Source of the DNA: Tuwongella immobilis
Lineage (GTDB): Bacteria; Planctomycetota; Planctomycetia; Gemmatales; Gemmataceae
Direction of reading: 5' to 3'
Assembly: GCF_901538355.1 (NCBI RefSeq)
Contig: NZ_LR593887.1
Span: forward strand, 6,362,920 to 6,426,919
DNA: 64,000 bases
Part shown: in pieces, positions 1 through 64,000 of the stretch
Position numbering within the stretch: position 1 is the first letter of the stretch
Layout of the letters: each line of letters begins with the position of its first letter
The notes under the pieces: model-generated
The model's input: only the letters and a program-made list of their open reading frames with translations
Databases searched by the model: none
What the model was told of the DNA's origin: nothing
Made by a program: the position numbers and the translations under genes

Positions 1-543
1 ACTGCCGAGAAGGCGATGGACGCGATTCAGGAAACGCAGTCGATTGTCGAAGACCTCACGGGTAAACTGAATTGCAAGCCCGAAGAGTTGGCGACGCGAC
101 TGACGGCCCTGCAAGACGAAATCAAGCGGCTGCAAACCGCCGCGAAGAAAGCCGCCATTGCGGAGGTGGGCAACACCATCGATCGGCTGATCGCCTCGGC
201 CACGGTCATCAACGGCAGCAAACTGGTGATTGGCGAACTGCCCGCCGTCCCGATGGACGCGGTGCGTTCGCAGATCGAAGGCATGCGGCAAAAAGCAGGC
301 TCGGCGGTGATCGCGCTGGCCTGGGCCGATGATGGCAAAGCGTCGTTGTTGGTGGCGTTGACGGAAGACCTGGTGGCCAAAGGACTTTCGGCCAGCGAAC
401 TCATGAAGCCAATCGCTGCCACGGTCGGCGGCGGCGGCGGCGGCAAGCGACCCGAACTCGCTCAAGCCGGGGGCAAGGATGTGAGCAAAATCCCCGATGC
501 GCTCGCAACCGCCACCCAACTGGCCACCAACGCCCTGAGTTGA
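1..543 (+). CDS. alaS: alanyl-tRNA synthetase, C-terminal part (truncated by window edge)
   Basis: The reading frame is open from the first base, so this is the last 180 residues of a longer protein. It ends with a glycine run followed by a segment of the form GKRPELAQAGGKD and then IPDAL, which is the signature of the DHHA1/C-Ala domain closing bacterial alanyl-tRNA synthetases. Before it lies a helical, lysine/alanine-rich stretch typical of the linker ahead of that domain. The enzyme charges tRNA-Ala in the cytoplasm; the catalytic and editing domains lie outside the window. The next gene starts 167 bases downstream on the same strand. Confidence 0.9.
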   Translation, partial: TAEKAMDAIQETQSIVEDLTGKLNCKPEELATRLTALQDEIKRLQTAAKKAAIAEVGNTIDRLIASATVINGSKLVIGELPAVPMDAVRSQIEGMRQKAGSAVIALAWADDGKASLLVALTEDLVAKGLSASELMKPIAATVGGGGGGKRPELAQAGGKDVSKIPDALATATQLATNALS

Positions 544-710
544 TTGGGAAGTCGATCGTCTCCGTTGATGTGCGGCTGCTCCGCAATCACACGACGATCA
601 CTCCGCAATCGTTTTTGGGTCATTTTGAGATTGTGGTCGAGCGCGGCCCACCGCCTCGGCCACGATCCCGGCAATCGGTATCATCCGACTATTCGCCTGG
701 AGTGCCCCGA

Positions 711-1154
711 ATGACCGAGTCCCTTCCCGAATCCGATCCCCGATTTCCCAGCGGTCGCTGGGTGGGGTTCTTCTTGCAAAAACAGCTTCCCGGCAAGCAT
801 CAAATGGAATTGCTGCTCACCTTTGCGAATGGCCGCATTCGGGGAGAGGGGCGCGATCTCGTCGGCGAATTCACCATCAACGGCATCTACGAACTTGCCG
901 ATGGAACGTGTCGCTGGATGAAACACTACTTGGGCAAGCACAGCGTTCACTATCGCGGCTTCAACGAAGGCAAAGGCATTTGGGGCACCTGGCAGTTGGA
1001 AACCATGGGCGAGCGCTGGACCGGCGGATTTCACATCTGGCCCGAAGGCATGGCCGCGCCAGACGGCTCCACACTCGCGGAATCGATCGAAGAACCCGTT
1101 GATGCCGAGGAAGCCTTCGTCGTCAACGAATTGCGAAGATCGGCGAATGGCTGA
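711..1154 (+). CDS. hypothetical protein, 147 aa
   Basis: I do not recognise the family. The frame is open from 540, but residues upstream of the ATG at 711 look like noncoding translation, so 711 is chosen. The protein opens with a phrase like SGRWVGFFLQ and is rich in tryptophan, glycine and aromatic residues (GIWGTWQLE, GGFHIWPEG), suggesting a small soluble beta-sheet protein that could bind a ligand. There is no signal peptide or membrane segment. It follows alaS on the same strand and is convergent with the DNA-repair gene ending at 1290. The antisense frame is also long, but the plus-strand protein has the more natural composition. Confidence 0.6.
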   Translation: MTESLPESDPRFPSGRWVGFFLQKQLPGKHQMELLLTFANGRIRGEGRDLVGEFTINGIYELADGTCRWMKHYLGKHSVHYRGFNEGKGIWGTWQLETMGERWTGGFHIWPEGMAAPDGSTLAESIEEPVDAEEAFVVNELRRSANG

Positions 1155-1289
1155 CACGGGCGGCCCAATCGTGATCCCAAACCGATCGCCCACGATTCCA
1201 CAAGGGCTCATCGACCGACGCAATCCGCGATCGATTCGTGATCCCATGCGGAAAACGCGGGCAATCGCCCCACTGCCACGATCGGTGGC

Positions 1290-2780
1290 TCAATCGGTCG
1301 CCCCCATCTCGCCAGCGGGCAATTGCCAATCGATGGGGGATTGGCCCCATTGTTCGAGTTGGTCGTTGATTTGCGAAAACGGGCGAGTGCCGAGGAACTT
1401 CTTGACCGACAGCGGCGAGGGGTGTGCGGATTGAATGATCCGATGCCGCGATTGATCGATTAACGGCACTTTCTTCTGTGCATACCCGCCCCACAGCACA
1501 AAGACAATCGGCTGACTGCGTGCGGAAAGCGTGCGAATCACCGCATCCGTAAAGCGTTCCCAGCCTTGATCTTTGTGCGAATTCGCCTCGTGTGCCCGCA
1601 CGGTCAGTACCGCATTCATCAGCAGCACACCCCGTTTCGCCCACGCTTCCAAACAACCATGTTTGGGCGGCGAAATGCCAAGATCGCTCTGCAATTCCTT
1701 GTAGATATTTTTCAGCGACGGCGGAATCGCAATCCCGTGCCGCACCGAGAAGCACAGCCCATGGGCCTGGTTGTTATCGTGATACGGATCTTGCCCCAAC
1801 AGCAGCACCCGCACCGAATCGACTGGCGTATAGCGAAAGGCGTTGAAGACATCTTCCGGCGGCGGAAACACCTCATTCGCGGCCCGCTCCGCCGTCACAA
1901 ACTCCGACAGCTTCTGGAAATACGGCATCGTCAATTCCGCACCCAGCAGCGCAGCCCAATCCGGTGGCAGCGCATTGGGATCGCCCGCCCCGGTGCCAGC
2001 GGCCAAAGTGGGGATCGCCGCCGGATTCGCTGTCGGATTCGCTGCCGCTTCCCCAATCGGGGCATCGGTGGCACTCTCCGTGGTATCAAACAATTCTGGC
2101 GTGGGCGCGGCGGCGGCTTTCGATTTTTTCGGCTTGGGATTGCTCATGGTCAGACTCGCAACAGGGGGAAGACCAACCCGCGGACAATGTTCGGACAACA
2201 CACAATTCGCACAGTCGGGATTCGCCGATGTGCAGACCCGCCGCCCATGCAACACCAGCGACGGCCCCAACTCCAACCACTGCGATTTCGGCACTTTCCG
2301 CATCAGATCCGCTTCGATTTTCTCCGGCGTGCTTTCCGTCGTCAGCCCCATGCGGGGAGCAACGCGGTGCCCGTGCGTATCGACGATGATTCCTGAGGGC
2401 ACCCGAAACGCCACACACAGCACCACATTCGCCGTCTTGCGGCCAATGCCCGGTAGCGATGTCAGCCCATCCATCGTCTTGGGCACCTCGCCGCGAAAAT
2501 CACGCAACAGTGCCTGACAGACCAACTGCAACCGTTCCGCCTTCTTCTGATAGAATCCCGTCGATTTGATGACTTCTTCGAGTTCGCTCCGATCCGCCGC
2601 CGCCAGACTCGCGGCATCGGGATACCGGGCGAACAGCGTTGGCGTCACCCGATTCACCCGTTCATCCGTGCATTGCGCCGCCAAAATCGTCGCCATCAGC
2701 AATTGAAAGGGATTTTCCCAATTCAGTTCGTAGGTGGCTCCGGGATAAGCCGCAATCAATTCATCAATGATGGCTTGCAT
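1290..2780 (-). CDS. endonuclease III - uracil-DNA glycosylase fusion protein, 496 aa
   Basis: Two base-excision-repair enzymes in one frame. Residues 1-205 are endonuclease III (Nth): helix-hairpin-helix LPGIGRKTANVV with catalytic Lys115, VDTH with catalytic Asp134, and four iron-sulfur cysteines at 183, 190, 193 and 199 in the family spacing C-x6-C-x2-C-x5-C. Residues 206-275 are an Ala/Pro-rich linker. Residues 276-496 are a full family-1 uracil-DNA glycosylase (Ung) with GQDPYH (catalytic Asp331) and HPSPLS at 453-458. The ATG at 2780 has a GGGGAG ribosome site at good spacing. An internal ATG (residue 212) has no clear ribosome site and no stop codon separates the two halves, so a real fusion is favoured. 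It would remove oxidised pyrimidines and uracil. Confidence 0.88.
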   Translation of the reverse strand: MQAIIDELIAAYPGATYELNWENPFQLLMATILAAQCTDERVNRVTPTLFARYPDAASLAAADRSELEEVIKSTGFYQKKAERLQLVCQALLRDFRGEVPKTMDGLTSLPGIGRKTANVVLCVAFRVPSGIIVDTHGHRVAPRMGLTTESTPEKIEADLMRKVPKSQWLELGPSLVLHGRRVCTSANPDCANCVLSEHCPRVGLPPVASLTMSNPKPKKSKAAAAPTPELFDTTESATDAPIGEAAANPTANPAAIPTLAAGTGAGDPNALPPDWAALLGAELTMPYFQKLSEFVTAERAANEVFPPPEDVFNAFRYTPVDSVRVLLLGQDPYHDNNQAHGLCFSVRHGIAIPPSLKNIYKELQSDLGISPPKHGCLEAWAKRGVLLMNAVLTVRAHEANSHKDQGWERFTDAVIRTLSARSQPIVFVLWGGYAQKKVPLIDQSRHRIIQSAHPSPLSVKKFLGTRPFSQINDQLEQWGQSPIDWQLPAGEMGATD

Positions 2781-2834
2781 CTGGAATTTCTCCCCACTCA
2801 GGTGATGGGTGGAGTGTACCGAGTGATGAACGCA

Positions 2835-2882
2835 AATGCACCCTCGGTTGTCGAATTTTTTTCGACAATTCGAGGGTGCATT
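2835..2882. terminator. long hairpin between the HEAT-repeat gene and nth-ung
   Basis: A nearly perfect inverted repeat of about 20 bp. The left arm begins AATGCACCCTCG and continues TTGTCGAA, the right arm mirrors it with a one-base bulge, and the loop is a short T run. It lies between two minus-strand genes. There is no U-tract after the stem on the minus strand, so it may be a processing or attenuation hairpin rather than a classical terminator. Confidence 0.5.
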
Positions 2883-2947
2883 CCGCCAGTTCGCAGTCAT
2901 CATCGCCCGCGCCGCCCGCATCGCCCGCCAGACCGAATCGGCATCAC

Positions 2948-5900
2948 TCAGCGATCCAGCTTGGCCAGCGCATCCACCACTGCGAGTTGCACTTGGAAAT
3001 CGGGTTCCGTGCGTCGCATCGTCCGCAGTTTGGCAAGCGCCGGGCGAGCGGCCGCTCCCAAATTGGTCAGCGTCTGCACGGCCCACTTGCGAACCTTCGC
3101 ATCGCGGTGATCCAGCAGTTGGATCAGCGCCGCCACCGCGTTCGCACCCACCTGCTTGGGCATGACTTTTTCCGGGTCGAGTCGGAACGCGGGGTCGGCC
3201 AATAACGCCAACAGCCGATCAAAATCCGCATCGCCAAACGGCCCCAAATTCGGCAACAGCCCGATCAGAAATTCCCGCATCAGGCCATCGCGCTCATCGG
3301 GAATCGCGTGCAGCACCGTCTTGGCGACGCTGCCCAATTCGCCGTCGCTTTGCCGAAATGCTTTGCTCACCACGCTTTGCAGCAATTGCCGTTCGCGTTC
3401 ATCGGCGGCGGTCTTGCCATCGCGGACGAGTTCGAGCAATCGCTCAGCATGCTTGGCGTTCAATTTCGGCAATTGGGTCAGACCCAACGCCGCCCCGAAT
3501 CGCACTTGCGAATCGGCATCTTTGGTGGCCGCAAACAGCCCAGCGGTGACATCGGGAATCGCCCGCGGCATCGCCAAAATCGCTTGAATCGCCGCACGAC
3601 GCACCTCGACATCGGGATCATCCAAGCGAGCCCGCAGCGCCAAACTCGCCGAGCTTGCCGCCGGCCCCAACTCCGCCAATCGACGGCAGGCCCGCAGCCG
3701 CTCCTCGGTGGTGCCATTGCGGAGATTGCGCACACAAACTTCGAGCGAATCACCACCCGCATTCGGCCTCACGGAATCACTCGGCTGGCGCGTTTGAATC
3801 GCCGAATTTCGCGGCGCATCCGACTTCGCCATCGCTTGCGGATTGGCCGCCGGTTCGGGACGTGGTCCGACTTGCGATGGGATGCGATCCGTGCGAGGAA
3901 TCACCGCATCGCCCGGCGAAGTGGGTTCGACATTCGCCGCCGGATCCGCCCGCTCTGCCGGGAGATCCGCCGATGCCCCATCCAGCCGCGCCAAAAGATC
4001 CGCAGCCCCGACACGCTCCTGCTCATTCGCGGAATCCAACAGCGGCAGCATGCGCATCTGGAGCATCGCTCGCACCGATAGGCGACTGCACAATTGTGTC
4101 ATCTGCTGAATTTTGCGATCCTGCTGTTCCGGAGTCAATTTCAGGAATCGCGTGGAGAACGTATCGTCCCACAATTCCGGGAGTGCGGCCACTTTGCCGG
4201 ACATCGCCACCACTTGGGCCAATGAGCGTTGTTCGTTCCGCAGTTGCGATTTCAGCCAGACGATTTTCCCCGCATTCGTTGCATTCGTCGATTCCGCATC
4301 GTTCGGCTGCAACTCCCTGATGGCAAAGCGGATGGCGTCATGCGTGGTCGAATCGACCGACTCGCGGGCCAGTTCCGCAGTCGTCGCCGGACGCAACCGC
4401 ACCAGATAATCGTATCGCTGGAAATTCGGCCACGGACCGGGATTGGCCACCGGCTGTTCCACCGAGAAATCCTGAATCAAATACGTCTGATTGGCCTGCA
4501 CAAACGAGCCGTTATTCGCCTCGTAATACGCGGGCGTGTTGGCCATCGCCGGCAATGGTTTGGTGGGGTCGGGAATCGCCCCACGGACAATCGTGCGGTC
4601 GTTGGCCTGGAATGTCGGTGGGTGACAGAGCAGACAATTCGCCAAGTGATTGACGCGGATCATTTCACGCACCATGGGCTTGGTGCCGGGCAGTTCTTCC
4701 GACTGAAATGGCGATTGCGGCACGGGTTGCGTCAGCAGATAGTGCAGATCCGGCAGGACCGCATGGGCACGCAGTTCGACGATCGCCTCCGCCGCATGCT
4801 CCGCCGCACGGGGCCAGGGATGCCGAAAGCCGCTCAGCAACACCGGCAGATAGTCCGCCTCGGCTCGGCCTCGCAGCGCAGCCACCGCCTGCGCTCGCCG
4901 ATCCGCCGCCAAATCAAACAGCGCCCACTGGGCCAGCATGCGCGTGGCTTCCGCCTCCGGCATCGACGCGAGCAGTTCCAGCACCACTTCGCGGGTCGAT
5001 CGGGATTCCGGCTGAAGCAGTTGTTGATAGCACGAAAGCGCCGCAGGTCGCGCCCAGCGGTCCCGTTGGTCGGCAAAAGTCTGCCGAAGTCGGTCTGGAT
5101 CGGGTCGAGAGTCGGCCTGATCGCGCGAGCAGTCGGCAATGAGCTGCCTTGTCCAGATCGACGCTTGGCGTAAGTCGGCGGCTTGTTCCTTGCTCAGATG
5201 CGATTCCATGCCCATGCGGTAGCCCAATCCGGCGAGATCCAACCGCCGGTTGGCCAGCATCATCGGCCCCAGATACATGCCGTGCGATTGCTGCACATTC
5301 TTGGCCACCTGAATCAAATTGGTCGCCGTGTGCGGTTCGCGGGGCGTATTCAGACTGATTTCCGGGGCGAGTTGCAGTTCCCGTCGCAAGGATTCTTCAT
5401 CCCGCAGATTGATTCGCCGCGCCAGCAATTTCCCCAGCGCTGCTCCGCCGGGCACCACCGATTTCGAGGGACCTTTCGGCTCGACTTCGGGCTTGGGCAC
5501 CACCGGCTTTTCCACCATCACTGGCGGTTTCGGCACCACCGACGGCTCCACGGCGGGCGGCATCCGCTCGGGATTGCCACGCGCGAGATCTCCCGGCGCG
5601 ATCGTCGCCGCTGGCGCATCGGCCACCGATTTCGGCGCGGGTTCGACGGGTATCATCGGGTTGCGAATGCTCGGCACCACCGGCAGCGATTCGGTCGGAA
5701 CTGGTTGCGGAATCACCAGTTGCGGTGCATCTGCATCATTCATCCGCGTCGGCGGCGGAATGGTCGGTTCGCTGACGGGCGCGGGCAGACCATCTGAGGC
5801 GGGCAGCGTTTCGCTCGGCGGAAGATCGGTCAGCCCAGTATCGGCGATTGGGCCAGCATTGGCGATTGGACCGGCATCCGCGATCAGGCCAGCATCGGGG

Positions 5901-6247
5901 GTGAACGGCGGGATCTGCTTGTGGCCCCAGTGCATGCGGAACCACTCGCGGCCCAGCACCCCGGCAAGTGCCAGAAAGACCAGCAGTGCCAGAATCATCG
6001 CCCCACGACCGCGACGCGGCGGAGTGAGCGACGCACTTGGTGCGGGCACAATGCGGGTCGGCTCGGGCGGCAGGTGGATGCCGCTTGTCGGCACAGGCAC
6101 CGGCAGCGTCTCCCCACCGTGACGTAAGTTTTCGTGTGTCACCAGGTTGGGACTACCATACTGGGCACAGAAGACGAGTTTGCCCAGATCGGATTCCGCC
6201 ACCTCAATACGATCCCGACAGCACGGGCAAATCAGATAGGTTGCCAT
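2948..6247 (-). CDS. membrane-anchored HEAT-repeat protein with zinc-ribbon and CxxCH haem motif, 1099 aa
   Basis: The ATG at 6247 has AAGGAA upstream. The N-terminus (residues 1-30) has a CPCC...C cluster like a small zinc ribbon. A Pro-rich stretch is followed by one hydrophobic segment near residues 85-105 (MILALLVFLALAG), so most of the protein is probably outside the cytoplasm. A long low-complexity Pro/Ala/Val linker follows. A CLLCH motif near residue 540 is the covalent haem c signature. The C-terminal third carries HEAT-like helical repeats (LDDPDVEVRRAAIQAI, LDHRDAKVRKWAVQTL). Planctomycetes often combine c-type haem and HEAT repeats in surface proteins; substrate and partner are unknown. 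It lies downstream of the GTPase cassette in the same orientation, 43 bases after the GTPase gene, so co-transcription is possible. Confidence 0.75.
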   Translation of the reverse strand: MATYLICPCCRDRIEVAESDLGKLVFCAQYGSPNLVTHENLRHGGETLPVPVPTSGIHLPPEPTRIVPAPSASLTPPRRGRGAMILALLVFLALAGVLGREWFRMHWGHKQIPPFTPDAGLIADAGPIANAGPIADTGLTDLPPSETLPASDGLPAPVSEPTIPPPTRMNDADAPQLVIPQPVPTESLPVVPSIRNPMIPVEPAPKSVADAPAATIAPGDLARGNPERMPPAVEPSVVPKPPVMVEKPVVPKPEVEPKGPSKSVVPGGAALGKLLARRINLRDEESLRRELQLAPEISLNTPREPHTATNLIQVAKNVQQSHGMYLGPMMLANRRLDLAGLGYRMGMESHLSKEQAADLRQASIWTRQLIADCSRDQADSRPDPDRLRQTFADQRDRWARPAALSCYQQLLQPESRSTREVVLELLASMPEAEATRMLAQWALFDLAADRRAQAVAALRGRAEADYLPVLLSGFRHPWPRAAEHAAEAIVELRAHAVLPDLHYLLTQPVPQSPFQSEELPGTKPMVREMIRVNHLANCLLCHPPTFQANDRTIVRGAIPDPTKPLPAMANTPAYYEANNGSFVQANQTYLIQDFSVEQPVANPGPWPNFQRYDYLVRLRPATTAELARESVDSTTHDAIRFAIRELQPNDAESTNATNAGKIVWLKSQLRNEQRSLAQVVAMSGKVAALPELWDDTFSTRFLKLTPEQQDRKIQQMTQLCSRLSVRAMLQMRMLPLLDSANEQERVGAADLLARLDGASADLPAERADPAANVEPTSPGDAVIPRTDRIPSQVGPRPEPAANPQAMAKSDAPRNSAIQTRQPSDSVRPNAGGDSLEVCVRNLRNGTTEERLRACRRLAELGPAASSASLALRARLDDPDVEVRRAAIQAILAMPRAIPDVTAGLFAATKDADSQVRFGAALGLTQLPKLNAKHAERLLELVRDGKTAADERERQLLQSVVSKAFRQSDGELGSVAKTVLHAIPDERDGLMREFLIGLLPNLGPFGDADFDRLLALLADPAFRLDPEKVMPKQVGANAVAALIQLLDHRDAKVRKWAVQTLTNLGAAARPALAKLRTMRRTEPDFQVQLAVVDALAKLDR

Positions 6248-6290
6248 GGAGTGTTCCTTGGGTTCTCTGCCGGGATGGGGCGGCGTTTGC

Positions 6291-8420
6291 TCAGCCGAAC
6301 CATCCTCCCCGTCGTTCATCCTGAATATCCCGCGTGCGATTCTGCGTAATCTGATTACCCCGCAGCAGTTGCGTTTGGCTTGCAGTGCGGGCAATGAAGA
6401 TTCCGTATCGCTGATTCAATCGAAACGTGTTGTGATCCACGATGGGCCGGGCCGTGTCACCAACCAGGACTCCATCATATTGATTATCCTCACACAGGTT
6501 TGCTTTCAAGCGTCCGCCGGAATTTCCTTCCAAAACGATGCCGGCACGCTGATTTTGGACGCAGCGATTTTCTTCCGCGTCGAGTTCGGCCTGTCCCTGG
6601 TAGAGAATCCCCACCAGATTTTCGATGCATTCGTTCTGAACGAGCATCCCCTTGGCGGATTCGGTGAGCGCGATTCCGGCTTGGGTGTTCTTTTTGCAGG
6701 CATTCTTGTGCAACTGCCAATTCGCGTCGCGCACCAGACGAATGCCGTGGATTCGGTTCCCCTCGATGCGATTTTGCTCGATTTTCCCGTGCGAGCCATC
6801 GCGCAGATCGATTCCGTACTCCGTGTTATCCATGAGAAAATTGCCGGTAATGGCGGCATTCTGGGTGCGTTCCATGCGGATGCCGCGCTTGTTGTTCAGG
6901 CATCGGGTTTGCGTGATGGTGGCCTTGCCATCGGAAAGCCAGTGGATGCCGGATCGCTCGTTGAATTGGCACAGGCAGCCGATCAATTCCAGCGATGCGT
7001 TGCGATGCACCTGCACGCCGTCGCCTTGGTTATAGGTGAATTCGCACTGCACCAGTCGGCCGTTCATTCCGCCGGAAACAATCAACCCCGACCCGGTGGT
7101 GCCGGTTCCTTCGCTGCGTCCACCGCGGATGCGGCAGCGTTCCATCAGCACTTTGCCGCTGGTCACGCGGACAACATCGGCCCCGGCATTTCCGGCATGC
7201 TCGATGGTTAAGTTGCGCAGTTCCAGGCCGCCGGCTTCCGGTGCATGGGAATGAATGACGTATTCATCCTTCATGCAGCGGATGATGGTATTTTCCAGGC
7301 CGCTTCCATGCAGGCGCAGCGTGCGGCGGCTGACAATTGGTTCTGGCAGCAGGTAGGTGCCCGGTTCCAGGGTGATAATCGCCCCAGCGGGAGCGGCTTG
7401 GATCGCTTCCGGCAGCGACAGATACAGGCTACGCTGCTGGCCGACTTGCACCCACACGCCGGAGTGCTGACTGCGCCACAGCCAGAAGATGGGGGCCATC
7501 ACGCCGCGTGGCATGGGGGCGACTTCCATCCGCGAGCCATCTGCGCTCGTGCCCAGTGCAGAGACGATGCAGTAGCGCACCTCTCGAAAACTTTCTCGGC
7601 TGAAATTGACCAAATTATGATAACCCGATTGGGTCAACCAGCGTTCCAAATCATCGGAAATCTGTTGGAGTCGGCCCCAGGAATCGCCGCGTGGATCGAG
7701 TCGATCGTTCTGCAGAAATTCGCTACACGATGCGGGCAATTCCGGCATTTCGAGCAGTAGATCGCCTTTGGTCAGCACCAAAATCAGCGTTTGTTGCTTG
7801 GGATTGCCCCCCATTTCGATCATGGCTTGCTGATAAATCGTGAGCATGTCGCTCAATTGCGTAGGCCGATCCAAGTCGGACAAACTCACCAGCCAAATAA
7901 TGCTGGGCGAGTTGCGCACATATCGCCCCGCATCGCGGAGCAGCCCGGCATCTTCAAAGGTTTCGCCGCCGGTATCGTAGATAATCAGATGATTTCCGCC
8001 GATATTCGGGACATTCGCCAACCGGAGCATCTGCGGATCGGGAAAGACACTGCGAGTCGCGTTGGACAGCCTCCCGGCTGCGCGATCTTCCAAGCGATTG
8101 CGGGCCTCACGCAGCGCGGTTTCGCTCAGCCAATGGTAATGGAAACCGGGCCAATCGCGGCCAATGCGATCGAATTCGTCCAGAAGCGCGTTGATGTACT
8201 CGGTTTTACCGTGGTTGCTCAGCCCGATGATGCTGCACGGCATGGGCGGATAGCGGTGATAATCCCGTTGATACAACATCGGGATATTCTGCGCGCGACA
8301 TTCCATTCGCGGACAACTCAGCGATCGCCCCCCGCTGGGGTCTTCGATCTCCTCAAACCGCGCGACCTCACCGTAGCAATAGGGGCAACGCATCGCAGCG
8401 ACGGTCGTGGCAGGCATCAT
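6291..8420 (-). CDS. GTPase-like P-loop protein fused to a right-handed parallel beta-helix, 709 aa
   Basis: Three parts are visible. Residues 12-41 form a zinc ribbon (CPYC at 12-15 and CPRMEC at 36-41). Residues 60-330 are a P-loop GTPase: Walker A GLSNHGKT at 66-73, a Walker-B/G3-like LIIYDTGGE, and LTKGD resembling the guanine-specificity NKxD. Residues 360-709 contain many short repeats rich in N, G, I and hydrophobics (for example NNKRGIRMERTQNAAITGN), typical of pectate-lyase/NosD-type beta-helices. The GTPase part resembles the family I recall as double-GTPase 2 from conflict systems. The ATG pair at 8420/8417 lies about 10 bases after GGGG; an alternative start is at 8393. It lies 89 bases downstream of the GAP1-like gene on the same strand. 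The beta-helix may recognise a polymer or partner; this is inference. Confidence 0.75.
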   Translation of the reverse strand: MMPATTVAAMRCPYCYGEVARFEEIEDPSGGRSLSCPRMECRAQNIPMLYQRDYHRYPPMPCSIIGLSNHGKTEYINALLDEFDRIGRDWPGFHYHWLSETALREARNRLEDRAAGRLSNATRSVFPDPQMLRLANVPNIGGNHLIIYDTGGETFEDAGLLRDAGRYVRNSPSIIWLVSLSDLDRPTQLSDMLTIYQQAMIEMGGNPKQQTLILVLTKGDLLLEMPELPASCSEFLQNDRLDPRGDSWGRLQQISDDLERWLTQSGYHNLVNFSRESFREVRYCIVSALGTSADGSRMEVAPMPRGVMAPIFWLWRSQHSGVWVQVGQQRSLYLSLPEAIQAAPAGAIITLEPGTYLLPEPIVSRRTLRLHGSGLENTIIRCMKDEYVIHSHAPEAGGLELRNLTIEHAGNAGADVVRVTSGKVLMERCRIRGGRSEGTGTTGSGLIVSGGMNGRLVQCEFTYNQGDGVQVHRNASLELIGCLCQFNERSGIHWLSDGKATITQTRCLNNKRGIRMERTQNAAITGNFLMDNTEYGIDLRDGSHGKIEQNRIEGNRIHGIRLVRDANWQLHKNACKKNTQAGIALTESAKGMLVQNECIENLVGILYQGQAELDAEENRCVQNQRAGIVLEGNSGGRLKANLCEDNQYDGVLVGDTARPIVDHNTFRLNQRYGIFIARTASQTQLLRGNQITQNRTRDIQDERRGGWFG

Positions 8421-8509
8421 GGTCACACATCCCCACAGACGAGCAGAAGCACGGGCCCACGTTCCAACATGCCAGTCATTCGATCCATTGTCTCGGCTCT
8501 TGTCAGCAA

Positions 8510-10816
8510 TCAACTCAGACGGCTCAACCGGGGTGGTGTCACCATAGAGCGATGCCGCAACACACGCAGCAACAGCCATTCGATTCGTCGCAATCGATCA
8601 TACGGCGAAAGCAGTTGCGGGTGTGACAAATCGACATATTCTTTTTCGCTCGCCCCGGGTTCCAGAAGCGCGAGCGGCATCAACGACGCCACCGCCGATG
8701 CCAGATAGAATGCGGGCCGGGAATGCGTCTGATTGCTGGTCCATTGGATTTGCAATCCGAACTTGAGCGACACCCCCGATGCGGTCGAGGCGACCCGCGA
8801 TTCGAGCATTGCCGGTCCCAAAGTGGGCAGCAACAACTCGTTGACGAACATCGCAAACAGCCGATCTTCTTGGCGTTGCAGCCAGGCGGCACATTTGGCG
8901 AGATGGTCCGCATTCGCGTGAATGGTCCACCGATTCAATTCCTGGACGGCCGGATGCGTGCCCGGCAGTGCTTCCACGACATCCGCCGATGGCCAATCCC
9001 GATAGATGCCTTCCAGTGCCCGAGTCATCAGCCCATTGGCAGGCGAATCGAGCAACGTCGCCGCAATCGCACCCACCAGGGCATGATGGCGATGCCGAAT
9101 TTCCAGCGAATACAGATGCACCAGGCGCATCGTACACGCATCGTAATCGATGACCGCACGCCACCCCTCGTCGGTGCTTTGCTCCCACAGCCAAGTTTCC
9201 AGCCATTCCCGAATTGGCGGATCGTCACGAAGCACCGATTTGGCGTCGTCGATTTTCCCACGCCCCATCAGCACCAGAAATTCCAGAATCCCGCGATTGC
9301 TGCCCATCTGAATCGGGCGGGAATCGGTCACATGCACGGCATTCCAATGGCGTTGAAACACCGAGTCGAGCAGCCGATCTAACAAATCCGCCGCGTTCAA
9401 GATCGACGCATATTCCCCCGTGGAATCGCGGAATTCCGGCGGCAACGTCTGGAGCACCCAGCGGCGAAACCAATCCCGAAACGGCTCGCTCGCGGGTTCG
9501 TTCCAAAGTCGGCGAAGGCTCCCTTCGGAGCGGTGCCAGCGGGCGAACATCAATTCGAGCTTCTGGCGGTCGTCGCTGAATCGTTCGGTCAGCCACTGTC
9601 TGACCGGCTCGCGCCACAAATCGGGGAATGGCTCGCGCATCGCTTCCCAGGCATCGGCGACCCAGTGGTCGATTTTGGCCGGTGGAATCGGCTCGGCCAG
9701 GCGAATCCAATTCTCGGCTCCCCCTTCTTGCAGATAGGCCATGGCGGAGCGTTGCACGTGCGGCAATGCGGCCAATTCGGGGATCAGATCCCGCGCCAAT
9801 CGCGTGGCGGCGAGTTTCGGCCAAGCAACGGCCAATGCACCGAGTCGGCCCAAATCGGCCCAGATGGATTCCGGCGGCGGCGCGGCTTGCAGTTCCGCCA
9901 GATCCGCCGCTTCGACCAAACGGGCGTAGCGATCCAACTCCGCAATCGCATCCGTCGTCCGTGGCGACTCCGCGAACAGACGCAACCGACGCATCTGCAA
10001 ATCGGTTGGATTCACCGGCTCCAACGGCGGCCGATAGCCGGGCGGATTCGGCTCCCAGGTAATGTAGCGACGGTAAACCCAACGGCGCAAACTGGTTGCA
10101 TCAAACGCAGCGGCCACCTTGAAGCGTGTCTGCATCAGCGTCTGGCCGGAATTGAGCGTATCGAAACTACACCGTTTGCGATAATCCGCAGGCAACATTC
10201 CAAACAGATAGCGCAGCCAGCGTTCGGCATCTTCGGGCGACACCGGCAAGGCCAGCGTGCGATCATCGTCCATTGGCAGCCACTGCGCGAATTCCAGGTA
10301 GCGATCGACCAACTCCGAGGGAACCTTGGGGACAACATCCAGGGCGGGTTCCAACTCGGCGGGTGGGAGTTCGCCTTTTCGCAGGTCGAAATCGGCGGGC
10401 AAATCATGGGGCGAGTTTTGGAACACAAACGCACTATCAATCACGCGGAAGACTTGGAAGCCGATTTTGGCCAATTCCGCTTCCTCGAACAGCAGCGCGT
10501 GCGCATGAAATCGACCGCCGCGGCCGAAGCGGTCTTTCTCCAGCAGGGGTACGGTGCGGGCGATGCCGAAGGTGCCATTGCTGACGGGGAAAAACGCCCA
10601 GCGGGTGAGCCGTTTTACCGCCGATTCATCCTCGCAGGGGACATTCGGCAGACGGAAATCTTCCAATCGGCGGGAAACCTCGCGGCGGATCACTTCGGGC
10701 AGATCGGCATCGACCAGCCACAATTGGAACCCCCGGCGGCGAGTCGGAGAACGATCGGCTTCCACATTGGTATACACCAATTGCCGAGCGGTTAAGCGGG
10801 GGACAGGCTCGCTCAT
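8510..10816 (-). CDS. GTPase-associated protein 1-like (GAP1-N2) protein, 768 aa
   Basis: The ATG at 10816 has AAAGGATG upstream. The N-terminus (LTARQLVYTNVE, then a GFQLWLVDADLP phrase) and the following segments (RLTRWAFFPVSNGTFGIARTVPL, GRGGRFHAHALLF) match the N-terminal domain of proteins called GTPase-associated protein 1, type 2. A long helical middle and C-terminal region follows (residues about 250-768), ending in a Leu/Arg-rich tail. No catalytic motif or membrane segment is visible. Families of this name occur beside GTPases in predicted NTP-dependent conflict systems, and here a GTPase gene follows directly. The start lies 15 bases after the stop of the formylglycine-enzyme-like gene. 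The role is probably scaffold or sensor, by context only. Confidence 0.7.
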   Translation of the reverse strand: MSEPVPRLTARQLVYTNVEADRSPTRRRGFQLWLVDADLPEVIRREVSRRLEDFRLPNVPCEDESAVKRLTRWAFFPVSNGTFGIARTVPLLEKDRFGRGGRFHAHALLFEEAELAKIGFQVFRVIDSAFVFQNSPHDLPADFDLRKGELPPAELEPALDVVPKVPSELVDRYLEFAQWLPMDDDRTLALPVSPEDAERWLRYLFGMLPADYRKRCSFDTLNSGQTLMQTRFKVAAAFDATSLRRWVYRRYITWEPNPPGYRPPLEPVNPTDLQMRRLRLFAESPRTTDAIAELDRYARLVEAADLAELQAAPPPESIWADLGRLGALAVAWPKLAATRLARDLIPELAALPHVQRSAMAYLQEGGAENWIRLAEPIPPAKIDHWVADAWEAMREPFPDLWREPVRQWLTERFSDDRQKLELMFARWHRSEGSLRRLWNEPASEPFRDWFRRWVLQTLPPEFRDSTGEYASILNAADLLDRLLDSVFQRHWNAVHVTDSRPIQMGSNRGILEFLVLMGRGKIDDAKSVLRDDPPIREWLETWLWEQSTDEGWRAVIDYDACTMRLVHLYSLEIRHRHHALVGAIAATLLDSPANGLMTRALEGIYRDWPSADVVEALPGTHPAVQELNRWTIHANADHLAKCAAWLQRQEDRLFAMFVNELLLPTLGPAMLESRVASTASGVSLKFGLQIQWTSNQTHSRPAFYLASAVASLMPLALLEPGASEKEYVDLSHPQLLSPYDRLRRIEWLLLRVLRHRSMVTPPRLSRLS

Positions 10817-10831
10817 CGTGACATCCTTTGA

Positions 10832-11476
10832 TCAGCCAGAAACGGCCCGAATGATGCGTATGCCAAATGCCCGGCGGCGATCGGTTCCGAAGGGCGACAT
10901 GGGTTCGTGAATTTGCGGGTTGAGAATGATCGGCTTTTGCAGCAACCCCTCGCGTGGGCGGCCGTACAACCCGGTCCCGGGCCCAGTGGAATGCCGAACC
11001 CACTCCAGAATTCCCCGCTCAAGCCCCGCCAACCGACGGATCGGGAATTCCGGCTCGCGGTCCGCAAATGCTCGGAGCAGATGGGCGGCGGCGGGGTGCA
11101 ATCGCGGCAAGGCCATCAGGCGGGCCAGGATCGATGGATCGGCGGTTTGCCCGGTGACCAGTTGATCGAATTCACGCCATTCGCGGGCGGTGAGCAGTCG
11201 TGCGCCGCCGCCGGTGTGGGTGCAATACCCGACGAGATCCTCGGGGATCACCCCCGTGAGGGCAAGTTCTTCCCAGCGTTGAAAATCCGGCGTTCGCCAG
11301 GAGCGTCGCGGCGAGACGGCCACGAGTTGGGCATAATGTTGCTCGCCGGCTTCCCCCACACCCGGACAGCCCAGATAATGCTCGTACTGCACCTTGAGCA
11401 ATGGCCACAGCCCCACCGCACGATTCCCGGGCAGAATCACCTGCGGGAAGCCCCAGGGGTCACAGCAAAAGTCCAT
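10832..11476 (-). CDS. divergent formylglycine-generating-enzyme/sulfatase-modifying-factor-like protein, 214 aa
   Basis: The start at 11476 follows GGGGG at ideal spacing, and the gene overlaps the 3' end of the upstream vWA-like gene by 17 bases, so translation is probably coupled. The protein has pieces recalling the FGE-sulfatase (SUMF1) fold: ARLLTAREWREF resembles the family's RLPTEAEWEYAA, and the C-terminal GIRIIRAV resembles its closing GFRLVR. It opens with a cysteine pair in MDFCCDPWGF. At 214 residues it is shorter than most members and may have lost catalysis. FGE-like modules are recalled as parts of GTPase/vWA conflict systems, which fits the neighbours. If the resemblance is chance, it is simply an unknown protein. 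Confidence 0.55.
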   Translation of the reverse strand: MDFCCDPWGFPQVILPGNRAVGLWPLLKVQYEHYLGCPGVGEAGEQHYAQLVAVSPRRSWRTPDFQRWEELALTGVIPEDLVGYCTHTGGGARLLTAREWREFDQLVTGQTADPSILARLMALPRLHPAAAHLLRAFADREPEFPIRRLAGLERGILEWVRHSTGPGTGLYGRPREGLLQKPIILNPQIHEPMSPFGTDRRRAFGIRIIRAVSG

Positions 11477-12548
11477 ATTGCCCCCGTGTGGGAAGTGGGA
11501 AGAATCGCGGCTGCTCGGCCGATTCCTTCTCCCAAGATTGCGTATCTCGCCGATAGGCATAGGTTTCCAGCGCGAATGCGTGCGGGTTCCAGATCACAAT
11601 GCGGTCATCGCCGACAATTATCGCCGGCGATTCCGTGGGTTGGAATCGAGCCGCGAAGGTATCGAGCTGAATGCGAACGAACGAGCCGCGCGTCTGGGAT
11701 TGCAGCGATTCCAACAGCAGGACCGATTTCCCATCGTGGGCCAACTCCCACTGCCCGGCCTCGACTTGGGTGCCATCGGGCAGAGTGACACTGCCGTTGC
11801 GGGCCCATTGACCGATGATGCTATGCTCCGCGGCGGTCATCGGTCGCCACCGGGGCGACATCGGGCCGGCGCTGGGTTGCAGCGTCTGCGATTGCACCAT
11901 GCCGCTGGAGAGGGCGACCTCGGCGATCGGTTCCACGGGCGATTCCCCCAGAAACCCGACGCGGACGGTCCACGATTCCGGCTCGCTGGCCTCCCCTGCG
12001 GACAATCCCACGGGTGCCCAATCGTAATCCGGATTATCCCAACCGATCACGACCGCATTCGGTGCCCGAATCTGCACGCGCTGCGGAGAGGCGTTCAACC
12101 ATTCGACGAATTGGGCCATCTCGCCGAAAATTTCCTCGGGGTGCTGCCCATCGCTGAGCGAAATCGATTCATTCCATTTCACCAGCGTGCATTGGCGAAG
12201 CGGCGCAAAGCCCAGCCAATCGTCCAAGTCCAAAATCGGGCCACTGCCGAGAATCACCACCGATCGCGGCTCGGTCAGATCGCGCAGCGACGGCCCCAGC
12301 ACCCGACATCGGCCCAGATTTTCGGTAAAGAAGCGATCGCCACGCAGCAACAGCATCCGGGGGGAATAGCGCACAGAATCGCCGAGAAATCCCACCTCCG
12401 GCCAGGCCGCTTCGGGAATCATCTCACAAATACCTTGGAGAATGCTCCGCAATACGAACACGAACGGCTGCGTCCGCTCGCTGATATCCAGCAGCAGACA
12501 CGCCTTGGGGAGTTCCCCGATTCGGAATTCAAACCATGCTTCTTCCAT
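11460..12548 (-). CDS. vWA-like protein of a GTPase-associated cassette, 362 aa
   Basis: The start at 12548 is the first ATG of the frame. Residues 1-60 (ACLLLDISERTQPFVFVLRS and then a GFLGDSVRYS phrase) resemble the first strand and helix of a von Willebrand A domain, with DISER in the place of the metal-site motif DxSxS and therefore incomplete. Further alternating strands follow (RSVVILGSGPILDLDDW). The C-terminal half (about 210-362) is beta-rich, with ELAHDGKSVLLLESLQS and IVGDDRIVIWNP phrases. It is upstream of, and overlaps, the FGE-like gene. vWA-like subunits accompany GAP1 and FGE-like proteins in described conflict operons, so structural assembly is the likely role. The family call is tentative; the coding status is firm. 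Confidence 0.55.
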   Translation of the reverse strand: MEEAWFEFRIGELPKACLLLDISERTQPFVFVLRSILQGICEMIPEAAWPEVGFLGDSVRYSPRMLLLRGDRFFTENLGRCRVLGPSLRDLTEPRSVVILGSGPILDLDDWLGFAPLRQCTLVKWNESISLSDGQHPEEIFGEMAQFVEWLNASPQRVQIRAPNAVVIGWDNPDYDWAPVGLSAGEASEPESWTVRVGFLGESPVEPIAEVALSSGMVQSQTLQPSAGPMSPRWRPMTAAEHSIIGQWARNGSVTLPDGTQVEAGQWELAHDGKSVLLLESLQSQTRGSFVRIQLDTFAARFQPTESPAIIVGDDRIVIWNPHAFALETYAYRRDTQSWEKESAEQPRFFPLPTRGQYGLLL

Positions 12549-12605
12549 ATCGACCCTACTATCGTCCAGAGGTCGTTCGATTGTAAACGATTTCCGGGAT
12601 CGCCG

Positions 12606-13925
12606 TCAACGGGTCAGCGGGAGATCGGGATCGGCCCCATGAGATTGATTCGGTGTCAGCAGGTCGCGATTGCCAACCGATGATCGAAAATCGCGGGTCA
12701 ACGGCCGAATGGTGACATGGCGACGGCCTTGAATGGTCAGTTTTCGCAACTTTTGACGCATGGGCGAGGCGTACAGTTCCCACTCTCGATTGGGGGCAAT
12801 ATCGCTAATGACCAGCGATTCCAAATTCGGCAGAACCGCCGAGCGAATCAGCACATCCAGCACCACATCCCCCACTCCGGGGAACGGAATCGCCAGGCTT
12901 CGCAACTGCGTGGCGCGAGGCGAGGTAATCAACTCGATCACGGGGGTGGCGTCGATAGGCTGATCGCGGCGGGTAAAGTGCAGCGATTCGAGCCGTTCCA
13001 ATCGCGGCGACCAGGCCAATTCCGCGACCATGACATCGTGCACGGTTCCGGCCAGGGTGAGTTGTTGCAGATTCATCGGCGGGTTGCCATGAATCAATCG
13101 CGGCAGCATGGCATCGGTCAAACGTCGCCCCAAATGCAATTTCTCCACCCGATCCAAATAGGGAGCCGACAACAATCGCTCGGCCAATGGCGAGGCATCA
13201 TCGTCGGCTTCCAAATGCCAAGAGCGAATTCGGTGGCTGGCAGACGATTCCAACAACGCGGAAAGATTGTCCACATTGGCACAGCGATTCAGCCGCAACT
13301 CGCGCAGCCGTGGGAGTTTGGGCGAACTCGCCAGCCGCACCAGCGAATTGCCCAGCCAACAGGTGCCATCCATGCCAACCGATTCCAAGGCGGGAAGCAT
13401 CGGCCCTTGCACGAATAATCGTTCGATGACTTCAGGTGTAATCGCCAGACCGTGGCCGGTTTCCAGCGACAGCGTCAGAATGCCGCGCATGACCAATCCG
13501 GCGAGTTGGTCCAAGTCGCGGGCCTGCCAGCGGAATCGGTCTGGGGTGTAGCGATCGTGGCAGACAATTTCGGAAATGGGATGAATGTCCATCCAGAAAT
13601 TCAATTGCGGCAATCCCAACGCGGATTCCAGAATCGCCCGTCGGAAGAGTCCCCGCGCATCCGGCTCGAACCGAAGCCATTGCAACGGCACCGCCGGGTG
13701 ATTCCAGCGGATCAAACTGGTCCGTTCCAGCAGTGCCTGCGCTTCGGCTCGCAACTGGCTGGCATCGAGTCCGGCATCTTCACGCTCGACGGCAGCCACC
13801 CCGAAGCGCAGAAACGCCGCCTCTTCCAGGCGATCATGTTCGGTGAGCCAATCTGCGTAGGCCAGCCAAGGCAAATGATCGTGGGGCTGTTCCCGCATGG
13901 CTTGGAGAAATGCCTGTTCGTCCAT
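12606..13925 (-). CDS. TIGR02996-type repeat-companion protein with leucine-rich-repeat-like body, 439 aa
   Basis: The ATG at 13925 follows GGAGG. Residues 1-45 (LQAMREQPHDHLPWLAYADWLTEHD) are the short domain found in very many copies in Gemmata-type planctomycetes, normally written TIGR02996. The rest is built of repeated segments of the type LPRLRELRLNRCANVDNLSALL and LERLESLHFTRRD, which is a leucine-rich-repeat layout. No signal peptide. It probably is a cytoplasmic protein-interaction module. It sits 58 bases upstream of the vWA-like gene on the same strand and may be part of the same transcript. Confidence 0.8.
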   Translation of the reverse strand: MDEQAFLQAMREQPHDHLPWLAYADWLTEHDRLEEAAFLRFGVAAVEREDAGLDASQLRAEAQALLERTSLIRWNHPAVPLQWLRFEPDARGLFRRAILESALGLPQLNFWMDIHPISEIVCHDRYTPDRFRWQARDLDQLAGLVMRGILTLSLETGHGLAITPEVIERLFVQGPMLPALESVGMDGTCWLGNSLVRLASSPKLPRLRELRLNRCANVDNLSALLESSASHRIRSWHLEADDDASPLAERLLSAPYLDRVEKLHLGRRLTDAMLPRLIHGNPPMNLQQLTLAGTVHDVMVAELAWSPRLERLESLHFTRRDQPIDATPVIELITSPRATQLRSLAIPFPGVGDVVLDVLIRSAVLPNLESLVISDIAPNREWELYASPMRQKLRKLTIQGRRHVTIRPLTRDFRSSVGNRDLLTPNQSHGADPDLPLTR

Positions 13926-13952
13926 GCGATCCACCGCCTCCGCGTCACTCGA

Positions 13953-13986
13953 CCACCCACTCGAAGCATTGTAATCGAGTGGGTGG
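13953..13986 (-). terminator. hairpin between the MFS and TIGR02996 genes
   Basis: Perfect 12-bp inverted repeat CCACCCACTCGA / TCGAGTGGGTGG with a 10-base loop, directly downstream of the MFS gene stop on the minus strand. No U-tract follows, so termination strength is uncertain. It argues that the MFS gene is not in the operon below it. Confidence 0.55.
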
Positions 13987-14001
13987 CCCAATTGTACCGA
14001 T

Positions 14002-15534
14002 TTACTCGGATTTCGCGGTGGCCCGATTCGCGTGCTGTGCTTCCAGCAACGTCGGAGCCGCTTCCGTATCCGCTTGCAGGTAGCGTGCCCCCAACATCCA
14101 GACGATTCCGCTGACCAGAATCATCGCCGAGACCAGCAAAAATCCGGTCCGCAGGTCGGCTTGGTCGGCAATCGCCCCGATAATCGCCGGGGAAATCGCA
14201 TCTCCCAGGGCGTGAATCAGCAGAATGTTGATCGCAAATGCGCTGGAACGAATACTCGGCGGCACCACGTTGGCCAGAATCGTGTTGCTCGGCCCCGTGT
14301 TCACAAACAAGGCAAACACGGCCAGGAACAACACCACCCAGCCGATCGGCAATGGGAGATACAACGTCATCAGAAACAGCGGCAGACCAATGATGACCGA
14401 CACCCCGCTGACCAAGAAATACGACCCCGGATATTTCTGCCGCAGCCAATCGCCCACATATCCGCCAAACAGCGTCGCAGTCAGGCCACCCACCGCCAAA
14501 ATTCCGCCGAAGATAAGATTGATCGTCCCCAGGGAGATGGAATCTTTCCCGTGGGCGGCCATCAGAAGCGATTCCCGATACGTCGCAAATTCCGAAGTCC
14601 CAATCGCAGCAACGACTTTGGTGCGGAACTCGGCAGCGTTCTCAAACGAATAAGGCAGGCTGGGCAAGGTGTCTTGCACCCGTTGCATCACTTGGGCGGG
14701 AATCCGTTCTTTGATCCCCGCGTTCAGCGTCGTTTCGGTCCAGACCAACTTCGATTCGCGCTCGTACAAGTAATAGGGCATCCAGTACGAGAGTCCGCCA
14801 ATGGCAAAGCACATGCCCGTTGCAGCGGCGGAATTGAAGACATACGAGCGAATCCGAATCAGCGAACGATAGTCATCCCATTTCGGCACATGCGATTCGT
14901 GGGATTTGGCAACTTTGTCGGCGGCCCCCACTGCCGGTTCCCGCATGAAGAAGCAGAGCACGCCGAGAATCAGCCCCGGCGGCATCGCCAAGTAAAACGC
15001 CCAGCGCCACCCATATTTCTCACCAATTAGCCCACCGATAATGAAACCCAACGCGGAGCCAACCGGAATCGCCATGTAGAACAGCGCCATGACGAAGCCG
15101 CGTCGCTCGACCGGGAATAAATCGGAGAGCAAGGTCGGTGCCGTGGGACCATAGGCCGCCTCACCGATGCCCACCAAGCAGCGTGTCCCCAATAGCACCA
15201 AAAACGAAGTCGCCAGTCCCGAGCCACCGCTGGCAAAACTCCAGAGAATCACACCAATGCCCACCAATGTCCAGCGCGACATGCGATCGCCCAGGACGCC
15301 AAAGAGCAGCGAAAAGATCATGTACGTCCAAACGAACGCCGGTGCCAGAAGTCCCAACTGGGTTTTGGTAATCGGATTATCAGCCGGGGAGATCGCCTCA
15401 TCGCGTTCGATCATCGGCAGCGTCGCTGAGATGATATACCGATCGATATAGTTCATCAGGTTGATGGCCAGAAGCAGCATCAGAGCCATGCGCGCCCCCG
15501 GCAGCGCGGCAGAGACACCAACAGGAGATGACAT
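14002..15534 (-). CDS. major facilitator superfamily transporter (spinster-like), 510 aa
   Basis: ATG at 15534 with GGAG eight bases upstream. About twelve hydrophobic segments are visible, beginning with MALMLLLAINLMNYIDRYIISATLP; the NYxDR phrase is characteristic of spinster-type and related MFS carriers. The loop 2-3 motif appears as FGVLGDRMSRWTLVGIG and a GGxxGE phrase occurs in the first half. A large insertion between helices 7 and 8 (about residues 255-320, polar and charged) is longer than usual and may face the periplasm. The substrate cannot be told from sequence; spinster-like members move lipids or organic anions. It is monocistronic by appearance and divergent from the gene at 15709. 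Confidence 0.85.
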   Translation of the reverse strand: MSSPVGVSAALPGARMALMLLLAINLMNYIDRYIISATLPMIERDEAISPADNPITKTQLGLLAPAFVWTYMIFSLLFGVLGDRMSRWTLVGIGVILWSFASGGSGLATSFLVLLGTRCLVGIGEAAYGPTAPTLLSDLFPVERRGFVMALFYMAIPVGSALGFIIGGLIGEKYGWRWAFYLAMPPGLILGVLCFFMREPAVGAADKVAKSHESHVPKWDDYRSLIRIRSYVFNSAAATGMCFAIGGLSYWMPYYLYERESKLVWTETTLNAGIKERIPAQVMQRVQDTLPSLPYSFENAAEFRTKVVAAIGTSEFATYRESLLMAAHGKDSISLGTINLIFGGILAVGGLTATLFGGYVGDWLRQKYPGSYFLVSGVSVIIGLPLFLMTLYLPLPIGWVVLFLAVFALFVNTGPSNTILANVVPPSIRSSAFAINILLIHALGDAISPAIIGAIADQADLRTGFLLVSAMILVSGIVWMLGARYLQADTEAAPTLLEAQHANRATAKSE

Positions 15535-15564
15535 TCGCAAGACTCCGCGATTTTCAGGAAATCG

Positions 15565-15593
15565 TTGGCACGAAAGATTCATGCAGATATAAT
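15565..15593 (+). promoter_or_regulatory. sigma-70-type promoter for the gene at 15709
   Basis: TTGGCA at 15565, a spacer of exactly 17 bases, and TATAAT at 15588. It reads toward the small gene starting at 15709 and would give a leader of about 110 bases. Confidence 0.55.
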
Positions 15594-15708
15594 CGAACGG
15601 CGTCGATAAATAAACGCGCCTCAGGCACGAATAACCGGGCAGACGTGAAATTTCGCGGCAGTCCCACCGAATAAGATCTCGGTGGCCCTACTCTTCGAGG
15701 AGCGAATC

Positions 15709-16140
15709 ATGGCGACGGAAGAACTCAAGAAGCGGTTCAAAGACGAAATCAAACTTCGCGCGTACGATGACAAGTACATCGACAAGAACGAAGAACGCGA
15801 AATCCTGCAGATTGCGATCCAACAAGGGATCTCGATCGACTCCGCCCGCAACGCCCTGGTCCAAGTTTGCGAAATGGAAAGCTTTGTGCTGGAATCCGCC
15901 CTGCACAAGCTGATCAAAGAACAAGTCGATGCCGCTGCGGGCAACGACGGCAAGATCGATCAAAAAGAATTCGATCTCATCTTCGCCAACCTGAAAAAGG
16001 CCGCTCAAAATCGCAAGAACGATCGCGAGCTGAAGAAGATGATTATCACGCTGATGGAAGATACCGGCATGAACAAAGTCAAAACGGGCTGGTTCAGCGA
16101 CTGGTACACCACCCTGAAGAAAGACCTGGGCATGGCGTAA
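15709..16140 (+). CDS. hypothetical EF-hand-like small protein, 143 aa
   Basis: The ATG at 15709 follows GAGGAG. The protein is highly charged and helical. Two segments look like EF-hand loops: residues 18-33 (AYDDKYIDKNEEREIL, lacking the usual glycine) and 77-92 (AGNDGKIDQKEFDLIF, with a good DGxID core). Calcium binding is therefore possible for the second loop but not shown. No signal peptide or membrane segment, so cytoplasmic. The family is not one I can name. It is preceded by a good promoter and followed by a short GC-rich inverted repeat around 16208-16232, so it is probably a single-gene unit. Confidence 0.7.
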   Translation: MATEELKKRFKDEIKLRAYDDKYIDKNEEREILQIAIQQGISIDSARNALVQVCEMESFVLESALHKLIKEQVDAAAGNDGKIDQKEFDLIFANLKKAAQNRKNDRELKKMIITLMEDTGMNKVKTGWFSDWYTTLKKDLGMA

Positions 16141-16318
16141 TCCGTCGGGCGGGTTCGCCCCGCTTCGCCTCACTCGCCTATCTTTGCCACATGATGCGCC
16201 TTCGGACGCCACAAGACACTTCGTCTTGCGGCTTCAGGAGGCGTGTTCCATTTGCTCCCGCCGATTGAACCGATTCCGGAATTTTCAAGCCAAACCGCCG
16301 ACATTTCCCCGCCAACGG

Positions 16319-16347
16319 TTGACAGACCCCAGCAGGACCGATACGGT
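16319..16347 (+). promoter_or_regulatory. probable promoter of rpsR
   Basis: TTGACA at 16319, a 17-base spacer, and TACGGT at 16342, about 60 bases ahead of the rpsR ribosome-binding site. The -35 box is consensus and the -10 box keeps TA...T. Confidence 0.5.
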
Positions 16348-16414
16348 AACACTTTCCGCCGATATTGCGCGGAGATGCCCGCGCTACGATCACAATTGAA
16401 GGAAGTCAATCGCG

Positions 16415-16657
16415 ATGGTTCGCAAGAAACTCGGTCGCAACCGGAAGAATCGCTGCCGCTTTTGCACCAAAGAGGGCTGCCCTCGTCCCGTCTTCATCGA
16501 CTACAAAGATTACGTCGGCCTGAAGAAGCTCACCACCAGCCAAGGCAAGATGTTCAGCCGCAAGCGCTCGGGCACCTGCGCCGCCTTCCAACGCGCCATC
16601 AGCACCGCCATCAAGCGCGCTCGCTTCATGGCTCTGCTGCCCTACGTCGGCGAATAA
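16415..16657 (+). CDS. rpsR: 30S ribosomal protein S18 (bS18)
   Basis: 80 residues, the normal length. The diagnostic core is present: FIDYKDYVGLKKLTTSQGK, then RKRSGTCAAFQRAIS and the closing IKRARFMALLPYV. Residues 14-23 carry a CRFCTKEGC cluster, as in zinc-binding (C+) forms of some ribosomal proteins. ATG at 16415 after GAAGGAAG. In many bacteria rpsR is beside rpsF, ssb and rplI; here it stands alone with its own promoter. The protein binds the platform of the small ribosomal subunit together with S6. Confidence 0.95.
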   Translation: MVRKKLGRNRKNRCRFCTKEGCPRPVFIDYKDYVGLKKLTTSQGKMFSRKRSGTCAAFQRAISTAIKRARFMALLPYVGE

Positions 16658-16832
16658 TGCCCACCGATTCGGCAAATTGGCATGGGCCGATGCCGAATCC
16701 CTGGCGACGCTCGTAACTCCGGTTGCCTGCGGAGCTTCTGTTGACCCGGTTTCGGCGATCCGCTGCGGCGGCACGGATCGCCTCCCTGTTCCATTTGATT
16801 TTGGCCGCCACCACCCTCATTTGCTCCCACCG

Positions 16833-17783
16833 TCACGAACTGTGCAGCAAGTCAGGACAAATCAGCCGTCCATCGGGATGTTCCAACCATCGTTTGCGGC
16901 GATACTCTCGCCAAAACGGGGGTAACTCCCGCTCCACCGCCACCGTTCCAGAATCGTCCCACATCATTCGCGAAAATCCCAGCGCACCGGGTTCCCCTTC
17001 GTGCGGCCCCTTCCCACCAAAACCAACACCCCCTAACGGCAACACCATCGTCTCATGTTCCGGTCCCATCGGCCCAATCTCCCGATTGTGCAGCGAATGG
17101 CCATGCACCCACCAGCGCGCAACTGCTTCATCGGCCAGGATTTGCAGCGATTCCGACCCCGCATCCGGCCCCTGATAAGCACTTGGCCCCTGATGCGTGA
17201 GCAGCACATCGAGTTTCGGCCCATCCAGTAGCTGCAGAATCGCCCCCTCATCGATATATGCGAGATCGGGATAGTCGGCGGTGCGTTGTCCCGGCTCGAT
17301 GCCGCCGATGCCGCCCACGAGTTTGCCCGATTTCGGCGTTTGCAGCACCCACCCGCTGGGCAGATAGCGAATCCATCCGCCGGAATCGACAGTCGGCAAT
17401 TGCTCGATGCGGACGGGCATTTTCGGCCGTTCGCCCGCCAAACATTCCTGGAGCCGAAAAAATCCTTCGTGATTTCCATGCACCATCACCACCGGCGCAG
17501 TCAGCCCCAAGCCCCCCTGACGGGTTGGCTCAAACAATCGTGCAAGCCAGGGAGCCGGTGGGGAAATGGCCCACTGGGTCAAAAACTCCAATTCACAAGG
17601 ATTGGTTCGAGCGTGCCGTCGAGTGGTGCTATCCAACTCGGCGTCGCGGGTGAATGTCCCGACATCTCCGGCGAGGAAAATCGCCTCAAAGTCTTTGCCT
17701 GTCTGCTGTTGCCATCGAGCCATCATGCACAAACCAAGCTGCAAATGGCCGTGGAGATCGCCTAAAAATCCGAAGATGGTCAT
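16833..17783 (-). CDS. metallophosphoesterase, 316 aa
   Basis: The calcineurin-like metal-binding motifs appear in order: GDLHGH near residue 8, GDVG near 38, GNHEGFF near 105, THQGPSAY near 195 and a GHS phrase after RWWVH near 230. Full length for a single-domain enzyme; no signal peptide, so cytoplasmic. It would hydrolyse phosphoester bonds using two metal ions; the substrate (protein phosphate, nucleotide or cyclic nucleotide) is not evident. The start is the ATG at 17783; the ribosome site is weak. It is convergent with rpsR and divergent from the PEP-CTERM gene. Confidence 0.85.
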   Translation of the reverse strand: MTIFGFLGDLHGHLQLGLCMMARWQQQTGKDFEAIFLAGDVGTFTRDAELDSTTRRHARTNPCELEFLTQWAISPPAPWLARLFEPTRQGGLGLTAPVVMVHGNHEGFFRLQECLAGERPKMPVRIEQLPTVDSGGWIRYLPSGWVLQTPKSGKLVGGIGGIEPGQRTADYPDLAYIDEGAILQLLDGPKLDVLLTHQGPSAYQGPDAGSESLQILADEAVARWWVHGHSLHNREIGPMGPEHETMVLPLGGVGFGGKGPHEGEPGALGFSRMMWDDSGTVAVERELPPFWREYRRKRWLEHPDGRLICPDLLHSS

Positions 17784-18107
17784 CGGAATGATCCGTGGTT
17801 GTGATCCGAAGTGCGCGGAAGCGTTCGTTCGAATGACTGGGGACCAGCCCCCGCAGGTTCACCGATCGCCGCCAAATCCCCCGCCGGAAAAGCCGCCCGC
17901 AAATCCGAAATTTTCCTCATCTTGACAGACTTGCCCACCCGCCGCTACTGTGTGCCTACAACCTGACGCTCCACTTGGTGATCCGGCAGGCTGACACCCT
18001 GAGACGAAACGACAACGGATTTCCGAATCGGTTCGGGGGAATCACTCGACGACGCACCGTGGTTGTTGAGATGTAACCGTTCGGTCACGGTACAAGGAAG
18101 TACTCAC
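17784..18107. promoter_or_regulatory. divergent intergenic region with a promoter for the PEP-CTERM gene
   Basis: 324 bases without a gene. The plus strand has TTGACA at 17922, an 18-base spacer and TACTGT at 17946, giving a leader of about 150 bases before the ATG at 18108. An AAGGAAG ribosome site is at 18093-18099. I see no clear promoter for the minus-strand metallophosphoesterase. Confidence 0.45.
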
Positions 18108-18746
18108 ATGAAATTGGCACACTCGACGCTTTTGGGCGTGACCTTGTTGGGCATGATGACGCTGCTCGCAAACAATGCGAATGCAGGACTGATCGTCACC
18201 AAAACTTCGGTTTATGCAGGTGTGAGCGGCACGGGTCCGTTCCGCTGGATGTATGCCGTTCACAACCCGCGCGGTGGCACGGTCCGCACCGGCGACTCGT
18301 TCACCATCTATGATTTCGGCGGTTTCATCCCGACGCACCCGGTCGTGGCCCCTACCGGCTGGACCTACAGCGTGCAAAACTACGGCTACACCCCGACGGG
18401 TGGCACGCCGAACGATAACGGCGCGGTGCCCAACATTACCTTCGTCTACGAAGGGCCGGATCTGCCCGGCAGCATCGGCATGGGCAACTTCTGGATGCAC
18501 TCGCTGTACGGGGTTGGCACCGAATCGCAAATGGTTTCCAGCATTGGCTATACGACTTCTCCGGAAGAAAGCCTGCTCCTGAAGTCGGGTGGGGATTTCG
18601 TCACCACCGAATCGATCATGACGCCGATCGCTCCGGAAGTTCCCGAACCGGCCACGCTCGCCCTGGTGGGCATCGGCCTGCCGCTGGTGGGTGCCGCTCG
18701 CTGGATCCGCCGCCGCCGCGAAACCTCCGCCGAAGCAACCGTCTGA
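18108..18746 (+). CDS. PEP-CTERM sorting-domain exported protein, 212 aa
   Basis: N-terminal signal peptide (residues 1-26, MKLAHSTLLGVTLLGMMTLLA then ANAGL). The C-terminus has the full PEP-CTERM tripartite sorting signal: VPEPATLALVGIGLPLVGAA followed by the arginine cluster WIRRRR at about 195-202. Such proteins are exported, recognised by an exosortase and released or attached at the surface, often with exopolysaccharide. The middle is a Gly/Thr/Tyr-rich beta-type domain without a recognised family. ATG at 18108 after AAGGAAG. No exosortase gene is in the window. Confidence 0.85.
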   Translation: MKLAHSTLLGVTLLGMMTLLANNANAGLIVTKTSVYAGVSGTGPFRWMYAVHNPRGGTVRTGDSFTIYDFGGFIPTHPVVAPTGWTYSVQNYGYTPTGGTPNDNGAVPNITFVYEGPDLPGSIGMGNFWMHSLYGVGTESQMVSSIGYTTSPEESLLLKSGGDFVTTESIMTPIAPEVPEPATLALVGIGLPLVGAARWIRRRRETSAEATV

Positions 18747-18866
18747 ATCCTCGCCGATTGATCGGTTAAGCGCAATCGTCTCTCGATCCTCGCCATTGGC
18801 CCATGTGCCGATTGCGAGGATCGCTGCATTTCCCGAACCCCTGTCCCGCCAATGCGTTGCAGCAGA

Positions 18867-19048
18867 ATCCCAAGCCGAAGCCCAATCCCCAAGCCGATGC
18901 CCAATCCCCAAGCCGATGCCGCTTCCAAGCCGAAGCCCAAGTAGAAGTCGGGTTGAACGATTCCGCCGCTCGGCCTGCTGAATCGAGTGTGGGCAATCGA
19001 CATGAACCATGCGAAGGCCGGCGTGCGAAGGCCAGCGTGCGAAGGCCC
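18867..19048. repeat. short tandem repeats in the PEP-CTERM/ilvN intergenic region
   Basis: Two exact 19-bp direct repeats (18881-18899 and 18900-18918, unit starting CCCAATCCCCAAGCC) flanked by degenerate copies. Further on there are two and a half copies of a 14-bp unit GCGAAGGCC(G/A)GCGT (19011-19048). Together with the terminator these fill the 394-base gap 18747-19140; no gene is seen there. Confidence 0.75.
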
Positions 19049-19060
19049 ATATGCAGACGC

Positions 19061-19103
19061 AAAAAAATTCCTCGTCCGGTGACGAATCACGGGACGAGGA
19101 ATT
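19061..19103 (-). terminator. rho-independent terminator of the ilvN operon
   Basis: 12-bp perfect stem (AATTCCTCGTCC at 19066-19077 and its complement at 19092-19103), 14-base loop. On the minus strand it is followed by a run of seven U from the A-run at 19061-19067. It sits 37 bases below the last gene of the ilvN unit. Confidence 0.85.
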
Positions 19104-19140
19104 CTGGAACGATCATTTGTGGTCTTGGAATGAGACCGGC

Positions 19141-19458
19141 TTACTTGGCGGCTTCGAGCTTGCGGACTTTGGTTCGCTCGTCGATGGAAATGCTCGACAG
19201 TTCCTGATTGTCCTTGGTGAAATGCACCATGGGAACGATCAAGTCATCTTCGGGCACGCGATCGGTGGCTAACCCGGTCGCCAAATAGTTCAGGTGGCGG
19301 AATGTCGCTTGGATGGGTTTGGTTTCCCATTCGCGGCTTCCCACTCGAACGATCTTCACAATTTCAATCCGATCGCCCGGCACCAAACTGCGAAGCAACT
19401 CCACCAGCGTGGGATCGAGTCGCTTGGTGGGTAATCGAATTTCGCTGGGCGTGCTCAT
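19141..19458 (-). CDS. hypothetical protein translated with ilvN, 105 aa
   Basis: Start at 19458 after an excellent GGAGGAAAG site; the ATG overlaps the ilvN stop, so the two genes are translationally coupled. The protein opens with MSTPSEIRLPTKRLDPTLVELL and has a small beta-rich core (DRIEIVKIVRVGSREWETKPIQATFRHLNYLATGL). I do not recognise it. No signal peptide. Its coupling to the acetolactate synthase regulatory subunit suggests a housekeeping planctomycete protein, but no function can be assigned. Confidence 0.75.
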   Translation of the reverse strand: MSTPSEIRLPTKRLDPTLVELLRSLVPGDRIEIVKIVRVGSREWETKPIQATFRHLNYLATGLATDRVPEDDLIVPMVHFTKDNQELSSISIDERTKVRKLEAAK

Positions 19459-19952
19459 TCGCTTTCCTCCTTGGGGGGCACACCGCGCACCAGCGCAATG
19501 CGACCCGTGCGGGCCAGTTCAAGGATTCCATACGGCCGCATCAGGTCGATGAAGGCTTCGACCTTGGATTCTTGGCCGCTGATTTCGATCATGAGGGTTT
19601 CGTTGGTGACATCCACCACTCGACCGCGGAACATTTCGGTCATCAACGAAATTTCAACGCGTTGTGCCGGCGATGCCGACACTTTAATCAGCATCAGATC
19701 GCGTTCCACGAAGGTGGTGCTCGAAATATCGACCACCCGCACCACCGTAATAATCTTGCCCAACTGTTTGCGGATTTGATCGAGTTCTTTGTCATCGCCA
19801 CGAACGACGAACGTGATGCGGGACAGATCCGCATTTTCCGTCTCGCCTACGGCCAGGCTATCGATGTTGAAGCCCCGGGACGCCAGCATCCCCGAGATAT
19901 GGGCAAGCACCCCCGGTTGATTTTGGACCAAAGCCGATAGCACGTGTCGCAT
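19455..19952 (-). CDS. ilvN: acetolactate synthase small (regulatory) subunit
   Basis: 165 residues from the ATG at 19952 (GGAG eleven bases upstream). The N-terminal ACT domain is clear: HVLSALVQNQPGVLAHISGMLASRGFNIDSLAVG, and the C-terminal ALS_ss_C part contains AFIDLMRPYGILELARTGRIAL. This subunit binds branched-chain amino acids (valine) and controls the catalytic IlvB subunit at the start of valine/leucine/isoleucine synthesis. Neither ilvB nor ilvC is adjacent; the only operon partner is the unknown 105-residue protein downstream. Confidence 0.92.
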   Translation of the reverse strand: MRHVLSALVQNQPGVLAHISGMLASRGFNIDSLAVGETENADLSRITFVVRGDDKELDQIRKQLGKIITVVRVVDISSTTFVERDLMLIKVSASPAQRVEISLMTEMFRGRVVDVTNETLMIEISGQESKVEAFIDLMRPYGILELARTGRIALVRGVPPKEESE

Positions 19953-20063
19953 TGCGATGATTACTCCGTTCAAATCCTGACAAACTCTTGCCGGGAATCT
20001 TACGTCCCGAGCGAACGCTGACAAGGAGACATCTCGCTCGGAACTTGTTCGCAGCTCACCGAT

Positions 20064-22073
20064 TTAGCGTTTCGATGAGAATTCTGCGGGAATCCCGGCA
20101 ATCGTCTTGATCTCCAAGCGGCGGAAAAACATCTCGGCATTTTCCGCTTGCAGTTGAATGCGGCCCCTCGTCACCGGAACATCCTTGCCATTGACCGTGT
20201 TGCGGATGCGGTTCACCACCATCACCACTTCGCCGTTGACCACATGAATCGCCTGGTCGCCCACCGCGATCAGTTCCAGGGTGTTCCACTCGCCCAAGGG
20301 CTTCTCGGCGTTGGTGCGCTTCACCACGCGGCCGCCAGTTTCCTTGCTGGGCACCGTCACCACCTTGGCGCCTGGTGTATAGCGCAGCGGTGGCTTGCCG
20401 TTGGTCAGTTCCCCGGCGACATCCGCCGAACCCGCGGACAGGCCGAAGAAATCCCCCACGTCCGATTCTTGGACTTGGAATTGGAACGACTTCATCCAGA
20501 CGCCGCCGATTGCGCCGAACTCCCCGCTGCTGTGGTACAACAACCCGGAATCGCGCAGATTCTTGGCACGGGGGCCAGACTTTTCTTGTCCCCACTTAAA
20601 TTGCAGGCGGAGGTGATAATTTTCGAATTCCGGCTGCGTGGCCAATGCCCCATCCGTCCCACCCGCAATGCGAATGGCCGGTTCGCCATCCACGGCCACA
20701 ATTTTGATGATGCCTTGCGGATCTTTGTTGAGACCAATCGGAGCGGTGGCATCGGCCGGTTTGCCGATGTAGGTATCCCACCCACTCAGATCGACTTCAT
20801 TGAACAATGGTCGGAATCCCGCCGCCGCACTCGCATCCTTCCACGACAATGTCGGCGATCCCAAGATCGTCTGTTCGTGCAGATACACCCCGCGTTTATT
20901 CGACGTAATGACATCCAACTTCCCATCGCCATTGACATCGGCCACCGAGAACTGCGTCCCAACGCCCGAATGAATATCGATCATCCGTGGTGTAAAGCGA
21001 ATCATGCCATCGACTTTCGACGCCTCGAACCAGTACAGCGCCGCCGGTGCATTCGGCTCAAGATCGCCACGGGGACCGTGTGCCCACCAGCGTTTGCCCG
21101 TGACCAGATCCTTCAGCCCATCGCCATTGATGTCGACAAAGTGCATCGCATGGGTTTGCGACACGAATCGCGGGAACAGATCGCGGCGAACGAACGCGGG
21201 ATTGCCCTGCGCATCCACCGGCTTTTGCAGAAACGACCAGATGCCGAAACTGTGGGCGGAACTGGACACGACATCGAGCTTGCCATCGCCATCGAGATCC
21301 ATCGTGTAGATGTCCGAAGCCGGTTCGCCAAGCGGTGCCGGGTGCCACTTCCACGGGGTGCCGGTGTCCTTTTCCGGCTGCTCCCACCATCCCTGGGGGA
21401 TCACCACATCCGCGCGCCCGTCGCCATTGACATCCACCGCCCCAAGTCCGTGAGCATATTTGAAAGTTCCAGGAATGACATTTCCCGGCTTACTCGGTTC
21501 GCTGACGGGGTGCATCTCCCACAGTTGCTTGGGATCGGCCCCGGCGCGGAACCAGGCCATTTGGCCTTCGTTCTCTTTGCCCTTGGGCTGCCAGCCCATG
21601 AGCAGCACGCGCTTGCCGGTCCCGAACAGATCGACATACAACGGAGTTTCATTGCAAGCGGAGTGCCAGATTTCGTGCGGCGTCCAATGATTGGGGCTGC
21701 CCTTGGGATTTTCGTACCAGCGAACGGGTTCACCGGGGAAACCAACCACGATCGCATCGACCCAGCCATCGCCGTTGACATCATCGGCCCAACAAGCGAA
21801 CGACTGAGAATATCCGCCCGCGCCGTTGCCGAAATTGCCGGGTTTGCGAATTTCGTGCGGCGTCCAGCTAGGGGCTTCGTACCAATAATCGCCGGTGATA
21901 ATATCGATTTTTCCGTCTTTGTTGACGTCACCGACCGCCACGCCTTCGGAGCGGAAGACCGGATCAATGACCGTGCGTTTCCAGCCAACGGTGGTTGGCT
22001 TGGCATCGGCTGCCAAGAGTGTTGCGGGCAGCAGCAGCAGCAGCCCCAAAGGCAATCCGCGACATGCAGACAT
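20064..22073 (-). CDS. exported FG-GAP/VCBS repeat protein with C-terminal DUF1080 (3-keto-disaccharide hydrolase) domain, 669 aa
   Basis: A signal peptide covers residues 1-22 (LPLGLLLLLPATLLAADA). Residues 30-400 hold six repeats with the calcium-binding pattern DVNGDGxxD (DVNKDGKID, DVNGDGRAD, DLDGDGKLD and others), i.e. a beta-propeller of FG-GAP/VCBS type. Residues about 425-669 are a DUF1080 jelly-roll domain (GGTDGALATQPEFENYHLRLQFKW, then GLLYHSSGEFG). DUF1080 proteins are abundant in planctomycetes and are linked to 3-keto-glucoside cleavage. The ATG at 22073 has GGAG nine bases upstream and is preferred to an in-frame TTG at 22088. Likely periplasmic carbohydrate processing. Confidence 0.85.
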   Translation of the reverse strand: MSACRGLPLGLLLLLPATLLAADAKPTTVGWKRTVIDPVFRSEGVAVGDVNKDGKIDIITGDYWYEAPSWTPHEIRKPGNFGNGAGGYSQSFACWADDVNGDGWVDAIVVGFPGEPVRWYENPKGSPNHWTPHEIWHSACNETPLYVDLFGTGKRVLLMGWQPKGKENEGQMAWFRAGADPKQLWEMHPVSEPSKPGNVIPGTFKYAHGLGAVDVNGDGRADVVIPQGWWEQPEKDTGTPWKWHPAPLGEPASDIYTMDLDGDGKLDVVSSSAHSFGIWSFLQKPVDAQGNPAFVRRDLFPRFVSQTHAMHFVDINGDGLKDLVTGKRWWAHGPRGDLEPNAPAALYWFEASKVDGMIRFTPRMIDIHSGVGTQFSVADVNGDGKLDVITSNKRGVYLHEQTILGSPTLSWKDASAAAGFRPLFNEVDLSGWDTYIGKPADATAPIGLNKDPQGIIKIVAVDGEPAIRIAGGTDGALATQPEFENYHLRLQFKWGQEKSGPRAKNLRDSGLLYHSSGEFGAIGGVWMKSFQFQVQESDVGDFFGLSAGSADVAGELTNGKPPLRYTPGAKVVTVPSKETGGRVVKRTNAEKPLGEWNTLELIAVGDQAIHVVNGEVVMVVNRIRNTVNGKDVPVTRGRIQLQAENAEMFFRRLEIKTIAGIPAEFSSKR

Positions 22074-22183
22074 GGGGAGAGTCTCCAATCACAAGGTAGG
22101 CGTTGGCATCGGCGTTGTGCAGCGACCAACTCGGACCTCGATTATGGGGGCGGATTCCGTCCAACGCAATGGGCTGATTTTCA

Positions 22184-22212
22184 TTGGCCGGGCAATTTGG
22201 ATGTGCTATGCT
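22184..22212 (+). promoter_or_regulatory. putative promoter of the ECF sigma gene
   Basis: TTGGCC at 22184, a 17-base spacer and TATGCT at 22207, about 40 bases before the ATG at 22253. Confidence 0.4.
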
Positions 22213-22252
22213 CTCGATTGATCGGCATTTCGACTTGCGTGAGTGACGCTGT

Positions 22253-22870
22253 ATGTCCACAATCGACGATTTCCGGGAGCTAATTCGACGAGTCCGCTCG
22301 GGGGATGCCGCTGCGGCCAAAATCTTGGTCGACCAATACAGCAGTCAGATTCTGCGCACCATTCGCGTGCAGATGAACAACCCGCGCCTGCGCCGCACGG
22401 TTGATAGCCACGATATTTGCCAATCCGTACTGGGGGATTTCTTCGCGCGGGTAGCGCTGGGACAATACAATCTGAAGGAGCCAGACGATTTGGTACGACT
22501 ACTCGTCACCATGGCCAGCAATCGCGTGACACATCATGCCCGCCGCTCCAATGCGCTCAAACGCGGAAAAGAATATCATCAAGAATCGTCCGATGGAGTG
22601 CTGGTGAGCCTGCAATCGAAAGATTCGCCGCCGTCGGATCAACTGATTCGCAAAGAAATTCTGGAACAGATTGTCAACAATCTGCCGCCGGAATTGGTGG
22701 CAATCCATCGGGCGCGGATCGTTGAGGGAAAATCCTGGGCCGAGATTGCCGCCGAATTGGGTGAATCGGTGGCCGCCGTCTCCAAACGCTACCACCGCGC
22801 ACTCAATGAGCAATTCGCCCGCCTGAACATGACCACCTTCGAAGTCGATCCCATCGACGCCGGCGATTGA
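22253..22870 (+). CDS. ECF-type RNA polymerase sigma factor, 205 aa
   Basis: Sigma region 2 is visible at residues 20-90 (a VDSHDICQSVLGDFFARV phrase takes the place of the usual DIVQETF helix), and region 4 at 140-190 with LPPELVAIHRARIVEGKSWAEIAAELGES, a helix-turn-helix. It belongs with planctomycete ECF factors that sit next to serine/threonine kinases; here the kinase gene is convergent and ends 96 bases away. No anti-sigma gene is adjacent, which fits the idea that the kinase controls the factor. Cytoplasmic, directs RNA polymerase to an unknown regulon. Confidence 0.88.
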   Translation: MSTIDDFRELIRRVRSGDAAAAKILVDQYSSQILRTIRVQMNNPRLRRTVDSHDICQSVLGDFFARVALGQYNLKEPDDLVRLLVTMASNRVTHHARRSNALKRGKEYHQESSDGVLVSLQSKDSPPSDQLIRKEILEQIVNNLPPELVAIHRARIVEGKSWAEIAAELGESVAAVSKRYHRALNEQFARLNMTTFEVDPIDAGD

Positions 22871-22966
22871 GTCCGACGCTGGTCCCGATTGCGAGCGCCC
22901 GCCCCCCTTCACCCGAGCGAAATCACCGGAAACACTTGCCGGGTAAGCGGTTGTGGCCCGTCTGCA

Positions 22967-25900
22967 TTACGGCAGCACGTCGTAGTTTTCGTCATCATTC
23001 GATTCGCGGGTGCGGGGCGCGTGATGGCGCATGACGGCGGGCTGGGTGCGATAGAGCCCCCATTGGAGCAGCCATTCGCCGGTGTGGTCGATGGCAACGC
23101 CACGGGTATCGCTGAGGCTAAAATCGCCGAGTCGGAAGATTTCTTCGCCGGTAGTCAAATCGCGGATGGTGATGCCATTTCGGGCTTCATCCGGTGGGCG
23201 CACACTGGTTGCGACCATGACTCGGTCTCCCTGGGGCGACACGGTCACGCCGCGCACCCGTCGGTTGACCTCCACCATCTGCCAGAGCAATTCCCCGGTT
23301 TCGGCATCGAACGTCACCAGATCCGATCCTTCCCCGGCGACAATCACGCGATTCTGATGCACGCAGATCATCGATAGCCCCGCCTCGCTGCGAATCGTGG
23401 CGAATTCCTGCCACTGATCCGCTCGCCGATCGAGCTTCCACACGCGATCGGTGCCGTTGACCATCATCAGTGCCGACCCGGAAAAGGCGAGTTGCTGCGG
23501 CTGGCCTTCGGGAACGGCGATCATCCGCGATTGCCACTGCCCGGAATCCGACACCGTCCAGCATTCGACCCACCCACGATCGGTCCCCACGGCAATCATC
23601 GCTTCGGGACGTCCGACCGGCATCCATGAAACCACTGAATCTGAGACAACAATCGGCCCGGTTCGCAGTCCGTATTGGCTGGCCGGGAAGCGCGTCGCCA
23701 CTTCGTCCGTCACGGCGAAATCGGGGAGACTGCGAAAGAGCAAGCGACCGGATTCCGATTCCACTTGCACCAGCCCGTTTCCGCGGGGCAACACGGCCCA
23801 ATGCGGCTTCTCTGCGTCTTGCACGATTTCCGGCGGCAGGTCGATCCAATTGCGCAGCCGCGGCGGATGAATATCCCACAACTGCAAGCGGTGATTCGAG
23901 GTCGAATCCGGATCGACATCGCCCGAATCCCGTTCCGACTTGGTATAGCGTTCCCGCACCTGCACCAGCATGGACGACTGGCCCGGCACCGTTTGCACCC
24001 GAGGAATTTCCGCCGGGCGTTTGGGCAACAGATGCCGAACGGGTTCGATTCCGCTGCCCAGAATTCCGCCCCAATCAATCGTCGGCCGATACGGGCGATT
24101 GGGCCAAATCGCATCGGCATCGACCAATCGCTGCGGATCCCAAAGTTGCACCGTGCCATTGGAACAAGCCACCGCCAGATACCGACTATTGGGATCAATC
24201 GCCAGCGACCAAATGCGCCCATCCACGACATTCCACATGGCCGTGGACGCCATCGTATCCAGCGTTAATCGACGAATCGTGCCGTTGCGATTGCCGATGT
24301 ACATACTCACCTGATCCGGGGCGAGCAGGTGCGAATCCCAATTTCCGATCCGCAGATATTCCGCCAGGGCGATGCGCTGCTTGCTGGCGAAATCATGCAG
24401 CCACAGCGGACCTGGCCCCGGCCCGGAGGTAATCACGCGATTGGGCGAATTCAGCGGGGTCAGATTGCGCTGCTTATCATCGTTCCAGACTTCTTGTCGC
24501 TCGGCATGCAACCGCTGCGTGGCGTGATTCCAGGTCAGCCGATAGCGTTGAATCCGGGCATCATCGGCCAGCACAAACACATTCTGAATGTTGGCCGCTT
24601 CCCGAGCATAGCGCACCACCGAGATCGAATTGGCATCCGTGGAAACCTCAGAAACAGTGCCGGTTTTGCGGTTCCAATGGCGAATCCGCGTGCGATTATC
24701 CGCGAAGACAATCTGCTCGGAATCGACCAGAAACGCGACGCTATACACCATGGAATCGGGGACGGCACATTCCGCCAAAAGTTGGCCGGTCTCTCGATCC
24801 CACAAGCGCACCTCACCCGCATCGCTACAGGTGGCGAACTGTCGGCCATCTTCGGTCCAGGCAATATCGTTGACTTCCGCGCGATGGGCGATGAGCGGCT
24901 CGCGCAGTGGGACTCCGCGTTCCGGGTCCCAGAATCGCAACGTGCCATCCTTCCCCCGACTCAGCAGCAGCTTGCCATCCGGCGAGAAATGCACGCCGTA
25001 GACATCGCCACGATGCCCCGTCAGCACCCGTTGCGGCGCTTGGGCCAAATGCCGCAGATAGAACCATTCAAACCCGCGCAGATCCACTTCGCCATCCACG
25101 GGGATCAACTGCTTCAACCCGCGAAGCAACTCCGCCCGCCGACCGGAATCGGGCAGTTCCCGAATATCCCGCATCACCAGGGAATAGTTCTGCTGCCGAA
25201 GCACCCGCTGATGCTGTTTCAGCGCAGTGCCATCGGCCTCCGATTTCGCCAGGAGATCCTCAATTCGCTGATTGCGAATCTGCAGCATGGAATTCTGCCA
25301 GGCAATGGCCAGCACGCCACCCATCAGCACCAGCATCGCCGTCAGAATTCCTGTCGCCTGCATGGGATGCCGCCGACACCAGCGCTGCCAATGCTGCCAA
25401 AGGCTGGGCGATTGAAACGAAATGGGTTCGCCCCGCTGCACATTGCGCAGATCCGCCGCGAGAATCGCCGCATCGCCGTAGCGGGCCTGGGGCGATTTCG
25501 CCAAACAGTGGGAGACCACCAATTGCAGATTTTTCGGCGTATCGGGCCGATATTTGGCAATGGATGGGGCCGTTTCTTCCTGCAATCGCCACGGCTCATC
25601 CAGCAACTCGTCTTCCGTCCAGGGAGTCCGCCCGCACAGCGACTCAAACAGCACCACCCCCAGGGCATATAGATCGGAAGGCCGCGTCACCAAGCGACGA
25701 TTCCGCGCCTGTTCCGGAGACATATACGGTGGCGTGCCCAGCAACTGCTTGTTTTCCACCGTCTGGGTTTGCTGACTGGGGCATTCCCGCTGCAATCGGG
25801 CCAGCCCGAAATCGGTCAATCGCGGTTTGCGGGGATCGCCCAATTCCAACAGAATGTTGCTCGGCTTCAAATCGCAGTGGATCACACCACGATCATGGGC

Positions 25901-26749
25901 ATGCGCCAACCCATCGGCAATCTCGGCCAGACATGCCAAGACTTCCACCCACGGCGGGAATTTCCCCGCTCGGCGATGCTGCTGAATCCAATCGTGCAGG
26001 GTGATTCCCGGCACATATTGGCTAATCAAGATCGGCACATCGGCATCCAGCATTTCGACCGCATAAATCGGCACCAACGCCGGATGATCCAACCGACCAG
26101 CCGCCTCGGCCTCCGACATCAGTCGATTGCGATATTGCGGATTCCACCCACGATCCAACCGAGGCACCTTCACGGCCACATCGCGATTCAAGGTCAAATC
26201 TTTGGCCAGATAAACCGTGCCAAATCCCCCTTCACCAATCAGTCGCAGAATCGGGAATCGGCCAATGGTTTGCGGCAACCACGATGGGCGATCCGAATCG
26301 ACACGAGGCACCCGAATCGGCGTAATCGGCAAGGGCGTGGTGGCAATGGCTTCCGGCGGAAATTGACACGCCGCGTTCCCCGCGTCCATCGCTAACGGAT
26401 TCGACTGCAGCGGATTCAATTGCCAGGTATTCGGCGTCTGAAACGGCGGCTGCAAATCGGTATCCCCCGGCCCCGCAGTCAGCGCACCAGAAGCATGGAA
26501 TTCGTTGGAATTGGGCAGATTCGTGCTTGGTGGAGCGGAACTCGGTGGCACGGAATTCAGCGGAGCGGAATTCGGGAGATCCGCCGACACGGGATCGCCG
26601 CTGGACGGAGCGGAACTGGATGGATCACCACGGGATGGAGCAGAATTTGGCTCAGCGGCTTGGTGCGGCCGGGCGTGCGCATCCCAACCGCGCGGAGCAT
26701 CCGCATCGGGTGCATCGGAGGCATGCATCCCCTTCGATTCATCAACCAT
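22967..26749 (-). CDS. serine/threonine protein kinase with WD40 repeats, 1260 aa
   Basis: Residues 1-160 are a low-complexity Ser/Pro/Asn linker built of near-repeats (SAPSRGDPS, SAPSSGDPV). Residues 164-435 are a Hanks-type kinase: IGEGGFGTVYLAKD glycine loop, VAVKV lysine at about 194, VIHCDLKPSN catalytic loop near 290, DFGLA and GTPPYMSPEQA activation segment. The usual HRD is HCD, so this is a non-RD kinase. One membrane helix lies near 465-485. Residues 560-1240 carry WD40 repeats (HRGDVYGVHFSPDGKLLLSRGKDGTLRFWDP) that probably form a propeller outside the cytoplasm. Start at 26749 after GGGG. Convergent with the ECF sigma gene. Confidence 0.9.
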   Translation of the reverse strand: MVDESKGMHASDAPDADAPRGWDAHARPHQAAEPNSAPSRGDPSSSAPSSGDPVSADLPNSAPLNSVPPSSAPPSTNLPNSNEFHASGALTAGPGDTDLQPPFQTPNTWQLNPLQSNPLAMDAGNAACQFPPEAIATTPLPITPIRVPRVDSDRPSWLPQTIGRFPILRLIGEGGFGTVYLAKDLTLNRDVAVKVPRLDRGWNPQYRNRLMSEAEAAGRLDHPALVPIYAVEMLDADVPILISQYVPGITLHDWIQQHRRAGKFPPWVEVLACLAEIADGLAHAHDRGVIHCDLKPSNILLELGDPRKPRLTDFGLARLQRECPSQQTQTVENKQLLGTPPYMSPEQARNRRLVTRPSDLYALGVVLFESLCGRTPWTEDELLDEPWRLQEETAPSIAKYRPDTPKNLQLVVSHCLAKSPQARYGDAAILAADLRNVQRGEPISFQSPSLWQHWQRWCRRHPMQATGILTAMLVLMGGVLAIAWQNSMLQIRNQRIEDLLAKSEADGTALKQHQRVLRQQNYSLVMRDIRELPDSGRRAELLRGLKQLIPVDGEVDLRGFEWFYLRHLAQAPQRVLTGHRGDVYGVHFSPDGKLLLSRGKDGTLRFWDPERGVPLREPLIAHRAEVNDIAWTEDGRQFATCSDAGEVRLWDRETGQLLAECAVPDSMVYSVAFLVDSEQIVFADNRTRIRHWNRKTGTVSEVSTDANSISVVRYAREAANIQNVFVLADDARIQRYRLTWNHATQRLHAERQEVWNDDKQRNLTPLNSPNRVITSGPGPGPLWLHDFASKQRIALAEYLRIGNWDSHLLAPDQVSMYIGNRNGTIRRLTLDTMASTAMWNVVDGRIWSLAIDPNSRYLAVACSNGTVQLWDPQRLVDADAIWPNRPYRPTIDWGGILGSGIEPVRHLLPKRPAEIPRVQTVPGQSSMLVQVRERYTKSERDSGDVDPDSTSNHRLQLWDIHPPRLRNWIDLPPEIVQDAEKPHWAVLPRGNGLVQVESESGRLLFRSLPDFAVTDEVATRFPASQYGLRTGPIVVSDSVVSWMPVGRPEAMIAVGTDRGWVECWTVSDSGQWQSRMIAVPEGQPQQLAFSGSALMMVNGTDRVWKLDRRADQWQEFATIRSEAGLSMICVHQNRVIVAGEGSDLVTFDAETGELLWQMVEVNRRVRGVTVSPQGDRVMVATSVRPPDEARNGITIRDLTTGEEIFRLGDFSLSDTRGVAIDHTGEWLLQWGLYRTQPAVMRHHAPRTRESNDDENYDVLP

Positions 26750-26945
26750 CAGACAATCCCCACTCGGAAGAGTCGATTGGGGAGATTCTCACATGCGTTA
26801 AATTGGAGAGAATCCCGAAAACGCGAATCACACCGTCCTGGATTTCCTTGCATTAAACCACAAGTCGAAAGAGATGTCCATCCTATCGATGAATAATTGG
26901 GATGCTATCGATTTTCATGCGCGGAACCGCTTCCCAATCCTGGGG

Positions 26946-29186
26946 TTAGACTCGCCCCCGCTGCCCGGAATCGATTCGCGCATCGCTGGCATCCGCCGCA
27001 TGGGCCAGCGCCTGAATTCGCCAGCGCAGCAGCGTGCAGCGATTGCGAATCTCGGCATTGTTCACCGCTTGTCGCAAGGCGTATCGCGAGCCAACCAGCA
27101 CCACCAAGCGCTTGCCGCGCGTCACGCCGGTGTAGAACAAATTCCGTTGCAGCATGATGTAATGCTGCGTATGCACCGGAATCACCACCGCGGGGTATTC
27201 CGAACCTTGGGATTTGTGCACGCTAATGGCGTAAGCCAACGACACTTCATCCAGTTCGTTGAATTCGTACACCACCGGTCGCCCTTCGAAGTGGATCTCC
27301 ACCTCTTGGCCAACCTCATCAATGCTTTGAATGCGACCAATGTCGCCGTTGAAGACTTCTTTCTGATAGTTATTTTGCGTTTGAATCACCTTGTCGCCAA
27401 CGCGGAAGGTCTGGCCGTAGCGCTGCACCTCTTTGCGCTGGGGCGATTCCGGGTTGAGCGCAGCCTGCAAGACGCTGTTGAGGTTGCGCACGCCCAATTC
27501 GGTGCGGTTCATCGGGGCCAACACCTGCACATCCACCAGCGGATCCAGCCCGAATCGAGACGGAATCCGCTCCCGCACCATCATGACGATGCGCTCCAGC
27601 ACCTGCTCCGGTTCGCGGGCCTCCACGAAGTAGAAATCGCCCTGCCCGGCTGGGGCCGATTGCGGCTCCTCGCCCGAATTGATCGCATGGGCAGCCCGCA
27701 CAATCCACGACTGTTCCGCCTGGCGAAAAATCTCGGTCAGCCGCACCACCGGAATTTGCCCCGAGTGGATCAGGTCGGCCAGCACCGTCCCCGGCCCGAC
27801 CGATGGCAACTGATCGACATCTCCCACCAGCACCACACACGCCCAAGGCGGCACCGCACGCAGCAGTTGATTCAGCAGCACAATATCCACCATGGAGGCT
27901 TCGTCCATCACCAGCAGATCGGCCTCGATTGGCTCATCGGCAGACTTTTTGAATCCGCCATTGGTCGGATCGAACTCCAACAGTCGATGGATGGTCTTCG
28001 CTTCCTGCCCGGTCGATTCGCTGAGTCGCTTCGCGGCTCGCCCCGTCGGGGCACACAGCACAATGCGCTGCCGCTTGGCGTTGAAAATTTCGATGATGCC
28101 GCGAACGATGGTGGTCTTCCCCACGCCGGGTCCGCCGGTGATGACCAGCAATTTTTCCTGAAGCGATGCCTCGATCGCCAAGCGCTGCGTCTTGGCCAGC
28201 GTGATGCCCATTTTCGCTTCAATGCCGGCAATCAGCGTGGCGGCATCTTCATTCGCCAGCGGATGCGCGCCCCGATTCAGCCGCACCAGCAGCCGCGCGA
28301 CGTTGGTTTCCGCCAGATGCAACGGCGTCAGAAACAGCCACGGATCGCTCCCGGCCAGCGCCAACGCTTCCCGAGGCGGAATCTCGCGGACAATCTCTTT
28401 TTCCAGCACACATTCATCTATGGCGTCGCGGATCATCGGCTCATCGATATCCGTCAATTCGATGACTTTCTCGATGACCAACGGCTCCGGCGAACCGACA
28501 TTCCCCGACGCGGAAAGCTCCTGCAAGATGAAGCGGATCGCCGCCCGCGCCCGCATCACCGAATTCGCGGGCAGTCCCAGACTGCGCGCCAATTCATCCG
28601 CAATTTTGAAGCCCACGCCCCAAATATCGGTGGTCAGCCGATACGGATTCGCCCGCACCAGCTCCACCGCTTGATCGCCATAGGTTTTGTAAATCCGCAC
28701 CGCGCGGGCCGTCCCCACCCCGTGCGATTTCAGAAACAGCATGATCGACCGCACGCCCTTTTGTTCTTCCCACGATTGGCGAATCTGCTGAAGGCGTCGC
28801 GGGCCAATGCCTTTGATTTCGCTGAGATGGGTGGGCGATTCGTCAATCACTTGCAAGGTGCGGTCGCCGAATACTTCGACGATCTTCTTCGCGTAATGCG
28901 GCCCGATGCCGCGGACCAGCCCGGAACTGAGATATTTGACGATGCCTTCGATGGTGTGCGGCGGCGTGGTGATGAGTGATTCGGCTTTGAATTGAATCCC
29001 GTGCTCGCGATCGGTCACCCATTGCCCGGTGGCCTGGATGTATTCCCCGGCCACCACGCTGGAAATGGTGCCGACGACGGTGAGCAGATCACGCCGCCCC
29101 GAAACTTTCACGCGCAGCACCGCATATCCCGATTCCACGCTGTGAAAGGTGATGCGTTCGATGCTGCCGCTGATCGTCTCGGACAT
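26946..29186 (-). CDS. recD2: RecD2-family ATP-dependent DNA helicase, 746 aa
   Basis: The N-terminal OB-like and helix-hairpin-helix region typical of RecD2 is present (SGLVRGIGPHYAKKIVEVFG near 90, IKGIGPRRLQQIRQSW near 125), so it is RecD2 and not the RecBCD subunit. Superfamily-1B helicase motifs follow: Walker A GGPGVGKTT near 350, motif Ia APTGRAAKRL, Walker B VMDEASMVD, motif III VGDVDQLPSVGPG, motif IV/V and the terminal AYAISVHKSQGSEYP and LFYTGVTRGKR. It is a 5'-3' helicase in DNA repair. ATG at 29186 after GGGGAG. Full family length. Upstream of it is an unrelated exported protein gene. Confidence 0.93.
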   Translation of the reverse strand: MSETISGSIERITFHSVESGYAVLRVKVSGRRDLLTVVGTISSVVAGEYIQATGQWVTDREHGIQFKAESLITTPPHTIEGIVKYLSSGLVRGIGPHYAKKIVEVFGDRTLQVIDESPTHLSEIKGIGPRRLQQIRQSWEEQKGVRSIMLFLKSHGVGTARAVRIYKTYGDQAVELVRANPYRLTTDIWGVGFKIADELARSLGLPANSVMRARAAIRFILQELSASGNVGSPEPLVIEKVIELTDIDEPMIRDAIDECVLEKEIVREIPPREALALAGSDPWLFLTPLHLAETNVARLLVRLNRGAHPLANEDAATLIAGIEAKMGITLAKTQRLAIEASLQEKLLVITGGPGVGKTTIVRGIIEIFNAKRQRIVLCAPTGRAAKRLSESTGQEAKTIHRLLEFDPTNGGFKKSADEPIEADLLVMDEASMVDIVLLNQLLRAVPPWACVVLVGDVDQLPSVGPGTVLADLIHSGQIPVVRLTEIFRQAEQSWIVRAAHAINSGEEPQSAPAGQGDFYFVEAREPEQVLERIVMMVRERIPSRFGLDPLVDVQVLAPMNRTELGVRNLNSVLQAALNPESPQRKEVQRYGQTFRVGDKVIQTQNNYQKEVFNGDIGRIQSIDEVGQEVEIHFEGRPVVYEFNELDEVSLAYAISVHKSQGSEYPAVVIPVHTQHYIMLQRNLFYTGVTRGKRLVVLVGSRYALRQAVNNAEIRNRCTLLRWRIQALAHAADASDARIDSGQRGRV

Positions 29187-29372
29187 AACTCCCCGCCATC
29201 CGATCGGGAGATTCGCTCGAAATTACCAGCCGATTCTACTCCCAACGGACGACGAAAACAAGCAACCGTTCCCGCATCGACAGATTCCCCAATTCCAATG
29301 CCGCATGCCAGGGAAAATACCACGCGGGAATCAGCCCGAAGTTGGCCCGAAGTTGGCATCAATCGCCAAAGA

Positions 29373-29900
29373 TTATCGGCGAATCAGCGTCAGCGGCTGC
29401 GTCTCTCCCAGAAACTCGCCGGAGAGCGTCAGGTTGCCTTCTTCCGTGACATTCGTGATGAGCAGCGAGGTGAGTTGCGTCGAATCGGATTCATCGCCAT
29501 CCACGGGATTGAGCGACAGCCGAATCACGCATCCGATGATTTCGAAATTTCCGCTGCGAAATTCGATGCGTTTGCTGCGAGGATTTTTGAACGCGATGCG
29601 GCAATCCCCCTCCGCCCCCATGACCATTCCCATCAATCCCCCGTCGGCTTGCACACGCTTGAGGTCTTTTTTCACCAGTGCCCAGTTGCCAAGGATCATT
29701 TCTTGCAGCGGCAACGTGATGGAAAAATCGTCGTCCGCCCCATCTGCGGGAGCGTCTTCTGGAGCCGCCTTGGGGACTTCGACGGCGTTTTCGGGTCCCC
29801 CCGAGGCCGCCGACTGCGCCGAAATCGACTTCGGGGTGAGCACCAGCGCGCCAAAAGCGCCCATCAGTAGACACGCCAACGCAACGGAGAATTTCCGCAT
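29373..29900 (-). CDS. hypothetical exported protein, 175 aa
   Basis: ATG at 29900 with GGAG at good spacing. A signal peptide covers residues 1-29 (MRKFSVALACLLMGAFGALV, cleavage likely near SAQSAAS), then an acidic Pro/Ala linker (about 30-60). The rest is a compact beta-type domain (ITLPLQEMILGNWALVKKDL, FRSGNFEIIGCVIRLSLNP, NVTEEGNLTLSGEFLGE). No known family is recognised. It is probably periplasmic. It ends 186 bases upstream of recD2 in the same orientation. Confidence 0.6.
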   Translation of the reverse strand: MRKFSVALACLLMGAFGALVLTPKSISAQSAASGGPENAVEVPKAAPEDAPADGADDDFSITLPLQEMILGNWALVKKDLKRVQADGGLMGMVMGAEGDCRIAFKNPRSKRIEFRSGNFEIIGCVIRLSLNPVDGDESDSTQLTSLLITNVTEEGNLTLSGEFLGETQPLTLIRR

Positions 29901-30076
29901 GACTTTGCTCCTGCATTTCATGAGAGGACATCGCACACCGCGACCCAAGTTGCCCGAAAGAAAGGTTCGGCCAGGCAACTGGTGCATGCATCGGGAGGTT
30001 GAGATGTGTTTCCCGATCTGCCCCACTTCGTATGGCACAAAGCAAGCCGTATCAAGCGATTCTGCACGACACCCAT

Positions 30077-30496
30077 TCATCCATCGCTGCGAGGTAACTC
30101 GATTCGCGGTGCGGATTCTTGGACCAACGGCAGCGGATTGCGAGCGAAAATCCACTCGGGAATCTCACGGCCTTCGATCAGGTGTTCCTGCACGAAGCGT
30201 GGAATGCGCTCCACGGTCATGTTGGCGTACCACGTTCCTTCGGGGTAGACCACCAGGATTGGCCCCTGAATACAGACCCGCAAACAGCCGACCTTGGTGC
30301 GATAACACGCGCCCGGTGCGGTGGACAACGAGAGTTGATGATCTTTCAGCAATCGCTTGAGCAATTCCCAGGCGGCGTTCCCCGTCTCGGAATCGCAGCA
30401 AGTCTCGCCAATACAAAGCAACACATGCCGATAGAACGAGCCAATGCAGAGTTTGTTGGCGATTTCTGCCAATTTCGGATCAGTTGATTCGCTCAT
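30077..30496 (-). CDS. thioredoxin-like [2Fe-2S] ferredoxin, 139 aa
   Basis: The four cluster ligands are in the thioredoxin-like ferredoxin arrangement: Cys28 and Cys33/34 in HVLLCIGETCC, and Cys71 and Cys75 in KVGCLRVC, followed by GPILVVYPEGTWYANMTVERI, which is diagnostic for this small family (shared with the NuoE C-terminal fold). A soluble cytoplasmic electron carrier. ATG at 30496; the upstream ribosome site is weak and a longer frame continues back to 30547. It lies just downstream of the dimethylformamidase-like gene on the same strand (51 bases), so joint transcription with it and tpx is plausible. Confidence 0.85.
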   Translation of the reverse strand: MSESTDPKLAEIANKLCIGSFYRHVLLCIGETCCDSETGNAAWELLKRLLKDHQLSLSTAPGACYRTKVGCLRVCIQGPILVVYPEGTWYANMTVERIPRFVQEHLIEGREIPEWIFARNPLPLVQESAPRIELPRSDG

Positions 30497-30546
30497 GAAT
30501 TTGCCTGCAGTTCCGGAATCCGGCCCATGGAATGCCCCCTGACGCA

Positions 30547-32121
30547 TCAGTCTGCCAGGAAGCGCTGGAGCACGTTGCGGGTCATCTGGGTCGTGATGGC
30601 ATCAATGAGTAAACCGGTCGGATAGGTGATCGATCCCACCGAAAAGACCTGTCCGCCACTGGGTGTCTCGAAGCAGACCATTTCCGCGCCGCCGTTGTCG
30701 GGGTTCAATCCGCGGGCCAGAATGGTGACGCCGGGCGGGGTGTGCGGCGTGGTTTTGTCGGTCTCGTGGCCGCTGGCGCCGCCGCTGTAGCGCTGGGCCA
30801 GAATATGCTCGCCGAACAGGTCGCCCGCTTCCAGGCCGGTGCCCGCGAAGACCCAATGCCCCGGTTCCAGCACCTGATACGGGGCCGCCGTCATCGCACC
30901 GGCATCGGTGTAGACCACCCCCAACACGCTGGCTTCGCTTGCCTCGACGGCGTGCATGCGGCTTTCTCGATCCGCAGGCCAGGAATTCAGACAAACCATC
31001 GCCCGACCATCATCGACGAATTCCACAGCGCAATTCAGGCCGTTGCCCCCCAGGTACATCAGCCGCCCGCCCTGCTCGAACACCCACGATCGCAGTTTGC
31101 GAAACATGGGCACGCTCCAGTATTCCGGGTGCGTGGAAATGACCAGCACACGATATTGGCTCAAGTCCAGCGTGCCATCATGCAATTGGGCATCGCTGTA
31201 GAAATCGTAGGCGAAATCTTCGCGCTCCAACCAGGCGAGCAATCGCCACTCGGCCTCGGCGAGGTGGCACGCCTGCCGACCTTCGATCAGATCCGTGGAA
31301 TGCACCGATTCGGGGATGTGGTTGTACGGTTCCGGCCGATCGAATGACAGGGGATCAAACGACGGTCCCGATTTCCATTCGCCGTAATCGGCACTGCGGT
31401 AGCGGGGCAAATCTTGCTGCGAATTGACAATCGGCTCCTGCGGCATGCAGCTCGCCAGGATGTAATTGCTTCGACCACCGAAGGGATTGTACGCATTCCA
31501 GGTATTGGTGCTGGCCAGCACGGCAATCTTGGCGGTGGGCGATTTCGGGGCGACCACGAGCGGGAAACTGAAGAATTCCCCGTGGGCCGTCTCCGCGTGA
31601 AAGTAATACAACCCCGACCGATTCGGAGCCACAATCGTCTGCCCGTGGACCCCATGCCCCGCCTTCCAGCGGACGCCGGTTTCGGCAAAGAAACCATCGG
31701 GGACAATCTGCATCGATGCTCGTGGGCCGTGGTTGTCGTACCAGCCCACATTTTGCACAAATTCCTTTTGCAGCCCGTATCGCCACAGCGAAAGTTTGTA
31801 CGCCTCGGTGCTATGCACGCGAAATTGCACTCGCTCGTCGCCCTGCACCCATTTGGGCCAGGCGTAGCCGAGCAACCCATCGCGCAGCAATCGGAATTGC
31901 AACGGGGGTTGGCCCGGCGACACGGTCACCGTCACGCGCTTGGAGCCGAATCCCGCCTTCGCCAACGCCACGGAATATTCCCCGGCGGGAAGTTCGAGCA
32001 GGACGGCTCCGGATGCGGTGGACACGGCAGCGAACCGATGCCCTTGTACCGAACGAAATTCCAATGCCACCCCTTCCAGAGCGGCAAACATTTCATCGCT
32101 AACAAAGGCAATCGGCTGCAT
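30547..32121 (-). CDS. N,N-dimethylformamidase beta-subunit-like protein, 524 aa
   Basis: Residues 1-80 are a small carboxypeptidase-regulatory-like beta domain (ELPAGEYSVALAKAGFGSKRVTV). The remainder matches the large-subunit domain of N,N-dimethylformamidase: AVLASTNTWNAYNPFGGRSNY near 200, DFYSDAQLHDG near 320, HPEYWSVPMFRKLRSWVFEQGGRLMYLGGNG near 340-370. The family has a glutamine-amidotransferase-like fold; few members are characterised, so formamide hydrolysis is only possible. No signal peptide. Its ATG (32121) starts three bases after the tpx stop, indicating one operon and hinting at a role in redox or detoxification. Confidence 0.8.
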   Translation of the reverse strand: MQPIAFVSDEMFAALEGVALEFRSVQGHRFAAVSTASGAVLLELPAGEYSVALAKAGFGSKRVTVTVSPGQPPLQFRLLRDGLLGYAWPKWVQGDERVQFRVHSTEAYKLSLWRYGLQKEFVQNVGWYDNHGPRASMQIVPDGFFAETGVRWKAGHGVHGQTIVAPNRSGLYYFHAETAHGEFFSFPLVVAPKSPTAKIAVLASTNTWNAYNPFGGRSNYILASCMPQEPIVNSQQDLPRYRSADYGEWKSGPSFDPLSFDRPEPYNHIPESVHSTDLIEGRQACHLAEAEWRLLAWLEREDFAYDFYSDAQLHDGTLDLSQYRVLVISTHPEYWSVPMFRKLRSWVFEQGGRLMYLGGNGLNCAVEFVDDGRAMVCLNSWPADRESRMHAVEASEASVLGVVYTDAGAMTAAPYQVLEPGHWVFAGTGLEAGDLFGEHILAQRYSGGASGHETDKTTPHTPPGVTILARGLNPDNGGAEMVCFETPSGGQVFSVGSITYPTGLLIDAITTQMTRNVLQRFLAD

Positions 32122-32124
32122 GCA

Positions 32125-32643
32125 TCACACCAATTTCTTCAGGGCTTCCAGGGCGTCGGTATAGTTGGGGTCCGAAGTCACTTCCGGCACATATTCCACG
32201 TAGGTCACTTTGCCAGCGGCATCGACGACGAACACCGCGCGGGTCAGCAGCGACAGCGGCAGCCCTTCCAGCAGCACGCCATAGCCTTTGCCAAACGAGT
32301 GATTGTGGACATCGGAGAGCGTCTTCATGTTGGCCACGCCTTCCGCGGCGCAGAATCGCTTTTGAGCGAACGGCAGATCGAGGCTGACGGTGTAGCAAGC
32401 GACCTTGTCGCCCAGTGCTGCGAGACCTTCTTCAAACGTCTTGGTCTGGCGGCTGCAAACGGGGGTATCCAACGACGGCACCACGCTGAACAGGCGGGGC
32501 TTGGCGGGGGTGTCGGCCAGGGTCACCGGGGCCAATCCATCCAGGCACTTGAAATCGGGAGCGGGTTGCCCCACTTGCACAGCGGAACCAACCAATGCTT
32601 TCGGGTCACCCTTGAAAGTCACAGCAGCGGCGCGGGTTTCCAT
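32125..32643 (-). CDS. tpx: thiol peroxidase (Tpx-type peroxiredoxin)
   Basis: 172 residues, normal length. PSLDTPVCSRQTKTF holds the peroxidatic Cys63, and Cys98 in RFCAAEG is the resolving cysteine of atypical 2-Cys Tpx enzymes. The N-terminal VTFKGDPKALVGSAVQVGQPAPDF and the C-terminal EVTSDPNYTDALEALKKL are also family-typical. It reduces hydrogen and alkyl peroxides in the cytoplasm using thioredoxin. First gene of a unit with the dimethylformamidase-like gene. Confidence 0.95.
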   Translation of the reverse strand: METRAAAVTFKGDPKALVGSAVQVGQPAPDFKCLDGLAPVTLADTPAKPRLFSVVPSLDTPVCSRQTKTFEEGLAALGDKVACYTVSLDLPFAQKRFCAAEGVANMKTLSDVHNHSFGKGYGVLLEGLPLSLLTRAVFVVDAAGKVTYVEYVPEVTSDPNYTDALEALKKLV

Positions 32644-32746
32644 AGCGAGAATCCTTGTTTGAGAATGCAGCAGGTGGCGGTTGCCCAGTCGCCGTTAGTT
32701 TAGGTACCAACGGGAATTTCGTCCAATCGCCAGCCGATCCCGATTC

Positions 32747-33199
32747 TCAATCGGATTCCGTCTCGTCAAATTCGGGAAATGTCCCATCGCGGGCCAAATC
32801 CAAATAGCGGGGATCTTCCCCTTCAAAGATTTCTTCGCCTTCGGTCTCCAAGGCGCTGGTCAACCATTGGCGGGCTTCTTCGAGTTCGCCCAACTCGGCC
32901 AGGCATTGCCCTAACCGCAAGCAGAGAAACGGGTTATCCGGAGCTTCGGGATAATGTTGCATCGCTTCCCGCAGGGCGGTGGCGGCTTCGGCAAAATCTT
33001 CGTTCAAGAAATAGACATCACCCAACGCACCCAAAATCCACAGCCCCGCATCCCAACTCCATCGCGGCTCCGGGAGCAGTTGCCAGGCTTTCTGAAAGCA
33101 GGCAATCGACTCCGCAAACTGATCTTCTTCTTCGAGTTCATCCCCTTGTTCACACAGGGCACGAATTTGAGCATACAAGGCATCCGGCAATTCAGGCAT
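32747..33199 (-). CDS. TPR-repeat protein, 150 aa
   Basis: Acidic helical protein with at least three tetratricopeptide-like repeats: FAESIACFQKAWQLLPEP, FAEAATALREAMQHYPEAP and LGELEEARQWLTSALETEGE. No signal peptide. Such proteins mediate protein contacts; no partner can be named. The start is uncertain: the ATG at 33199 begins with MPELPDALYAQIRAL, which fits the repeat, but it lacks a clear ribosome site, and the frame stays open to 33334. Confidence 0.7.
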   Translation of the reverse strand: MPELPDALYAQIRALCEQGDELEEEDQFAESIACFQKAWQLLPEPRWSWDAGLWILGALGDVYFLNEDFAEAATALREAMQHYPEAPDNPFLCLRLGQCLAELGELEEARQWLTSALETEGEEIFEGEDPRYLDLARDGTFPEFDETESD

Positions 33200-33875
33200 G
33201 GGAGCACTCGGGGGAGAGAAACCATCGGCATCGCAGAAAAACCGCTGAGAAATTTCCAAATTTCCTGGAACCGAAACCCCATTCGATGCGTCTGACTTGG
33301 GCGAATCCCTTGGCGTACCGAATTTTTCAGGCACCGCAAGACACGATCGGCAAAATTCTTGGAAATTTCCTAAAGAGTGATCCCGTCAATGCTTGACGCC
33401 GTCAAGAGCAAAACTTATCATTATTTGGGATATCGTCGTGTCGTGGATTCGGGAAGGCCAATTTCCCAACTCTCCATCCCTCCGCTTGGCATCGGCTGAG
33501 GTCTGGACAAACCGGATGGCCCGCTTCGGAGAATCGCGACGACGCATTCGAGCCGTTCGAGCTAGGCCGCCGACCAATCGGTGAGCCGATTCGCAGCCCC
33601 ACTGCGACCCGACCGGATCGGCCGTTGGATCACTCCCACTCCGAACGCAGGGATTCGGCGGATGATCCTTATCAAGCCGCCCTTGCAGCGTCAGAAGCCT
33701 CTGACTTTGCCTCTTCTTCGTGGATTGGCGACCCGAAGATAGTCGATATGTCGCCGGTAGGATTGTCGCGGATTCGGGGTCGGATTCCCCGTGCGGCGGT
33801 CCGAAACAACCGCTTCCATCACTGAGATGATCCCCTACTGTGAAGCTCCGGTGTCGGAGAAAAGGATAGGCGGCC
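33200..33875 (+). promoter_or_regulatory. long leader region upstream of csrA with a near-consensus promoter
   Basis: 676 bases without a convincing gene. TTGACG at 33393, a 17-base spacer and TATCAT at 33416 form a good plus-strand promoter. A transcript from there would run about 450 bases before csrA. That stretch holds roughly sixteen GGA triplets, several in loops or near the csrA ribosome site (GGAGAAAAGGATAGG just before the ATG). GGA is the CsrA recognition core. The segment could be an autoregulated leader or contain a small RNA. I see no ORF with coding character. Confidence 0.5.
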
Positions 33876-34091
33876 ATGCTGGTACTGTCCAGAAAAAAAA
33901 ATGAGTCGATCGTCGTCAACGATGACATCATCATCACCGTTGTCGAAATCCGAGGGGACAAAGTCCGCCTCGGAATCGTCGCCCCCAAAGATGTCCCGGT
34001 CCATCGCCAGGAAGTCTTCGAGGCCATCCAATCGACGCAAACCACTCGAACCCAAGAGCCGCCGGCTGCCGCAACGCATCCCACGGAATAA
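33876..34091 (+). CDS. csrA: carbon storage regulator CsrA
   Basis: 71 residues. The canonical CsrA strand order is present: MLVLSRKKNESIVVNDDIIITVVEI, then KVRLGIVAPKDVPVHRQEV with the RNA-binding Arg in VHRQEV. A short Thr/Pro/Ala tail extends beyond the core. It is an RNA-binding dimer that blocks or aids translation at GGA sites. The ribosome site of its own gene overlaps an AAGGATAGG sequence, so autoregulation is likely. A second, prophage-borne CsrA is encoded at 54237. Confidence 0.95.
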   Translation: MLVLSRKKNESIVVNDDIIITVVEIRGDKVRLGIVAPKDVPVHRQEVFEAIQSTQTTRTQEPPAAATHPTE

Positions 34092-34255
34092 GCGGCTGTT
34101 CGATTCCGCCCCCTGATGCGCATCGCCTCGGGGGGACGAGTTCGCTCCTCGCACCGCCATTCGATTCCCCACTGCCGACCATCGGCCCGCATGCCGGTCG
34201 GTCGATTGGGCATTGACTCCATTTTTCTCTTCGAAATTTGCCACCAGGTTTCCTC

Positions 34256-34636
34256 ATGGCCCAACCCACGATTGCCATCATCGGTGCCAGCGCCGACCGT
34301 GCCAAATTCAGCAACAAAGCGATTCGCGCCTACCTGAAAGCGGGCTACACCGTCTACCCGGTCCATCCCACCGCCACAACCATCGAAGGCTTGACCGTTT
34401 ATCCCAATGTTGCCGCCTTGCCGGTCTCGCAACTCGATCGCGCCAGTTTGTATCTGCCGCCGGCCATCGGTGTGACCGTGCTGCCCGACCTGGCCAAGCT
34501 GCAAATCGGCGAACTCTATCTCAACCCCGGCGCAGATGGGCCGGAAGTCATTGCCAAAGCGCAGGAACTGGGCCTGAACGCCCTGCAAGCGTGCAGCCTG
34601 ATTGCGGCTGGCTTCCATGACGATCCCGACGCCTGA
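34256..34636 (+). CDS. CoA-binding (YccU-like) domain protein, 126 aa
   Basis: A single Rossmann-type CoA-binding domain: TIAIIGASADRAKFSNKAIRAYLKAGYTVYPVHP at the N-terminus and LYLNPGADGPEVIAKAQELGLNAL near 85-105, with a cysteine in LQACSLIAAG at the position conserved in this family. Family length is about 130 residues. It is thought to bind CoA or nucleotides; physiological role unclear. Start at 34256 after AGGTTT. It follows csrA by 164 bases. Confidence 0.85.
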   Translation: MAQPTIAIIGASADRAKFSNKAIRAYLKAGYTVYPVHPTATTIEGLTVYPNVAALPVSQLDRASLYLPPAIGVTVLPDLAKLQIGELYLNPGADGPEVIAKAQELGLNALQACSLIAAGFHDDPDA

Positions 34637-34933
34637 GCGAATTCCGCCACGGGCGAGTTCCCACAATTGCATGTGCGTACCTGAATCGGGACCGACGAGT
34701 GCGGTCCAAGGCGGGAGAGGTTCGGCCAGTGTGCCGCAACTTTTTCCTGCCCGCAAGTAGAATTCATGAAAAAACTCGGCGACCATCTCCAACCATCATC
34801 GCCCCAGTTTCACCAAACTACCTAACTGTCCATTTCACATTCTCCACTGTTGGCACCGGAAATCGCTCGCGGGCCTCGTTGGAGTGCGATACACTCCACG
34901 TTGCCCATTCGCAGACGGCACGAGGATCGCTTC

Positions 34934-36472
34934 ATGATCGCAATCAAACCCCACACTCCACCGGCATCACGATTTCGCCTCGCTGGGTGGGTTGTGCTCT
35001 TGGGATTGGCATGGATCGGATGGACCGGGACCAGCCGCCCCGCCATCGCCGCTCCCGAGCCAACCAAAGGCATGAACCCGCGGCCGAATGTGCTGCTGCT
35101 ATTCGCGGACGATCAGCGTACCGACACGATTTCCGCCTGGGGAAATCCCGCGATTCAAACGCCAACGCTGGATCGACTCGTGGCCAAGGGGATGAGCTTT
35201 CGCAACAACTACTGCTTTGGCTCCAACAGCGGGGCCGTCTGTGTCCCCAGTCGGGCCATGCTGCTTAGCGGTCGCACCTGGCTGAATGTGGATTCCACCT
35301 TACCCAGCGGGGTGACATTGCTGCCGGAACTCCTGCGGCAGCAAGGCTATGCGACATTCATGACCGGCAAATGGCACAACGGCCAAGCCTCGTGCATTCG
35401 AGCGTTTCCCAATGCGCAATCGGTCTTCCTGGGTGGAATGAACGATCACACCAAGATGCCAATTGTCGACATTCGCAATGGCATGGTTACGAACAAACGC
35501 ATCGCCGCCCGTTTTTCCAGCGAGACGTTCGCCGATGAAGCGATCCGCTTCATCTCGGCACAAAAAGGAACGCAGCCGTTCTTCTGCTATGTGCCGTTCA
35601 CCGCGCCGCACGATCCTCGGAATCCGCCGCTGGATTATCGGGAAATGTACTATCGCAAACGGCCATCGCTGCCCGCGAATTTCTTGCCCGTGCATCCGTT
35701 CAACAATGGCATGATGAAGAATCTCCGCGATGAGAACCTCGCGGGCTATCCCCGTGATCCGAAAGTAATCGTCGAACAACTTTGCGAATACTACGGGCTA
35801 GTCTCGCATCTGGATGCCCAAATCGCCCGCATTCTCGAAGCCTTGGAACGATCAGGCCAAGCGAAAAATACCATCATCATCTACACCGCCGATCACGGCC
35901 TGGCGATGGGCAGTCATGGGCTGCTGGGCAAGCAAAGCCTGTACGAACACAGCATGAAATCGCCGCTCATCATCACCGGCCCCGGCATTCCGGCGGGGAA
36001 ATCAACCGACGCCATGACGTATCTGTTCGACCTGTTCCCCACCATTTGCGGGCTGACCGAAACGCCAATTCCCGACACGGTTCGCCAGGAACTGGGTGGC
36101 GACAGTCTGCAGCCGATTCTGTCTGGTGAAAAATCGCAGATCCGTGACAGCATTTTCCTGCCGTTCTCGGCGTTGATGCGATCGGTGCGCGACGAGCGAT
36201 GGAAGTGGATTGTCTATCCGCAAATCAATCATTCGCAATTATTTGATCTGAAGAATGATCCGAATGAGATCACGAATCTGGCCGAAAAGCCCGAACACGC
36301 CGACACGGTGAAGCGGCTCACCACCCTGATGCAGCAATGGCAGGCCCGCGTGGGCGATCAGCAGCCGTTGAAATCCGCCAACCCCGCACCGAAAACCATC
36401 TCCTTCGATGGCTTCTTGCGCAAGCCCGACCAGTGGCAACCGAAGTGGATTGTGGATAAGTACTTCCGCTGA
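34934..36472 (+). CDS. exported type-I sulfatase, 512 aa
   Basis: Signal-anchor or signal peptide at residues 15-40 (GWVVLLGLAWIGWTG). The sulfatase motif is SGAVCVPSRAMLLSGR with Cys103, the residue converted to formylglycine. Metal-binding PNVLLLFADDQRTDT near 55-68, GKWH near 145 and TADHGLAMGSHGLLGK near 320 are also present. It hydrolyses sulfate esters, probably on polysaccharides, outside the cytoplasm; planctomycetes encode many. ATG at 34934 follows GAGG. It needs a formylglycine-generating enzyme; the divergent FGE-like gene at 10832 is not an obvious candidate. Confidence 0.93.
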   Translation: MIAIKPHTPPASRFRLAGWVVLLGLAWIGWTGTSRPAIAAPEPTKGMNPRPNVLLLFADDQRTDTISAWGNPAIQTPTLDRLVAKGMSFRNNYCFGSNSGAVCVPSRAMLLSGRTWLNVDSTLPSGVTLLPELLRQQGYATFMTGKWHNGQASCIRAFPNAQSVFLGGMNDHTKMPIVDIRNGMVTNKRIAARFSSETFADEAIRFISAQKGTQPFFCYVPFTAPHDPRNPPLDYREMYYRKRPSLPANFLPVHPFNNGMMKNLRDENLAGYPRDPKVIVEQLCEYYGLVSHLDAQIARILEALERSGQAKNTIIIYTADHGLAMGSHGLLGKQSLYEHSMKSPLIITGPGIPAGKSTDAMTYLFDLFPTICGLTETPIPDTVRQELGGDSLQPILSGEKSQIRDSIFLPFSALMRSVRDERWKWIVYPQINHSQLFDLKNDPNEITNLAEKPEHADTVKRLTTLMQQWQARVGDQQPLKSANPAPKTISFDGFLRKPDQWQPKWIVDKYFR

Positions 36473-36488
36473 TTCACATCCAGGCAGC

Positions 36489-36529
36489 GGACGCATCCGG
36501 AGCGGCACTTGCGCTCGCAGGATGCGTCC
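36489..36529. terminator. bidirectional terminator-like hairpin between sulfatase and the minus-strand gene
   Basis: 10-bp perfect outer stem GGACGCATCC / GGATGCGTCC with an inner GAGCG / CGCTC stem. It lies between two convergent genes and could end both transcripts. No U-tract. Confidence 0.6.
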
Positions 36530-36545
36530 GACTCGAATCCTGGAA

Positions 36546-37568
36546 TTATCGGTTGAACAGCATTGGCATCGTGCGTCCGGGCATCGGAGCGGATTCCGCC
36601 GAGGCTCCGACCGCCGCCGAGGAACGATACGTCCCTTCCAGCGCAATGTTGATCGCCTGGAAATAGCCCAGCACGGCTGCTTCGTCGCCCATGCCCAGTG
36701 CCCCGAATTTGCCCAGCGGATTCGGCCCGGCGAGCATCACCCGAAACTGCGAAATCATCAATCGATCGCCTTGCGTCCGCAGGTGATAGCTGAACGGCAT
36801 ATCGACCATCACATCATTGATGAGCGGTTCTGCGGCCTTCAGCAATTGCATATACAATTGCAACTCGCCCGCCGCTTCGGCCGCCAACGCGCCGGGTTTG
36901 ATGGTCCCCAGTTGCACGTCCGTGACCACGCCATAAATCACGCCATGCTTGCTGATGCTGACTTCGGCTTCGGTCGTGAGGCTGAATTCGACACCCAGCA
37001 CATTCCCGGTCATGTGGCTGGTGACGGTGCCATCCGGGCTGAAATCGAGGGTCACTTTCCCCGAGCCATACGGCGAGACATCCACTTCCTTGATGAAGCG
37101 GCCCATCACCGGCAATTTCCCGCGATTGCGCGGATTTTCCGGAATCGTTTGCGGTGGAATGCGATCCGCCGGCCCGACAACCGCTCCCGAAGATTGCGGC
37201 GTCACCGATTCCAAAACCTTCGGCATCGGCGACGTCGGCGGCCTCATCGGCGCAGGCATCGGTTGCATGGGTGCGGCCATTGGCTGGGGGAGCACCGTCG
37301 ACGGAACTTCGCTGACGCCGGTCAGCATGGGAGACGGAATGGGAGTCGGCATCGGAGCCGTGCGTGGCTGCATTGCTTCGAGAATCGTGGGAAATCGGGG
37401 CTTCTCCGCCGTGTTATCCACCGGCAGAACGGCAGTCGGAGTGGCGACATTCGCCGTCACGATCGGCGGCACCGGACTGGCCACCGTCCAGGGTCGAAGA
37501 CTGAGCCCAACGGTCAGACCGCCGGCCACCAAACCCATCACCAAAAATCGAACGTGTTGCGGCACCAT
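36546..37568 (-). CDS. hypothetical membrane-anchored Pro/Met-rich protein, 340 aa
   Basis: ATG at 37568 with GGGAG eight bases upstream. One N-terminal hydrophobic segment (residues 6-24, RFLVMGLVAGGLTVGLSL) anchors or exports the protein. Residues 40-150 are a Pro/Met/Ala low-complexity region with near-repeats (PMAAPMQPMPAPMRPP). The C-terminal half (about 165-320) is a beta-type domain (KEVDVSPYGSGKVTLDFSPDGTVTSHMTGNVLGVEFSLTTEAEVSIS). I do not recognise the family. Probably periplasmic. Convergent with the sulfatase. Confidence 0.6.
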   Translation of the reverse strand: MVPQHVRFLVMGLVAGGLTVGLSLRPWTVASPVPPIVTANVATPTAVLPVDNTAEKPRFPTILEAMQPRTAPMPTPIPSPMLTGVSEVPSTVLPQPMAAPMQPMPAPMRPPTSPMPKVLESVTPQSSGAVVGPADRIPPQTIPENPRNRGKLPVMGRFIKEVDVSPYGSGKVTLDFSPDGTVTSHMTGNVLGVEFSLTTEAEVSISKHGVIYGVVTDVQLGTIKPGALAAEAAGELQLYMQLLKAAEPLINDVMVDMPFSYHLRTQGDRLMISQFRVMLAGPNPLGKFGALGMGDEAAVLGYFQAINIALEGTYRSSAAVGASAESAPMPGRTMPMLFNR

Positions 37569-37646
37569 GCGAAGCGCTCCCATCCTTGGGGAAATTGGTA
37601 CGCTTGCATTCCAACATATTCCCGGCGGTGCCGACAAGCCCAAGTT

Positions 37647-37698
37647 AAAACGCCTGATGATTTCGACTCGACGATCCGAGCCAATCACCAGGCGTTTT
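37647..37698 (-). terminator. terminator of argG
   Basis: A 16-bp stem with one mismatch (left arm AAAACGCCTGATGATT, right arm its near complement at 37683-37698). On the minus strand it is followed by UUUUAA. It lies 29 bases below the argG stop. Confidence 0.8.
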
Positions 37699-37726
37699 GC
37701 ATCACAAAATCATTCTCATCAACGAC

Positions 37727-38968
37727 TTACGACTTTGCCGGTCCGATTCCGGGCAGGTCGAACCCGCCGCCCTTCATCAATTGCCGAGTCGCCTGCGTTT
37801 GCTGGCTCAACCCGTGAATCTTGATAAAGCCTTGGGCGGCCGATTGATCGTAATCGCTGCCTTCATCGTAGGTTGCGAGCTTCTTGCTGTAGAGGCTCAT
37901 ATCGCTCTTGCGGCCCACGACCGTCGCCTTGCCTTTGAACAGCTTCACCCGCGTGACGCCGCTGACAAATCGCTGGTTGCTGGCCACGAAGGCGAACAAA
38001 TCTTGATGGAACGCGGAGAACCACAATCCATTATAAATCAGATCGGCATATTCTTGCGAAACGCCCGTCTTGAATCGGGCCGCTTGCTTGCTCAAGCAGA
38101 GCGTTTCCAATTCGCGGTGGGCTTCGTGCAGAATCACCGCTCCGGGAGCTTCATAGAGTTCCCGCGACTTGATCCCCACCAGCCGATTCTCGACATGGTC
38201 AATCCGGCCCACGCCGTGCTTGCCACCGAGCCGATTGAGCGTCTCGATCAGCGCCACGCCATCGGTCGGCGTTCCGTTGAGCGCGGTGGGCACGCCATGA
38301 TTGAATTCGATTTCGATGTATTCCGGCTCGTTCGGCGCTTTGGCCGGATTCGTCGTCCAGGCATACGCCTCTTCGGGCGGCTCATCCCAGGGATCTTCCA
38401 GCACGCCGGCCTCACACGAACGACCGAACAAATTTTGGTCAATCGAGTATGGGCTTTCCGGCTTCGCTTCAACCGGGATATTGTGCTTGGCGGCATATTC
38501 GATCGCCGCGGGACGGGTCATGCTCCACTCACGAACCGGAGCGATGATCTTCAGATCCGGTGCCAGCGTTTGGAACGTGACATCGAACCGGACTTGGTCG
38601 TTCCCCTTGCCGGTGCAACCATGGGCCACGGCCTTGGCACCATGCTCACGCGCGGCTTCCACCATGAGCTTGGCAATCAGCGGACGACCCAGGGCAGTCG
38701 CCAACGGGTACTTGCCTTCGTAGATTGCCCCGGCCATGATCGCGGGAAACACAAAGTGATCCACGAACAAATTGCGGGCATCCACAGCGATCGCATCGAC
38801 CGCACCGGTCTTCGTCGCTTTGGCTTTAATTGCCTGGATGTCTTCCCCTTGGCCAAGGTCGACCGTGAAGGTCACGACATCCATGTTATACTTTTCCCCG
38901 ATCCACGGCACCATCACCGAGGTATCGAGCCCGCCCGAATAGGCGAGGATCACCTTTTCACGAGCCAT
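37727..38968 (-). CDS. argG: argininosuccinate synthase
   Basis: 413 residues, normal length. ATP-binding motif VILAYSGGLDTSVMVPWI at 5-22, then HGCTGKGNDQVRFD near 115-130 and SPYSIDQNLFGRSCEAG near 170-187, all diagnostic. It joins citrulline and aspartate in arginine synthesis. ATG at 38968 follows GGAAC; the frame upstream of it is open but not conserved. Own terminator downstream. Divergent from the JAMM peptidase gene with only 32 bases between start codons, so their promoters must overlap the opposing coding regions. Confidence 0.96.
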   Translation of the reverse strand: MAREKVILAYSGGLDTSVMVPWIGEKYNMDVVTFTVDLGQGEDIQAIKAKATKTGAVDAIAVDARNLFVDHFVFPAIMAGAIYEGKYPLATALGRPLIAKLMVEAAREHGAKAVAHGCTGKGNDQVRFDVTFQTLAPDLKIIAPVREWSMTRPAAIEYAAKHNIPVEAKPESPYSIDQNLFGRSCEAGVLEDPWDEPPEEAYAWTTNPAKAPNEPEYIEIEFNHGVPTALNGTPTDGVALIETLNRLGGKHGVGRIDHVENRLVGIKSRELYEAPGAVILHEAHRELETLCLSKQAARFKTGVSQEYADLIYNGLWFSAFHQDLFAFVASNQRFVSGVTRVKLFKGKATVVGRKSDMSLYSKKLATYDEGSDYDQSAAQGFIKIHGLSQQTQATRQLMKGGGFDLPGIGPAKS

Positions 38969-39000
38969 ATTCTCTGTTCCGCCCGGAGTGTCAGCATCGA

Positions 39001-39570
39001 ATGTCACGCGAACATCATTCACCAGAATCGTTTTCGGAACGATTGGCCCCAGCGTCAACCCCCTTCCGGCTGCAACTGCCACAATCGCTGTTCGACGAAC
39101 TCATTGCCCATGCCCAACGCGAGGCTCCGCTGGAATGCTGTGGCATTCTGGCCGGCGAAATCATCCCCCCCGCTCCCGACAGCGCCGACCGTTCCGACAT
39201 CGCTCCCGACATTCGCCCGCCAATCGGAATGGTGCGTTCGCGCTATTCGCTCATCAACGAAGCGGCCAGCCCGATCGAATTTCGCAGCGAGGCGAAATCG
39301 ATGTTCGCCGCCACGCGATTGATGAACGCCCGCAACGAACGCATCCTGGCCATCTACCATTCGCACCCCACCAGCCTCCCAATCCCCAGCCGCAAAGACC
39401 GCGCGGATCGCCTCAGTGACGAGATTCTCACGATCATCATCGGCCTGACGACCCATCCACCCGAAATCCGCGCCTGGTGGCTAACCGCCGACACCGCCAC
39501 ACCCGCGATTCTGGACATCCTCCCCGACATCGCCCCGCAATCCACGCCGCAATCGCTGCCGGCGCAATGA
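39001..39570 (+). CDS. JAMM/MPN+ metallopeptidase (M67-type), 189 aa
   Basis: The complete JAMM zinc site is visible: Glu45 in PLECCGIL, His120 and His122 in YHSHP, Ser130 and Asp133 in PSRKD, matching E...HxH-x7-S-x2-D. Bacterial members cleave C-terminal extensions of ubiquitin-like sulfur carriers in cysteine or molybdopterin synthesis. No such carrier gene is next to it. Residues 1-20 may be an artefact of a too-early start; an equally good domain start is near residue 20. No signal peptide. Confidence 0.88.
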   Translation: MSREHHSPESFSERLAPASTPFRLQLPQSLFDELIAHAQREAPLECCGILAGEIIPPAPDSADRSDIAPDIRPPIGMVRSRYSLINEAASPIEFRSEAKSMFAATRLMNARNERILAIYHSHPTSLPIPSRKDRADRLSDEILTIIIGLTTHPPEIRAWWLTADTATPAILDILPDIAPQSTPQSLPAQ

Positions 39571-39685
39571 GCCATGCCCCCAAAACGCCGCCCAAATTGG
39601 CACAACCATGCTTGTTTTCCAGCATCCGTTGGGCCATACTGCGATTGGAGCAATTCCACACTTCCCAGCCATCGGTGCGACGACG

Positions 39686-40393
39686 ATGAACGAACTCCAA
39701 GATGAGATTTGCGATCGACTGATGGGGTCCAAACTCAGCCCGCATTGGGTGGGTGGTCTGTTTCACGTCGCCGCTTTGGTGCTGGAGCCAGACTTTACCC
39801 CCAACGTGCGAAGCGATGGACGACCGCGACAATATGCGCGCGTTGTCGGCTGGCCGCTGGTGTTCTGCGAGGCAGTCATGGGCATTAGCGCGGGATTGCC
39901 CACGGAGGACGATCGCCGCACGCTGGCGGTGAGCCTCTTCGGGACCATCCCCACACAAAAGGTTGGCAAAACACTGCCGCCGATGCCCCGCAAGCATGCT
40001 CGAGATGCGGCCATCTGGGCGGTTCCGCTGGCTCACGAATGCGCCTGCTCCGCCGACTGCCCACTCCACACCGCCATGCTCGCCTTCCTGGAGGCAGATT
40101 CCGCGCAACAGCAATGGTCATCGCCCTTTGAGGCGGGATTTTCGTGCCGATCCGCCCCACGAAAGGAGCATCAAACGGTATCGGCAACCAGCTCAGCGAG
40201 CCATCACGCCGTCGTTGCCATCCGATATTTGGTCAAACTATTGAAGAATGATTCCGATTCGCATTCGATCCCCGACGCACTCCGGGAGGCGGGCAAAGCG
40301 ATCACCAAATCCAAAGGCTTGGCCGCCGGCATGCAGTATTGCCACAACTTGGCCGTCCACCTGGAGATGATTCCCGCCCGCCCATCGGAATGA
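39686..40393 (+). CDS. hypothetical protein, 235 aa
   Basis: No recognised family. From the ATG at 39686 (MNELQDEICDRLMG) it is a soluble protein with a cysteine cluster HECACSADC near 112-120 that could bind a metal or form a redox site, and a helical C-terminus (LREAGKAITKSKGLAAGMQYCHNLAVHLE). The frame is open back to 39608, but the upstream residues look noncoding. It lies 115 bases after the JAMM gene on the same strand. Confidence 0.6.
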   Translation: MNELQDEICDRLMGSKLSPHWVGGLFHVAALVLEPDFTPNVRSDGRPRQYARVVGWPLVFCEAVMGISAGLPTEDDRRTLAVSLFGTIPTQKVGKTLPPMPRKHARDAAIWAVPLAHECACSADCPLHTAMLAFLEADSAQQQWSSPFEAGFSCRSAPRKEHQTVSATSSASHHAVVAIRYLVKLLKNDSDSHSIPDALREAGKAITKSKGLAAGMQYCHNLAVHLEMIPARPSE

Positions 40394-40695
40394 GTCCGCC
40401 TAACATTCCCACACTCGCCACAAATTCAATTGATCGAATTTACTCATTCCGAATGATTGAGGATCAATATCATTTGCGCCCACATGATGAAAATTTCGTG
40501 AGGTTCGCCACTTGTCTGGGGCAAACCACCCGCCTATAATGGGAACAGACAGGCGCAAATTGGAATAATTGTCAACTAACCATAAGCCTGTCGTTGCAAT
40601 CAGGTCGACTCCCCCCCTCTATCCGACCTGAACCAATCGCCTTTCTCAATGGGTTGAGAGAGGTTCCCAATCGGAATCGAATCATCGAGGGAATC
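40394..40695 (+). promoter_or_regulatory. intergenic region with promoter for the DUF1559 gene
   Basis: 302 bases, locally A+T-rich. TTGTCT at 40512, a 17-base spacer and a consensus TATAAT at 40535 make a strong promoter reading toward 40696, with a leader of about 150 bases. A small palindrome TCATTC-C-GAATGA lies near 40443. Confidence 0.6.
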
Positions 40696-41604
40696 ATGCG
40701 ACCACACTCCCGCATGAGCCGTGCTCGCACGGGCTTTACGCTCATTGAATTGCTGGTGGTTATCGCCATCATTGCCATTCTCATTGGCTTGCTATTGCCT
40801 GCGGTGCAGAAAGTGCGTGCTGCTGCGGCTCGATTGCAAAGTCAGAATAACGTCAAACAGATCATGCTGGCGTGTCACAGCTACCATGATGCCCTGATGG
40901 TGCTGCCGCCGCTCTCGGCGACGCTTCCGGGTGGGGTCAATCCGGTCTCGACGCAGTTTCATCTGCTGCCGTACCTGGAGCAAGACAATCTGTATCGGCT
41001 GGGCATCTCGCAAGGTGGTGCCTGGACTGGGAATGCCTCGGGATCGGGGGCACAGGAGCTGAAAGTCTTTACCTCGCCTCGAGATGCGAGCAATCCGAAA
41101 TCGCCCTGGGTCGAGAATAACGGCGGCACCTGGGGCCATAGCAATTACGCGGCCAATCATGCGATTTTCGGTGTGCCCGGTGGTGGAAACACCAATTCTC
41201 GCTTGACGTTGAATGCGATTACCGATGGCACCTCGAATACCGTCGGATTCGGCGAACAGTACGCGGTCTGTGGCTCGGGCGAAACCGAAGGCGGCAGCGT
41301 GAACTACCACAAATTATGGGCCTACAACGTCACCTGGCGATGGGAACGCGGCCCCTACTTCGACACGCGAATTATGAGCGGCAATACGATTTCTCCGGTC
41401 CTCGGATCGGCGGCCACTCCCCCGCAAAACGCCCCCACCGTCAACGCCTGCAACCCCTACCTGCTCCAAGCGATGGATCCATCCGGGTGCATCGTCGGCC
41501 TGATGGATGGCAGCGTGCGGCTGGTGAATTCGTCCATCAGCGGCACCACCTGGTGTACGGTCATTTGGCCGAATGATGGACTGGTTGTCGGCTCCGATTG
41601 GTAA
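40696..41604 (+). CDS. DUF1559 prepilin-type N-terminal methylation protein, 302 aa
   Basis: The type-IV-pilin-like leader is textbook: [29 protein letters not shown] at residues 13-41, in pieces GFTLIE (peptidase site after Gly) and a hydrophobic helix. The body contains DUF1559 signatures of planctomycetes: the SYHD phrase near 58, [16 protein letters not shown] near 175 and a C-terminal [15 protein letters not shown]. These proteins occur in very large families in planctomycetes and are thought to be surface pseudopilins. ATG at 40696 after GAGGG. The lipoprotein gene that follows usually accompanies this family. Confidence 0.92.
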
Positions 41605-41623
41605 GCCATTTGGCAACGCATCT

Positions 41624-41660
41624 CGATCGCAAGCCCTGACTTCAACGGGATTTGCGATCG
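41624..41660 (+). terminator. hairpin between DUF1559 and lipoprotein genes
   Basis: 9-bp stem CGATCGCAA / TTGCGATCG with an inner CCC/GGG pairing. No U-tract. It may separate or stabilise the two cistrons. Confidence 0.4.
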
Positions 41661-41703
41661 CATCCGAATGCATCGCACGCAATTCACTGCAAAGGACTCT
41701 CCC

Positions 41704-42123
41704 ATGTTCCGATCGCGTGGCCGATCCCTGTTGGTATCCTTGGCGATTCTGGCGGCCGTCCCGATTCTGGGCATTGTCGGCTGCTCGGATTCCGGGGTGA
41801 AGAAAATCACCGTCAGCGGCACCATCACCTACAAGGGGCAACCGCTGTCGTCTGGCATGCTGACCGCCATTGGCAGCACCAATAACGAAGTGACTTCCGC
41901 ATCGATCCAAACCGATGGCAGTTTCATTCTGACCGATGTGATTCCGGGACCGGTGAAAATCGGCATTATTCCAACGCCGGTATCGATGTCGTCATCAAAT
42001 GGCAAAGCCGCCCCGAAACGCCCACCGGTGAATCTCCCCGCGAAATTCTCAAACCCGCAGCAATCCGGCGTCGAAGTCACCATCGCCGACAACGGCAACC
42101 CGCTGAAAATCGAACTGAATTGA
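41704..42123 (+). CDS. lipoprotein with carboxypeptidase-regulatory-like fold, 139 aa
   Basis: ATG at 41704. A signal peptide with lipobox is clear: LLVSLAILAAVPILGIVGCSDSG, where the Cys follows a GIVG box. The mature part is a small beta-sandwich (KKITVSGTITYKGQPLSSGMLTAIG, then ASIQTDGSFILTDVIPGPVKIGI), the pattern of planctomycete carboxypeptidase-regulatory-like lipoproteins coded directly after DUF1559 genes. Likely at a membrane with the lipid anchor. Function unknown. Confidence 0.85.
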   Translation: MFRSRGRSLLVSLAILAAVPILGIVGCSDSGVKKITVSGTITYKGQPLSSGMLTAIGSTNNEVTSASIQTDGSFILTDVIPGPVKIGIIPTPVSMSSSNGKAAPKRPPVNLPAKFSNPQQSGVEVTIADNGNPLKIELN

Positions 42124-42213
42124 GATAGCCTGAGATCGATTCCCATGCCGCGCAACCGCCGATACTCTCGGCACTTGCGCGGCATGACTCGTTTCCCGCC
42201 CCGCTCTCGGCGA

Positions 42214-42495
42214 TCAGTCGGTGAACCAGCCGGCGCGCCAGGCCAGCCACAGCAGGCCGCCATCGACCAGGAGCATGGCCACGAGCATCGCGCAGCCGCA
42301 GCCCCAGAGATCGTCGGACTCGGATTCAGCGGATGCGGATTTGGCGGATGGGGGTGAGCGCATTTCGGCGGGCGGAACTGGGGGCCGGGCCATGGGATCG
42401 CGGCGACGCAGCCACCCCACCAACGCAAGCAGGGCCGCCGTGAGCAGTAGCTCCACGACCAGCCCGGTCAGCAGTAGCCAGCCCCACCAGCGCAT
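42214..42495 (-). CDS. small two-helix membrane protein, 93 aa
   Basis: Two hydrophobic segments: residues 5-27 (GWLLLTGLVVELLLTAALLALVG) and about 64-88 (CGCAMLVAMLLVDGGLLWLAW), joined by a charged Ser/Glu-rich loop. Family not recognised. It begins five bases after the stop of the host gene at 42501, in the same orientation, so the two form a host operon disrupted upstream by the prophage. Confidence 0.65.
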   Translation of the reverse strand: MRWWGWLLLTGLVVELLLTAALLALVGWLRRRDPMARPPVPPAEMRSPPSAKSASAESESDDLWGCGCAMLVAMLLVDGGLLWLAWRAGWFTD

Positions 42496-42500
42496 GGGCG

Positions 42501-42980
42501 TTACTCGGAATCGATTTGCAACGATGCGAGAATCGCGGCCAACACGGGAGCGAATGTCGCCTTCTCGGCTTCGACGAATTGCCCCAAGAACAGCACCGGT
42601 CCCAGTGGCGATTGCAACGCCCGCACTTGCGTGGTGACGACGGCATCCAGCGTGATGAAATCGATGTCGTAGCCAATCGCAGGCTGACCGGCCAAACTCG
42701 TCACCGATTCTTCCGCTTCCAGCGAGGGATACTCTTCCTTCAGCGCCTCAAGGGTATCGCGGGCCAGCATTTGCGGCGTTTCGCAATCCGGCCGAAGCGC
42801 GACGAGCAGAAACCCGGTGCCCGGCGGATTCAGCGTGATCGTCCAGGGGACAAACGCCTCGGCATCCTCATCATCGTCATCAATCGGTTCGCCATCCTCG
42901 GTCAACATCTCATCCTCTTCCAGCGTCCAATTTTGGGGATACTGGAAACGCACGCCGTCACGATCAAAGGTGCCAATCAT
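42501..42980 (-). CDS. host hypothetical protein (159 aa), in frame with the prophage integrase
   Basis: From the ATG at 42980 the sequence reads MIGTFDRDGVRFQYPQNWTLEED, a natural start of a small cytoplasmic protein, followed by a very acidic loop (DDDDEDAE) and a beta-type core (TITLNPPGTGFLLVALRP, ITLDAVVTTQVRAL). It looks like a PsbP/DcrB-type domain fold, tentatively. The frame upstream is open and continues into the integrase with no stop, so annotation programs would merge both. I keep it as its own gene because the domain and composition change here. It was probably a host gene whose upstream region was replaced by the prophage. Confidence 0.55.
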   Translation of the reverse strand: MIGTFDRDGVRFQYPQNWTLEEDEMLTEDGEPIDDDDEDAEAFVPWTITLNPPGTGFLLVALRPDCETPQMLARDTLEALKEEYPSLEAEESVTSLAGQPAIGYDIDFITLDAVVTTQVRALQSPLGPVLFLGQFVEAEKATFAPVLAAILASLQIDSE

Positions 42981-44459
42981 AATCGATTCCACGATCGCCC
43001 AAAATTCCCCATCGGGGGCCAAAAAACGCAGAAACCGGATCTCGGGAGGTGCCCCAAGGTCCGGTTTCGAAGAAGAGAAATGCATCAGCGAGTGAGTCGA
43101 AGGCATCATCAGCCGCAAACGCGGTCGGTGTTGGGTTGGTGGAACACCGCTGGGGGCTGATCGGTTCATCGCTCGTGCTGATACCTTTAGGACGGGCGGG
43201 CCGTCTTCTCTCATGGTATCAGGAGTGCTCACTAGCGTCAATCCCCCTGGATTTTCAATGTTTTCCTTTCCACCATGTCCGTAGAGATCACCAGAGATCG
43301 CGCCTGATTGCGCCGCATTTTGCGCCGCTTTTTGCGCCGCCCTTGGAGGCCCCTGCCAGGACTGTGCAGCCTGGAAACTAACGTCTGTGGTGTCGATGTA
43401 ATGCTTCATTGCCACGGTCGGAGAGTTGCCCAGCCACTTTGCGACGATCGCCAGAGGGAAGCTGGCGGCCAGGTCCGACTCGCAGCTTGCTCGGAGCGTG
43501 TGCCAGATGCGAGGCCAAGGCGTGATGCCAGCGCGGCGAATCATCCGCCCGAACGCATTTCGCAGAGGAGCGCCTGCACCGTCCACATCCAACCGGATCG
43601 GTGGATTGAACTCCCGAGGCAACACGAATTCCGCCCCCTGCTCGGCAGCATCCCAGGCAGCGTCCATGTATGGCTTCAGCAGCGGGAAGATTGGCACGAC
43701 CCGAATTCCCGTTTTTGGGCTGCCGACTGTGAACCGCTGCCGATCCCAGTTCACGTCTTCCCATCGCAGCGCGAACGGTTCCGAGGGGGTCCGCAAACCA
43801 GCAAACCGAGCCAGCGCGACAAGCAACCGCCACCACACGTCCGGACATTGCTCGATGACTAATTCCACATCCGAGACGGTGACGTAAGTGTGCCGTTTCG
43901 GCTCAACGGTTCGAGCTGCAACATTATCCCACGGCGGCAGGAAACCAAACTGCCTCGCGGCAGACCGCAGGATCGCTTTCGCATGCACTAATCGAACATT
44001 CTTGGTGGTAGCCTTCAGATTGGAAAGTTCGTCGAAGAATCGCTCCGAATCAGCATGCGTGATCTTCGAAATGACACGATCGCCAAACAACTTGATCATG
44101 ACCGCCGCCGCCAGCCGCTGCGTCCGTACCGATCCCAGCGCGTGCCCTTCGGCAGCCTTTTCGACCAACCATCGTTCCGTGAACTCACGAACCGTCGGGA
44201 TTTTCCGATCCCTTTCGATCAGCCCGACAGCCTCGAGTTTTTCCGCCAGCGCGTCGCCGATGGAGTCCAGCCAAACCGCTGTTTCTCGTGGCAGCGGCTG
44301 ACTCGAAAGCTGGGCCGCCAAGATCATCTCGACATGCCGGCGGACTGACTCCGCATCCTTCTTCGAGATCTTCCCGAGGCGGATGGTCTTGCGTTTGCGA
44401 TCGGAGGACAAAAACTGGATTCGCCGGGTGCCATTCGGGTCATTGACAAGACTGGCCAT
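42501..44459 (-). CDS. prophage tyrosine-type integrase; open frame continues into a host gene (652 codons)
   Basis: ATG at 44459 after GAGGTAAT. Residues 1-190 include an arm-binding/SAM-like core-binding region (VREFTERWLVEKAAEG). The catalytic domain has Arg223 in GLRTPSE, Lys249 in GSPKTG, His320 and Arg323 in WHTLR, and the nucleophile Tyr354 in MKHYIDT; the usual GHS box is GNS, as in other planctomycete integrases I recall. The enzyme part ends near residue 400 in an Ala/Gln-rich tail (AAQKAAQNAAQS). Residues 400-493 have no domain, and 494-652 are the host protein listed separately. It integrates and excises the element and marks its left end. Confidence 0.85.
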   Translation of the reverse strand: MASLVNDPNGTRRIQFLSSDRKRKTIRLGKISKKDAESVRRHVEMILAAQLSSQPLPRETAVWLDSIGDALAEKLEAVGLIERDRKIPTVREFTERWLVEKAAEGHALGSVRTQRLAAAVMIKLFGDRVISKITHADSERFFDELSNLKATTKNVRLVHAKAILRSAARQFGFLPPWDNVAARTVEPKRHTYVTVSDVELVIEQCPDVWWRLLVALARFAGLRTPSEPFALRWEDVNWDRQRFTVGSPKTGIRVVPIFPLLKPYMDAAWDAAEQGAEFVLPREFNPPIRLDVDGAGAPLRNAFGRMIRRAGITPWPRIWHTLRASCESDLAASFPLAIVAKWLGNSPTVAMKHYIDTTDVSFQAAQSWQGPPRAAQKAAQNAAQSGAISGDLYGHGGKENIENPGGLTLVSTPDTMREDGPPVLKVSARAMNRSAPSGVPPTQHRPRLRLMMPSTHSLMHFSSSKPDLGAPPEIRFLRFLAPDGEFWAIVESIMIGTFDRDGVRFQYPQNWTLEEDEMLTEDGEPIDDDDEDAEAFVPWTITLNPPGTGFLLVALRPDCETPQMLARDTLEALKEEYPSLEAEESVTSLAGQPAIGYDIDFITLDAVVTTQVRALQSPLGPVLFLGQFVEAEKATFAPVLAAILASLQIDSE

Positions 44460-44499
44460 GTGCGCTATTACCTCAATTGCATGTGAGGGCGAGGGGGAG

Positions 44500-44539
44500 A
44501 CGCGGTGGGTGCATAGACGGCACCTGCCGCGTTTTTTTT
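44500..44539 (+). terminator. strong plus-strand terminator between integrase and repressor genes
   Basis: 13-bp stem with two G-U pairs (ACGCGGTGGGTGC at 44500-44512, right arm 44520-44532), 7-base loop and then eight T. It is a textbook terminator on the plus strand, although both flanking genes are on the minus strand. Confidence 0.75.
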
Positions 44540-45155
44540 ACGCATGTCGGTATAATTTTGAGGTGATTCGAACAACCGCAACCATTGCCCCATAGATCCG
44601 ATCAGAATCTGTCAGCTTGTGGCTCCAATTATTGTCACTCACCAATCGATTGGAACGAGTCAGTTTCTTGCAGACACACCCTTCAAGCTCTTCGACCCAA
44701 GCGACAACGATTTCTCCCGGCTGGGGGGATGGGTCTGCCCGCACGATAATGTAGTCGCCACTCTGAATATGCTCACTGAGCATTGAATCACCTCGGACGC
44801 GATAGGCAACACATCCGGCAAACGCCTCACCCACCCCGAGGCGTTCTTCTGGATCAGCAGCGTCCGCGCATGCTGGCCCCGCACCGACGTGTCCAAGAAT
44901 CGGGATCTCGATTTCTGCAACCTGTCGGATGGGATGGTTTTCGGGGAGGTATCGCAAAAGAGTCCCTGGAGGCATCCCTAACGCTGCTTCCATCCGCATC
45001 ACGATTGTTGGATCACGTTCGACACCATTCCTTCCGGTTTCAATATGCCCAAGCCCTCCCTGGGTTACGCCGACAAGTTCGGCCAATTCCGCTTGGGTCA
45101 TTCCTTTCCGCTTCCGAGCTTCCTTGACGGCCTCACCAAATGTCTGCTCAGTCAT
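44538..45155 (-). CDS. phage repressor, HTH-XRE plus S24 (LexA-like) peptidase, 205 aa
   Basis: Residues 6-65 are a Cro/C1-type helix-turn-helix (RKRKGMTQAELAELVGVTQGGLGHIETGRNG). Residues 82-200 are an S24 peptidase: the cleavage site Ala92-Gly93 in GHVGAGP, catalytic Ser124 in VRGDSMLSEHI and lysine 163 or 164 in CVCKKL. Such CI-type repressors hold the lysogenic state and cleave themselves when RecA filaments form after DNA damage. It is divergent from the KilA-N gene, with promoters in the 160 bases between. Start at 45155. Confidence 0.93.
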   Translation of the reverse strand: MTEQTFGEAVKEARKRKGMTQAELAELVGVTQGGLGHIETGRNGVERDPTIVMRMEAALGMPPGTLLRYLPENHPIRQVAEIEIPILGHVGAGPACADAADPEERLGVGEAFAGCVAYRVRGDSMLSEHIQSGDYIIVRADPSPQPGEIVVAWVEELEGCVCKKLTRSNRLVSDNNWSHKLTDSDRIYGAMVAVVRITSKLYRHA

Positions 45156-45189
45156 ATTAGCACCATGGTTACAACTTCAGTTCAAAATC

Positions 45190-45217
45190 AGGATACCACG
45201 ATCATAAAGAATCGCAA
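45190..45217 (-). promoter_or_regulatory. candidate repressor (PRM-like) promoter
   Basis: On the minus strand TTGCGA (complement of 45212-45217), a 16-base spacer and TATCCT (complement of 45190-45195), about 35 bases ahead of the repressor start. Confidence 0.4.
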
Positions 45218-45238
45218 GCAGAAAAAATATGTTGTGTA

Positions 45239-45267
45239 TTGACAGGGTTCTATACGCAGCATATTAT
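45239..45267 (+). promoter_or_regulatory. early rightward (PR-like) promoter with an overlapping imperfect operator
   Basis: Consensus TTGACA at 45239, a 17-base spacer and TATTAT at 45262. A 20-bp imperfect palindrome GTATnGAn6TCnATAC (about 45236-45255) covers the -35 box and part of the spacer, a natural place for repressor binding. Transcription would start near 45274. Confidence 0.7.
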
Positions 45268-45316
45268 CACGGTCATGAATCAAATCGTATTGCCGTTTCA
45301 AATGAAGGGCAAAGAC

Positions 45317-45994
45317 ATGACAGCGATGATGCAGCGAGAGATCATTGGCTCGGTTGTCGAAATTCGGGAAGATGGGTTCATCAACGCGACGCAGCTTTGC
45401 AAAGCGGCAGGCAAATTGTTTGCTCACTACATGAGTTCTGGGCCAACGAAGCAGTTCCTTGCGGCCCTGGAGAGCGATATCGGTAAACCGATATCGGCTC
45501 TGATCGAGGTCCGAAAGGGTGGGTCTGGTCCTCAAGGCACCTGGGTCCACCCACGAGTAGCGATCGACTTAGCTCGGTGGTGCAGCCCTCAGTTCGCAGT
45601 GACGGTGAACGGCTGGATCTTCGAGCTGATGACTCGGGGTAGCGCATCGGCACAGCCATCGGTCCCAGCCCAGCCGACACCACCCTTGCCAGCGCCGGAA
45701 TCGTCACCAGCGCCGGACAAAGGCCCGCTCGCTTTGACTCTCAGCCCGCACGCCACGCACTTCGACATTCTCGAATACATGCTTTCTCAGGGGAAGAACC
45801 CCTCAGCGAGGCAAGTCTTTCTGGCCAAGAAGATCACCAAGGCCATCATGCAAGTGGCGGGCTATGAGATGCGTCGAGATGGCCGGATCGACTTTCTGTA
45901 CCTTCGGTTGGTGAGTTTAGCCATCTCGGCCGCTTCGATCATTGATGAGATCATGTCGGAGAAACCCGAAAACTACTTCGGTCTCGATGACTGA
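45317..45994 (+). CDS. KilA-N domain phage protein, 225 aa
   Basis: The KilA-N DNA-binding domain is clear: IIGSVVEIREDGFINATQLCKAAGK and then GPQGTWVHPRVAIDLARWCSPQFAVTVNGWIFELM. A Pro-rich linker (about 115-140) leads to a helical C-terminal part (FDILEYMLSQGKNPSARQVF). It is the first gene of the rightward early operon; KilA-N proteins act in phage development, probably as DNA-binding regulators. The frame is open further back, with ATGs at 45275 and 45302. I choose 45317 because AAGGGC precedes it at ideal spacing and the promoter would start transcription at about 45274, leaving no leader for 45275. Confidence 0.82.
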   Translation: MTAMMQREIIGSVVEIREDGFINATQLCKAAGKLFAHYMSSGPTKQFLAALESDIGKPISALIEVRKGGSGPQGTWVHPRVAIDLARWCSPQFAVTVNGWIFELMTRGSASAQPSVPAQPTPPLPAPESSPAPDKGPLALTLSPHATHFDILEYMLSQGKNPSARQVFLAKKITKAIMQVAGYEMRRDGRIDFLYLRLVSLAISAASIIDEIMSEKPENYFGLDD

Positions 45995-46067
45995 TTGAGC
46001 AGCCCCCGCGAGCGGGGATCCCTCGCCCCGCTCGCCGTCCGTCCCGTACCCCCAATCCGAGATACAA

Positions 46068-46730
46068 ATGACGAACCTCCTCAAAGCCCGCCAGGTGGCC
46101 GAGTACCTCTGCGTACCCTACCGCGAATTCCTTGCCATGGTCGAGGCTGGCCAAGGGCCGGTCTGCATCCTGCTGCCATCTGGCCGCCGTCGGTGGCGGC
46201 TTGCCGATGTCGATGCGTGGGTGGCCTGCCATGCGGTGAGCGTGCCTGCTGCCGCTGCCGCCGTCGCCACTCCGGTGCCTGTCCCACCTGAGCCCGCGCC
46301 TGTCCCCTCACTGAATTGCTGTTCAGGGACAACCGTGCCTGAAACACTTCACAACTTGGATTGCTTGTCCCGGGACAATCAAGGATTTCGAGGGGGACAA
46401 GCGGCTCAAGATGCGGGGACAAGCGCCGCCGGAGAAAATATTCAGGAAGAAAACCAATCAGCATCGACTGATGCAGTTGGGGCGTTGGCTGATCAACTTT
46501 CCGAGCAATCTCTGGAGATTCTACAGGCACTTCCGGAAGATCGAACTTGGCTCAAAACTCCTTCCGTGGCACGTCGCGTAAGTCCTGATATTTCACCGAG
46601 ATCCGGTCGATTCCGCAGCAAAATCAAGCAGCTCAGCGAAAAAGGTCTGATCGAATCGAGCAACAACGGCTTGCGGCTAACAGCAGTTGGATTTGCGGTT
46701 CGGGTGAGGTTCGAAAGCGAGCCCCCCTGA
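46068..46730 (+). CDS. phage DNA-binding regulator with MerR-like N-terminus and winged-helix-like C-terminus, 220 aa
   Basis: Residues 1-55 form a helix-turn-helix of the excisionase/MerR (HTH_17) type (LKARQVAEYLCVPYREFLAMVEAG then WRLADVDAWV). A Pro/Ala linker and a polar linker follow (60-140). Residues 140-215 look like a winged helix (SLEILQALPEDRTWLKTPSVARRVSPDISPRSGRFRSKIKQLSEKGLIESSNNGLRLT). Repeats of a GGGACAA-type palindrome occur inside the linker-coding part and just after the stop codon, so the protein may bind its own locus. It lies 73 bases after the KilA-N gene. Excisionase-like or early regulatory function is likely. Confidence 0.7.
   Translation: MTNLLKARQVAEYLCVPYREFLAMVEAGQGPVCILLPSGRRRWRLADVDAWVACHAVSVPAAAAAVATPVPVPPEPAPVPSLNCCSGTTVPETLHNLDCLSRDNQGFRGGQAAQDAGTSAAGENIQEENQSASTDAVGALADQLSEQSLEILQALPEDRTWLKTPSVARRVSPDISPRSGRFRSKIKQLSEKGLIESSNNGLRLTAVGFAVRVRFESEPP
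46365..46378. promoter_or_regulatory. 14-bp palindrome TTGTCCCGGGACAA, copy 1 (intragenic)
   Basis: Perfect palindrome inside the regulator gene. Half-sites GGGACAA or its near complement occur around it at 46279, 46300, 46326, 46394 and 46416. Confidence 0.6.
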
Positions 46731-46733
46731 TGC

Positions 46734-46769
46734 TTGTCCCGGGACAACAAAAGTGCTTGTCCCGGGACA
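46734..46769. promoter_or_regulatory. pair of 14-bp palindromes, probable operator
   Basis: TTGTCCCGGGACAA at 46734-46747 and a copy with one end base changed at 46757-46770 (12 inner bases perfect). The centres are 23 bases apart, about two helical turns. They begin four bases after the stop of the regulator gene and lie ahead of the excisionase-like gene at 46860. Confidence 0.65.
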
Positions 46770-46804
46770 TCGAGATTCACGCAACCGGTGATACCGTTTG
46801 AATC

Positions 46805-46832
46805 GTGATCGCTGGAGACACCAGCAGATCAC
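46805..46832. other. hairpin ahead of the excisionase-like gene
   Basis: GTGATC-GCTGG / CCAGC-A-GATCAC stem of 11 pairs with one bulged base and the loop AGACA. No U-tract; it may be an operator or an attenuator. Confidence 0.4.
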
Positions 46833-46859
46833 TCAAACTACCTCGAATGCGAGATAAAC

Positions 46860-47093
46860 ATGGCGAAGATCGCAGAACTCAAGAAGCCCGATGAAGTCCC
46901 GAAGCTCACGCTGCGATGCGATGAGCTGGCCCGTGCGATGGGAATCAGCGTCATCAGCGTGCGGCGGCTGGTCAAGAACACCGACATCCCCAAAGTTCGC
47001 CTGCCTGGTTCGCGGGTCATCATTTTCCCGCTCGCTGAGGTCCAAGAATGGCTCTCTCGCCAAGTGACGAAAGGCGGTGAAGCCAATGGGTAA
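46860..47093 (+). CDS. excisionase-like HTH_17 protein, 77 aa
   Basis: A small basic protein with one helix-turn-helix: LRCDELARAMGISVISVRRLVKNTDIPKVRLPGSRVIIFPLAEVQEWLSR, the layout of MerR/excisionase DNA-binding proteins. In the prophage it may be the recombination directionality factor or a small regulator. Its start lies behind the double palindrome, so that site may control it. It overlaps the next gene's start by eight bases. Confidence 0.8.
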   Translation: MAKIAELKKPDEVPKLTLRCDELARAMGISVISVRRLVKNTDIPKVRLPGSRVIIFPLAEVQEWLSRQVTKGGEANG

Positions 47094-47562
47094 GCAGGTC
47101 GTATTGAAGCGGGCTCCAATCCGAGGCGATTCCGAATTGGCTGAATTCTGCGATGGTACGAATCGCGCATTACGATTCGTGCGTTGCATCCTGGAAGTCG
47201 CACAACAACGTGGAACGATCACACCCGAAATCTTGGGGCATCTGTACGCGGTCCTGTTGGAGGCAGCCTGGGAATGGTCCGAACAGACGTTCGGAACCGC
47301 CGAGCAACGCGGTCCCAAGGGAGCTTTGCTGCACCTCGAAAAGGAATCCCGCGAAGCCGTCGAGGCGATCGGGACCGACAACCTGACCGAGGAACTGGCC
47401 GACTGTCAGATCCTCATCTGGGACGCTGCACGCCGCGCTGGGCTGGGACCAGTCGAGCTGCTCCATGCGGCCAGACAGAAGCTCGAAAAGAACATGGCCC
47501 GCCAGTGGCCGATGCCCACGTCCGATCAGCCCGTCGAGCATATCCGGGAGGGCGAAGAATGA
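47086..47562 (+). CDS. dATP/dGTP pyrophosphohydrolase-like (DUF550/MazG-like) protein, 158 aa
   Basis: The C-terminal half has the helical MazG-like pattern: ALLHLEKESREAVEAIG (metal-binding ExxE-type glutamates) followed by LTEELADCQILIWDAARRAGLG with ELAD, and the closing LEKNMARQWP seen in the DUF550 family. Such proteins hydrolyse dNTPs, perhaps to adjust the nucleotide pool for phage replication. The ATG at 47086 overlaps the stop of the previous gene. The N-terminal 60 residues are helical and unassigned. Confidence 0.7.
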   Translation: MGKQVVLKRAPIRGDSELAEFCDGTNRALRFVRCILEVAQQRGTITPEILGHLYAVLLEAAWEWSEQTFGTAEQRGPKGALLHLEKESREAVEAIGTDNLTEELADCQILIWDAARRAGLGPVELLHAARQKLEKNMARQWPMPTSDQPVEHIREGEE

Positions 47563-48116
47563 CACCCGAGCAACTGGTGGAGGCGCACCTGGATTTGCCC
47601 ACGATGATTGTGTCGGCTTACTGTAAGTCGCGGCCATCGATGCGAAAGCACTTCGACGATCTGATGTCCTATGGCATGGAGGCTCTTTGGGAGTCGGCAC
47701 AGCGGTACGAGTCAGATATTGCCTTATTTTCAACCTATGCCATCCACCGGATTCGGTGGTCGTGTGTCGATACCGCGAGACGGATTTACGGCCGGCCTGG
47801 TCGATCGAACAAGCGATCGCCGATGCTGTTCACCGACTTTTTTTCGGGCAACTTCCGGTCTGTTTCCAGGGCCGAACACGATATTTTCGCTGTTGAGTGT
47901 GACATCCCGGATGATGATCCGATGACAAACGGTCAGTGGGATAGGCTGCTCCGATGTCTTAGTCCTCATTACCGCAAAGTTGTCGAGATGCGGTTTCGTC
48001 TTGGCAAAAGCTACGCTTGGATCGCCCGAGACATGGGTATCAATGTTCACACTGCTATGTCGATCGTGTCGCAGGCCATCAAGCGAATGCGGAAGTTTTC
48101 AGAGGTGGCCGCATGA
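47559..48116 (+). CDS. phage-encoded sigma-70-family factor 1, 185 aa
   Basis: Starts with an ATGA overlap (47559). Region 2: LMSYGMEALWESAQRYESDIALFSTYAIHRIRWSCVDTAR near residues 35-75, the conserved helix for -10 recognition and core binding. Region 4 near 130-180: LSPHYRKVVEMRFRLGKSYAWIARDMGINVHTAMSIVSQAIKRM, a helix-turn-helix for -35 recognition. It probably redirects host RNA polymerase to phage promoters. Followed by a second sigma factor in an overlapping frame. Confidence 0.85.
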   Translation: MTPEQLVEAHLDLPTMIVSAYCKSRPSMRKHFDDLMSYGMEALWESAQRYESDIALFSTYAIHRIRWSCVDTARRIYGRPGRSNKRSPMLFTDFFSGNFRSVSRAEHDIFAVECDIPDDDPMTNGQWDRLLRCLSPHYRKVVEMRFRLGKSYAWIARDMGINVHTAMSIVSQAIKRMRKFSEVAA

Positions 48117-48769
48117 AGCACAACCCCGAACTGCTCACGGAACGGCCTGCAACGCAACCTATTCTCGAAAAGAAACGGTGGCTCGCAACCCGAAGCGGGA
48201 GGATGCCACGGTGCGAATTGGACTTCATCTCCGCCCAAGAGCAAAGGACGCTGATTGAAAATCACATCAACTTTGCCAAATGGGTTGTCAATGGGATAGC
48301 GTCCGGCTTTAGCCCTCGTACCCAACGAAACCATTATGACGCGATGCTGAGCGAGGCATTCTTGGCGTTGGTCGCTGCTGCAAAGCGGTTCAACCCAGCC
48401 AAGAACATCAAGTTCAGTACCTATGCGGGATTGTGGATTCGCTCTTATATCCACCAGTATTTCTGCACACTGCCAAAGGAAATGGGCTACGGGGCAGCTA
48501 TCACGGCTTGCGGTGAGGATCAACCAATCGACTTTCTCGAACAGTTGCCGTCGAAGGTGATTGATGGGTGGGATGAGGAAGAATGGCAGCAGATGTTGCG
48601 ATGCCTGCCGCACCGATCCAAACGCATCATCGAACTGCGGTACAGAATCGGACTTACGCTGCAAGAAACCGCCGCAAATCTTGGCATCACTCGGGAACGG
48701 GTACGCCAACTCGAAAACAAGGCACTGACTCGAATCCTGGACTATGGAACCATTCCGGAGGCACCATGA
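48113..48769 (+). CDS. phage-encoded sigma-70-family factor 2, 218 aa
   Basis: ATG at 48113 overlaps the stop of sigma factor 1 (ATGA). Region 2: the phrases MLSEAFLALVAAAKRFNPAKNIKFSTYAGLWIRSYIHQYF are a classical group-3 pattern. Region 4: LPHRSKRIIELRYRIGLTLQETAANLGITRERVRQLENKALTRI, with the RERVRQLE phrase typical of primary-type sigma factors. It is more canonical than the first factor. Two adjacent sigma genes could drive successive transcription classes. Confidence 0.88.
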   Translation: MKHNPELLTERPATQPILEKKRWLATRSGRMPRCELDFISAQEQRTLIENHINFAKWVVNGIASGFSPRTQRNHYDAMLSEAFLALVAAAKRFNPAKNIKFSTYAGLWIRSYIHQYFCTLPKEMGYGAAITACGEDQPIDFLEQLPSKVIDGWDEEEWQQMLRCLPHRSKRIIELRYRIGLTLQETAANLGITRERVRQLENKALTRILDYGTIPEAP

Positions 48770-49194
48770 GCGCGATCGACATCCTGAACCGACTCGCCGA
48801 TGCTGGCGAGGCCCATCTGAAGCAAGAAGCCGAGAACCGTGAGCGGCAAGAGCGTGAACGGCTGGCACATGCATGGAGCAGCTTCCTCGCAACGGCACGC
48901 ACCATCCTTGGTGACATATTCCCGATTCCTGAAACAGCACCGGCTTCCTTCGACGGGAAACACACGTTCTCGCTGCCCTTCTATCCCTTTGGGATCGCGG
49001 TCTGGGCAGACATCTATCACAACATCACTTGGAAGCTGTCTGGTTTCCGTGTTGTGGTCCAGAAAGAGTTTTCACGCATCCAAACGGCTGATCTGCTGCC
49101 AGAGCAATTCCAGTATTGCCAACGGCTCGACGTGGCCATCGCACTGGCCCGCCGCGTTGCCAATCAGCCAATCTCCACCACCCAACCCAACTGA
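48766..49194 (+). CDS. hypothetical phage protein, 142 aa
   Basis: Starts with an ATGA overlap at 48766. The N-terminus is a charged helix (ADAGEAHLKQEAENRERQERERLAHAW). The centre has aromatic beta segments (GKHTFSLPFYPFGIAVWADIYHNITWKLSGF). No recognised domain. The location between the sigma factor and metallopeptidase-like genes says only that it is an early gene. Confidence 0.65.
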   Translation: MSAIDILNRLADAGEAHLKQEAENRERQERERLAHAWSSFLATARTILGDIFPIPETAPASFDGKHTFSLPFYPFGIAVWADIYHNITWKLSGFRVVVQKEFSRIQTADLLPEQFQYCQRLDVAIALARRVANQPISTTQPN

Positions 49195-49203
49195 GGAACG
49201 CCC

Positions 49204-49755
49204 ATGGACGGAATCGAAGTCTGCACCCGGAAAAACCGGCCTGATCTGTACGAGATGATGAAGGATCTCATTGCAAAGCATCATGCCCATTTGTGCGAAG
49301 CGGACATTGTCATCTGTTTCAACTTCAATTGGAAGCCTGATTCCGACGGGCATCTTAAGCTGGTCGAAGTGACCCGAGCTAGCGCTGTCACCCAATGTCT
49401 GTCTGCAATCCGGGTCGATCTGATCATCACTCTGAACCAGCAGCATTTTGAAAAAATGGACGATACGCAGAAACGGGCATGTCTGGATGAAGCCCTTTGC
49501 CGTTGTAAAGAACGGCAGGATCAATCCGGAAGGACCATTGGTTATCGGGTCAGCAAAATCGACTTCTGCGGCATGATGGAAAACATCAAGCGGTTCGGCC
49601 CATGGCAGACCACGTTGAAAACTGTCCAACGGCTGCTCAACGCCGAGGAGGAGCCGGGTCTGTTTGACGCTGTCTCCGAAGAAATCGCCGACGCCGAATA
49701 CGAGCTCTCAGAATCGGCAACCATCCCCATGCTGCCGGAGGGCCAATCATCATGA
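49204..49755 (+). CDS. phage metallopeptidase-family protein without the zinc motif, 183 aa
   Basis: The overall pattern recalls the putative phage metallopeptidase family: an ADIVICFNFNWKPDSDGHLKL strand set, VTRASAVTQCLSAIRVDLIITLNQQHFEKMDDTQKRACLDEALCRC and later IDFCGMMENIKRFGPWQTTL. In that family the helix after the DTQ-type phrase carries DHELCH (a zinc HExxH variant). Here it reads DEALCRC, so both metal histidines are missing. The protein may keep a structural or binding role. It starts after a GAGGAA-like site, nine bases past the previous stop. Confidence 0.6.
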   Translation: MDGIEVCTRKNRPDLYEMMKDLIAKHHAHLCEADIVICFNFNWKPDSDGHLKLVEVTRASAVTQCLSAIRVDLIITLNQQHFEKMDDTQKRACLDEALCRCKERQDQSGRTIGYRVSKIDFCGMMENIKRFGPWQTTLKTVQRLLNAEEEPGLFDAVSEEIADAEYELSESATIPMLPEGQSS

Positions 49756-49931
49756 CAACCGAGCTACTGTGCCCGCGCTGCGGGCGGCATCTGTGGACGG
49801 ATCGCCGCGATGGTCGCCGGTATTGTCCCGGCCTGTTGTGTGCAGGCCCACCGGCTGCTGCTGCAACACCGCACACTACTAACAGTCCAGACATCCAGAC
49901 ATCACGAAGGATCGATCCAAGTGAAAATTAA
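49752..49931 (+). CDS. small zinc-ribbon protein, 59 aa
   Basis: Too short for many gene finders. ATG at 49752 overlaps the previous stop (ATGA). The protein reads MTTELLCPRCGRHLWTDRR and then YCPGLLC, giving CPRC and CPGLLC, a four-cysteine zinc ribbon. The tail is Pro/Ala/Thr-rich. Function unknown; such mini zinc ribbons are frequent in phage early operons. It overlaps the next gene by 11 bases. Confidence 0.6.
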   Translation: MTTELLCPRCGRHLWTDRRDGRRYCPGLLCAGPPAAAATPHTTNSPDIQTSRRIDPSEN

Positions 49932-50199
49932 GCTCTTGCAGGGGCTGGAGGGTGATCGCCCGCCCGAGCACCTGCGTGAGGCCCTGGTCGCCGAACACGC
50001 GGCCAGGGTGGAGCGGGAGGAGCCGCTACACCCTGAACCACGAACCGGGAAATGCTGGTGCTGCGGCATTCCAGCCCCGGGCACAGCCTCGCGGGAACGA
50101 CGCGATTGGCATGCACGCGAGTTCATGAAAGGCATCTGCGAACGCGAAATCTATTGCCCCGCCTGCTTCGCGGAGTGGGGCTGGCCGCCGGAGGAATGA
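49921..50199 (+). CDS. small cysteine-rich phage protein, 92 aa (GTG start)
   Basis: The GTG at 49921 has AAGGATC ten bases upstream and overlaps the zinc-ribbon gene. The protein has CWCCG near 41-45 and a later CEREIYCPACF, together a likely zinc-binding site, with a helical N-terminus (RPPEHLREALVAEHAARVE). No named family. It ends with an ATGA-like junction to the next gene. Confidence 0.6.
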   Translation: MKIKLLQGLEGDRPPEHLREALVAEHAARVEREEPLHPEPRTGKCWCCGIPAPGTASRERRDWHAREFMKGICEREIYCPACFAEWGWPPEE

Positions 50200-50201
50200 C
50201 C

Positions 50202-50405
50202 ATGAAGCGGATCATCGAGGCCATCGCGTCCGAAAGCGCTCGCCTGGCACGTGTAACCAAAGAAGAGCACCAATTCTTGTGCATGATGTCGCGGGAAAAC
50301 TACAAGTCCTGGTTCTGTGATTGTCAATTTTATCTGGGCGACGGGTGGTCCGTATGGGCACATCCTCGCCCCTCAAAAGCTAAGAGCCAACAACCGGAGG
50401 GATGA
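50202..50405 (+). CDS. hypothetical phage protein, 67 aa
   Basis: ATG at 50202, seven bases after GGAGG; an in-frame ATG at 50196 overlaps the previous stop and is possible. The protein is small with KRIIEAIASESARLARVTKEEHQFLC and a Trp/aromatic C-terminal half (YKSWFCDCQFYLGDGWSVWAHP). No recognised family. Confidence 0.55.
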   Translation: MKRIIEAIASESARLARVTKEEHQFLCMMSRENYKSWFCDCQFYLGDGWSVWAHPRPSKAKSQQPEG

Positions 50406-51538
50406 CCGTGACCATGTCCGTTCTCAGCAAGATCCAGACGACAGCTCCTGCGTTACCGTCGCGGATCTTTCTCTATGCCCCCGAAAAATGGGGCAAATCG
50501 AGCTTTGCGGCATACGCACCAAAGCCCATTTTTGTGATGACCGAGGGCGAAACCGGCCTGCTTTCCTTGGTGGAATCGGGGCAAGTACCCGAGACTGCTC
50601 ACTTCCCGGAAGACTGCCGGACCTGGAGCCAACTGCAAGAGTGCGTCACGGCGCTGCGTCGAGAGCCCCACGAATTCCGATCCTTGGTGATCGACACCGC
50701 AAACGGTGCCGAGAGATTGCTGTCGCAGCACGTCTTGGACACCGAATACAACGGCAAGATGACGGGCAAGACGGGCTACATGTCGTTCGGGGAAGGCGAT
50801 CGGGCCTGTGTTCCGCATTGGGTGCAGTTCCTCCAATCGCTGGATGATCTTCGCGTCAAAAAGAAGATGATGATCATCCTGTTGAGCCATGTCCGCACCA
50901 AGACGGTGAGCAACCCAAACGGCCCTGACTATGACCAGGTTCGCCCTGAGGGTATCGAACGATTATGGTCGCTCACACATAAGTGGGCAGACATCATCGG
51001 CAATGGTGAGTTGGACATCCGAGTCCAGGATGAGAAAGTCACCCACACCGGTGGCCGGGTCTTGGTCACGGCGGGAAATGCCGCGGTGGTGGCGGGGAAC
51101 CGCTACGGCCTGCCGGATCGTATCCCATGCGGCAAGTCCGCCGAAGCGGGCTGGCAGAACTTTGCCAGCGCCGTCCGTGCAGCCAAATCTCGGGGCCAGC
51201 GTCAGCCGATTCCTGAGCCGGCGAAACGGGTGGATGCAGAACCGCAACCGCAACCAGCCCCAACGCTGCCACCACCGCCACCAACGCCAGTGTTAACCCC
51301 GGAAACTGCACCGCCACCGCCACCAACGACAGTTGCCGACTTGCCGACAAACACCGTTGGCAAGCTCTCCACCCGTGCCATCGAACTGATGCACAAACTC
51401 AAGCTCTCTTGGACGGAGGCGCGTCAACAGTACAGCCCGTTGATTGGGATGCCGGAAGGGGAGGTTTACAAGCTCACCGATCTGACTCCGTCGCAACTTG
51501 AACATCTGATTGAGATGCTGGAGGAGAGCCAAAAGTGA
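50402..51538 (+). CDS. phage RecA-like/Sak4-type AAA ATPase, 378 aa
   Basis: Walker A is APEKWGKSS at residues 26-34; a Walker-B-like strand occurs at FRSLVIDTANG near 93-103 and IILLSHVRTK near 160 fits the sensor/strand 4 of RecA-like phage ATPases. Residues 270-320 are a proline-rich linker with PPPPP runs, and the C-terminus is helical. This family (AAA_24/Sak4) supports single-strand annealing recombination and pairs with an exonuclease; the next gene is one. Start ATG 50402 (ATGA overlap); GTG 50408 and ATG 50414 are alternatives with better ribosome-site spacing. Confidence 0.8.
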   Translation: MTVTMSVLSKIQTTAPALPSRIFLYAPEKWGKSSFAAYAPKPIFVMTEGETGLLSLVESGQVPETAHFPEDCRTWSQLQECVTALRREPHEFRSLVIDTANGAERLLSQHVLDTEYNGKMTGKTGYMSFGEGDRACVPHWVQFLQSLDDLRVKKKMMIILLSHVRTKTVSNPNGPDYDQVRPEGIERLWSLTHKWADIIGNGELDIRVQDEKVTHTGGRVLVTAGNAAVVAGNRYGLPDRIPCGKSAEAGWQNFASAVRAAKSRGQRQPIPEPAKRVDAEPQPQPAPTLPPPPPTPVLTPETAPPPPPTTVADLPTNTVGKLSTRAIELMHKLKLSWTEARQQYSPLIGMPEGEVYKLTDLTPSQLEHLIEMLEESQK

Positions 51539-52182
51539 AGATCCTGAAGCTCACCCAGGGCAGTCCTGATTGGCTGGCCTGGCGGCAGCTCGGGATCGGA
51601 GGCAGTGACGCCCCCATCATCATGGGGGTGTCACCATACTCGACCCGCGAAAAGCTGCTTGGTCAGAAACTGGGATTGGTCCCCAAAGACGAAGCCTATG
51701 CCATGCGCCGTGGCAGCCGGCTCGAACCGTCCGCTCGTGGCATGTACCAGATCCGCGAAGGGTACAGTAGCGCCGAGCCCGTCTGCGTCATCCACCCGGA
51801 TTTCGATTGGTGCCGCGCATCGCTCGATGGGCTTGTGCTCGGCGCGATGGATCAGCCGTCGCATGTGTTGGAGATCAAGTGTTGGTCGTGGCAGAAGCAT
51901 GACTATGTGCTGAATGGCATCGTTCCCGATGAGGTCTACCCGCAGATCCAGCATCAATTGTTCTGCTGCGAATTGGATCGTTGCGACTTGGTCAGCTACA
52001 ACCCGAGCGAGAAATTTCTCGCCACGGGCGAAGAGTATGCGTGCCTGACGGTCAAGGCAGACGCTACCTACCAAGCAAGCATGTTCAAGGAGGAACTGCG
52101 GTTCTGGGAGGAACTGAACGAACGGCTCCGAGCTCGCACCGTCCGATCCGGGTGGCAGGCACCCATCACGGAGGACCTATGA
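51535..52182 (+). CDS. YqaJ-type phage exonuclease (lambda-exonuclease fold), 215 aa
   Basis: The PD-(D/E)xK nuclease centre is visible: GIGGSDAPIIMGVSPYSTREKL at 20-41 (the YqaJ entry motif), Asp99 in SLDGLV, and Glu113-x-Lys115 in VLEIKCW. It would degrade one strand from double-strand ends and feed the RecA-like partner encoded just upstream (ATGA overlap). This gives the prophage its own homologous recombination module. Confidence 0.9.
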   Translation: MKILKLTQGSPDWLAWRQLGIGGSDAPIIMGVSPYSTREKLLGQKLGLVPKDEAYAMRRGSRLEPSARGMYQIREGYSSAEPVCVIHPDFDWCRASLDGLVLGAMDQPSHVLEIKCWSWQKHDYVLNGIVPDEVYPQIQHQLFCCELDRCDLVSYNPSEKFLATGEEYACLTVKADATYQASMFKEELRFWEELNERLRARTVRSGWQAPITEDL

Positions 52183-53216
52183 AGCTCCCCATCCTGGATT
52201 GGCTGCGGATGCCGTCGTTGCGGCTCTGCTCCCCGGCGGCGGTCGCTCTCTGGGCCCAGATGATCCCGGCGATGGTGGAGTCACCGACGCCGGGCCATCT
52301 CGTGGATGCCACCGGTGATCCGCTCGACGACGCCAGCATCGCCAAGCTAACAGGGGTTAGCGCAGATGGTGTATCTGTGCTAGTCAGCGAGTTGGTCAAG
52401 GCTGGGATTCTGGCGGTTGAAGGAAAGACGATCGTCTCTCCGATGGTCCGGCGGGAGATGGGGTTCCGACGAGTTTGTTCACTATCAGGAAAGGCCGGTG
52501 CCCCCCATCGTTGGCCTGTCCGAAATACCAACGCTCAAACGGGCCACTGCCAACCTGTTAAGGTACCTGTTGAGGTACCTGATCACGTACCTGTTAAGGT
52601 ACCTGTTGAGGTACCTGATCACGTACCTGTTAAGGTACCTGTTGAGGTAGGGCTTTTTGGCCCCCCCCATACCCCCCCAGAGACTAAGACAGAAGAAAAG
52701 ACAGAAGACAAAAAGACATTCCGTGCTGCGCACGGGCGGGGCGGTGCCCCGCACGTAGCCCGACAATCTGACGCTGACCAATGCGACAAGCAGAAGGCGA
52801 ATCATCCCAAAGCTGTACAGTATTGGTGCGACTCTTGGCAGAAACTTCGAGGCGTGAAGTATCCGTTCAATGGCGGCAAGGATGCCAAGACGATCTCGTG
52901 GATGCTGGCTCAGGTCGAAGGCGATTTGGCCCGCTTCCAGGCGATCATCGATGGGTATCTGGCGAGCGTCGAAACCTACGTCATCAACCAGGGCCATTCC
53001 CTTGGTGTGCTGCGGTCGCAGTTCTCGACATGGTACGCACGCGCTGAAGCACCCCAACAATCGCCAGAAACGCCCCGTCTGTTCGTTCCGACGGCATCAG
53101 ATGACCCAAACCTCACCTACGAAGAAAAGATCCGAATATTGGTCGAGGAGGAGGACCGGCTCAGCCCCGAGGAGCAACGGGAAAGGTTGTTGCGGCAAAT
53201 GGGGGGCAGCGAATGA
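52179..53216 (+). CDS. phage replication protein with internal iterons, 345 aa
   Basis: ATG at 52179 after GAGGA, with an ATGA overlap. The N-terminal 90 residues look like a winged helix (SIAKLTGVSADGVSVLVSELVKAGILAVEG). Residues 126-157 are eight 4-residue repeats (PVKV, PVEV, PDHV) encoded by 12-bp DNA repeats. A charged Lys/Glu/Asp stretch follows (TKTEEKTEDKKTF), then a helical domain (WMLAQVEGDLARFQAIIDGYLASVE) and an acidic C-terminus. The plan, N-terminal DNA binding with an origin inside its own gene, is like lambda O. The next gene could load a helicase. No helicase gene itself is in the window. Confidence 0.7.
   Translation: MKLPILDWLRMPSLRLCSPAAVALWAQMIPAMVESPTPGHLVDATGDPLDDASIAKLTGVSADGVSVLVSELVKAGILAVEGKTIVSPMVRREMGFRRVCSLSGKAGAPHRWPVRNTNAQTGHCQPVKVPVEVPDHVPVKVPVEVPDHVPVKVPVEVGLFGPPHTPPETKTEEKTEDKKTFRAAHGRGGAPHVARQSDADQCDKQKANHPKAVQYWCDSWQKLRGVKYPFNGGKDAKTISWMLAQVEGDLARFQAIIDGYLASVETYVINQGHSLGVLRSQFSTWYARAEAPQQSPETPRLFVPTASDDPNLTYEEKIRILVEEEDRLSPEEQRERLLRQMGGSE
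52554..52649 (+). repeat. eight 12-bp tandem repeats (candidate origin iterons)
   Basis: Units CCTGTTAAGGTA, CCTGTTGAGGTA and CCTGATCACGTA repeat in a 36-bp order, exactly 96 bases, with GGTACC or CGTACC at each joint. Downstream (about 52680-52722) the plus strand is purine-rich and A-rich. Confidence 0.85.
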
Positions 53217-53878
53217 GCGATACCCCGAAATGGTACACCGATCTGCTTGTCGTCTATGGCCCCATTCTGGGTGCCGACCAAAAGGGTGTGATGACTGTTC
53301 TATTACAGTGGTTCAGACTGTTCTTGCAGTGTGGATACAGACGAGAGGAGATCGAGGACGGATTTGCCACACTCGCCAAGGATCCGAACCGCCCGACGTA
53401 CCGCCAAGAGATGCTGGTCTACATTCAAAGGGCGATTCATCAGTCGCGTGCAGCGGCCAAACAGAGCGAGCGAGTTGAGGAGGAGACTGCGCCACCCTGC
53501 GACATTTGCGGCGGCAGTGGCATCGTCGTGGTACCTCGACTGGAAGACGTTGAGTTCGGGGCATGGAAATTCGTCCAATCGATTCCTGGCAGCAAGCCTC
53601 GGCGCTGGACTTCCACGGTGGCATGCAGTTGTCCCAAGGGGGCTCGAACTGCCGAGTTCACCCGCTCGAAGGACGCCCAGGGTAAGCATCGAGTCACGCG
53701 GCCGATGCGGACGCTGGTCAACTACGAATCGCGGAACCCACACTGGCGGGAGCAATTGGCGGAAGAGGAAGAACGTCAGAAGCTCCAACGTGAAGTCGAG
53801 GGCAAAACAGCCAACTTGGATCACGAGCAAGGGCGAGTCCGCAAAATCGGGGTCATCCCGAAGGAGTGGCTGGAATGA
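53213..53878 (+). CDS. phage protein with CxxCxGxG zinc motif, 221 aa
   Basis: ATGA overlap with the replication gene. N-terminal helical domain (WYTDLLVVYGPILGADQKGVMTVLLQWFRLFLQ), then a zinc finger CDICGGSG near 95 paired with CSCPKG near 138, then a highly charged C-terminal helix (REQLAEEEERQKLQREVEGK). The context suggests a replication accessory, perhaps a helicase-loader-like protein, but no AAA motif is present, so the function is not assigned. Confidence 0.65.
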   Translation: MSDTPKWYTDLLVVYGPILGADQKGVMTVLLQWFRLFLQCGYRREEIEDGFATLAKDPNRPTYRQEMLVYIQRAIHQSRAAAKQSERVEEETAPPCDICGGSGIVVVPRLEDVEFGAWKFVQSIPGSKPRRWTSTVACSCPKGARTAEFTRSKDAQGKHRVTRPMRTLVNYESRNPHWREQLAEEEERQKLQREVEGKTANLDHEQGRVRKIGVIPKEWLE

Positions 53879-54243
53879 TCGAGCTCGAATTGCCATGGCC
53901 ACCGTCGGTCAACAGCTACTGGCGAACCTTCCAAGGCAGAATGATCATCAGCCGGGAAGGGCGAGAGTATCGCAAAGCGGTGCAAGCTCTGCTGCTGCCG
54001 CTCGGTCCAGCGATCCGCCAGCACGCCACCGAGCGGCTGGCAGTGTTGCTCCAGGTGTTTCCTCCGGATCGGCGGCGGAGAGACTTGGACAATCTGGGCA
54101 AGGCTCTGCTCGACGCCCTCGCTGCGGCGGGGGTTTACGAGGATGACAGTCAGATCGATGATTTTCACGTGATTCGACGGCGGGTCGTGAGCGGCGGCAA
54201 GGTCTTGGTGGCGATCAATGTCATGGAGGAGACAACGTGCTGA
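53875..54243 (+). CDS. rusA: Holliday junction resolvase RusA-like protein, 122 aa
   Basis: The N-terminal phrase LELPWPPSVNSYWR is the RusA start motif. The three catalytic aspartates correspond to Asp70 and Asp72 in RRRDLDNLGKALLDAL and Asp91 in EDDSQID, the same numbers as in E. coli RusA. It resolves Holliday junctions produced by phage recombination and replication. ATGA-type overlap with the preceding gene; it overlaps the CsrA gene by seven bases. Confidence 0.94.
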   Translation: MIELELPWPPSVNSYWRTFQGRMIISREGREYRKAVQALLLPLGPAIRQHATERLAVLLQVFPPDRRRRDLDNLGKALLDALAAAGVYEDDSQIDDFHVIRRRVVSGGKVLVAINVMEETTC

Positions 54244-54452
54244 TTCTGAAGCGATACATCGGGCAGCGGATCTTGCTGCAACTGCCGAACGGCCAGGAAG
54301 TTACCGTTGTTGTCACCGAGATTGACCGTCGGTCGGCTGCCGTCAAGGTTGGTATCGAGGCACCCCGGTCGATCAGCATTGTCCGGGCTGAGATTGCTGG
54401 CAGGGTGGAGCCAGCGGCCAAGGTAGAGTGGGATGATCCGGTGTCGAACTGA
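54237..54452 (+). CDS. prophage-encoded CsrA homologue, 71 aa
   Basis: GTG start at 54237 overlapping rusA. The CsrA strand pattern is kept: MLILKRYIGQRILLQL, EVTVVVTEID and SAAVKVGIEAPRSISIVRAEI, aligning with the host csrA (MLVLSRKKNESIVV ... KVRLGIVAPKDVPVHRQEV). The RNA-binding Arg in IVRAEI is kept. The loop after strand 1 is longer, and the C-terminus ends in PAAKVEWDDP. It could modulate host or phage mRNA translation or titrate the host system. Confidence 0.78.
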   Translation: MLILKRYIGQRILLQLPNGQEVTVVVTEIDRRSAAVKVGIEAPRSISIVRAEIAGRVEPAAKVEWDDPVSN

Positions 54453-54461
54453 GGAGATGCG

Positions 54462-55193
54462 ATGATTCATTACCATGGGACTCCGTGTGGTGCGACTCGC
54501 ATCGACGTGGCACGATTTCTCTCCGGTCGTCATGCTCTGATTCCGTTTGTGCGGTCAGAAGACATCGGGACCGCAGCCGAATTTTGCCAATCGTTCTGTG
54601 TTGACAATGGCGCGTTCTCTGCGTGGAAACAGGGCGTGGTGATTGATTGGGAAACGTACTACGAATTTGTGCGAGAGTGGCACCGTCACCCAGCATTTGA
54701 CTGGGCTGTCATTCCGGACGTGATCGATGGTTCAGAGAATGATAATGATCGGCTAGTTGAGCAATGGCCGATGGACCTGCGGTCGATCGGTGTACCAGTC
54801 TGGCATCTCCACGAATCGCTTGACCGCCTGGAGCATCTGACACGCAGCTTTCACAGGGTTGCGTTAGGATCATCAGGAGATTATTCGTCCCCTGGCACCT
54901 CGCGGTGGTGGTCACGCATGGGTGATGCCATGCGTGTAGCTTGTGACGAACACGGCAGACCAAAGGCAAAATTGCATGGTCTACGGATGCTGGACCCTGC
55001 AATTTTCCAGCGGTTGCCTTTGTCGTCAGCGGACAGCACAAATGCCGTCAGAAATTCGTCAAACTATTCACGGTTTGGCACATACATCCCCCCGAATGCG
55101 AGTACACGAATGGCTATCATCGCCGAACGTATTGAGTCGCATCAATCGCGGGCTGTTTTCGGTTCATCAGATCAACTGGTAATGTTCGACTGA
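54462..55193 (+). CDS. phage protein possibly of the tRNA-guanine-transglycosylase/DpdA-like superfamily, 243 aa
   Basis: I recall this as a widespread phage family without function. Visible motifs: FCVDNGAFSAWKQG near 45-58 (like the DSGGF phrase of transglycosylases), AVIPDVIDGSENDNDRLV near 84, VWHLHESLDRL near 112, VALGSSGDYSSPG near 133 and LPLSSADSTNA near 190, where a catalytic aspartate of a TIM barrel could sit. Related enzymes insert 7-deazaguanine bases into DNA or tRNA. No preQ0 synthesis genes are in the window. The family resemblance is a motif-level inference. Start ATG at 54462 after GAGGAG. Confidence 0.5.
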   Translation: MIHYHGTPCGATRIDVARFLSGRHALIPFVRSEDIGTAAEFCQSFCVDNGAFSAWKQGVVIDWETYYEFVREWHRHPAFDWAVIPDVIDGSENDNDRLVEQWPMDLRSIGVPVWHLHESLDRLEHLTRSFHRVALGSSGDYSSPGTSRWWSRMGDAMRVACDEHGRPKAKLHGLRMLDPAIFQRLPLSSADSTNAVRNSSNYSRFGTYIPPNASTRMAIIAERIESHQSRAVFGSSDQLVMFD

Positions 55194-55217
55194 CCGGCCA
55201 GGGGCAAAAAAACGATC

Positions 55218-55262
55218 TCCCCAGGGAACCACTTTCATTTCTGGAGTGGACATCCCTGGGGA
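55218..55262. terminator. long hairpin before the packaging genes
   Basis: Outer stem TCCCCAGGGA / TCCCTGGGGA and inner CCACT / AGTGG around an 11-base loop. On the minus strand it is followed by U7 (A-run at 55207-55213); on the plus strand no U-tract follows. It separates the early genes from the terminase operon. Confidence 0.6.
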
Positions 55263-55357
55263 TCTCACACTCAGATCTTACCCTTTGTCCGCCTCCCAAC
55301 CACACACATGAGCTCGCCAGGAACAATCCAGGAGTGGAATGGATCTGGAGGCCAGGT

Positions 55358-55927
55358 ATGTTGACCCCGAAGCAGGAACGTTTTTGTCAGGAATACATTG
55401 TCGATCTGAATGCTTCGGCGGCGGCTCGACGTGCTGGGTATTCCCACCGCACTGCTGGCAGCATTGGCGAGGAACTCCTGAGAAAACCTGAAATTTCGGC
55501 GCGCATTCGAGAGTTGAAGGACGAGCAGGCACGCCGCACTCAGATCACGGCGGATCAGGTGCTGGCGGAGTTGGCTCGGATCGCTTACATAGATCCGCGG
55601 AAGCTGTTTCATCCGGACGGCTCACTCCGATCGATCTCAGATTTGGATGAGGATACTGCCCGAGCGATTGCAGCGATCGATATAGAGGAACGCTTGTCTG
55701 GACGTGATCCGGTCATTCGCACAACCAAGAAGATCAAGCTATGGAACAAGGTGGAGGCGCTGGACCGGCTGGCTCGGCACTTTGGGCTGTTCACGGAAAA
55801 GGTCGAAGTAAATAGCAAGCTAACAGTGACCCCGATGGTGCCCGTGGAGGAGATGACCGATGAGCAGCTCGCCGAAGTCGCAAGAGGCAGCGGCGGAACT
55901 CCTCCGTCGGCGTCAGGCGCGTCGTGA
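55358..55927 (+). CDS. phage terminase small subunit, 189 aa
   Basis: The N-terminal motif LTPKQERFCQEYIVDLNASAAARRAGYS and the following helix are typical of Terminase_2 small subunits, which bind the phage pac/cos site. A central ITADQVLAELARIAYIDPRKLF and a C-terminal low-complexity end complete the protein. ATG at 55358 with GGAGG at good spacing. It overlaps the large subunit by 68 bases. Confidence 0.9.
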   Translation: MLTPKQERFCQEYIVDLNASAAARRAGYSHRTAGSIGEELLRKPEISARIRELKDEQARRTQITADQVLAELARIAYIDPRKLFHPDGSLRSISDLDEDTARAIAAIDIEERLSGRDPVIRTTKKIKLWNKVEALDRLARHFGLFTEKVEVNSKLTVTPMVPVEEMTDEQLAEVARGSGGTPPSASGAS

Positions 55928-57446
55928 CCTTTTGGAGTTTGTGCGATACACCAAGGGCGACTATGAACCCAACTGGCATCATGCGTCCATTGCTCGCAAG
56001 CTGGATGACCTTGCCACCGGTCGCATTACGCGGTTGATGGTCTTTGCCCCGCCCCGGCATGGTAAGAGTGAGTTGGTGTCTCGACGTTTCCCCGCGTATC
56101 TGCTCGGTTCTCACCCGAACACATCGATCATTGCTTGTGCCCACACCGCCGAGTTAGCCTCTGACATGAATCGGGACGTGCAGCAGTGCATCATGTCGCC
56201 CGAGTACCAGCGCCTATTTCCGGGCACGTCATTGCGGCCTGGGCGGGCCAACTCCAGCACGTTCGAGACGGTCTCAGGTGGCCGCTATATCTGTGCGGGT
56301 GTGGGCGGTCCGATCACCGGTCGCGGCGGTGACATGCTCATCATCGACGACATTTTCAAGAACGCGGAGGAGGCCAATTCGCCGACCATCCGTTCGAAGA
56401 TCCGGCGTTGGTACGAGACGACATTTCGCACACGGGCGATGCCTGGTGCCCGCATCCTGATCACGCTCACACGCTGGCACCCCGACGACCTGGCGGGACA
56501 GCTCCAAGCACTCATGGGAAGCGATCGGCACGCGGACCAATGGGAGGTCCTCTGTCTTCCCGCGCTGGCCGGAGATGGCACGCCAAGCGAGATTGACCCC
56601 CGGTCGCCAGGCGAAGCGTTGTGGCCGGCTCGGTTCCCGGTGCGGGCATTGATGGCCGCGAAGGCGGGTTGCATCCCCGCCGATTGGCTGGCGCTGTATC
56701 AACAGGCGCCGATCCGGGAAGGTGGCAACCACTTCCGCCGCGACTGGTTCCGTCGCTGCCGTGTGAGCCAGTTCGACACACCTGGCGATTCGTTCATCCT
56801 CATGCAGCCGGACGGGTCAACGCGGCGCGTCAAGCGAGAGGATTGCCAGATCATTGTCACGGCAGACCCAGCGACGAGCGAGAAGGAGCACAACGACCCG
56901 ACCGCGATCGGCGTGTATGCGATGACGCCAAGCGGCGATCTGCTGGCACTGAGTGTCACCGCCGAGCATTTGGATTTGGGAGTGATCCCCGAGCGGCTGG
57001 TGGCGGCTGCCAATGCTTGGGGGGCCACTTACATTGCGCTGGAGTCGGACGGATTCCAGGTCAGCGTTGCACGGGCGACTCGAACCGTCTCTGGCTGTCC
57101 TGCCGTGCGGGAGTTGTCGCACGAGGGCAAGGGCAAGCTGTCACGGGCGATCCCCGCGATCATCCGGGCCCAGTCTGGCCAGATCTATTTGCTTCAGGAT
57201 GCGGATGGTCAAGACCTGCCGTGGGTGGCAGCGTTCTTGGATGAGTGCGAACAGTTCACGGGCCTGGCTGGCAACCGGGATGACCGGGTGGATACCTTGG
57301 CATATGCGGTGCTGGAAATGCCGACGTTGGCGGCGAATGGTCCGACCTGGGTGGCAGCGAGTCGCCGGGCCCGACATGGCGCCAGCACATCCGACGATGA
57401 TGATGATGACGTGAGTGAGTTGCCAACATCTCGACACCGCTGGTGA
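55860..57446 (+). CDS. phage terminase large subunit, 528 aa
   Basis: ATPase motifs: Walker A APPRHGKSE at 63-71 and Walker B MLIIDDIFKNAEEA near 160-173; the C-terminal nuclease domain begins near 320 (CQIIVTADPATSEKEHNDPTAIGVY, with the conserved Asp in TADPA) and continues to DRVDTLAYAVLEM. Full length for the family. It pumps and cuts DNA into proheads. ATG at 55860 with GGAGG before it. The C-terminal tail is an Asp-rich run. Confidence 0.95.
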   Translation: MSSSPKSQEAAAELLRRRQARRDLLEFVRYTKGDYEPNWHHASIARKLDDLATGRITRLMVFAPPRHGKSELVSRRFPAYLLGSHPNTSIIACAHTAELASDMNRDVQQCIMSPEYQRLFPGTSLRPGRANSSTFETVSGGRYICAGVGGPITGRGGDMLIIDDIFKNAEEANSPTIRSKIRRWYETTFRTRAMPGARILITLTRWHPDDLAGQLQALMGSDRHADQWEVLCLPALAGDGTPSEIDPRSPGEALWPARFPVRALMAAKAGCIPADWLALYQQAPIREGGNHFRRDWFRRCRVSQFDTPGDSFILMQPDGSTRRVKREDCQIIVTADPATSEKEHNDPTAIGVYAMTPSGDLLALSVTAEHLDLGVIPERLVAAANAWGATYIALESDGFQVSVARATRTVSGCPAVRELSHEGKGKLSRAIPAIIRAQSGQIYLLQDADGQDLPWVAAFLDECEQFTGLAGNRDDRVDTLAYAVLEMPTLAANGPTWVAASRRARHGASTSDDDDDDVSELPTSRHRW

Positions 57447-57491
57447 TCGAGGCTCCATCGGAACAATCCCTCAACACGCTGGGGGATGCCG

Positions 57492-60047
57492 ATGGTTGCG
57501 ACAACGGATGCCGACAATGATCTGCAATTGACCGACTCGAATGGGATGTTGTTCCCTCAGTACACGTCATTTGCAGCGATCTTCAATCAATTCTCACGAG
57601 CTTATTCCCATCGTTGGGATGAGGCCATTCGCCACAGTGCCTCCAACGCTTTGGCAATGCGGCGGGACACGTTCATTCTGTCGCTCCTGCAGGAGCGACA
57701 ATTGCCGGTAACGGCGATGAACTGGTCGATCATCCCGGAAGATGAGAACGACGCGAACCAGGTGCAGATCTGCGGCACGCTGACCAAGATCGTCGAACGC
57801 ACCCCGCGCTGGCAGTCGATGCTGCTCAACCTGCAACAGGCTCTGTGGTACGGTCGATATGGCGTGCAGATCGTGCCGAAGGTCTGCGAGGTGATGGGCC
57901 AGCGCCGATGGGTCGTTGGTGAGCACAGCCCGGTGAATGGCGACAAGATCCAGTATCAGTGGGATGGCACCCCGCTGGTGTTCCTGAACGCTTCAGAACT
58001 CGGATCGCGGTTCCAGTCGGAGGACATCGTCTACACCGACCGTGTGCCAGCGCTGCGCTTGCACCGCGATGAGTGGCGATCGCGGTTCATCATTCACAAG
58101 CACCTGTCGGATGATGCTGATTTTTTCGAAGGCGAGATGGCAGGCGGCGTTCATGGTGTCGGCCTCCGCAGCCAGGTCTATTGGACTTGGTGGCTCCGGG
58201 ACGAATTCTTGGCCTGGGCCACCGACTTCATGCAGAAGGTCGGCACGCTGGGGCTGATGGTCTTCTATTACGAGATGGGGAACCCGAAGTCGCAGGAGGC
58301 GGCGGAGCGTGCGGCCCGTGATTGTTCTCGTCGCAATGCAATCACGATGCCCAGACCATCGGGCAGCTCGAAGGAGACTGCCAGTGCCGAACTGCTCCAG
58401 CCCACCAACACCGGGATCGAAACGCTCAAGGGCATGATCGCGGACTACTTCGAGTCGCATATCCAGCGGCTGATTGTCGGGCAATCCCTCTCGGGCAACG
58501 CAGGCAGCACGGGACTGGGCAGCGGTGTCAGTGACCTGCACGCCGACACGAAATACCAATTGCTCAAGTTCGACGCTGGCAATCTGTCCGGCACACTGAC
58601 CACCGATCTGGTCGGTCCGCTGATGCGTTGGAACTTTCCCTGGGCGAAGTTCGCGGCCCGTTTCCAGATCAATGTCCCAGACCCCAACAACAAAGAGCAG
58701 ATGGAGGCGGTCTCCAAGGCCAGTAGCCTCGGAGTCACATTCCGGGCCGATGATGTCCGCAAGCTCACCGGCATGGCCAAGCCAGGCCCAGACGATGAGG
58801 TGATTGGTCAGCAGCAGCAACAGTCCCCCGGTCTTGGGATGGCGGATGCCGACCCGCTCGCCCAGTTGCAGCGATCGGTGTCGATGCTGTATCAGCTCGT
58901 GGCCGAACGCATCCCGTGGCATTACGCGGAGCCACCCGAGGACCCGGAGTTTGAGCGGAAACACCCTCGGCGATCGGATGGCAAGTTTGGCAAAAAGGGA
59001 GCGCCTGGCGATGCGGGTGGATCCGACCCGCGTCCGACCGAGACACCCGCCCAGCGAAAGCGGCGGCTAACCCGCGACTCCATGGAGCAGCGCGAGCGTC
59101 GAGAGTTGCGGGACCATTGGAACCGCATCCGGGCCGAAGGGCTCGGTAATGTCGACGATGTGCCGTGGGCGCTGGCGTACCTCGGCAGTCGCAGCGTAAA
59201 GACGTTGGAGAAGTTGGCCAAGGAAACGCTGCCACCTGATGTCAAAGCGTATGTGCGTCAGATTTTGGATGATAAGACCAGGGTGCGAATCGTCGATTAC
59301 GCAGCGGCCGAGAAAGCCTTCAGTGACTTTTTTGGGCATCCGGTTGATGTCTCGACAATCAAAGCCTTGGCATGGGGCCGGGATGGCACCGATGCTGAGC
59401 TGCAAGTTTCGTTCTTCCGCGGCGCTATATCGCTGGATTTGCTGTCGTCCGACACCAGAGAAGATCGTGATTTTGAAGCCCATCGCACAATCCGTCGTGA
59501 CGATGACGGATCGATTGTGCTTGACAACGATGTTGCACGGATCGGAAAGAAATCGCGGTTGCGTGGGATGGCGGCGGAATGCCTGCTTGACCAGGCACAA
59601 GCCGCCGAGAAACTCGGCATCGATCGTATTGAAACGTTTGCTGCCGGGTATAAATCAAAGGATGTACCGTACAACGGATATTACACCTGGGCTAGATGTG
59701 GCTACCTTGGGAAAATGACGGATGAACAATTTTCAGAATTACCTCATGAGTTCCAGCGGCTGATGGGGCGATCCCGATCGATCCAGACGCTGATGGCGTT
59801 GCCCGGCGGCCGCGATGCCTGGAAAGAGTTTGGCAGCGGATTTATTGGCATTTTCAGCCCCAAAGCCAAATCAAGGTCACGAAAGATCCTAGAAGCGTAT
59901 GTGGAGGAGCGACGGCGTGAGCGAGCAACCGGCCAACCGCGACAAAAGAAACGATCGCGCCCCCCTATTCACCGACCAAGAACGTCAGCAGATTCAACGT
60001 CAACGCGACCTGAAACGTCAGGCAGTGGAAGCTTTGCTACGTCGTGA
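57492..60047 (+). CDS. phage portal protein (DUF935-like) with an additional C-terminal domain, 851 aa
   Basis: Residues 1-470 resemble Mu-gp29-type portals: FSRAYSHRWDEAIRHSASNALAMRRD, the QPTNTGIETLKGMIADYFESHIQRLIVG segment near 315 and LVGPLMRWNFPW near 375. A linker HYAEPPEDPEFERKHPRRSDGKFGKKG near 475-500 is followed by an extra domain (about 505-840) containing DFFGHPVDVSTIKALAWG, RGMAAECLLDQAQAAEKLGIDRIETF and NGYYTWARCGYLG. This domain is not part of normal portals; it recalls modules attached to phage head proteins, with no assigned activity. The last 44 codons overlap the next gene. ATG 57492 after GGGGG; ATG 57486 is the alternative. Confidence 0.82.
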   Translation: MVATTDADNDLQLTDSNGMLFPQYTSFAAIFNQFSRAYSHRWDEAIRHSASNALAMRRDTFILSLLQERQLPVTAMNWSIIPEDENDANQVQICGTLTKIVERTPRWQSMLLNLQQALWYGRYGVQIVPKVCEVMGQRRWVVGEHSPVNGDKIQYQWDGTPLVFLNASELGSRFQSEDIVYTDRVPALRLHRDEWRSRFIIHKHLSDDADFFEGEMAGGVHGVGLRSQVYWTWWLRDEFLAWATDFMQKVGTLGLMVFYYEMGNPKSQEAAERAARDCSRRNAITMPRPSGSSKETASAELLQPTNTGIETLKGMIADYFESHIQRLIVGQSLSGNAGSTGLGSGVSDLHADTKYQLLKFDAGNLSGTLTTDLVGPLMRWNFPWAKFAARFQINVPDPNNKEQMEAVSKASSLGVTFRADDVRKLTGMAKPGPDDEVIGQQQQQSPGLGMADADPLAQLQRSVSMLYQLVAERIPWHYAEPPEDPEFERKHPRRSDGKFGKKGAPGDAGGSDPRPTETPAQRKRRLTRDSMEQRERRELRDHWNRIRAEGLGNVDDVPWALAYLGSRSVKTLEKLAKETLPPDVKAYVRQILDDKTRVRIVDYAAAEKAFSDFFGHPVDVSTIKALAWGRDGTDAELQVSFFRGAISLDLLSSDTREDRDFEAHRTIRRDDDGSIVLDNDVARIGKKSRLRGMAAECLLDQAQAAEKLGIDRIETFAAGYKSKDVPYNGYYTWARCGYLGKMTDEQFSELPHEFQRLMGRSRSIQTLMALPGGRDAWKEFGSGFIGIFSPKAKSRSRKILEAYVEERRRERATGQPRQKKRSRPPIHRPRTSADSTSTRPETSGSGSFATS

Positions 60048-61902
60048 TATGCCAACTTATTCCCGGCTGCTGCATCAGTTGTCAGTGATGGTAAATCACA
60101 CCGGACTTGCAGAGGAAGGCAGCCTGTACCGACGCGGCGAACGCGATCCCGACGCGGTTGGCCCGGTCCATTATGACGCGGAGTTCGAGGCCAAGCATCC
60201 CCGCGACCATGGCAAATTCGCATCCAAGCCTGGGGCGCGTGGCAAGTCGCCAGCCAACCGAGCGCGGCAAAACATCCATGCCGTCGGCCGCCGGGGAGCG
60301 GCAAAGCTTGCAGTGCATTTGGCCAAGCGATTGGGCAGCAGTCGCGTGGGTCGATTGGTGGCGAAGCTGGAACATAAGGTGATGATCCTGGCCCATACCA
60401 CCCGCAAGGTGGCTCGCCAAGCAGCGCGGGAACAAGGGTTGCCACCGGAACACATCAAGCGTGTGTCGAAGATCCTTGCGGTGGCCGACTTCATCGGCAG
60501 CTATGCCACCAGCGCCGGTGGGCTGGTCGTGGGCGGTGCCATTGCGGGCAAGCCCGGTGCCGTGGTGGGCAAGCTGCTCGGGATGGGCATCCCCATCGGC
60601 AGCGCGGCCTATCTCGCGTACTCCACCGCTCGCAACCCGATGGCCACCATCCGAGCGGCGCAGAAGTTGGTCAAGGGAGCCATCCACGAAGACGATCTCG
60701 AACACCACAGCCGCGACCAGGAATTGTCCAACGCCGCATTGCTGCTGGACTCGATCAGCCAGCAGTGGAATCCGGACTGGTACACCGCGCTGCTGCATGC
60801 TGGCCTGGATCACACCGGTGGGGATGTCCCGCGTGCCGTCCGGATCGCTGACTTCCTGACAGCGCACAACCCGCAAGCGGTGATGCCATATCAGGGTTAT
60901 GACGAGCAGGCTGAGCTTTGGCTATATGCCCGTGACTTTTCGAAGAGCGCAGCAGCAGTTCAGGACACCGCACCGAATGGCCGCTTAGCCTGGATCAGCC
61001 GTAAAACCGGAAAGGTGCTCAAGTACATCAGCTCACTTTCACAAAAGCTCAGCAAGCAAAACATTCAAAACCGAATGGGCTCGGTTGGTCGAAAGGGGCT
61101 TTCCAATCTCACACAGCGAAAGTTGAAGTGGACCGGAGATGTGATCGCAGACGCTGGGTATTGGACCTCACTTGTCAACGCAAATCAGTCCAAGCGAGCT
61201 GGTGCCAAACTTGCAAACCAAGCAAACACAGCCGCCGAGCACCTGATCCACACCGTACTTGGGGGCGAAGAATCGGGTTGGGACTACCATGCAAACGGCC
61301 CGATCGATATATTCGGGGTCGTTGAGCGTGAGCAAAAACGCTATGGCATGATCGTGGATACCAAGTTCCTCTTTGGCGGCGGCGATCGTGTTGCCGGTGA
61401 CAAAATCAACCGCCGGAGCAAACTGAAACAGTTGGCACTTGATCCCGATCGTATGCTGATCGCCCACGTTGCAATCAGCATGGGTGGCCCAGACGGAACA
61501 GGTCCCAAAGGTGTGTGGATCAAGTTCGGGATGGGCGAATCATTTAAGCTCGGCGAGTCTTTGGATGGTGATATGATTCACCAAGCACGCAAGATCTGGG
61601 ATGGGCCGATGGATGAGAACACCTTCCACGATCCACGCAATATCGCCCAGCTCCGAGCGAATCTCCAACAGGCCATGCTCACGGTCGATGTCCATAAGGT
61701 GATTGCCATGAACAAAGAAAATGCGGAACAGGTGACTCGAAACGAAGCCAAGGAATTCGCGGCCACCCAAGCTGCCGGAGCCAAGGTGACTGGCAAAGCT
61801 GATGCGGGAATCGACGATCATATCGAAGCGATGACCGACGAACAGCGGCAGATGTATTTCGAAAAACTTCAAGCGAAATTGCAAGCCACCAAGAAAAGCT
61901 AA
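59917..61902 (+). CDS. phage head-associated protein with linker motif, Gly-rich membrane segment and nuclease-like C-terminus, 661 aa (GTG start)
   Basis: The GTG at 59917 has GGAGGAG upstream; it overlaps the portal frame by 131 bases, and an ATG at 59899 is possible. Near residues 78-105 it repeats the portal's linker (HYDAEFEAKHPRDHGKF). Residues 190-245 are glycine-rich and hydrophobic (GGLVVGGAIAGKPGAVVGKLLGMGIPIGSAAYLAY), suitable for membrane insertion. Near 430-520 it has AEHLIHTVLGGEESGWDYHANGPIDIFGVV and GMIVDTKFLFGG, with Asp and an xxDTK that could be a PD-(D/E)xK nuclease core. A charged C-terminal tail follows. It may be an internal head protein delivered to the cell, or a toxin; both are inference. 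Confidence 0.6.
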   Translation: MSEQPANRDKRNDRAPLFTDQERQQIQRQRDLKRQAVEALLRRDMPTYSRLLHQLSVMVNHTGLAEEGSLYRRGERDPDAVGPVHYDAEFEAKHPRDHGKFASKPGARGKSPANRARQNIHAVGRRGAAKLAVHLAKRLGSSRVGRLVAKLEHKVMILAHTTRKVARQAAREQGLPPEHIKRVSKILAVADFIGSYATSAGGLVVGGAIAGKPGAVVGKLLGMGIPIGSAAYLAYSTARNPMATIRAAQKLVKGAIHEDDLEHHSRDQELSNAALLLDSISQQWNPDWYTALLHAGLDHTGGDVPRAVRIADFLTAHNPQAVMPYQGYDEQAELWLYARDFSKSAAAVQDTAPNGRLAWISRKTGKVLKYISSLSQKLSKQNIQNRMGSVGRKGLSNLTQRKLKWTGDVIADAGYWTSLVNANQSKRAGAKLANQANTAAEHLIHTVLGGEESGWDYHANGPIDIFGVVEREQKRYGMIVDTKFLFGGGDRVAGDKINRRSKLKQLALDPDRMLIAHVAISMGGPDGTGPKGVWIKFGMGESFKLGESLDGDMIHQARKIWDGPMDENTFHDPRNIAQLRANLQQAMLTVDVHKVIAMNKENAEQVTRNEAKEFAATQAAGAKVTGKADAGIDDHIEAMTDEQRQMYFEKLQAKLQATKKS

Positions 61903-61930
61903 GGCCATTCCCATCGACGGATGATCCGCG

Positions 61931-61981
61931 TTCAGGCGGGGCAATCTTCGGGAAACAACTCCCGATATTGCCCCGCCTGAA
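61931..61981 (+). terminator. terminator-like hairpin after the head-associated gene
   Basis: 15-bp perfect stem TTCAGGCGGGGCAAT / ATTGCCCCGCCTGAA with a small inner GGG/CCC pairing. It is followed by ATTCATTTC rather than a pure U-run. It lies in the 136-base gap before the next structural gene. Confidence 0.7.
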
Positions 61982-62038
61982 TTCATTTCACGGTCTGCGT
62001 GAACAATCCAAGAAATCCCACTTGGAGAACGCAAGACG

Positions 62039-63412
62039 ATGGCAATCACATTGACGGGCACTGGCGGGCTGTTCACGCGGCTGGGCAAGATCGGCAAGGC
62101 GATCCGCGACATCAACACGTTCCAGGGGACCACGGCCCCAGCGTTCATCTCCGGGATCATGGGCCAATACGACTCGCTCCGGCCCGCTGTCGCCGATGTG
62201 CCGCCGTTGCAGTCGAAAGTGCAAGGAGATGTCGCGCTGATCCTGCCGACGCTCCAAGCGGTCGCGCGTGAGACGCTCTATCAGATGGTGCTGGCTGACA
62301 CTCCATCGGCATCCCTTTCCCTCGAAACACAACTCCGCGAACTCGTCCGACAGATGAACGGCGGCCCTACCACAGTCAAAGCCTCGACGGTCGGCTTGTC
62401 AGTGGGTTCGCTGTCGATCGGCTCGCCAAGCTGGAACGGTGTCCTGGTCACCAGCACCAAGCGCGGCGATGGGTTGGTGCAAGAACTGATCATCCCCGAA
62501 GTGGGTCGGTTGGTCTGCTCGCAGGATTCGCAGACGGGCGGCGCCACAGCAGGCAACGAGGTGTTCACGTACACCGGCGAGCCCGCATCCACCTCGGCGT
62601 GGGACTCCGGCTGGCCGGAAGGTTCCGGCGCGGCAACCAGCCTCACCGCGATCGATGGTGGCGAGGATGCTGGCTTGAATCTGCTCACCAACAGCGACTT
62701 CGAGACGTTTGTCAGCAACACGCCATCGCGTTGGGTCTTGGGCGGCGCCTATGCGGGAACGCTGGTTCGAGAGTCTACCGCACAGTTCTTCGATGGTGCC
62801 AAGTCGGTCGAGTTCGTCGGCGATGCCACGACCAATCTCCAGATGGAGCAGACGTTCGCGGACTCGATCAATGGCACCAGCAGTGTGCTATTCCCCGAGC
62901 GATCGTATGCGATCAATCTGTGGCTGAAGGTCAACTCGGTGCCTGCTGCGGGTGTGATCACGGTCTCGCTGGTCGATGGCAGCGGCACGGTCATCAATGA
63001 TTCGCAAGGGACGGCAAACAGCTTCACGATCTCCGCGCCTGGGCTGACCACCAGTTGGGCCAGTCGAACGGGTGTGTTCCGCCTGCCTCGCGTGCTGCCG
63101 GACGTGGTGAAGCTCCGCATCCGCGCCACCACGGCGATCAGCTCGGGCACATCGGTGTTCATGGACCGCGCCGCGATGGGCAGCATGGTGACGCTGTATG
63201 CAGGTGGCCCGCTGGCCGCGATCTTCAGCGGCAGCTCGAAGTTCATCGGCGGGGATGGCTGGGAGATCACGGCCACGAATGACCGTGGTGGCGCGACGCT
63301 GGGAAGCACGTTCCAGGCTTTGTTCGATCGCCTGTTCGGGACACGGCAGCTTGGCATTTTGTTGCCCAGCGCGGGTAGCCCAACGATCGCTGACACGCTG
63401 ATCACCAGCTAA
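62039..63412 (+). CDS. probable phage structural protein, 457 aa
   Basis: Starts MAITLTGTGGLFTRLGKIGKAI, a phrase common to phage virion proteins of planctomycetes and others. The middle (about 70-200) is Ser/Thr/Gly-rich. The second half contains a carbohydrate-binding-like beta-sandwich: NLLTNSDFETFVSNTPSRWVLGGAY, then NLQMEQTFADSINGTSSVLF and SYAINLWLKVNS. It lies where the capsid genes usually are, so it may be a capsid decoration, fibre or major capsid-like protein; no capsid fold is obvious. ATG at 62039 after GGAG. Confidence 0.6.
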   Translation: MAITLTGTGGLFTRLGKIGKAIRDINTFQGTTAPAFISGIMGQYDSLRPAVADVPPLQSKVQGDVALILPTLQAVARETLYQMVLADTPSASLSLETQLRELVRQMNGGPTTVKASTVGLSVGSLSIGSPSWNGVLVTSTKRGDGLVQELIIPEVGRLVCSQDSQTGGATAGNEVFTYTGEPASTSAWDSGWPEGSGAATSLTAIDGGEDAGLNLLTNSDFETFVSNTPSRWVLGGAYAGTLVRESTAQFFDGAKSVEFVGDATTNLQMEQTFADSINGTSSVLFPERSYAINLWLKVNSVPAAGVITVSLVDGSGTVINDSQGTANSFTISAPGLTTSWASRTGVFRLPRVLPDVVKLRIRATTAISSGTSVFMDRAAMGSMVTLYAGGPLAAIFSGSSKFIGGDGWEITATNDRGGATLGSTFQALFDRLFGTRQLGILLPSAGSPTIADTLITS

Positions 63413-63423
63413 GGAGTCCGCCT

Positions 63424-63924
63424 GTGGCGATTGAGTATGGGCTACCCACCACCCCACCTGAGGTTCTCGCGGCGGTGGAAACCTGGCTGGTCTCGAAGGC
63501 GATCCTGCCCGCCCACCTGATTTTCGCCACGGTGGCACCGATCGACGAGCTGGAAGGACAGCCACCTGGCGATCGCTTTGTCACACTCGCAATCCCGAAG
63601 CTGACAGCCGCCATGGGCGACCAGATCGGTGGTGGGCGATACCCAGTGACCATGCAGGGCGAGTTGGAAATCACAGCGTGGGCCCGGTTGGACGTCGACC
63701 AATACTTGCGTGCCCGCAATCATCTGCAATCACCACTCGGGGCTTGGGCGTTGGTGGGTTCGATTGCGACCATTGTCCAGACAGACTTCCAGTCGCTGGG
63801 CAAATCGATCCTGGCCGAACCGTTGCGGCTGAAGTCGATTGAAGCGCAGCAGACCAAGACGCGGTCGCTTCACCGGGTGCGGATGACCTTGGAATTTGGT
63901 CTGGTGCTTAAGGTGGCAACATGA
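63424..63924 (+). CDS. phage head-tail or tail completion-like protein, 166 aa (GTG start)
   Basis: GTG at 63424 after AAGGAGTCC. A mixed alpha/beta protein opening with AIEYGLPTTPPEVLAAVETWL and containing RFVTLAIPKLTAAMGDQIGGGRYPVTMQGELEITAWARLDVDQYLRARNHL, the layout of minor tail or head-tail joining proteins encoded between head and tail genes. No family can be named with certainty. It is followed by an ATGA overlap with the next gene. Confidence 0.6.
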   Translation: MAIEYGLPTTPPEVLAAVETWLVSKAILPAHLIFATVAPIDELEGQPPGDRFVTLAIPKLTAAMGDQIGGGRYPVTMQGELEITAWARLDVDQYLRARNHLQSPLGAWALVGSIATIVQTDFQSLGKSILAEPLRLKSIEAQQTKTRSLHRVRMTLEFGLVLKVAT

Positions 63925-64000
63925 GTGATGCGATTGAGATCAGCTTGACGTCCTACGATGAATATCGCGGCGGACAGCGTCAACGCAGGAAATTTCATTT
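63921..64000 (+). CDS. truncated phage gene (N-terminus only)
   Basis: ATG at 63921 overlaps the previous stop (ATGA). Only the first 26 codons are in the window (MSDAIEISLTSYDEYRGG and so on). Product unknown. Confidence 0.5.
   Translation, partial: MSDAIEISLTSYDEYRGGQRQRRKFH

Follow-up and report, generated by a model that had tools for sequence, protein, structure and literature searches.

The window analyzed here, a 64,000-nucleotide stretch of the Tuwongella immobilis chromosome, contains a prophage with a gene content from integrase to Mu-like portal. Between genes for a CI-like repressor and an AlpA/excisionase-like protein lie a KilA-N gene and the gene of a protein hereafter called HTH-A, and this last gene and the DNA just behind it carry a cluster of TGTCCC/GGGACA half-sites (Table 1). 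Beyond AlpA the prophage encodes a dATP/dGTP pyrophosphohydrolase-like protein, two sigma-like proteins, a phage metallopeptidase, a Sak4-like protein and a YqaJ exonuclease, and further genes include those for a replisome-organizer candidate, RusA, terminase and the Mu-like portal. Overlapping frames for sigma-70-family proteins (47559–48116 and 48017–48769) lie in the early region and are both present in L019, a related locus of the same chromosome. The integrase frame (42501–44459) continues without a stop into about 200 more residues that resemble a separate protein, possibly a product of fusion to a host gene at att; in L019 the integrase frame ends at a stop of its own.

Table 1 Features of the prophage regulatory block, the half-site cluster and the replisome-organizer candidate in the window.
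Feature	Positions	Strand	Remarks
Integrase	42501..44459	-	Prophage end
CI-like repressor	44538..45155	-	HTH_3 + Peptidase_S24
Early rightward promoter, strong sigma-70-like	45239..45267	+	TTGACA-17-TATTAT, consensus 11/12
KilA-N protein gene	45239..45994	+	Listed from upstream TTG; later ATG probably true start
HTH-A gene	46068..46730	+	N-terminal HTH_17/BldC-like wHTH (1-55), disordered linker (57-132), C-terminal MarR/TubR/CggR-like wHTH (~135-220)
Half-site TGTCCC	46280..46285	+	Linker codon 71
Half-site TGTCCC	46301..46306	+	Codon 78; 21 bp past 46280 half-site
Half-site GGGACA	46326..46331	-	Codon 87; within 3-mismatch copy CTGTTCAGGGACAA at 46319-46332
Perfect palindrome TTGTCCCGGGACAA	46365..46378		Linker codons 100-104; no strand
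Half-site GGGACA	46394..46399	-	Codon 109; 22 bp beyond GGGACA of palindrome 46365-46378
Half-site GGGACA	46416..46421	-	Codon 117; 22 bp beyond 46394 half-site
A-rich stretch	46428..46463		58% AT; directly after in-gene cluster; L019 counterpart AT-rich too; no strand
Perfect palindrome TTGTCCCGGGACAA	46734..46747		4 bp past HTH-A stop codon; centre ~-64 of putative AlpA-operon promoter; no strand
Near-perfect palindrome TTGTCCCGGGACAT, one mismatch	46757..46770		23 bp from 46734 palindrome; centre ~-41; no strand
Putative extended -10 TGATACCGT	46789..46797	+	L019 TGCTACCGT at equal distance; weaker TGGTAGTGT in L021
AlpA/excisionase-like HTH_17 gene	46860..47093	+	First gene past palindromes
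Candidate replisome organizer	52179..53216	+	Carries its own iterons; tentative function, from layout and weak family matches
Eight palindromic 12-bp iterons (ACCTGTTAAGGT type)	52553..52649	+	In replisome-organizer linker; 36-bp super-repeat; identical in L019

The AlphaFold (AF2) model of HTH-A has two confident winged-HTH domains, and pLDDT falls below 50 at residues 57–132. The N-domain model matches the BldC chains of 6ama/6amk (TM-target 0.67–0.74), while the C-domain is similar to MarR, RosR, TubR and CggR at Z of about 10–11, a generic winged-HTH likeness. By sequence, Pfam HTH_17 gives 18 bits, under its gathering score of 27, and the best family matches are to an excisionase/transcription regulator family (phrog_66); no replication-initiator family was found for HTH-A in the family libraries, which are incomplete. 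Sequence searches of viral contigs, genome contigs and phages found no relatives of the protein, and among 59 related genomes there were none outside the home genome. With an HTH-A profile, other genomes of the class gave HTH_17-level matches only, and the informative viral matches, L058 and L059, are the same sequences as the home loci L021 and L022 and apparently come from the same species.

The half-site cluster and its codon-level signal

Eleven TGTCCC/GGGACA half-sites, palindrome halves included, fall within the 492 bp of 46279–46770, where base shuffling gives an expectation of 0.27 and a maximum of 4 (n = 5000). The original prediction had described two perfect copies of TTGTCCCGGGACAA, one near-perfect copy and five isolated half-sites, with the last two palindromes 23 bp apart ahead of an excisionase-like gene, and had called the adjacent regulator an HTH protein; every element lies where it was placed, and the spacing and both gene calls are confirmed, 46068–46730 encoding an HTH protein and 46860–47093 an AlpA/excisionase-like protein. 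In a scan of the 6,690,754-base chromosome the exact 13-mer TTGTCCCGGGACA occurred at this locus only, so the palindrome is not common genome-wide, and at up to two mismatches the remaining chromosome held 11 scattered sites versus 6 for a reversed control pattern. A host regulon or LexA-like motif was rejected because the chromosome has no further exact site, and an RNA hairpin or terminator was set aside, as the palindromes have neither a T-run nor a terminator call.

The seven in-gene half-sites occupy codons 71–118, wholly within the part of the linker with pLDDT below 50. Expected numbers are 0.92 under codon-usage sampling and 1.25 under within-gene codon shuffling, and seven was reached in 0 of 5000 recodings by either procedure; a full palindrome in the gene is expected in 0.2–0.8% of recodings. 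Synonymous recoding never gives seven half-sites, and the signal therefore lies in the DNA and not in the protein. The sites are thus kept at the level of codon choice, a point that the original prediction had proposed to check in homologues, and the HTH-A linker sequence is constrained as DNA. These tests tell against the idea that the cluster merely reflects a linker repetitive in Pro, Val and Ala, or a tandem duplication, without any binding. PVP codons do hold two of the half-sites, and the repeats of L021 are in-frame 21-bp units, but the same words recur in the non-coding DNA past the stop codon and the sequence is unique in the genome; we regard this explanation as extremely improbable.

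Repeat arrays at related HTH-A loci

Four further HTH-A loci are present in the home genome (L019, L020, L021 and L022), and at each of them a repeat array accompanies the gene, either within the linker codons or a short way downstream. In the window, L019 and L021 both places have repeats; in L020 and L022 the repeats are 11-bp tandem units GGGCAATCAA lying 0.2–0.3 kb behind the gene. The words are TGTCCC-type in L019, AGCCA at 21 bp in L021, and GGGCAA at 11 bp in L020 and L022. L019 HTH-A, 66% identical in alignment, retains TGTCCC-type sites, several at shifted positions, and its codon test gives 9 half-sites versus 1.6–2.5 expected (P at most 0.0006); its two downstream palindromes have an 11-bp core (TGTCCCGGACA type) versus the 12-bp core of the window. 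L021 HTH-A (32%) has five in-gene repeats with an AGCCA core exactly 21 bp apart, against 0.6–0.8 expected (0/5000 in the codon test), with three additional copies past the stop codon and one inverted copy. L022 HTH-A is 28% identical and passes Phage_AlpA (27.3 versus 21), and the L020 HTH-A frame is interrupted by a TAG.

Phased repeats were scored in the 800–900 bp from the HTH_17 start, with P at most 0.005 taken as positive; this test was used in place of an earlier 7-mer count test, which had missed the L020 and L022 arrays. It was positive at five of the six array loci (window, L020, L021, L022 and L113) and at 1 of 29 unrelated HTH_17 loci, that one being a REP-like extragenic repeat. 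L019 was not flagged, and its case is made by the codon test alone. The window cluster combines phased direct repeats with inverted copies, and the phasing of 21–23 bp in the window, 21 bp in L021 and 10–12 bp in L020, L022 and L113, where the direct repeats of L113 stand 10–11 bp apart, fits what would be expected of cooperative binding on one DNA face.

L113, from another Gemmataceae genus, has the order CI/S24-like protein, P22_AR_N antirepressor, 100-residue HTH_17 protein, array, second HTH_17 protein. Its array, GGGACATTCCAGGACATTTGCGGGACATTTCGGGACAT (GGGACAT), stands behind the HTH_17 gene in the same gene order as in the window. The HTH_17 protein is without a C-terminal wHTH, passes Pfam HTH_17 (29.6) and is 36% identical to L021 HTH-A over 50 residues; its HTH_17 domain is likely homologous to that of HTH-A, although orthology is not proven. 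The CI/S24-like repressor of L113 (15218–15874) has an HTH_17 N-terminal DNA-binding domain in place of HTH_3.

The layout, then, is conserved in related prophages, while the exact 14-mer is not, L019 having 11-bp cores and other loci different words; the refuting condition named in the original prediction, lack of conservation in related prophages, holds for the letters but not for the layout. The original interpretation, cooperative binding by the adjacent HTH protein with possible spreading or roadblock control, is partly supported, in that the cluster is a DNA-level feature tied to that protein and its phasing is compatible with cooperativity. A broader idea, which we hold only tentatively and think rather unlikely as stated, is that in Gemmataceae prophages the HTH_17 regulator and its operator array would form one inherited unit with the linker-coding DNA itself as binding site; specificity would change as a block, giving co-resident prophages partly separate codes (TGTCCC with two geometries, AGCCA and GGGCAA) and less cross-regulation. 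If HTH-A does read the sites, the sequence that encodes the regulator is also what it binds, and the five prophage-like elements of one chromosome would be a natural series of co-diverged protein–site pairs. With such a series one could examine which domain determines specificity and by what means prophages sharing a cell escape cross-talk, in a phylum, the planctomycetes, whose phage regulation is little studied.

Candidate readers of the sites and the putative AlpA-operon promoter

Among genes recognizable from the window, HTH-A is the only one that neighbors the array at all five home loci. Between the window and L019 the half-site is common and the DNA encoding HTH_17 is 94% identical, whereas the CI proteins are just 47% identical. 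CI of the window and of L021, by contrast, are 80% identical with near-identical recognition-helix sequences, yet the repeats differ (TGTCCC versus AGCCA). These comparisons point to HTH-A, and to its N-domain first, as the reader, by association rather than by binding. CI as reader was rejected on the strength of its 80% identity in L021 despite the other repeat, and because it is not beside every array.

The sites could instead be genuine operators read by another prophage protein, be it the AlpA-like protein (46860), KilA-N (45239), CI (44538) or a phage sigma factor. AlpA-like proteins are HTH_17 DNA binders, two palindromes precede the AlpA gene, and AlpA is 70% identical between the window and L019, both with TGTCCC. 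In L020 and L022, however, 1.7–2.1 kb separate the AlpA gene from the array. The array regions of L021 and L022 lack KilA-N, and L022 yielded no CI, so that neither protein adjoins every array, and the CI comparison with L021 tells against this reading as it does against CI itself. No copy of the palindrome, at up to three mismatches, occurs in the CI–KilA-N gap of the window, and the corresponding gap of L019 has its own, different TAACACGTGTTA-type repeat. We judge a reader other than HTH-A to be improbable.

Window and L019 align without gaps from the HTH-A stop codon through the TGNTACCGT motif, and in both the palindrome centers lie about 25 and 49 bp ahead of that motif. Transcription starting 7 bp past the motif would put the centers near -41 and -64, and such positions are typical of activators. 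A consensus promoter scan reported nothing at 46789.

Our preferred reading, which we hold by a narrow measure of confidence, is that the cluster serves HTH-A as a cis-linked operator array, for control both of itself and of the early operon led by AlpA. HTH-A would bind the TGTCCC/GGGACA half-sites cooperatively, with the N-terminal HTH_17 domain as the likelier reader. The palindromes past the stop codon would position it at about -41 and -64 of an AlpA-operon promoter with an extended -10 and without a recognizable -35, and the sites within the gene, which lie past the early promoter at 45239, would allow HTH-A feedback on its own operon through looping or slowed read-through. Activation of the AlpA promoter together with autorepression is the sign we prefer. 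The analysis establishes a non-random cluster at the DNA level, its recurrence beside this gene family and, in L019, a conserved spacing to the -10-like motif; which protein binds, the AlpA promoter, whether regulation is positive or negative, and any looping or roadblock are what we infer. Against the operator-array reading stand the lack of a consensus-scan promoter at 46789 and the weak -10 version in L021; the plain 11-bp tandem repeats of L020 and L022, far from AlpA and more iteron-like; similarly phased GGGACA arrays within replication-initiator genes of other phages and of Gemmataceae; the A-rich stretch after the in-gene cluster; the Pfam HTH_17 match of HTH-A below the gathering score; and the palindrome core, which differs by 1 bp between the window (12 bp) and L019 (11 bp), odd for one dimer.

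Sites serving excision, partition or incompatibility as a centromere-like array, rather than transcription or replication, seem very unlikely. TubR is one of many wHTH proteins to which the C-terminal domain is similar (Z about 11), and HTH_17 proteins acting as RDFs, RdfS among them, assemble into filaments close to att (PMC11963761). That wHTH likeness is generic, though, with MarR, RosR and CggR scoring equally; a non-systematic look recognized no TubZ or ParA gene beside the array; and the array lies about 2–4 kb from the integrase end, the expected place of att.

The replication-origin alternative and known systems

The main rival, and a serious one, was not considered in the original prediction: the cluster could be the iteron array of a lambda-O-like origin, with HTH-A as an initiator that would bind within the codons of its own linker, and with an A-rich element for unwinding behind them. 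Lambdoid origins sit mid-gene in their initiator (PMC7466680), and the likeness to lambda O consists of repeats in the middle of a DNA-binding protein's own gene and then an A-rich stretch. Such a stretch (46428–46463) follows the in-gene cluster in the window and in L019 as well, and in L020 and L022 the array consists of 11-bp units in tandem; no comparable AT-rich stretch was seen directly after the L021 array. Elsewhere, TGTCCCGGGACA arrays occur in the linker-like part of L067 (22-bp period), in L082, and in the L068 replication initiation protein (PHROG 1408, E 1.8e-13), and GGGACA arrays lie in or behind replisome-organizer-type genes of Gemmataceae (L116 and L125).

Unlike lambda O, the window prophage has a separate replisome-organizer candidate with in-gene iterons, and its HTH-A array extends as promoter-proximal palindromes. 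The candidate matches phrog_270 weakly (0.023), so that its assignment comes from the layout and from a 30% match to an unnamed protein of Pseudanabaena phage Pam1, and its own 12-bp iterons (52553–52649) are the probable origin, separate from the HTH-A cluster. Comparable 33-bp arrays lie at 13447–13555 in L020 and 13677–13785 in L022, in the matching distal region. The candidate is 100% identical in L019 while HTH-A, CI and KilA-N diverge, as expected if 52179–53216 is the replication module and HTH-A is regulatory. HTH-A also belongs by position to the regulatory block, flanked by CI/KilA-N and AlpA; excisionase/transcription regulators are the families that it matches best, and the two palindromes keep a conserved distance from the -10-like motif. 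On this balance we think an origin at the HTH-A cluster unlikely, if still the alternative to be taken most seriously. Were the cluster a second origin-like array, the prophages would carry two in-gene iteron systems, which would be likewise unusual.

The comparison of the window and L019 prophages (46068–64000) also found near-identical metallopeptidase, exonuclease and RusA genes beside the identical replisome-organizer gene and a divergent AlpA as well as CI, KilA-N and HTH-A, a pattern of modular mosaicism.

No known system was matched in full by the HTH-A locus, whether BldC/RdfS, lambda O or the cluster A repressor. BldC and the RdfS/AlpA-type HTH_17 regulators have the HTH_17/MerR-like wHTH fold that is predicted for HTH-A (PMC5859096, PMC11963761). 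Members of the BldC family bind head-to-tail on direct repeats (PMC5859096), promoters of its integrated element are among the targets of RdfS (PMC11963761), and direct-repeat DNA sites with helical phasing would be a further likeness, the HTH-A sites being predicted from sequence. In contrast to these proteins HTH-A carries another wHTH at the end of a long disordered linker, and its putative sites are longer GC-rich words, partly palindromic and within its own coding sequence. The cluster A mycobacteriophage repressor likewise has two DNA-binding domains and many sites, and it is proposed to act on initiation and elongation (PMC9283540). Its stoperators, however, are 13-bp asymmetric sites across the phage genome, whereas the palindromes and half-sites of the window are confined to about 0.5 kb (46279–46770) and are not spread over the prophage. 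Nor does the window have CI/LexA-type sites between the repressor and the divergent early promoter in the CI–KilA-N gap.

GGGACA triplets at 9–12 bp occur in 13 of 95 Gemmataceae genomes, at 22 places versus 2 for a reversed control. The contexts of those inspected are varied, two being replisome-organizer-like and several apparently coding or extragenic repeats, and the motif alone therefore does not identify function. The L063–L066 and L069 clusters share the letters, but their neighbors are FtsK/TraB-like or Spd-like genes in elements of Actinobacteria, an unrelated context. Exact palindrome pairs at the actinobacterial loci examined were set aside for the same reason, being the termini of an insertion sequence whose transposase has a DDE integrase core. 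In L070–L074, L084 and L089 (Actinobacteria), TGTCCCGGGACA-N11-TGTCCCGGGACA stands at the insertion-sequence end with the same geometry, often beside tRNA-like genes, and the L089 transposase has Pfam rve and rve_3.
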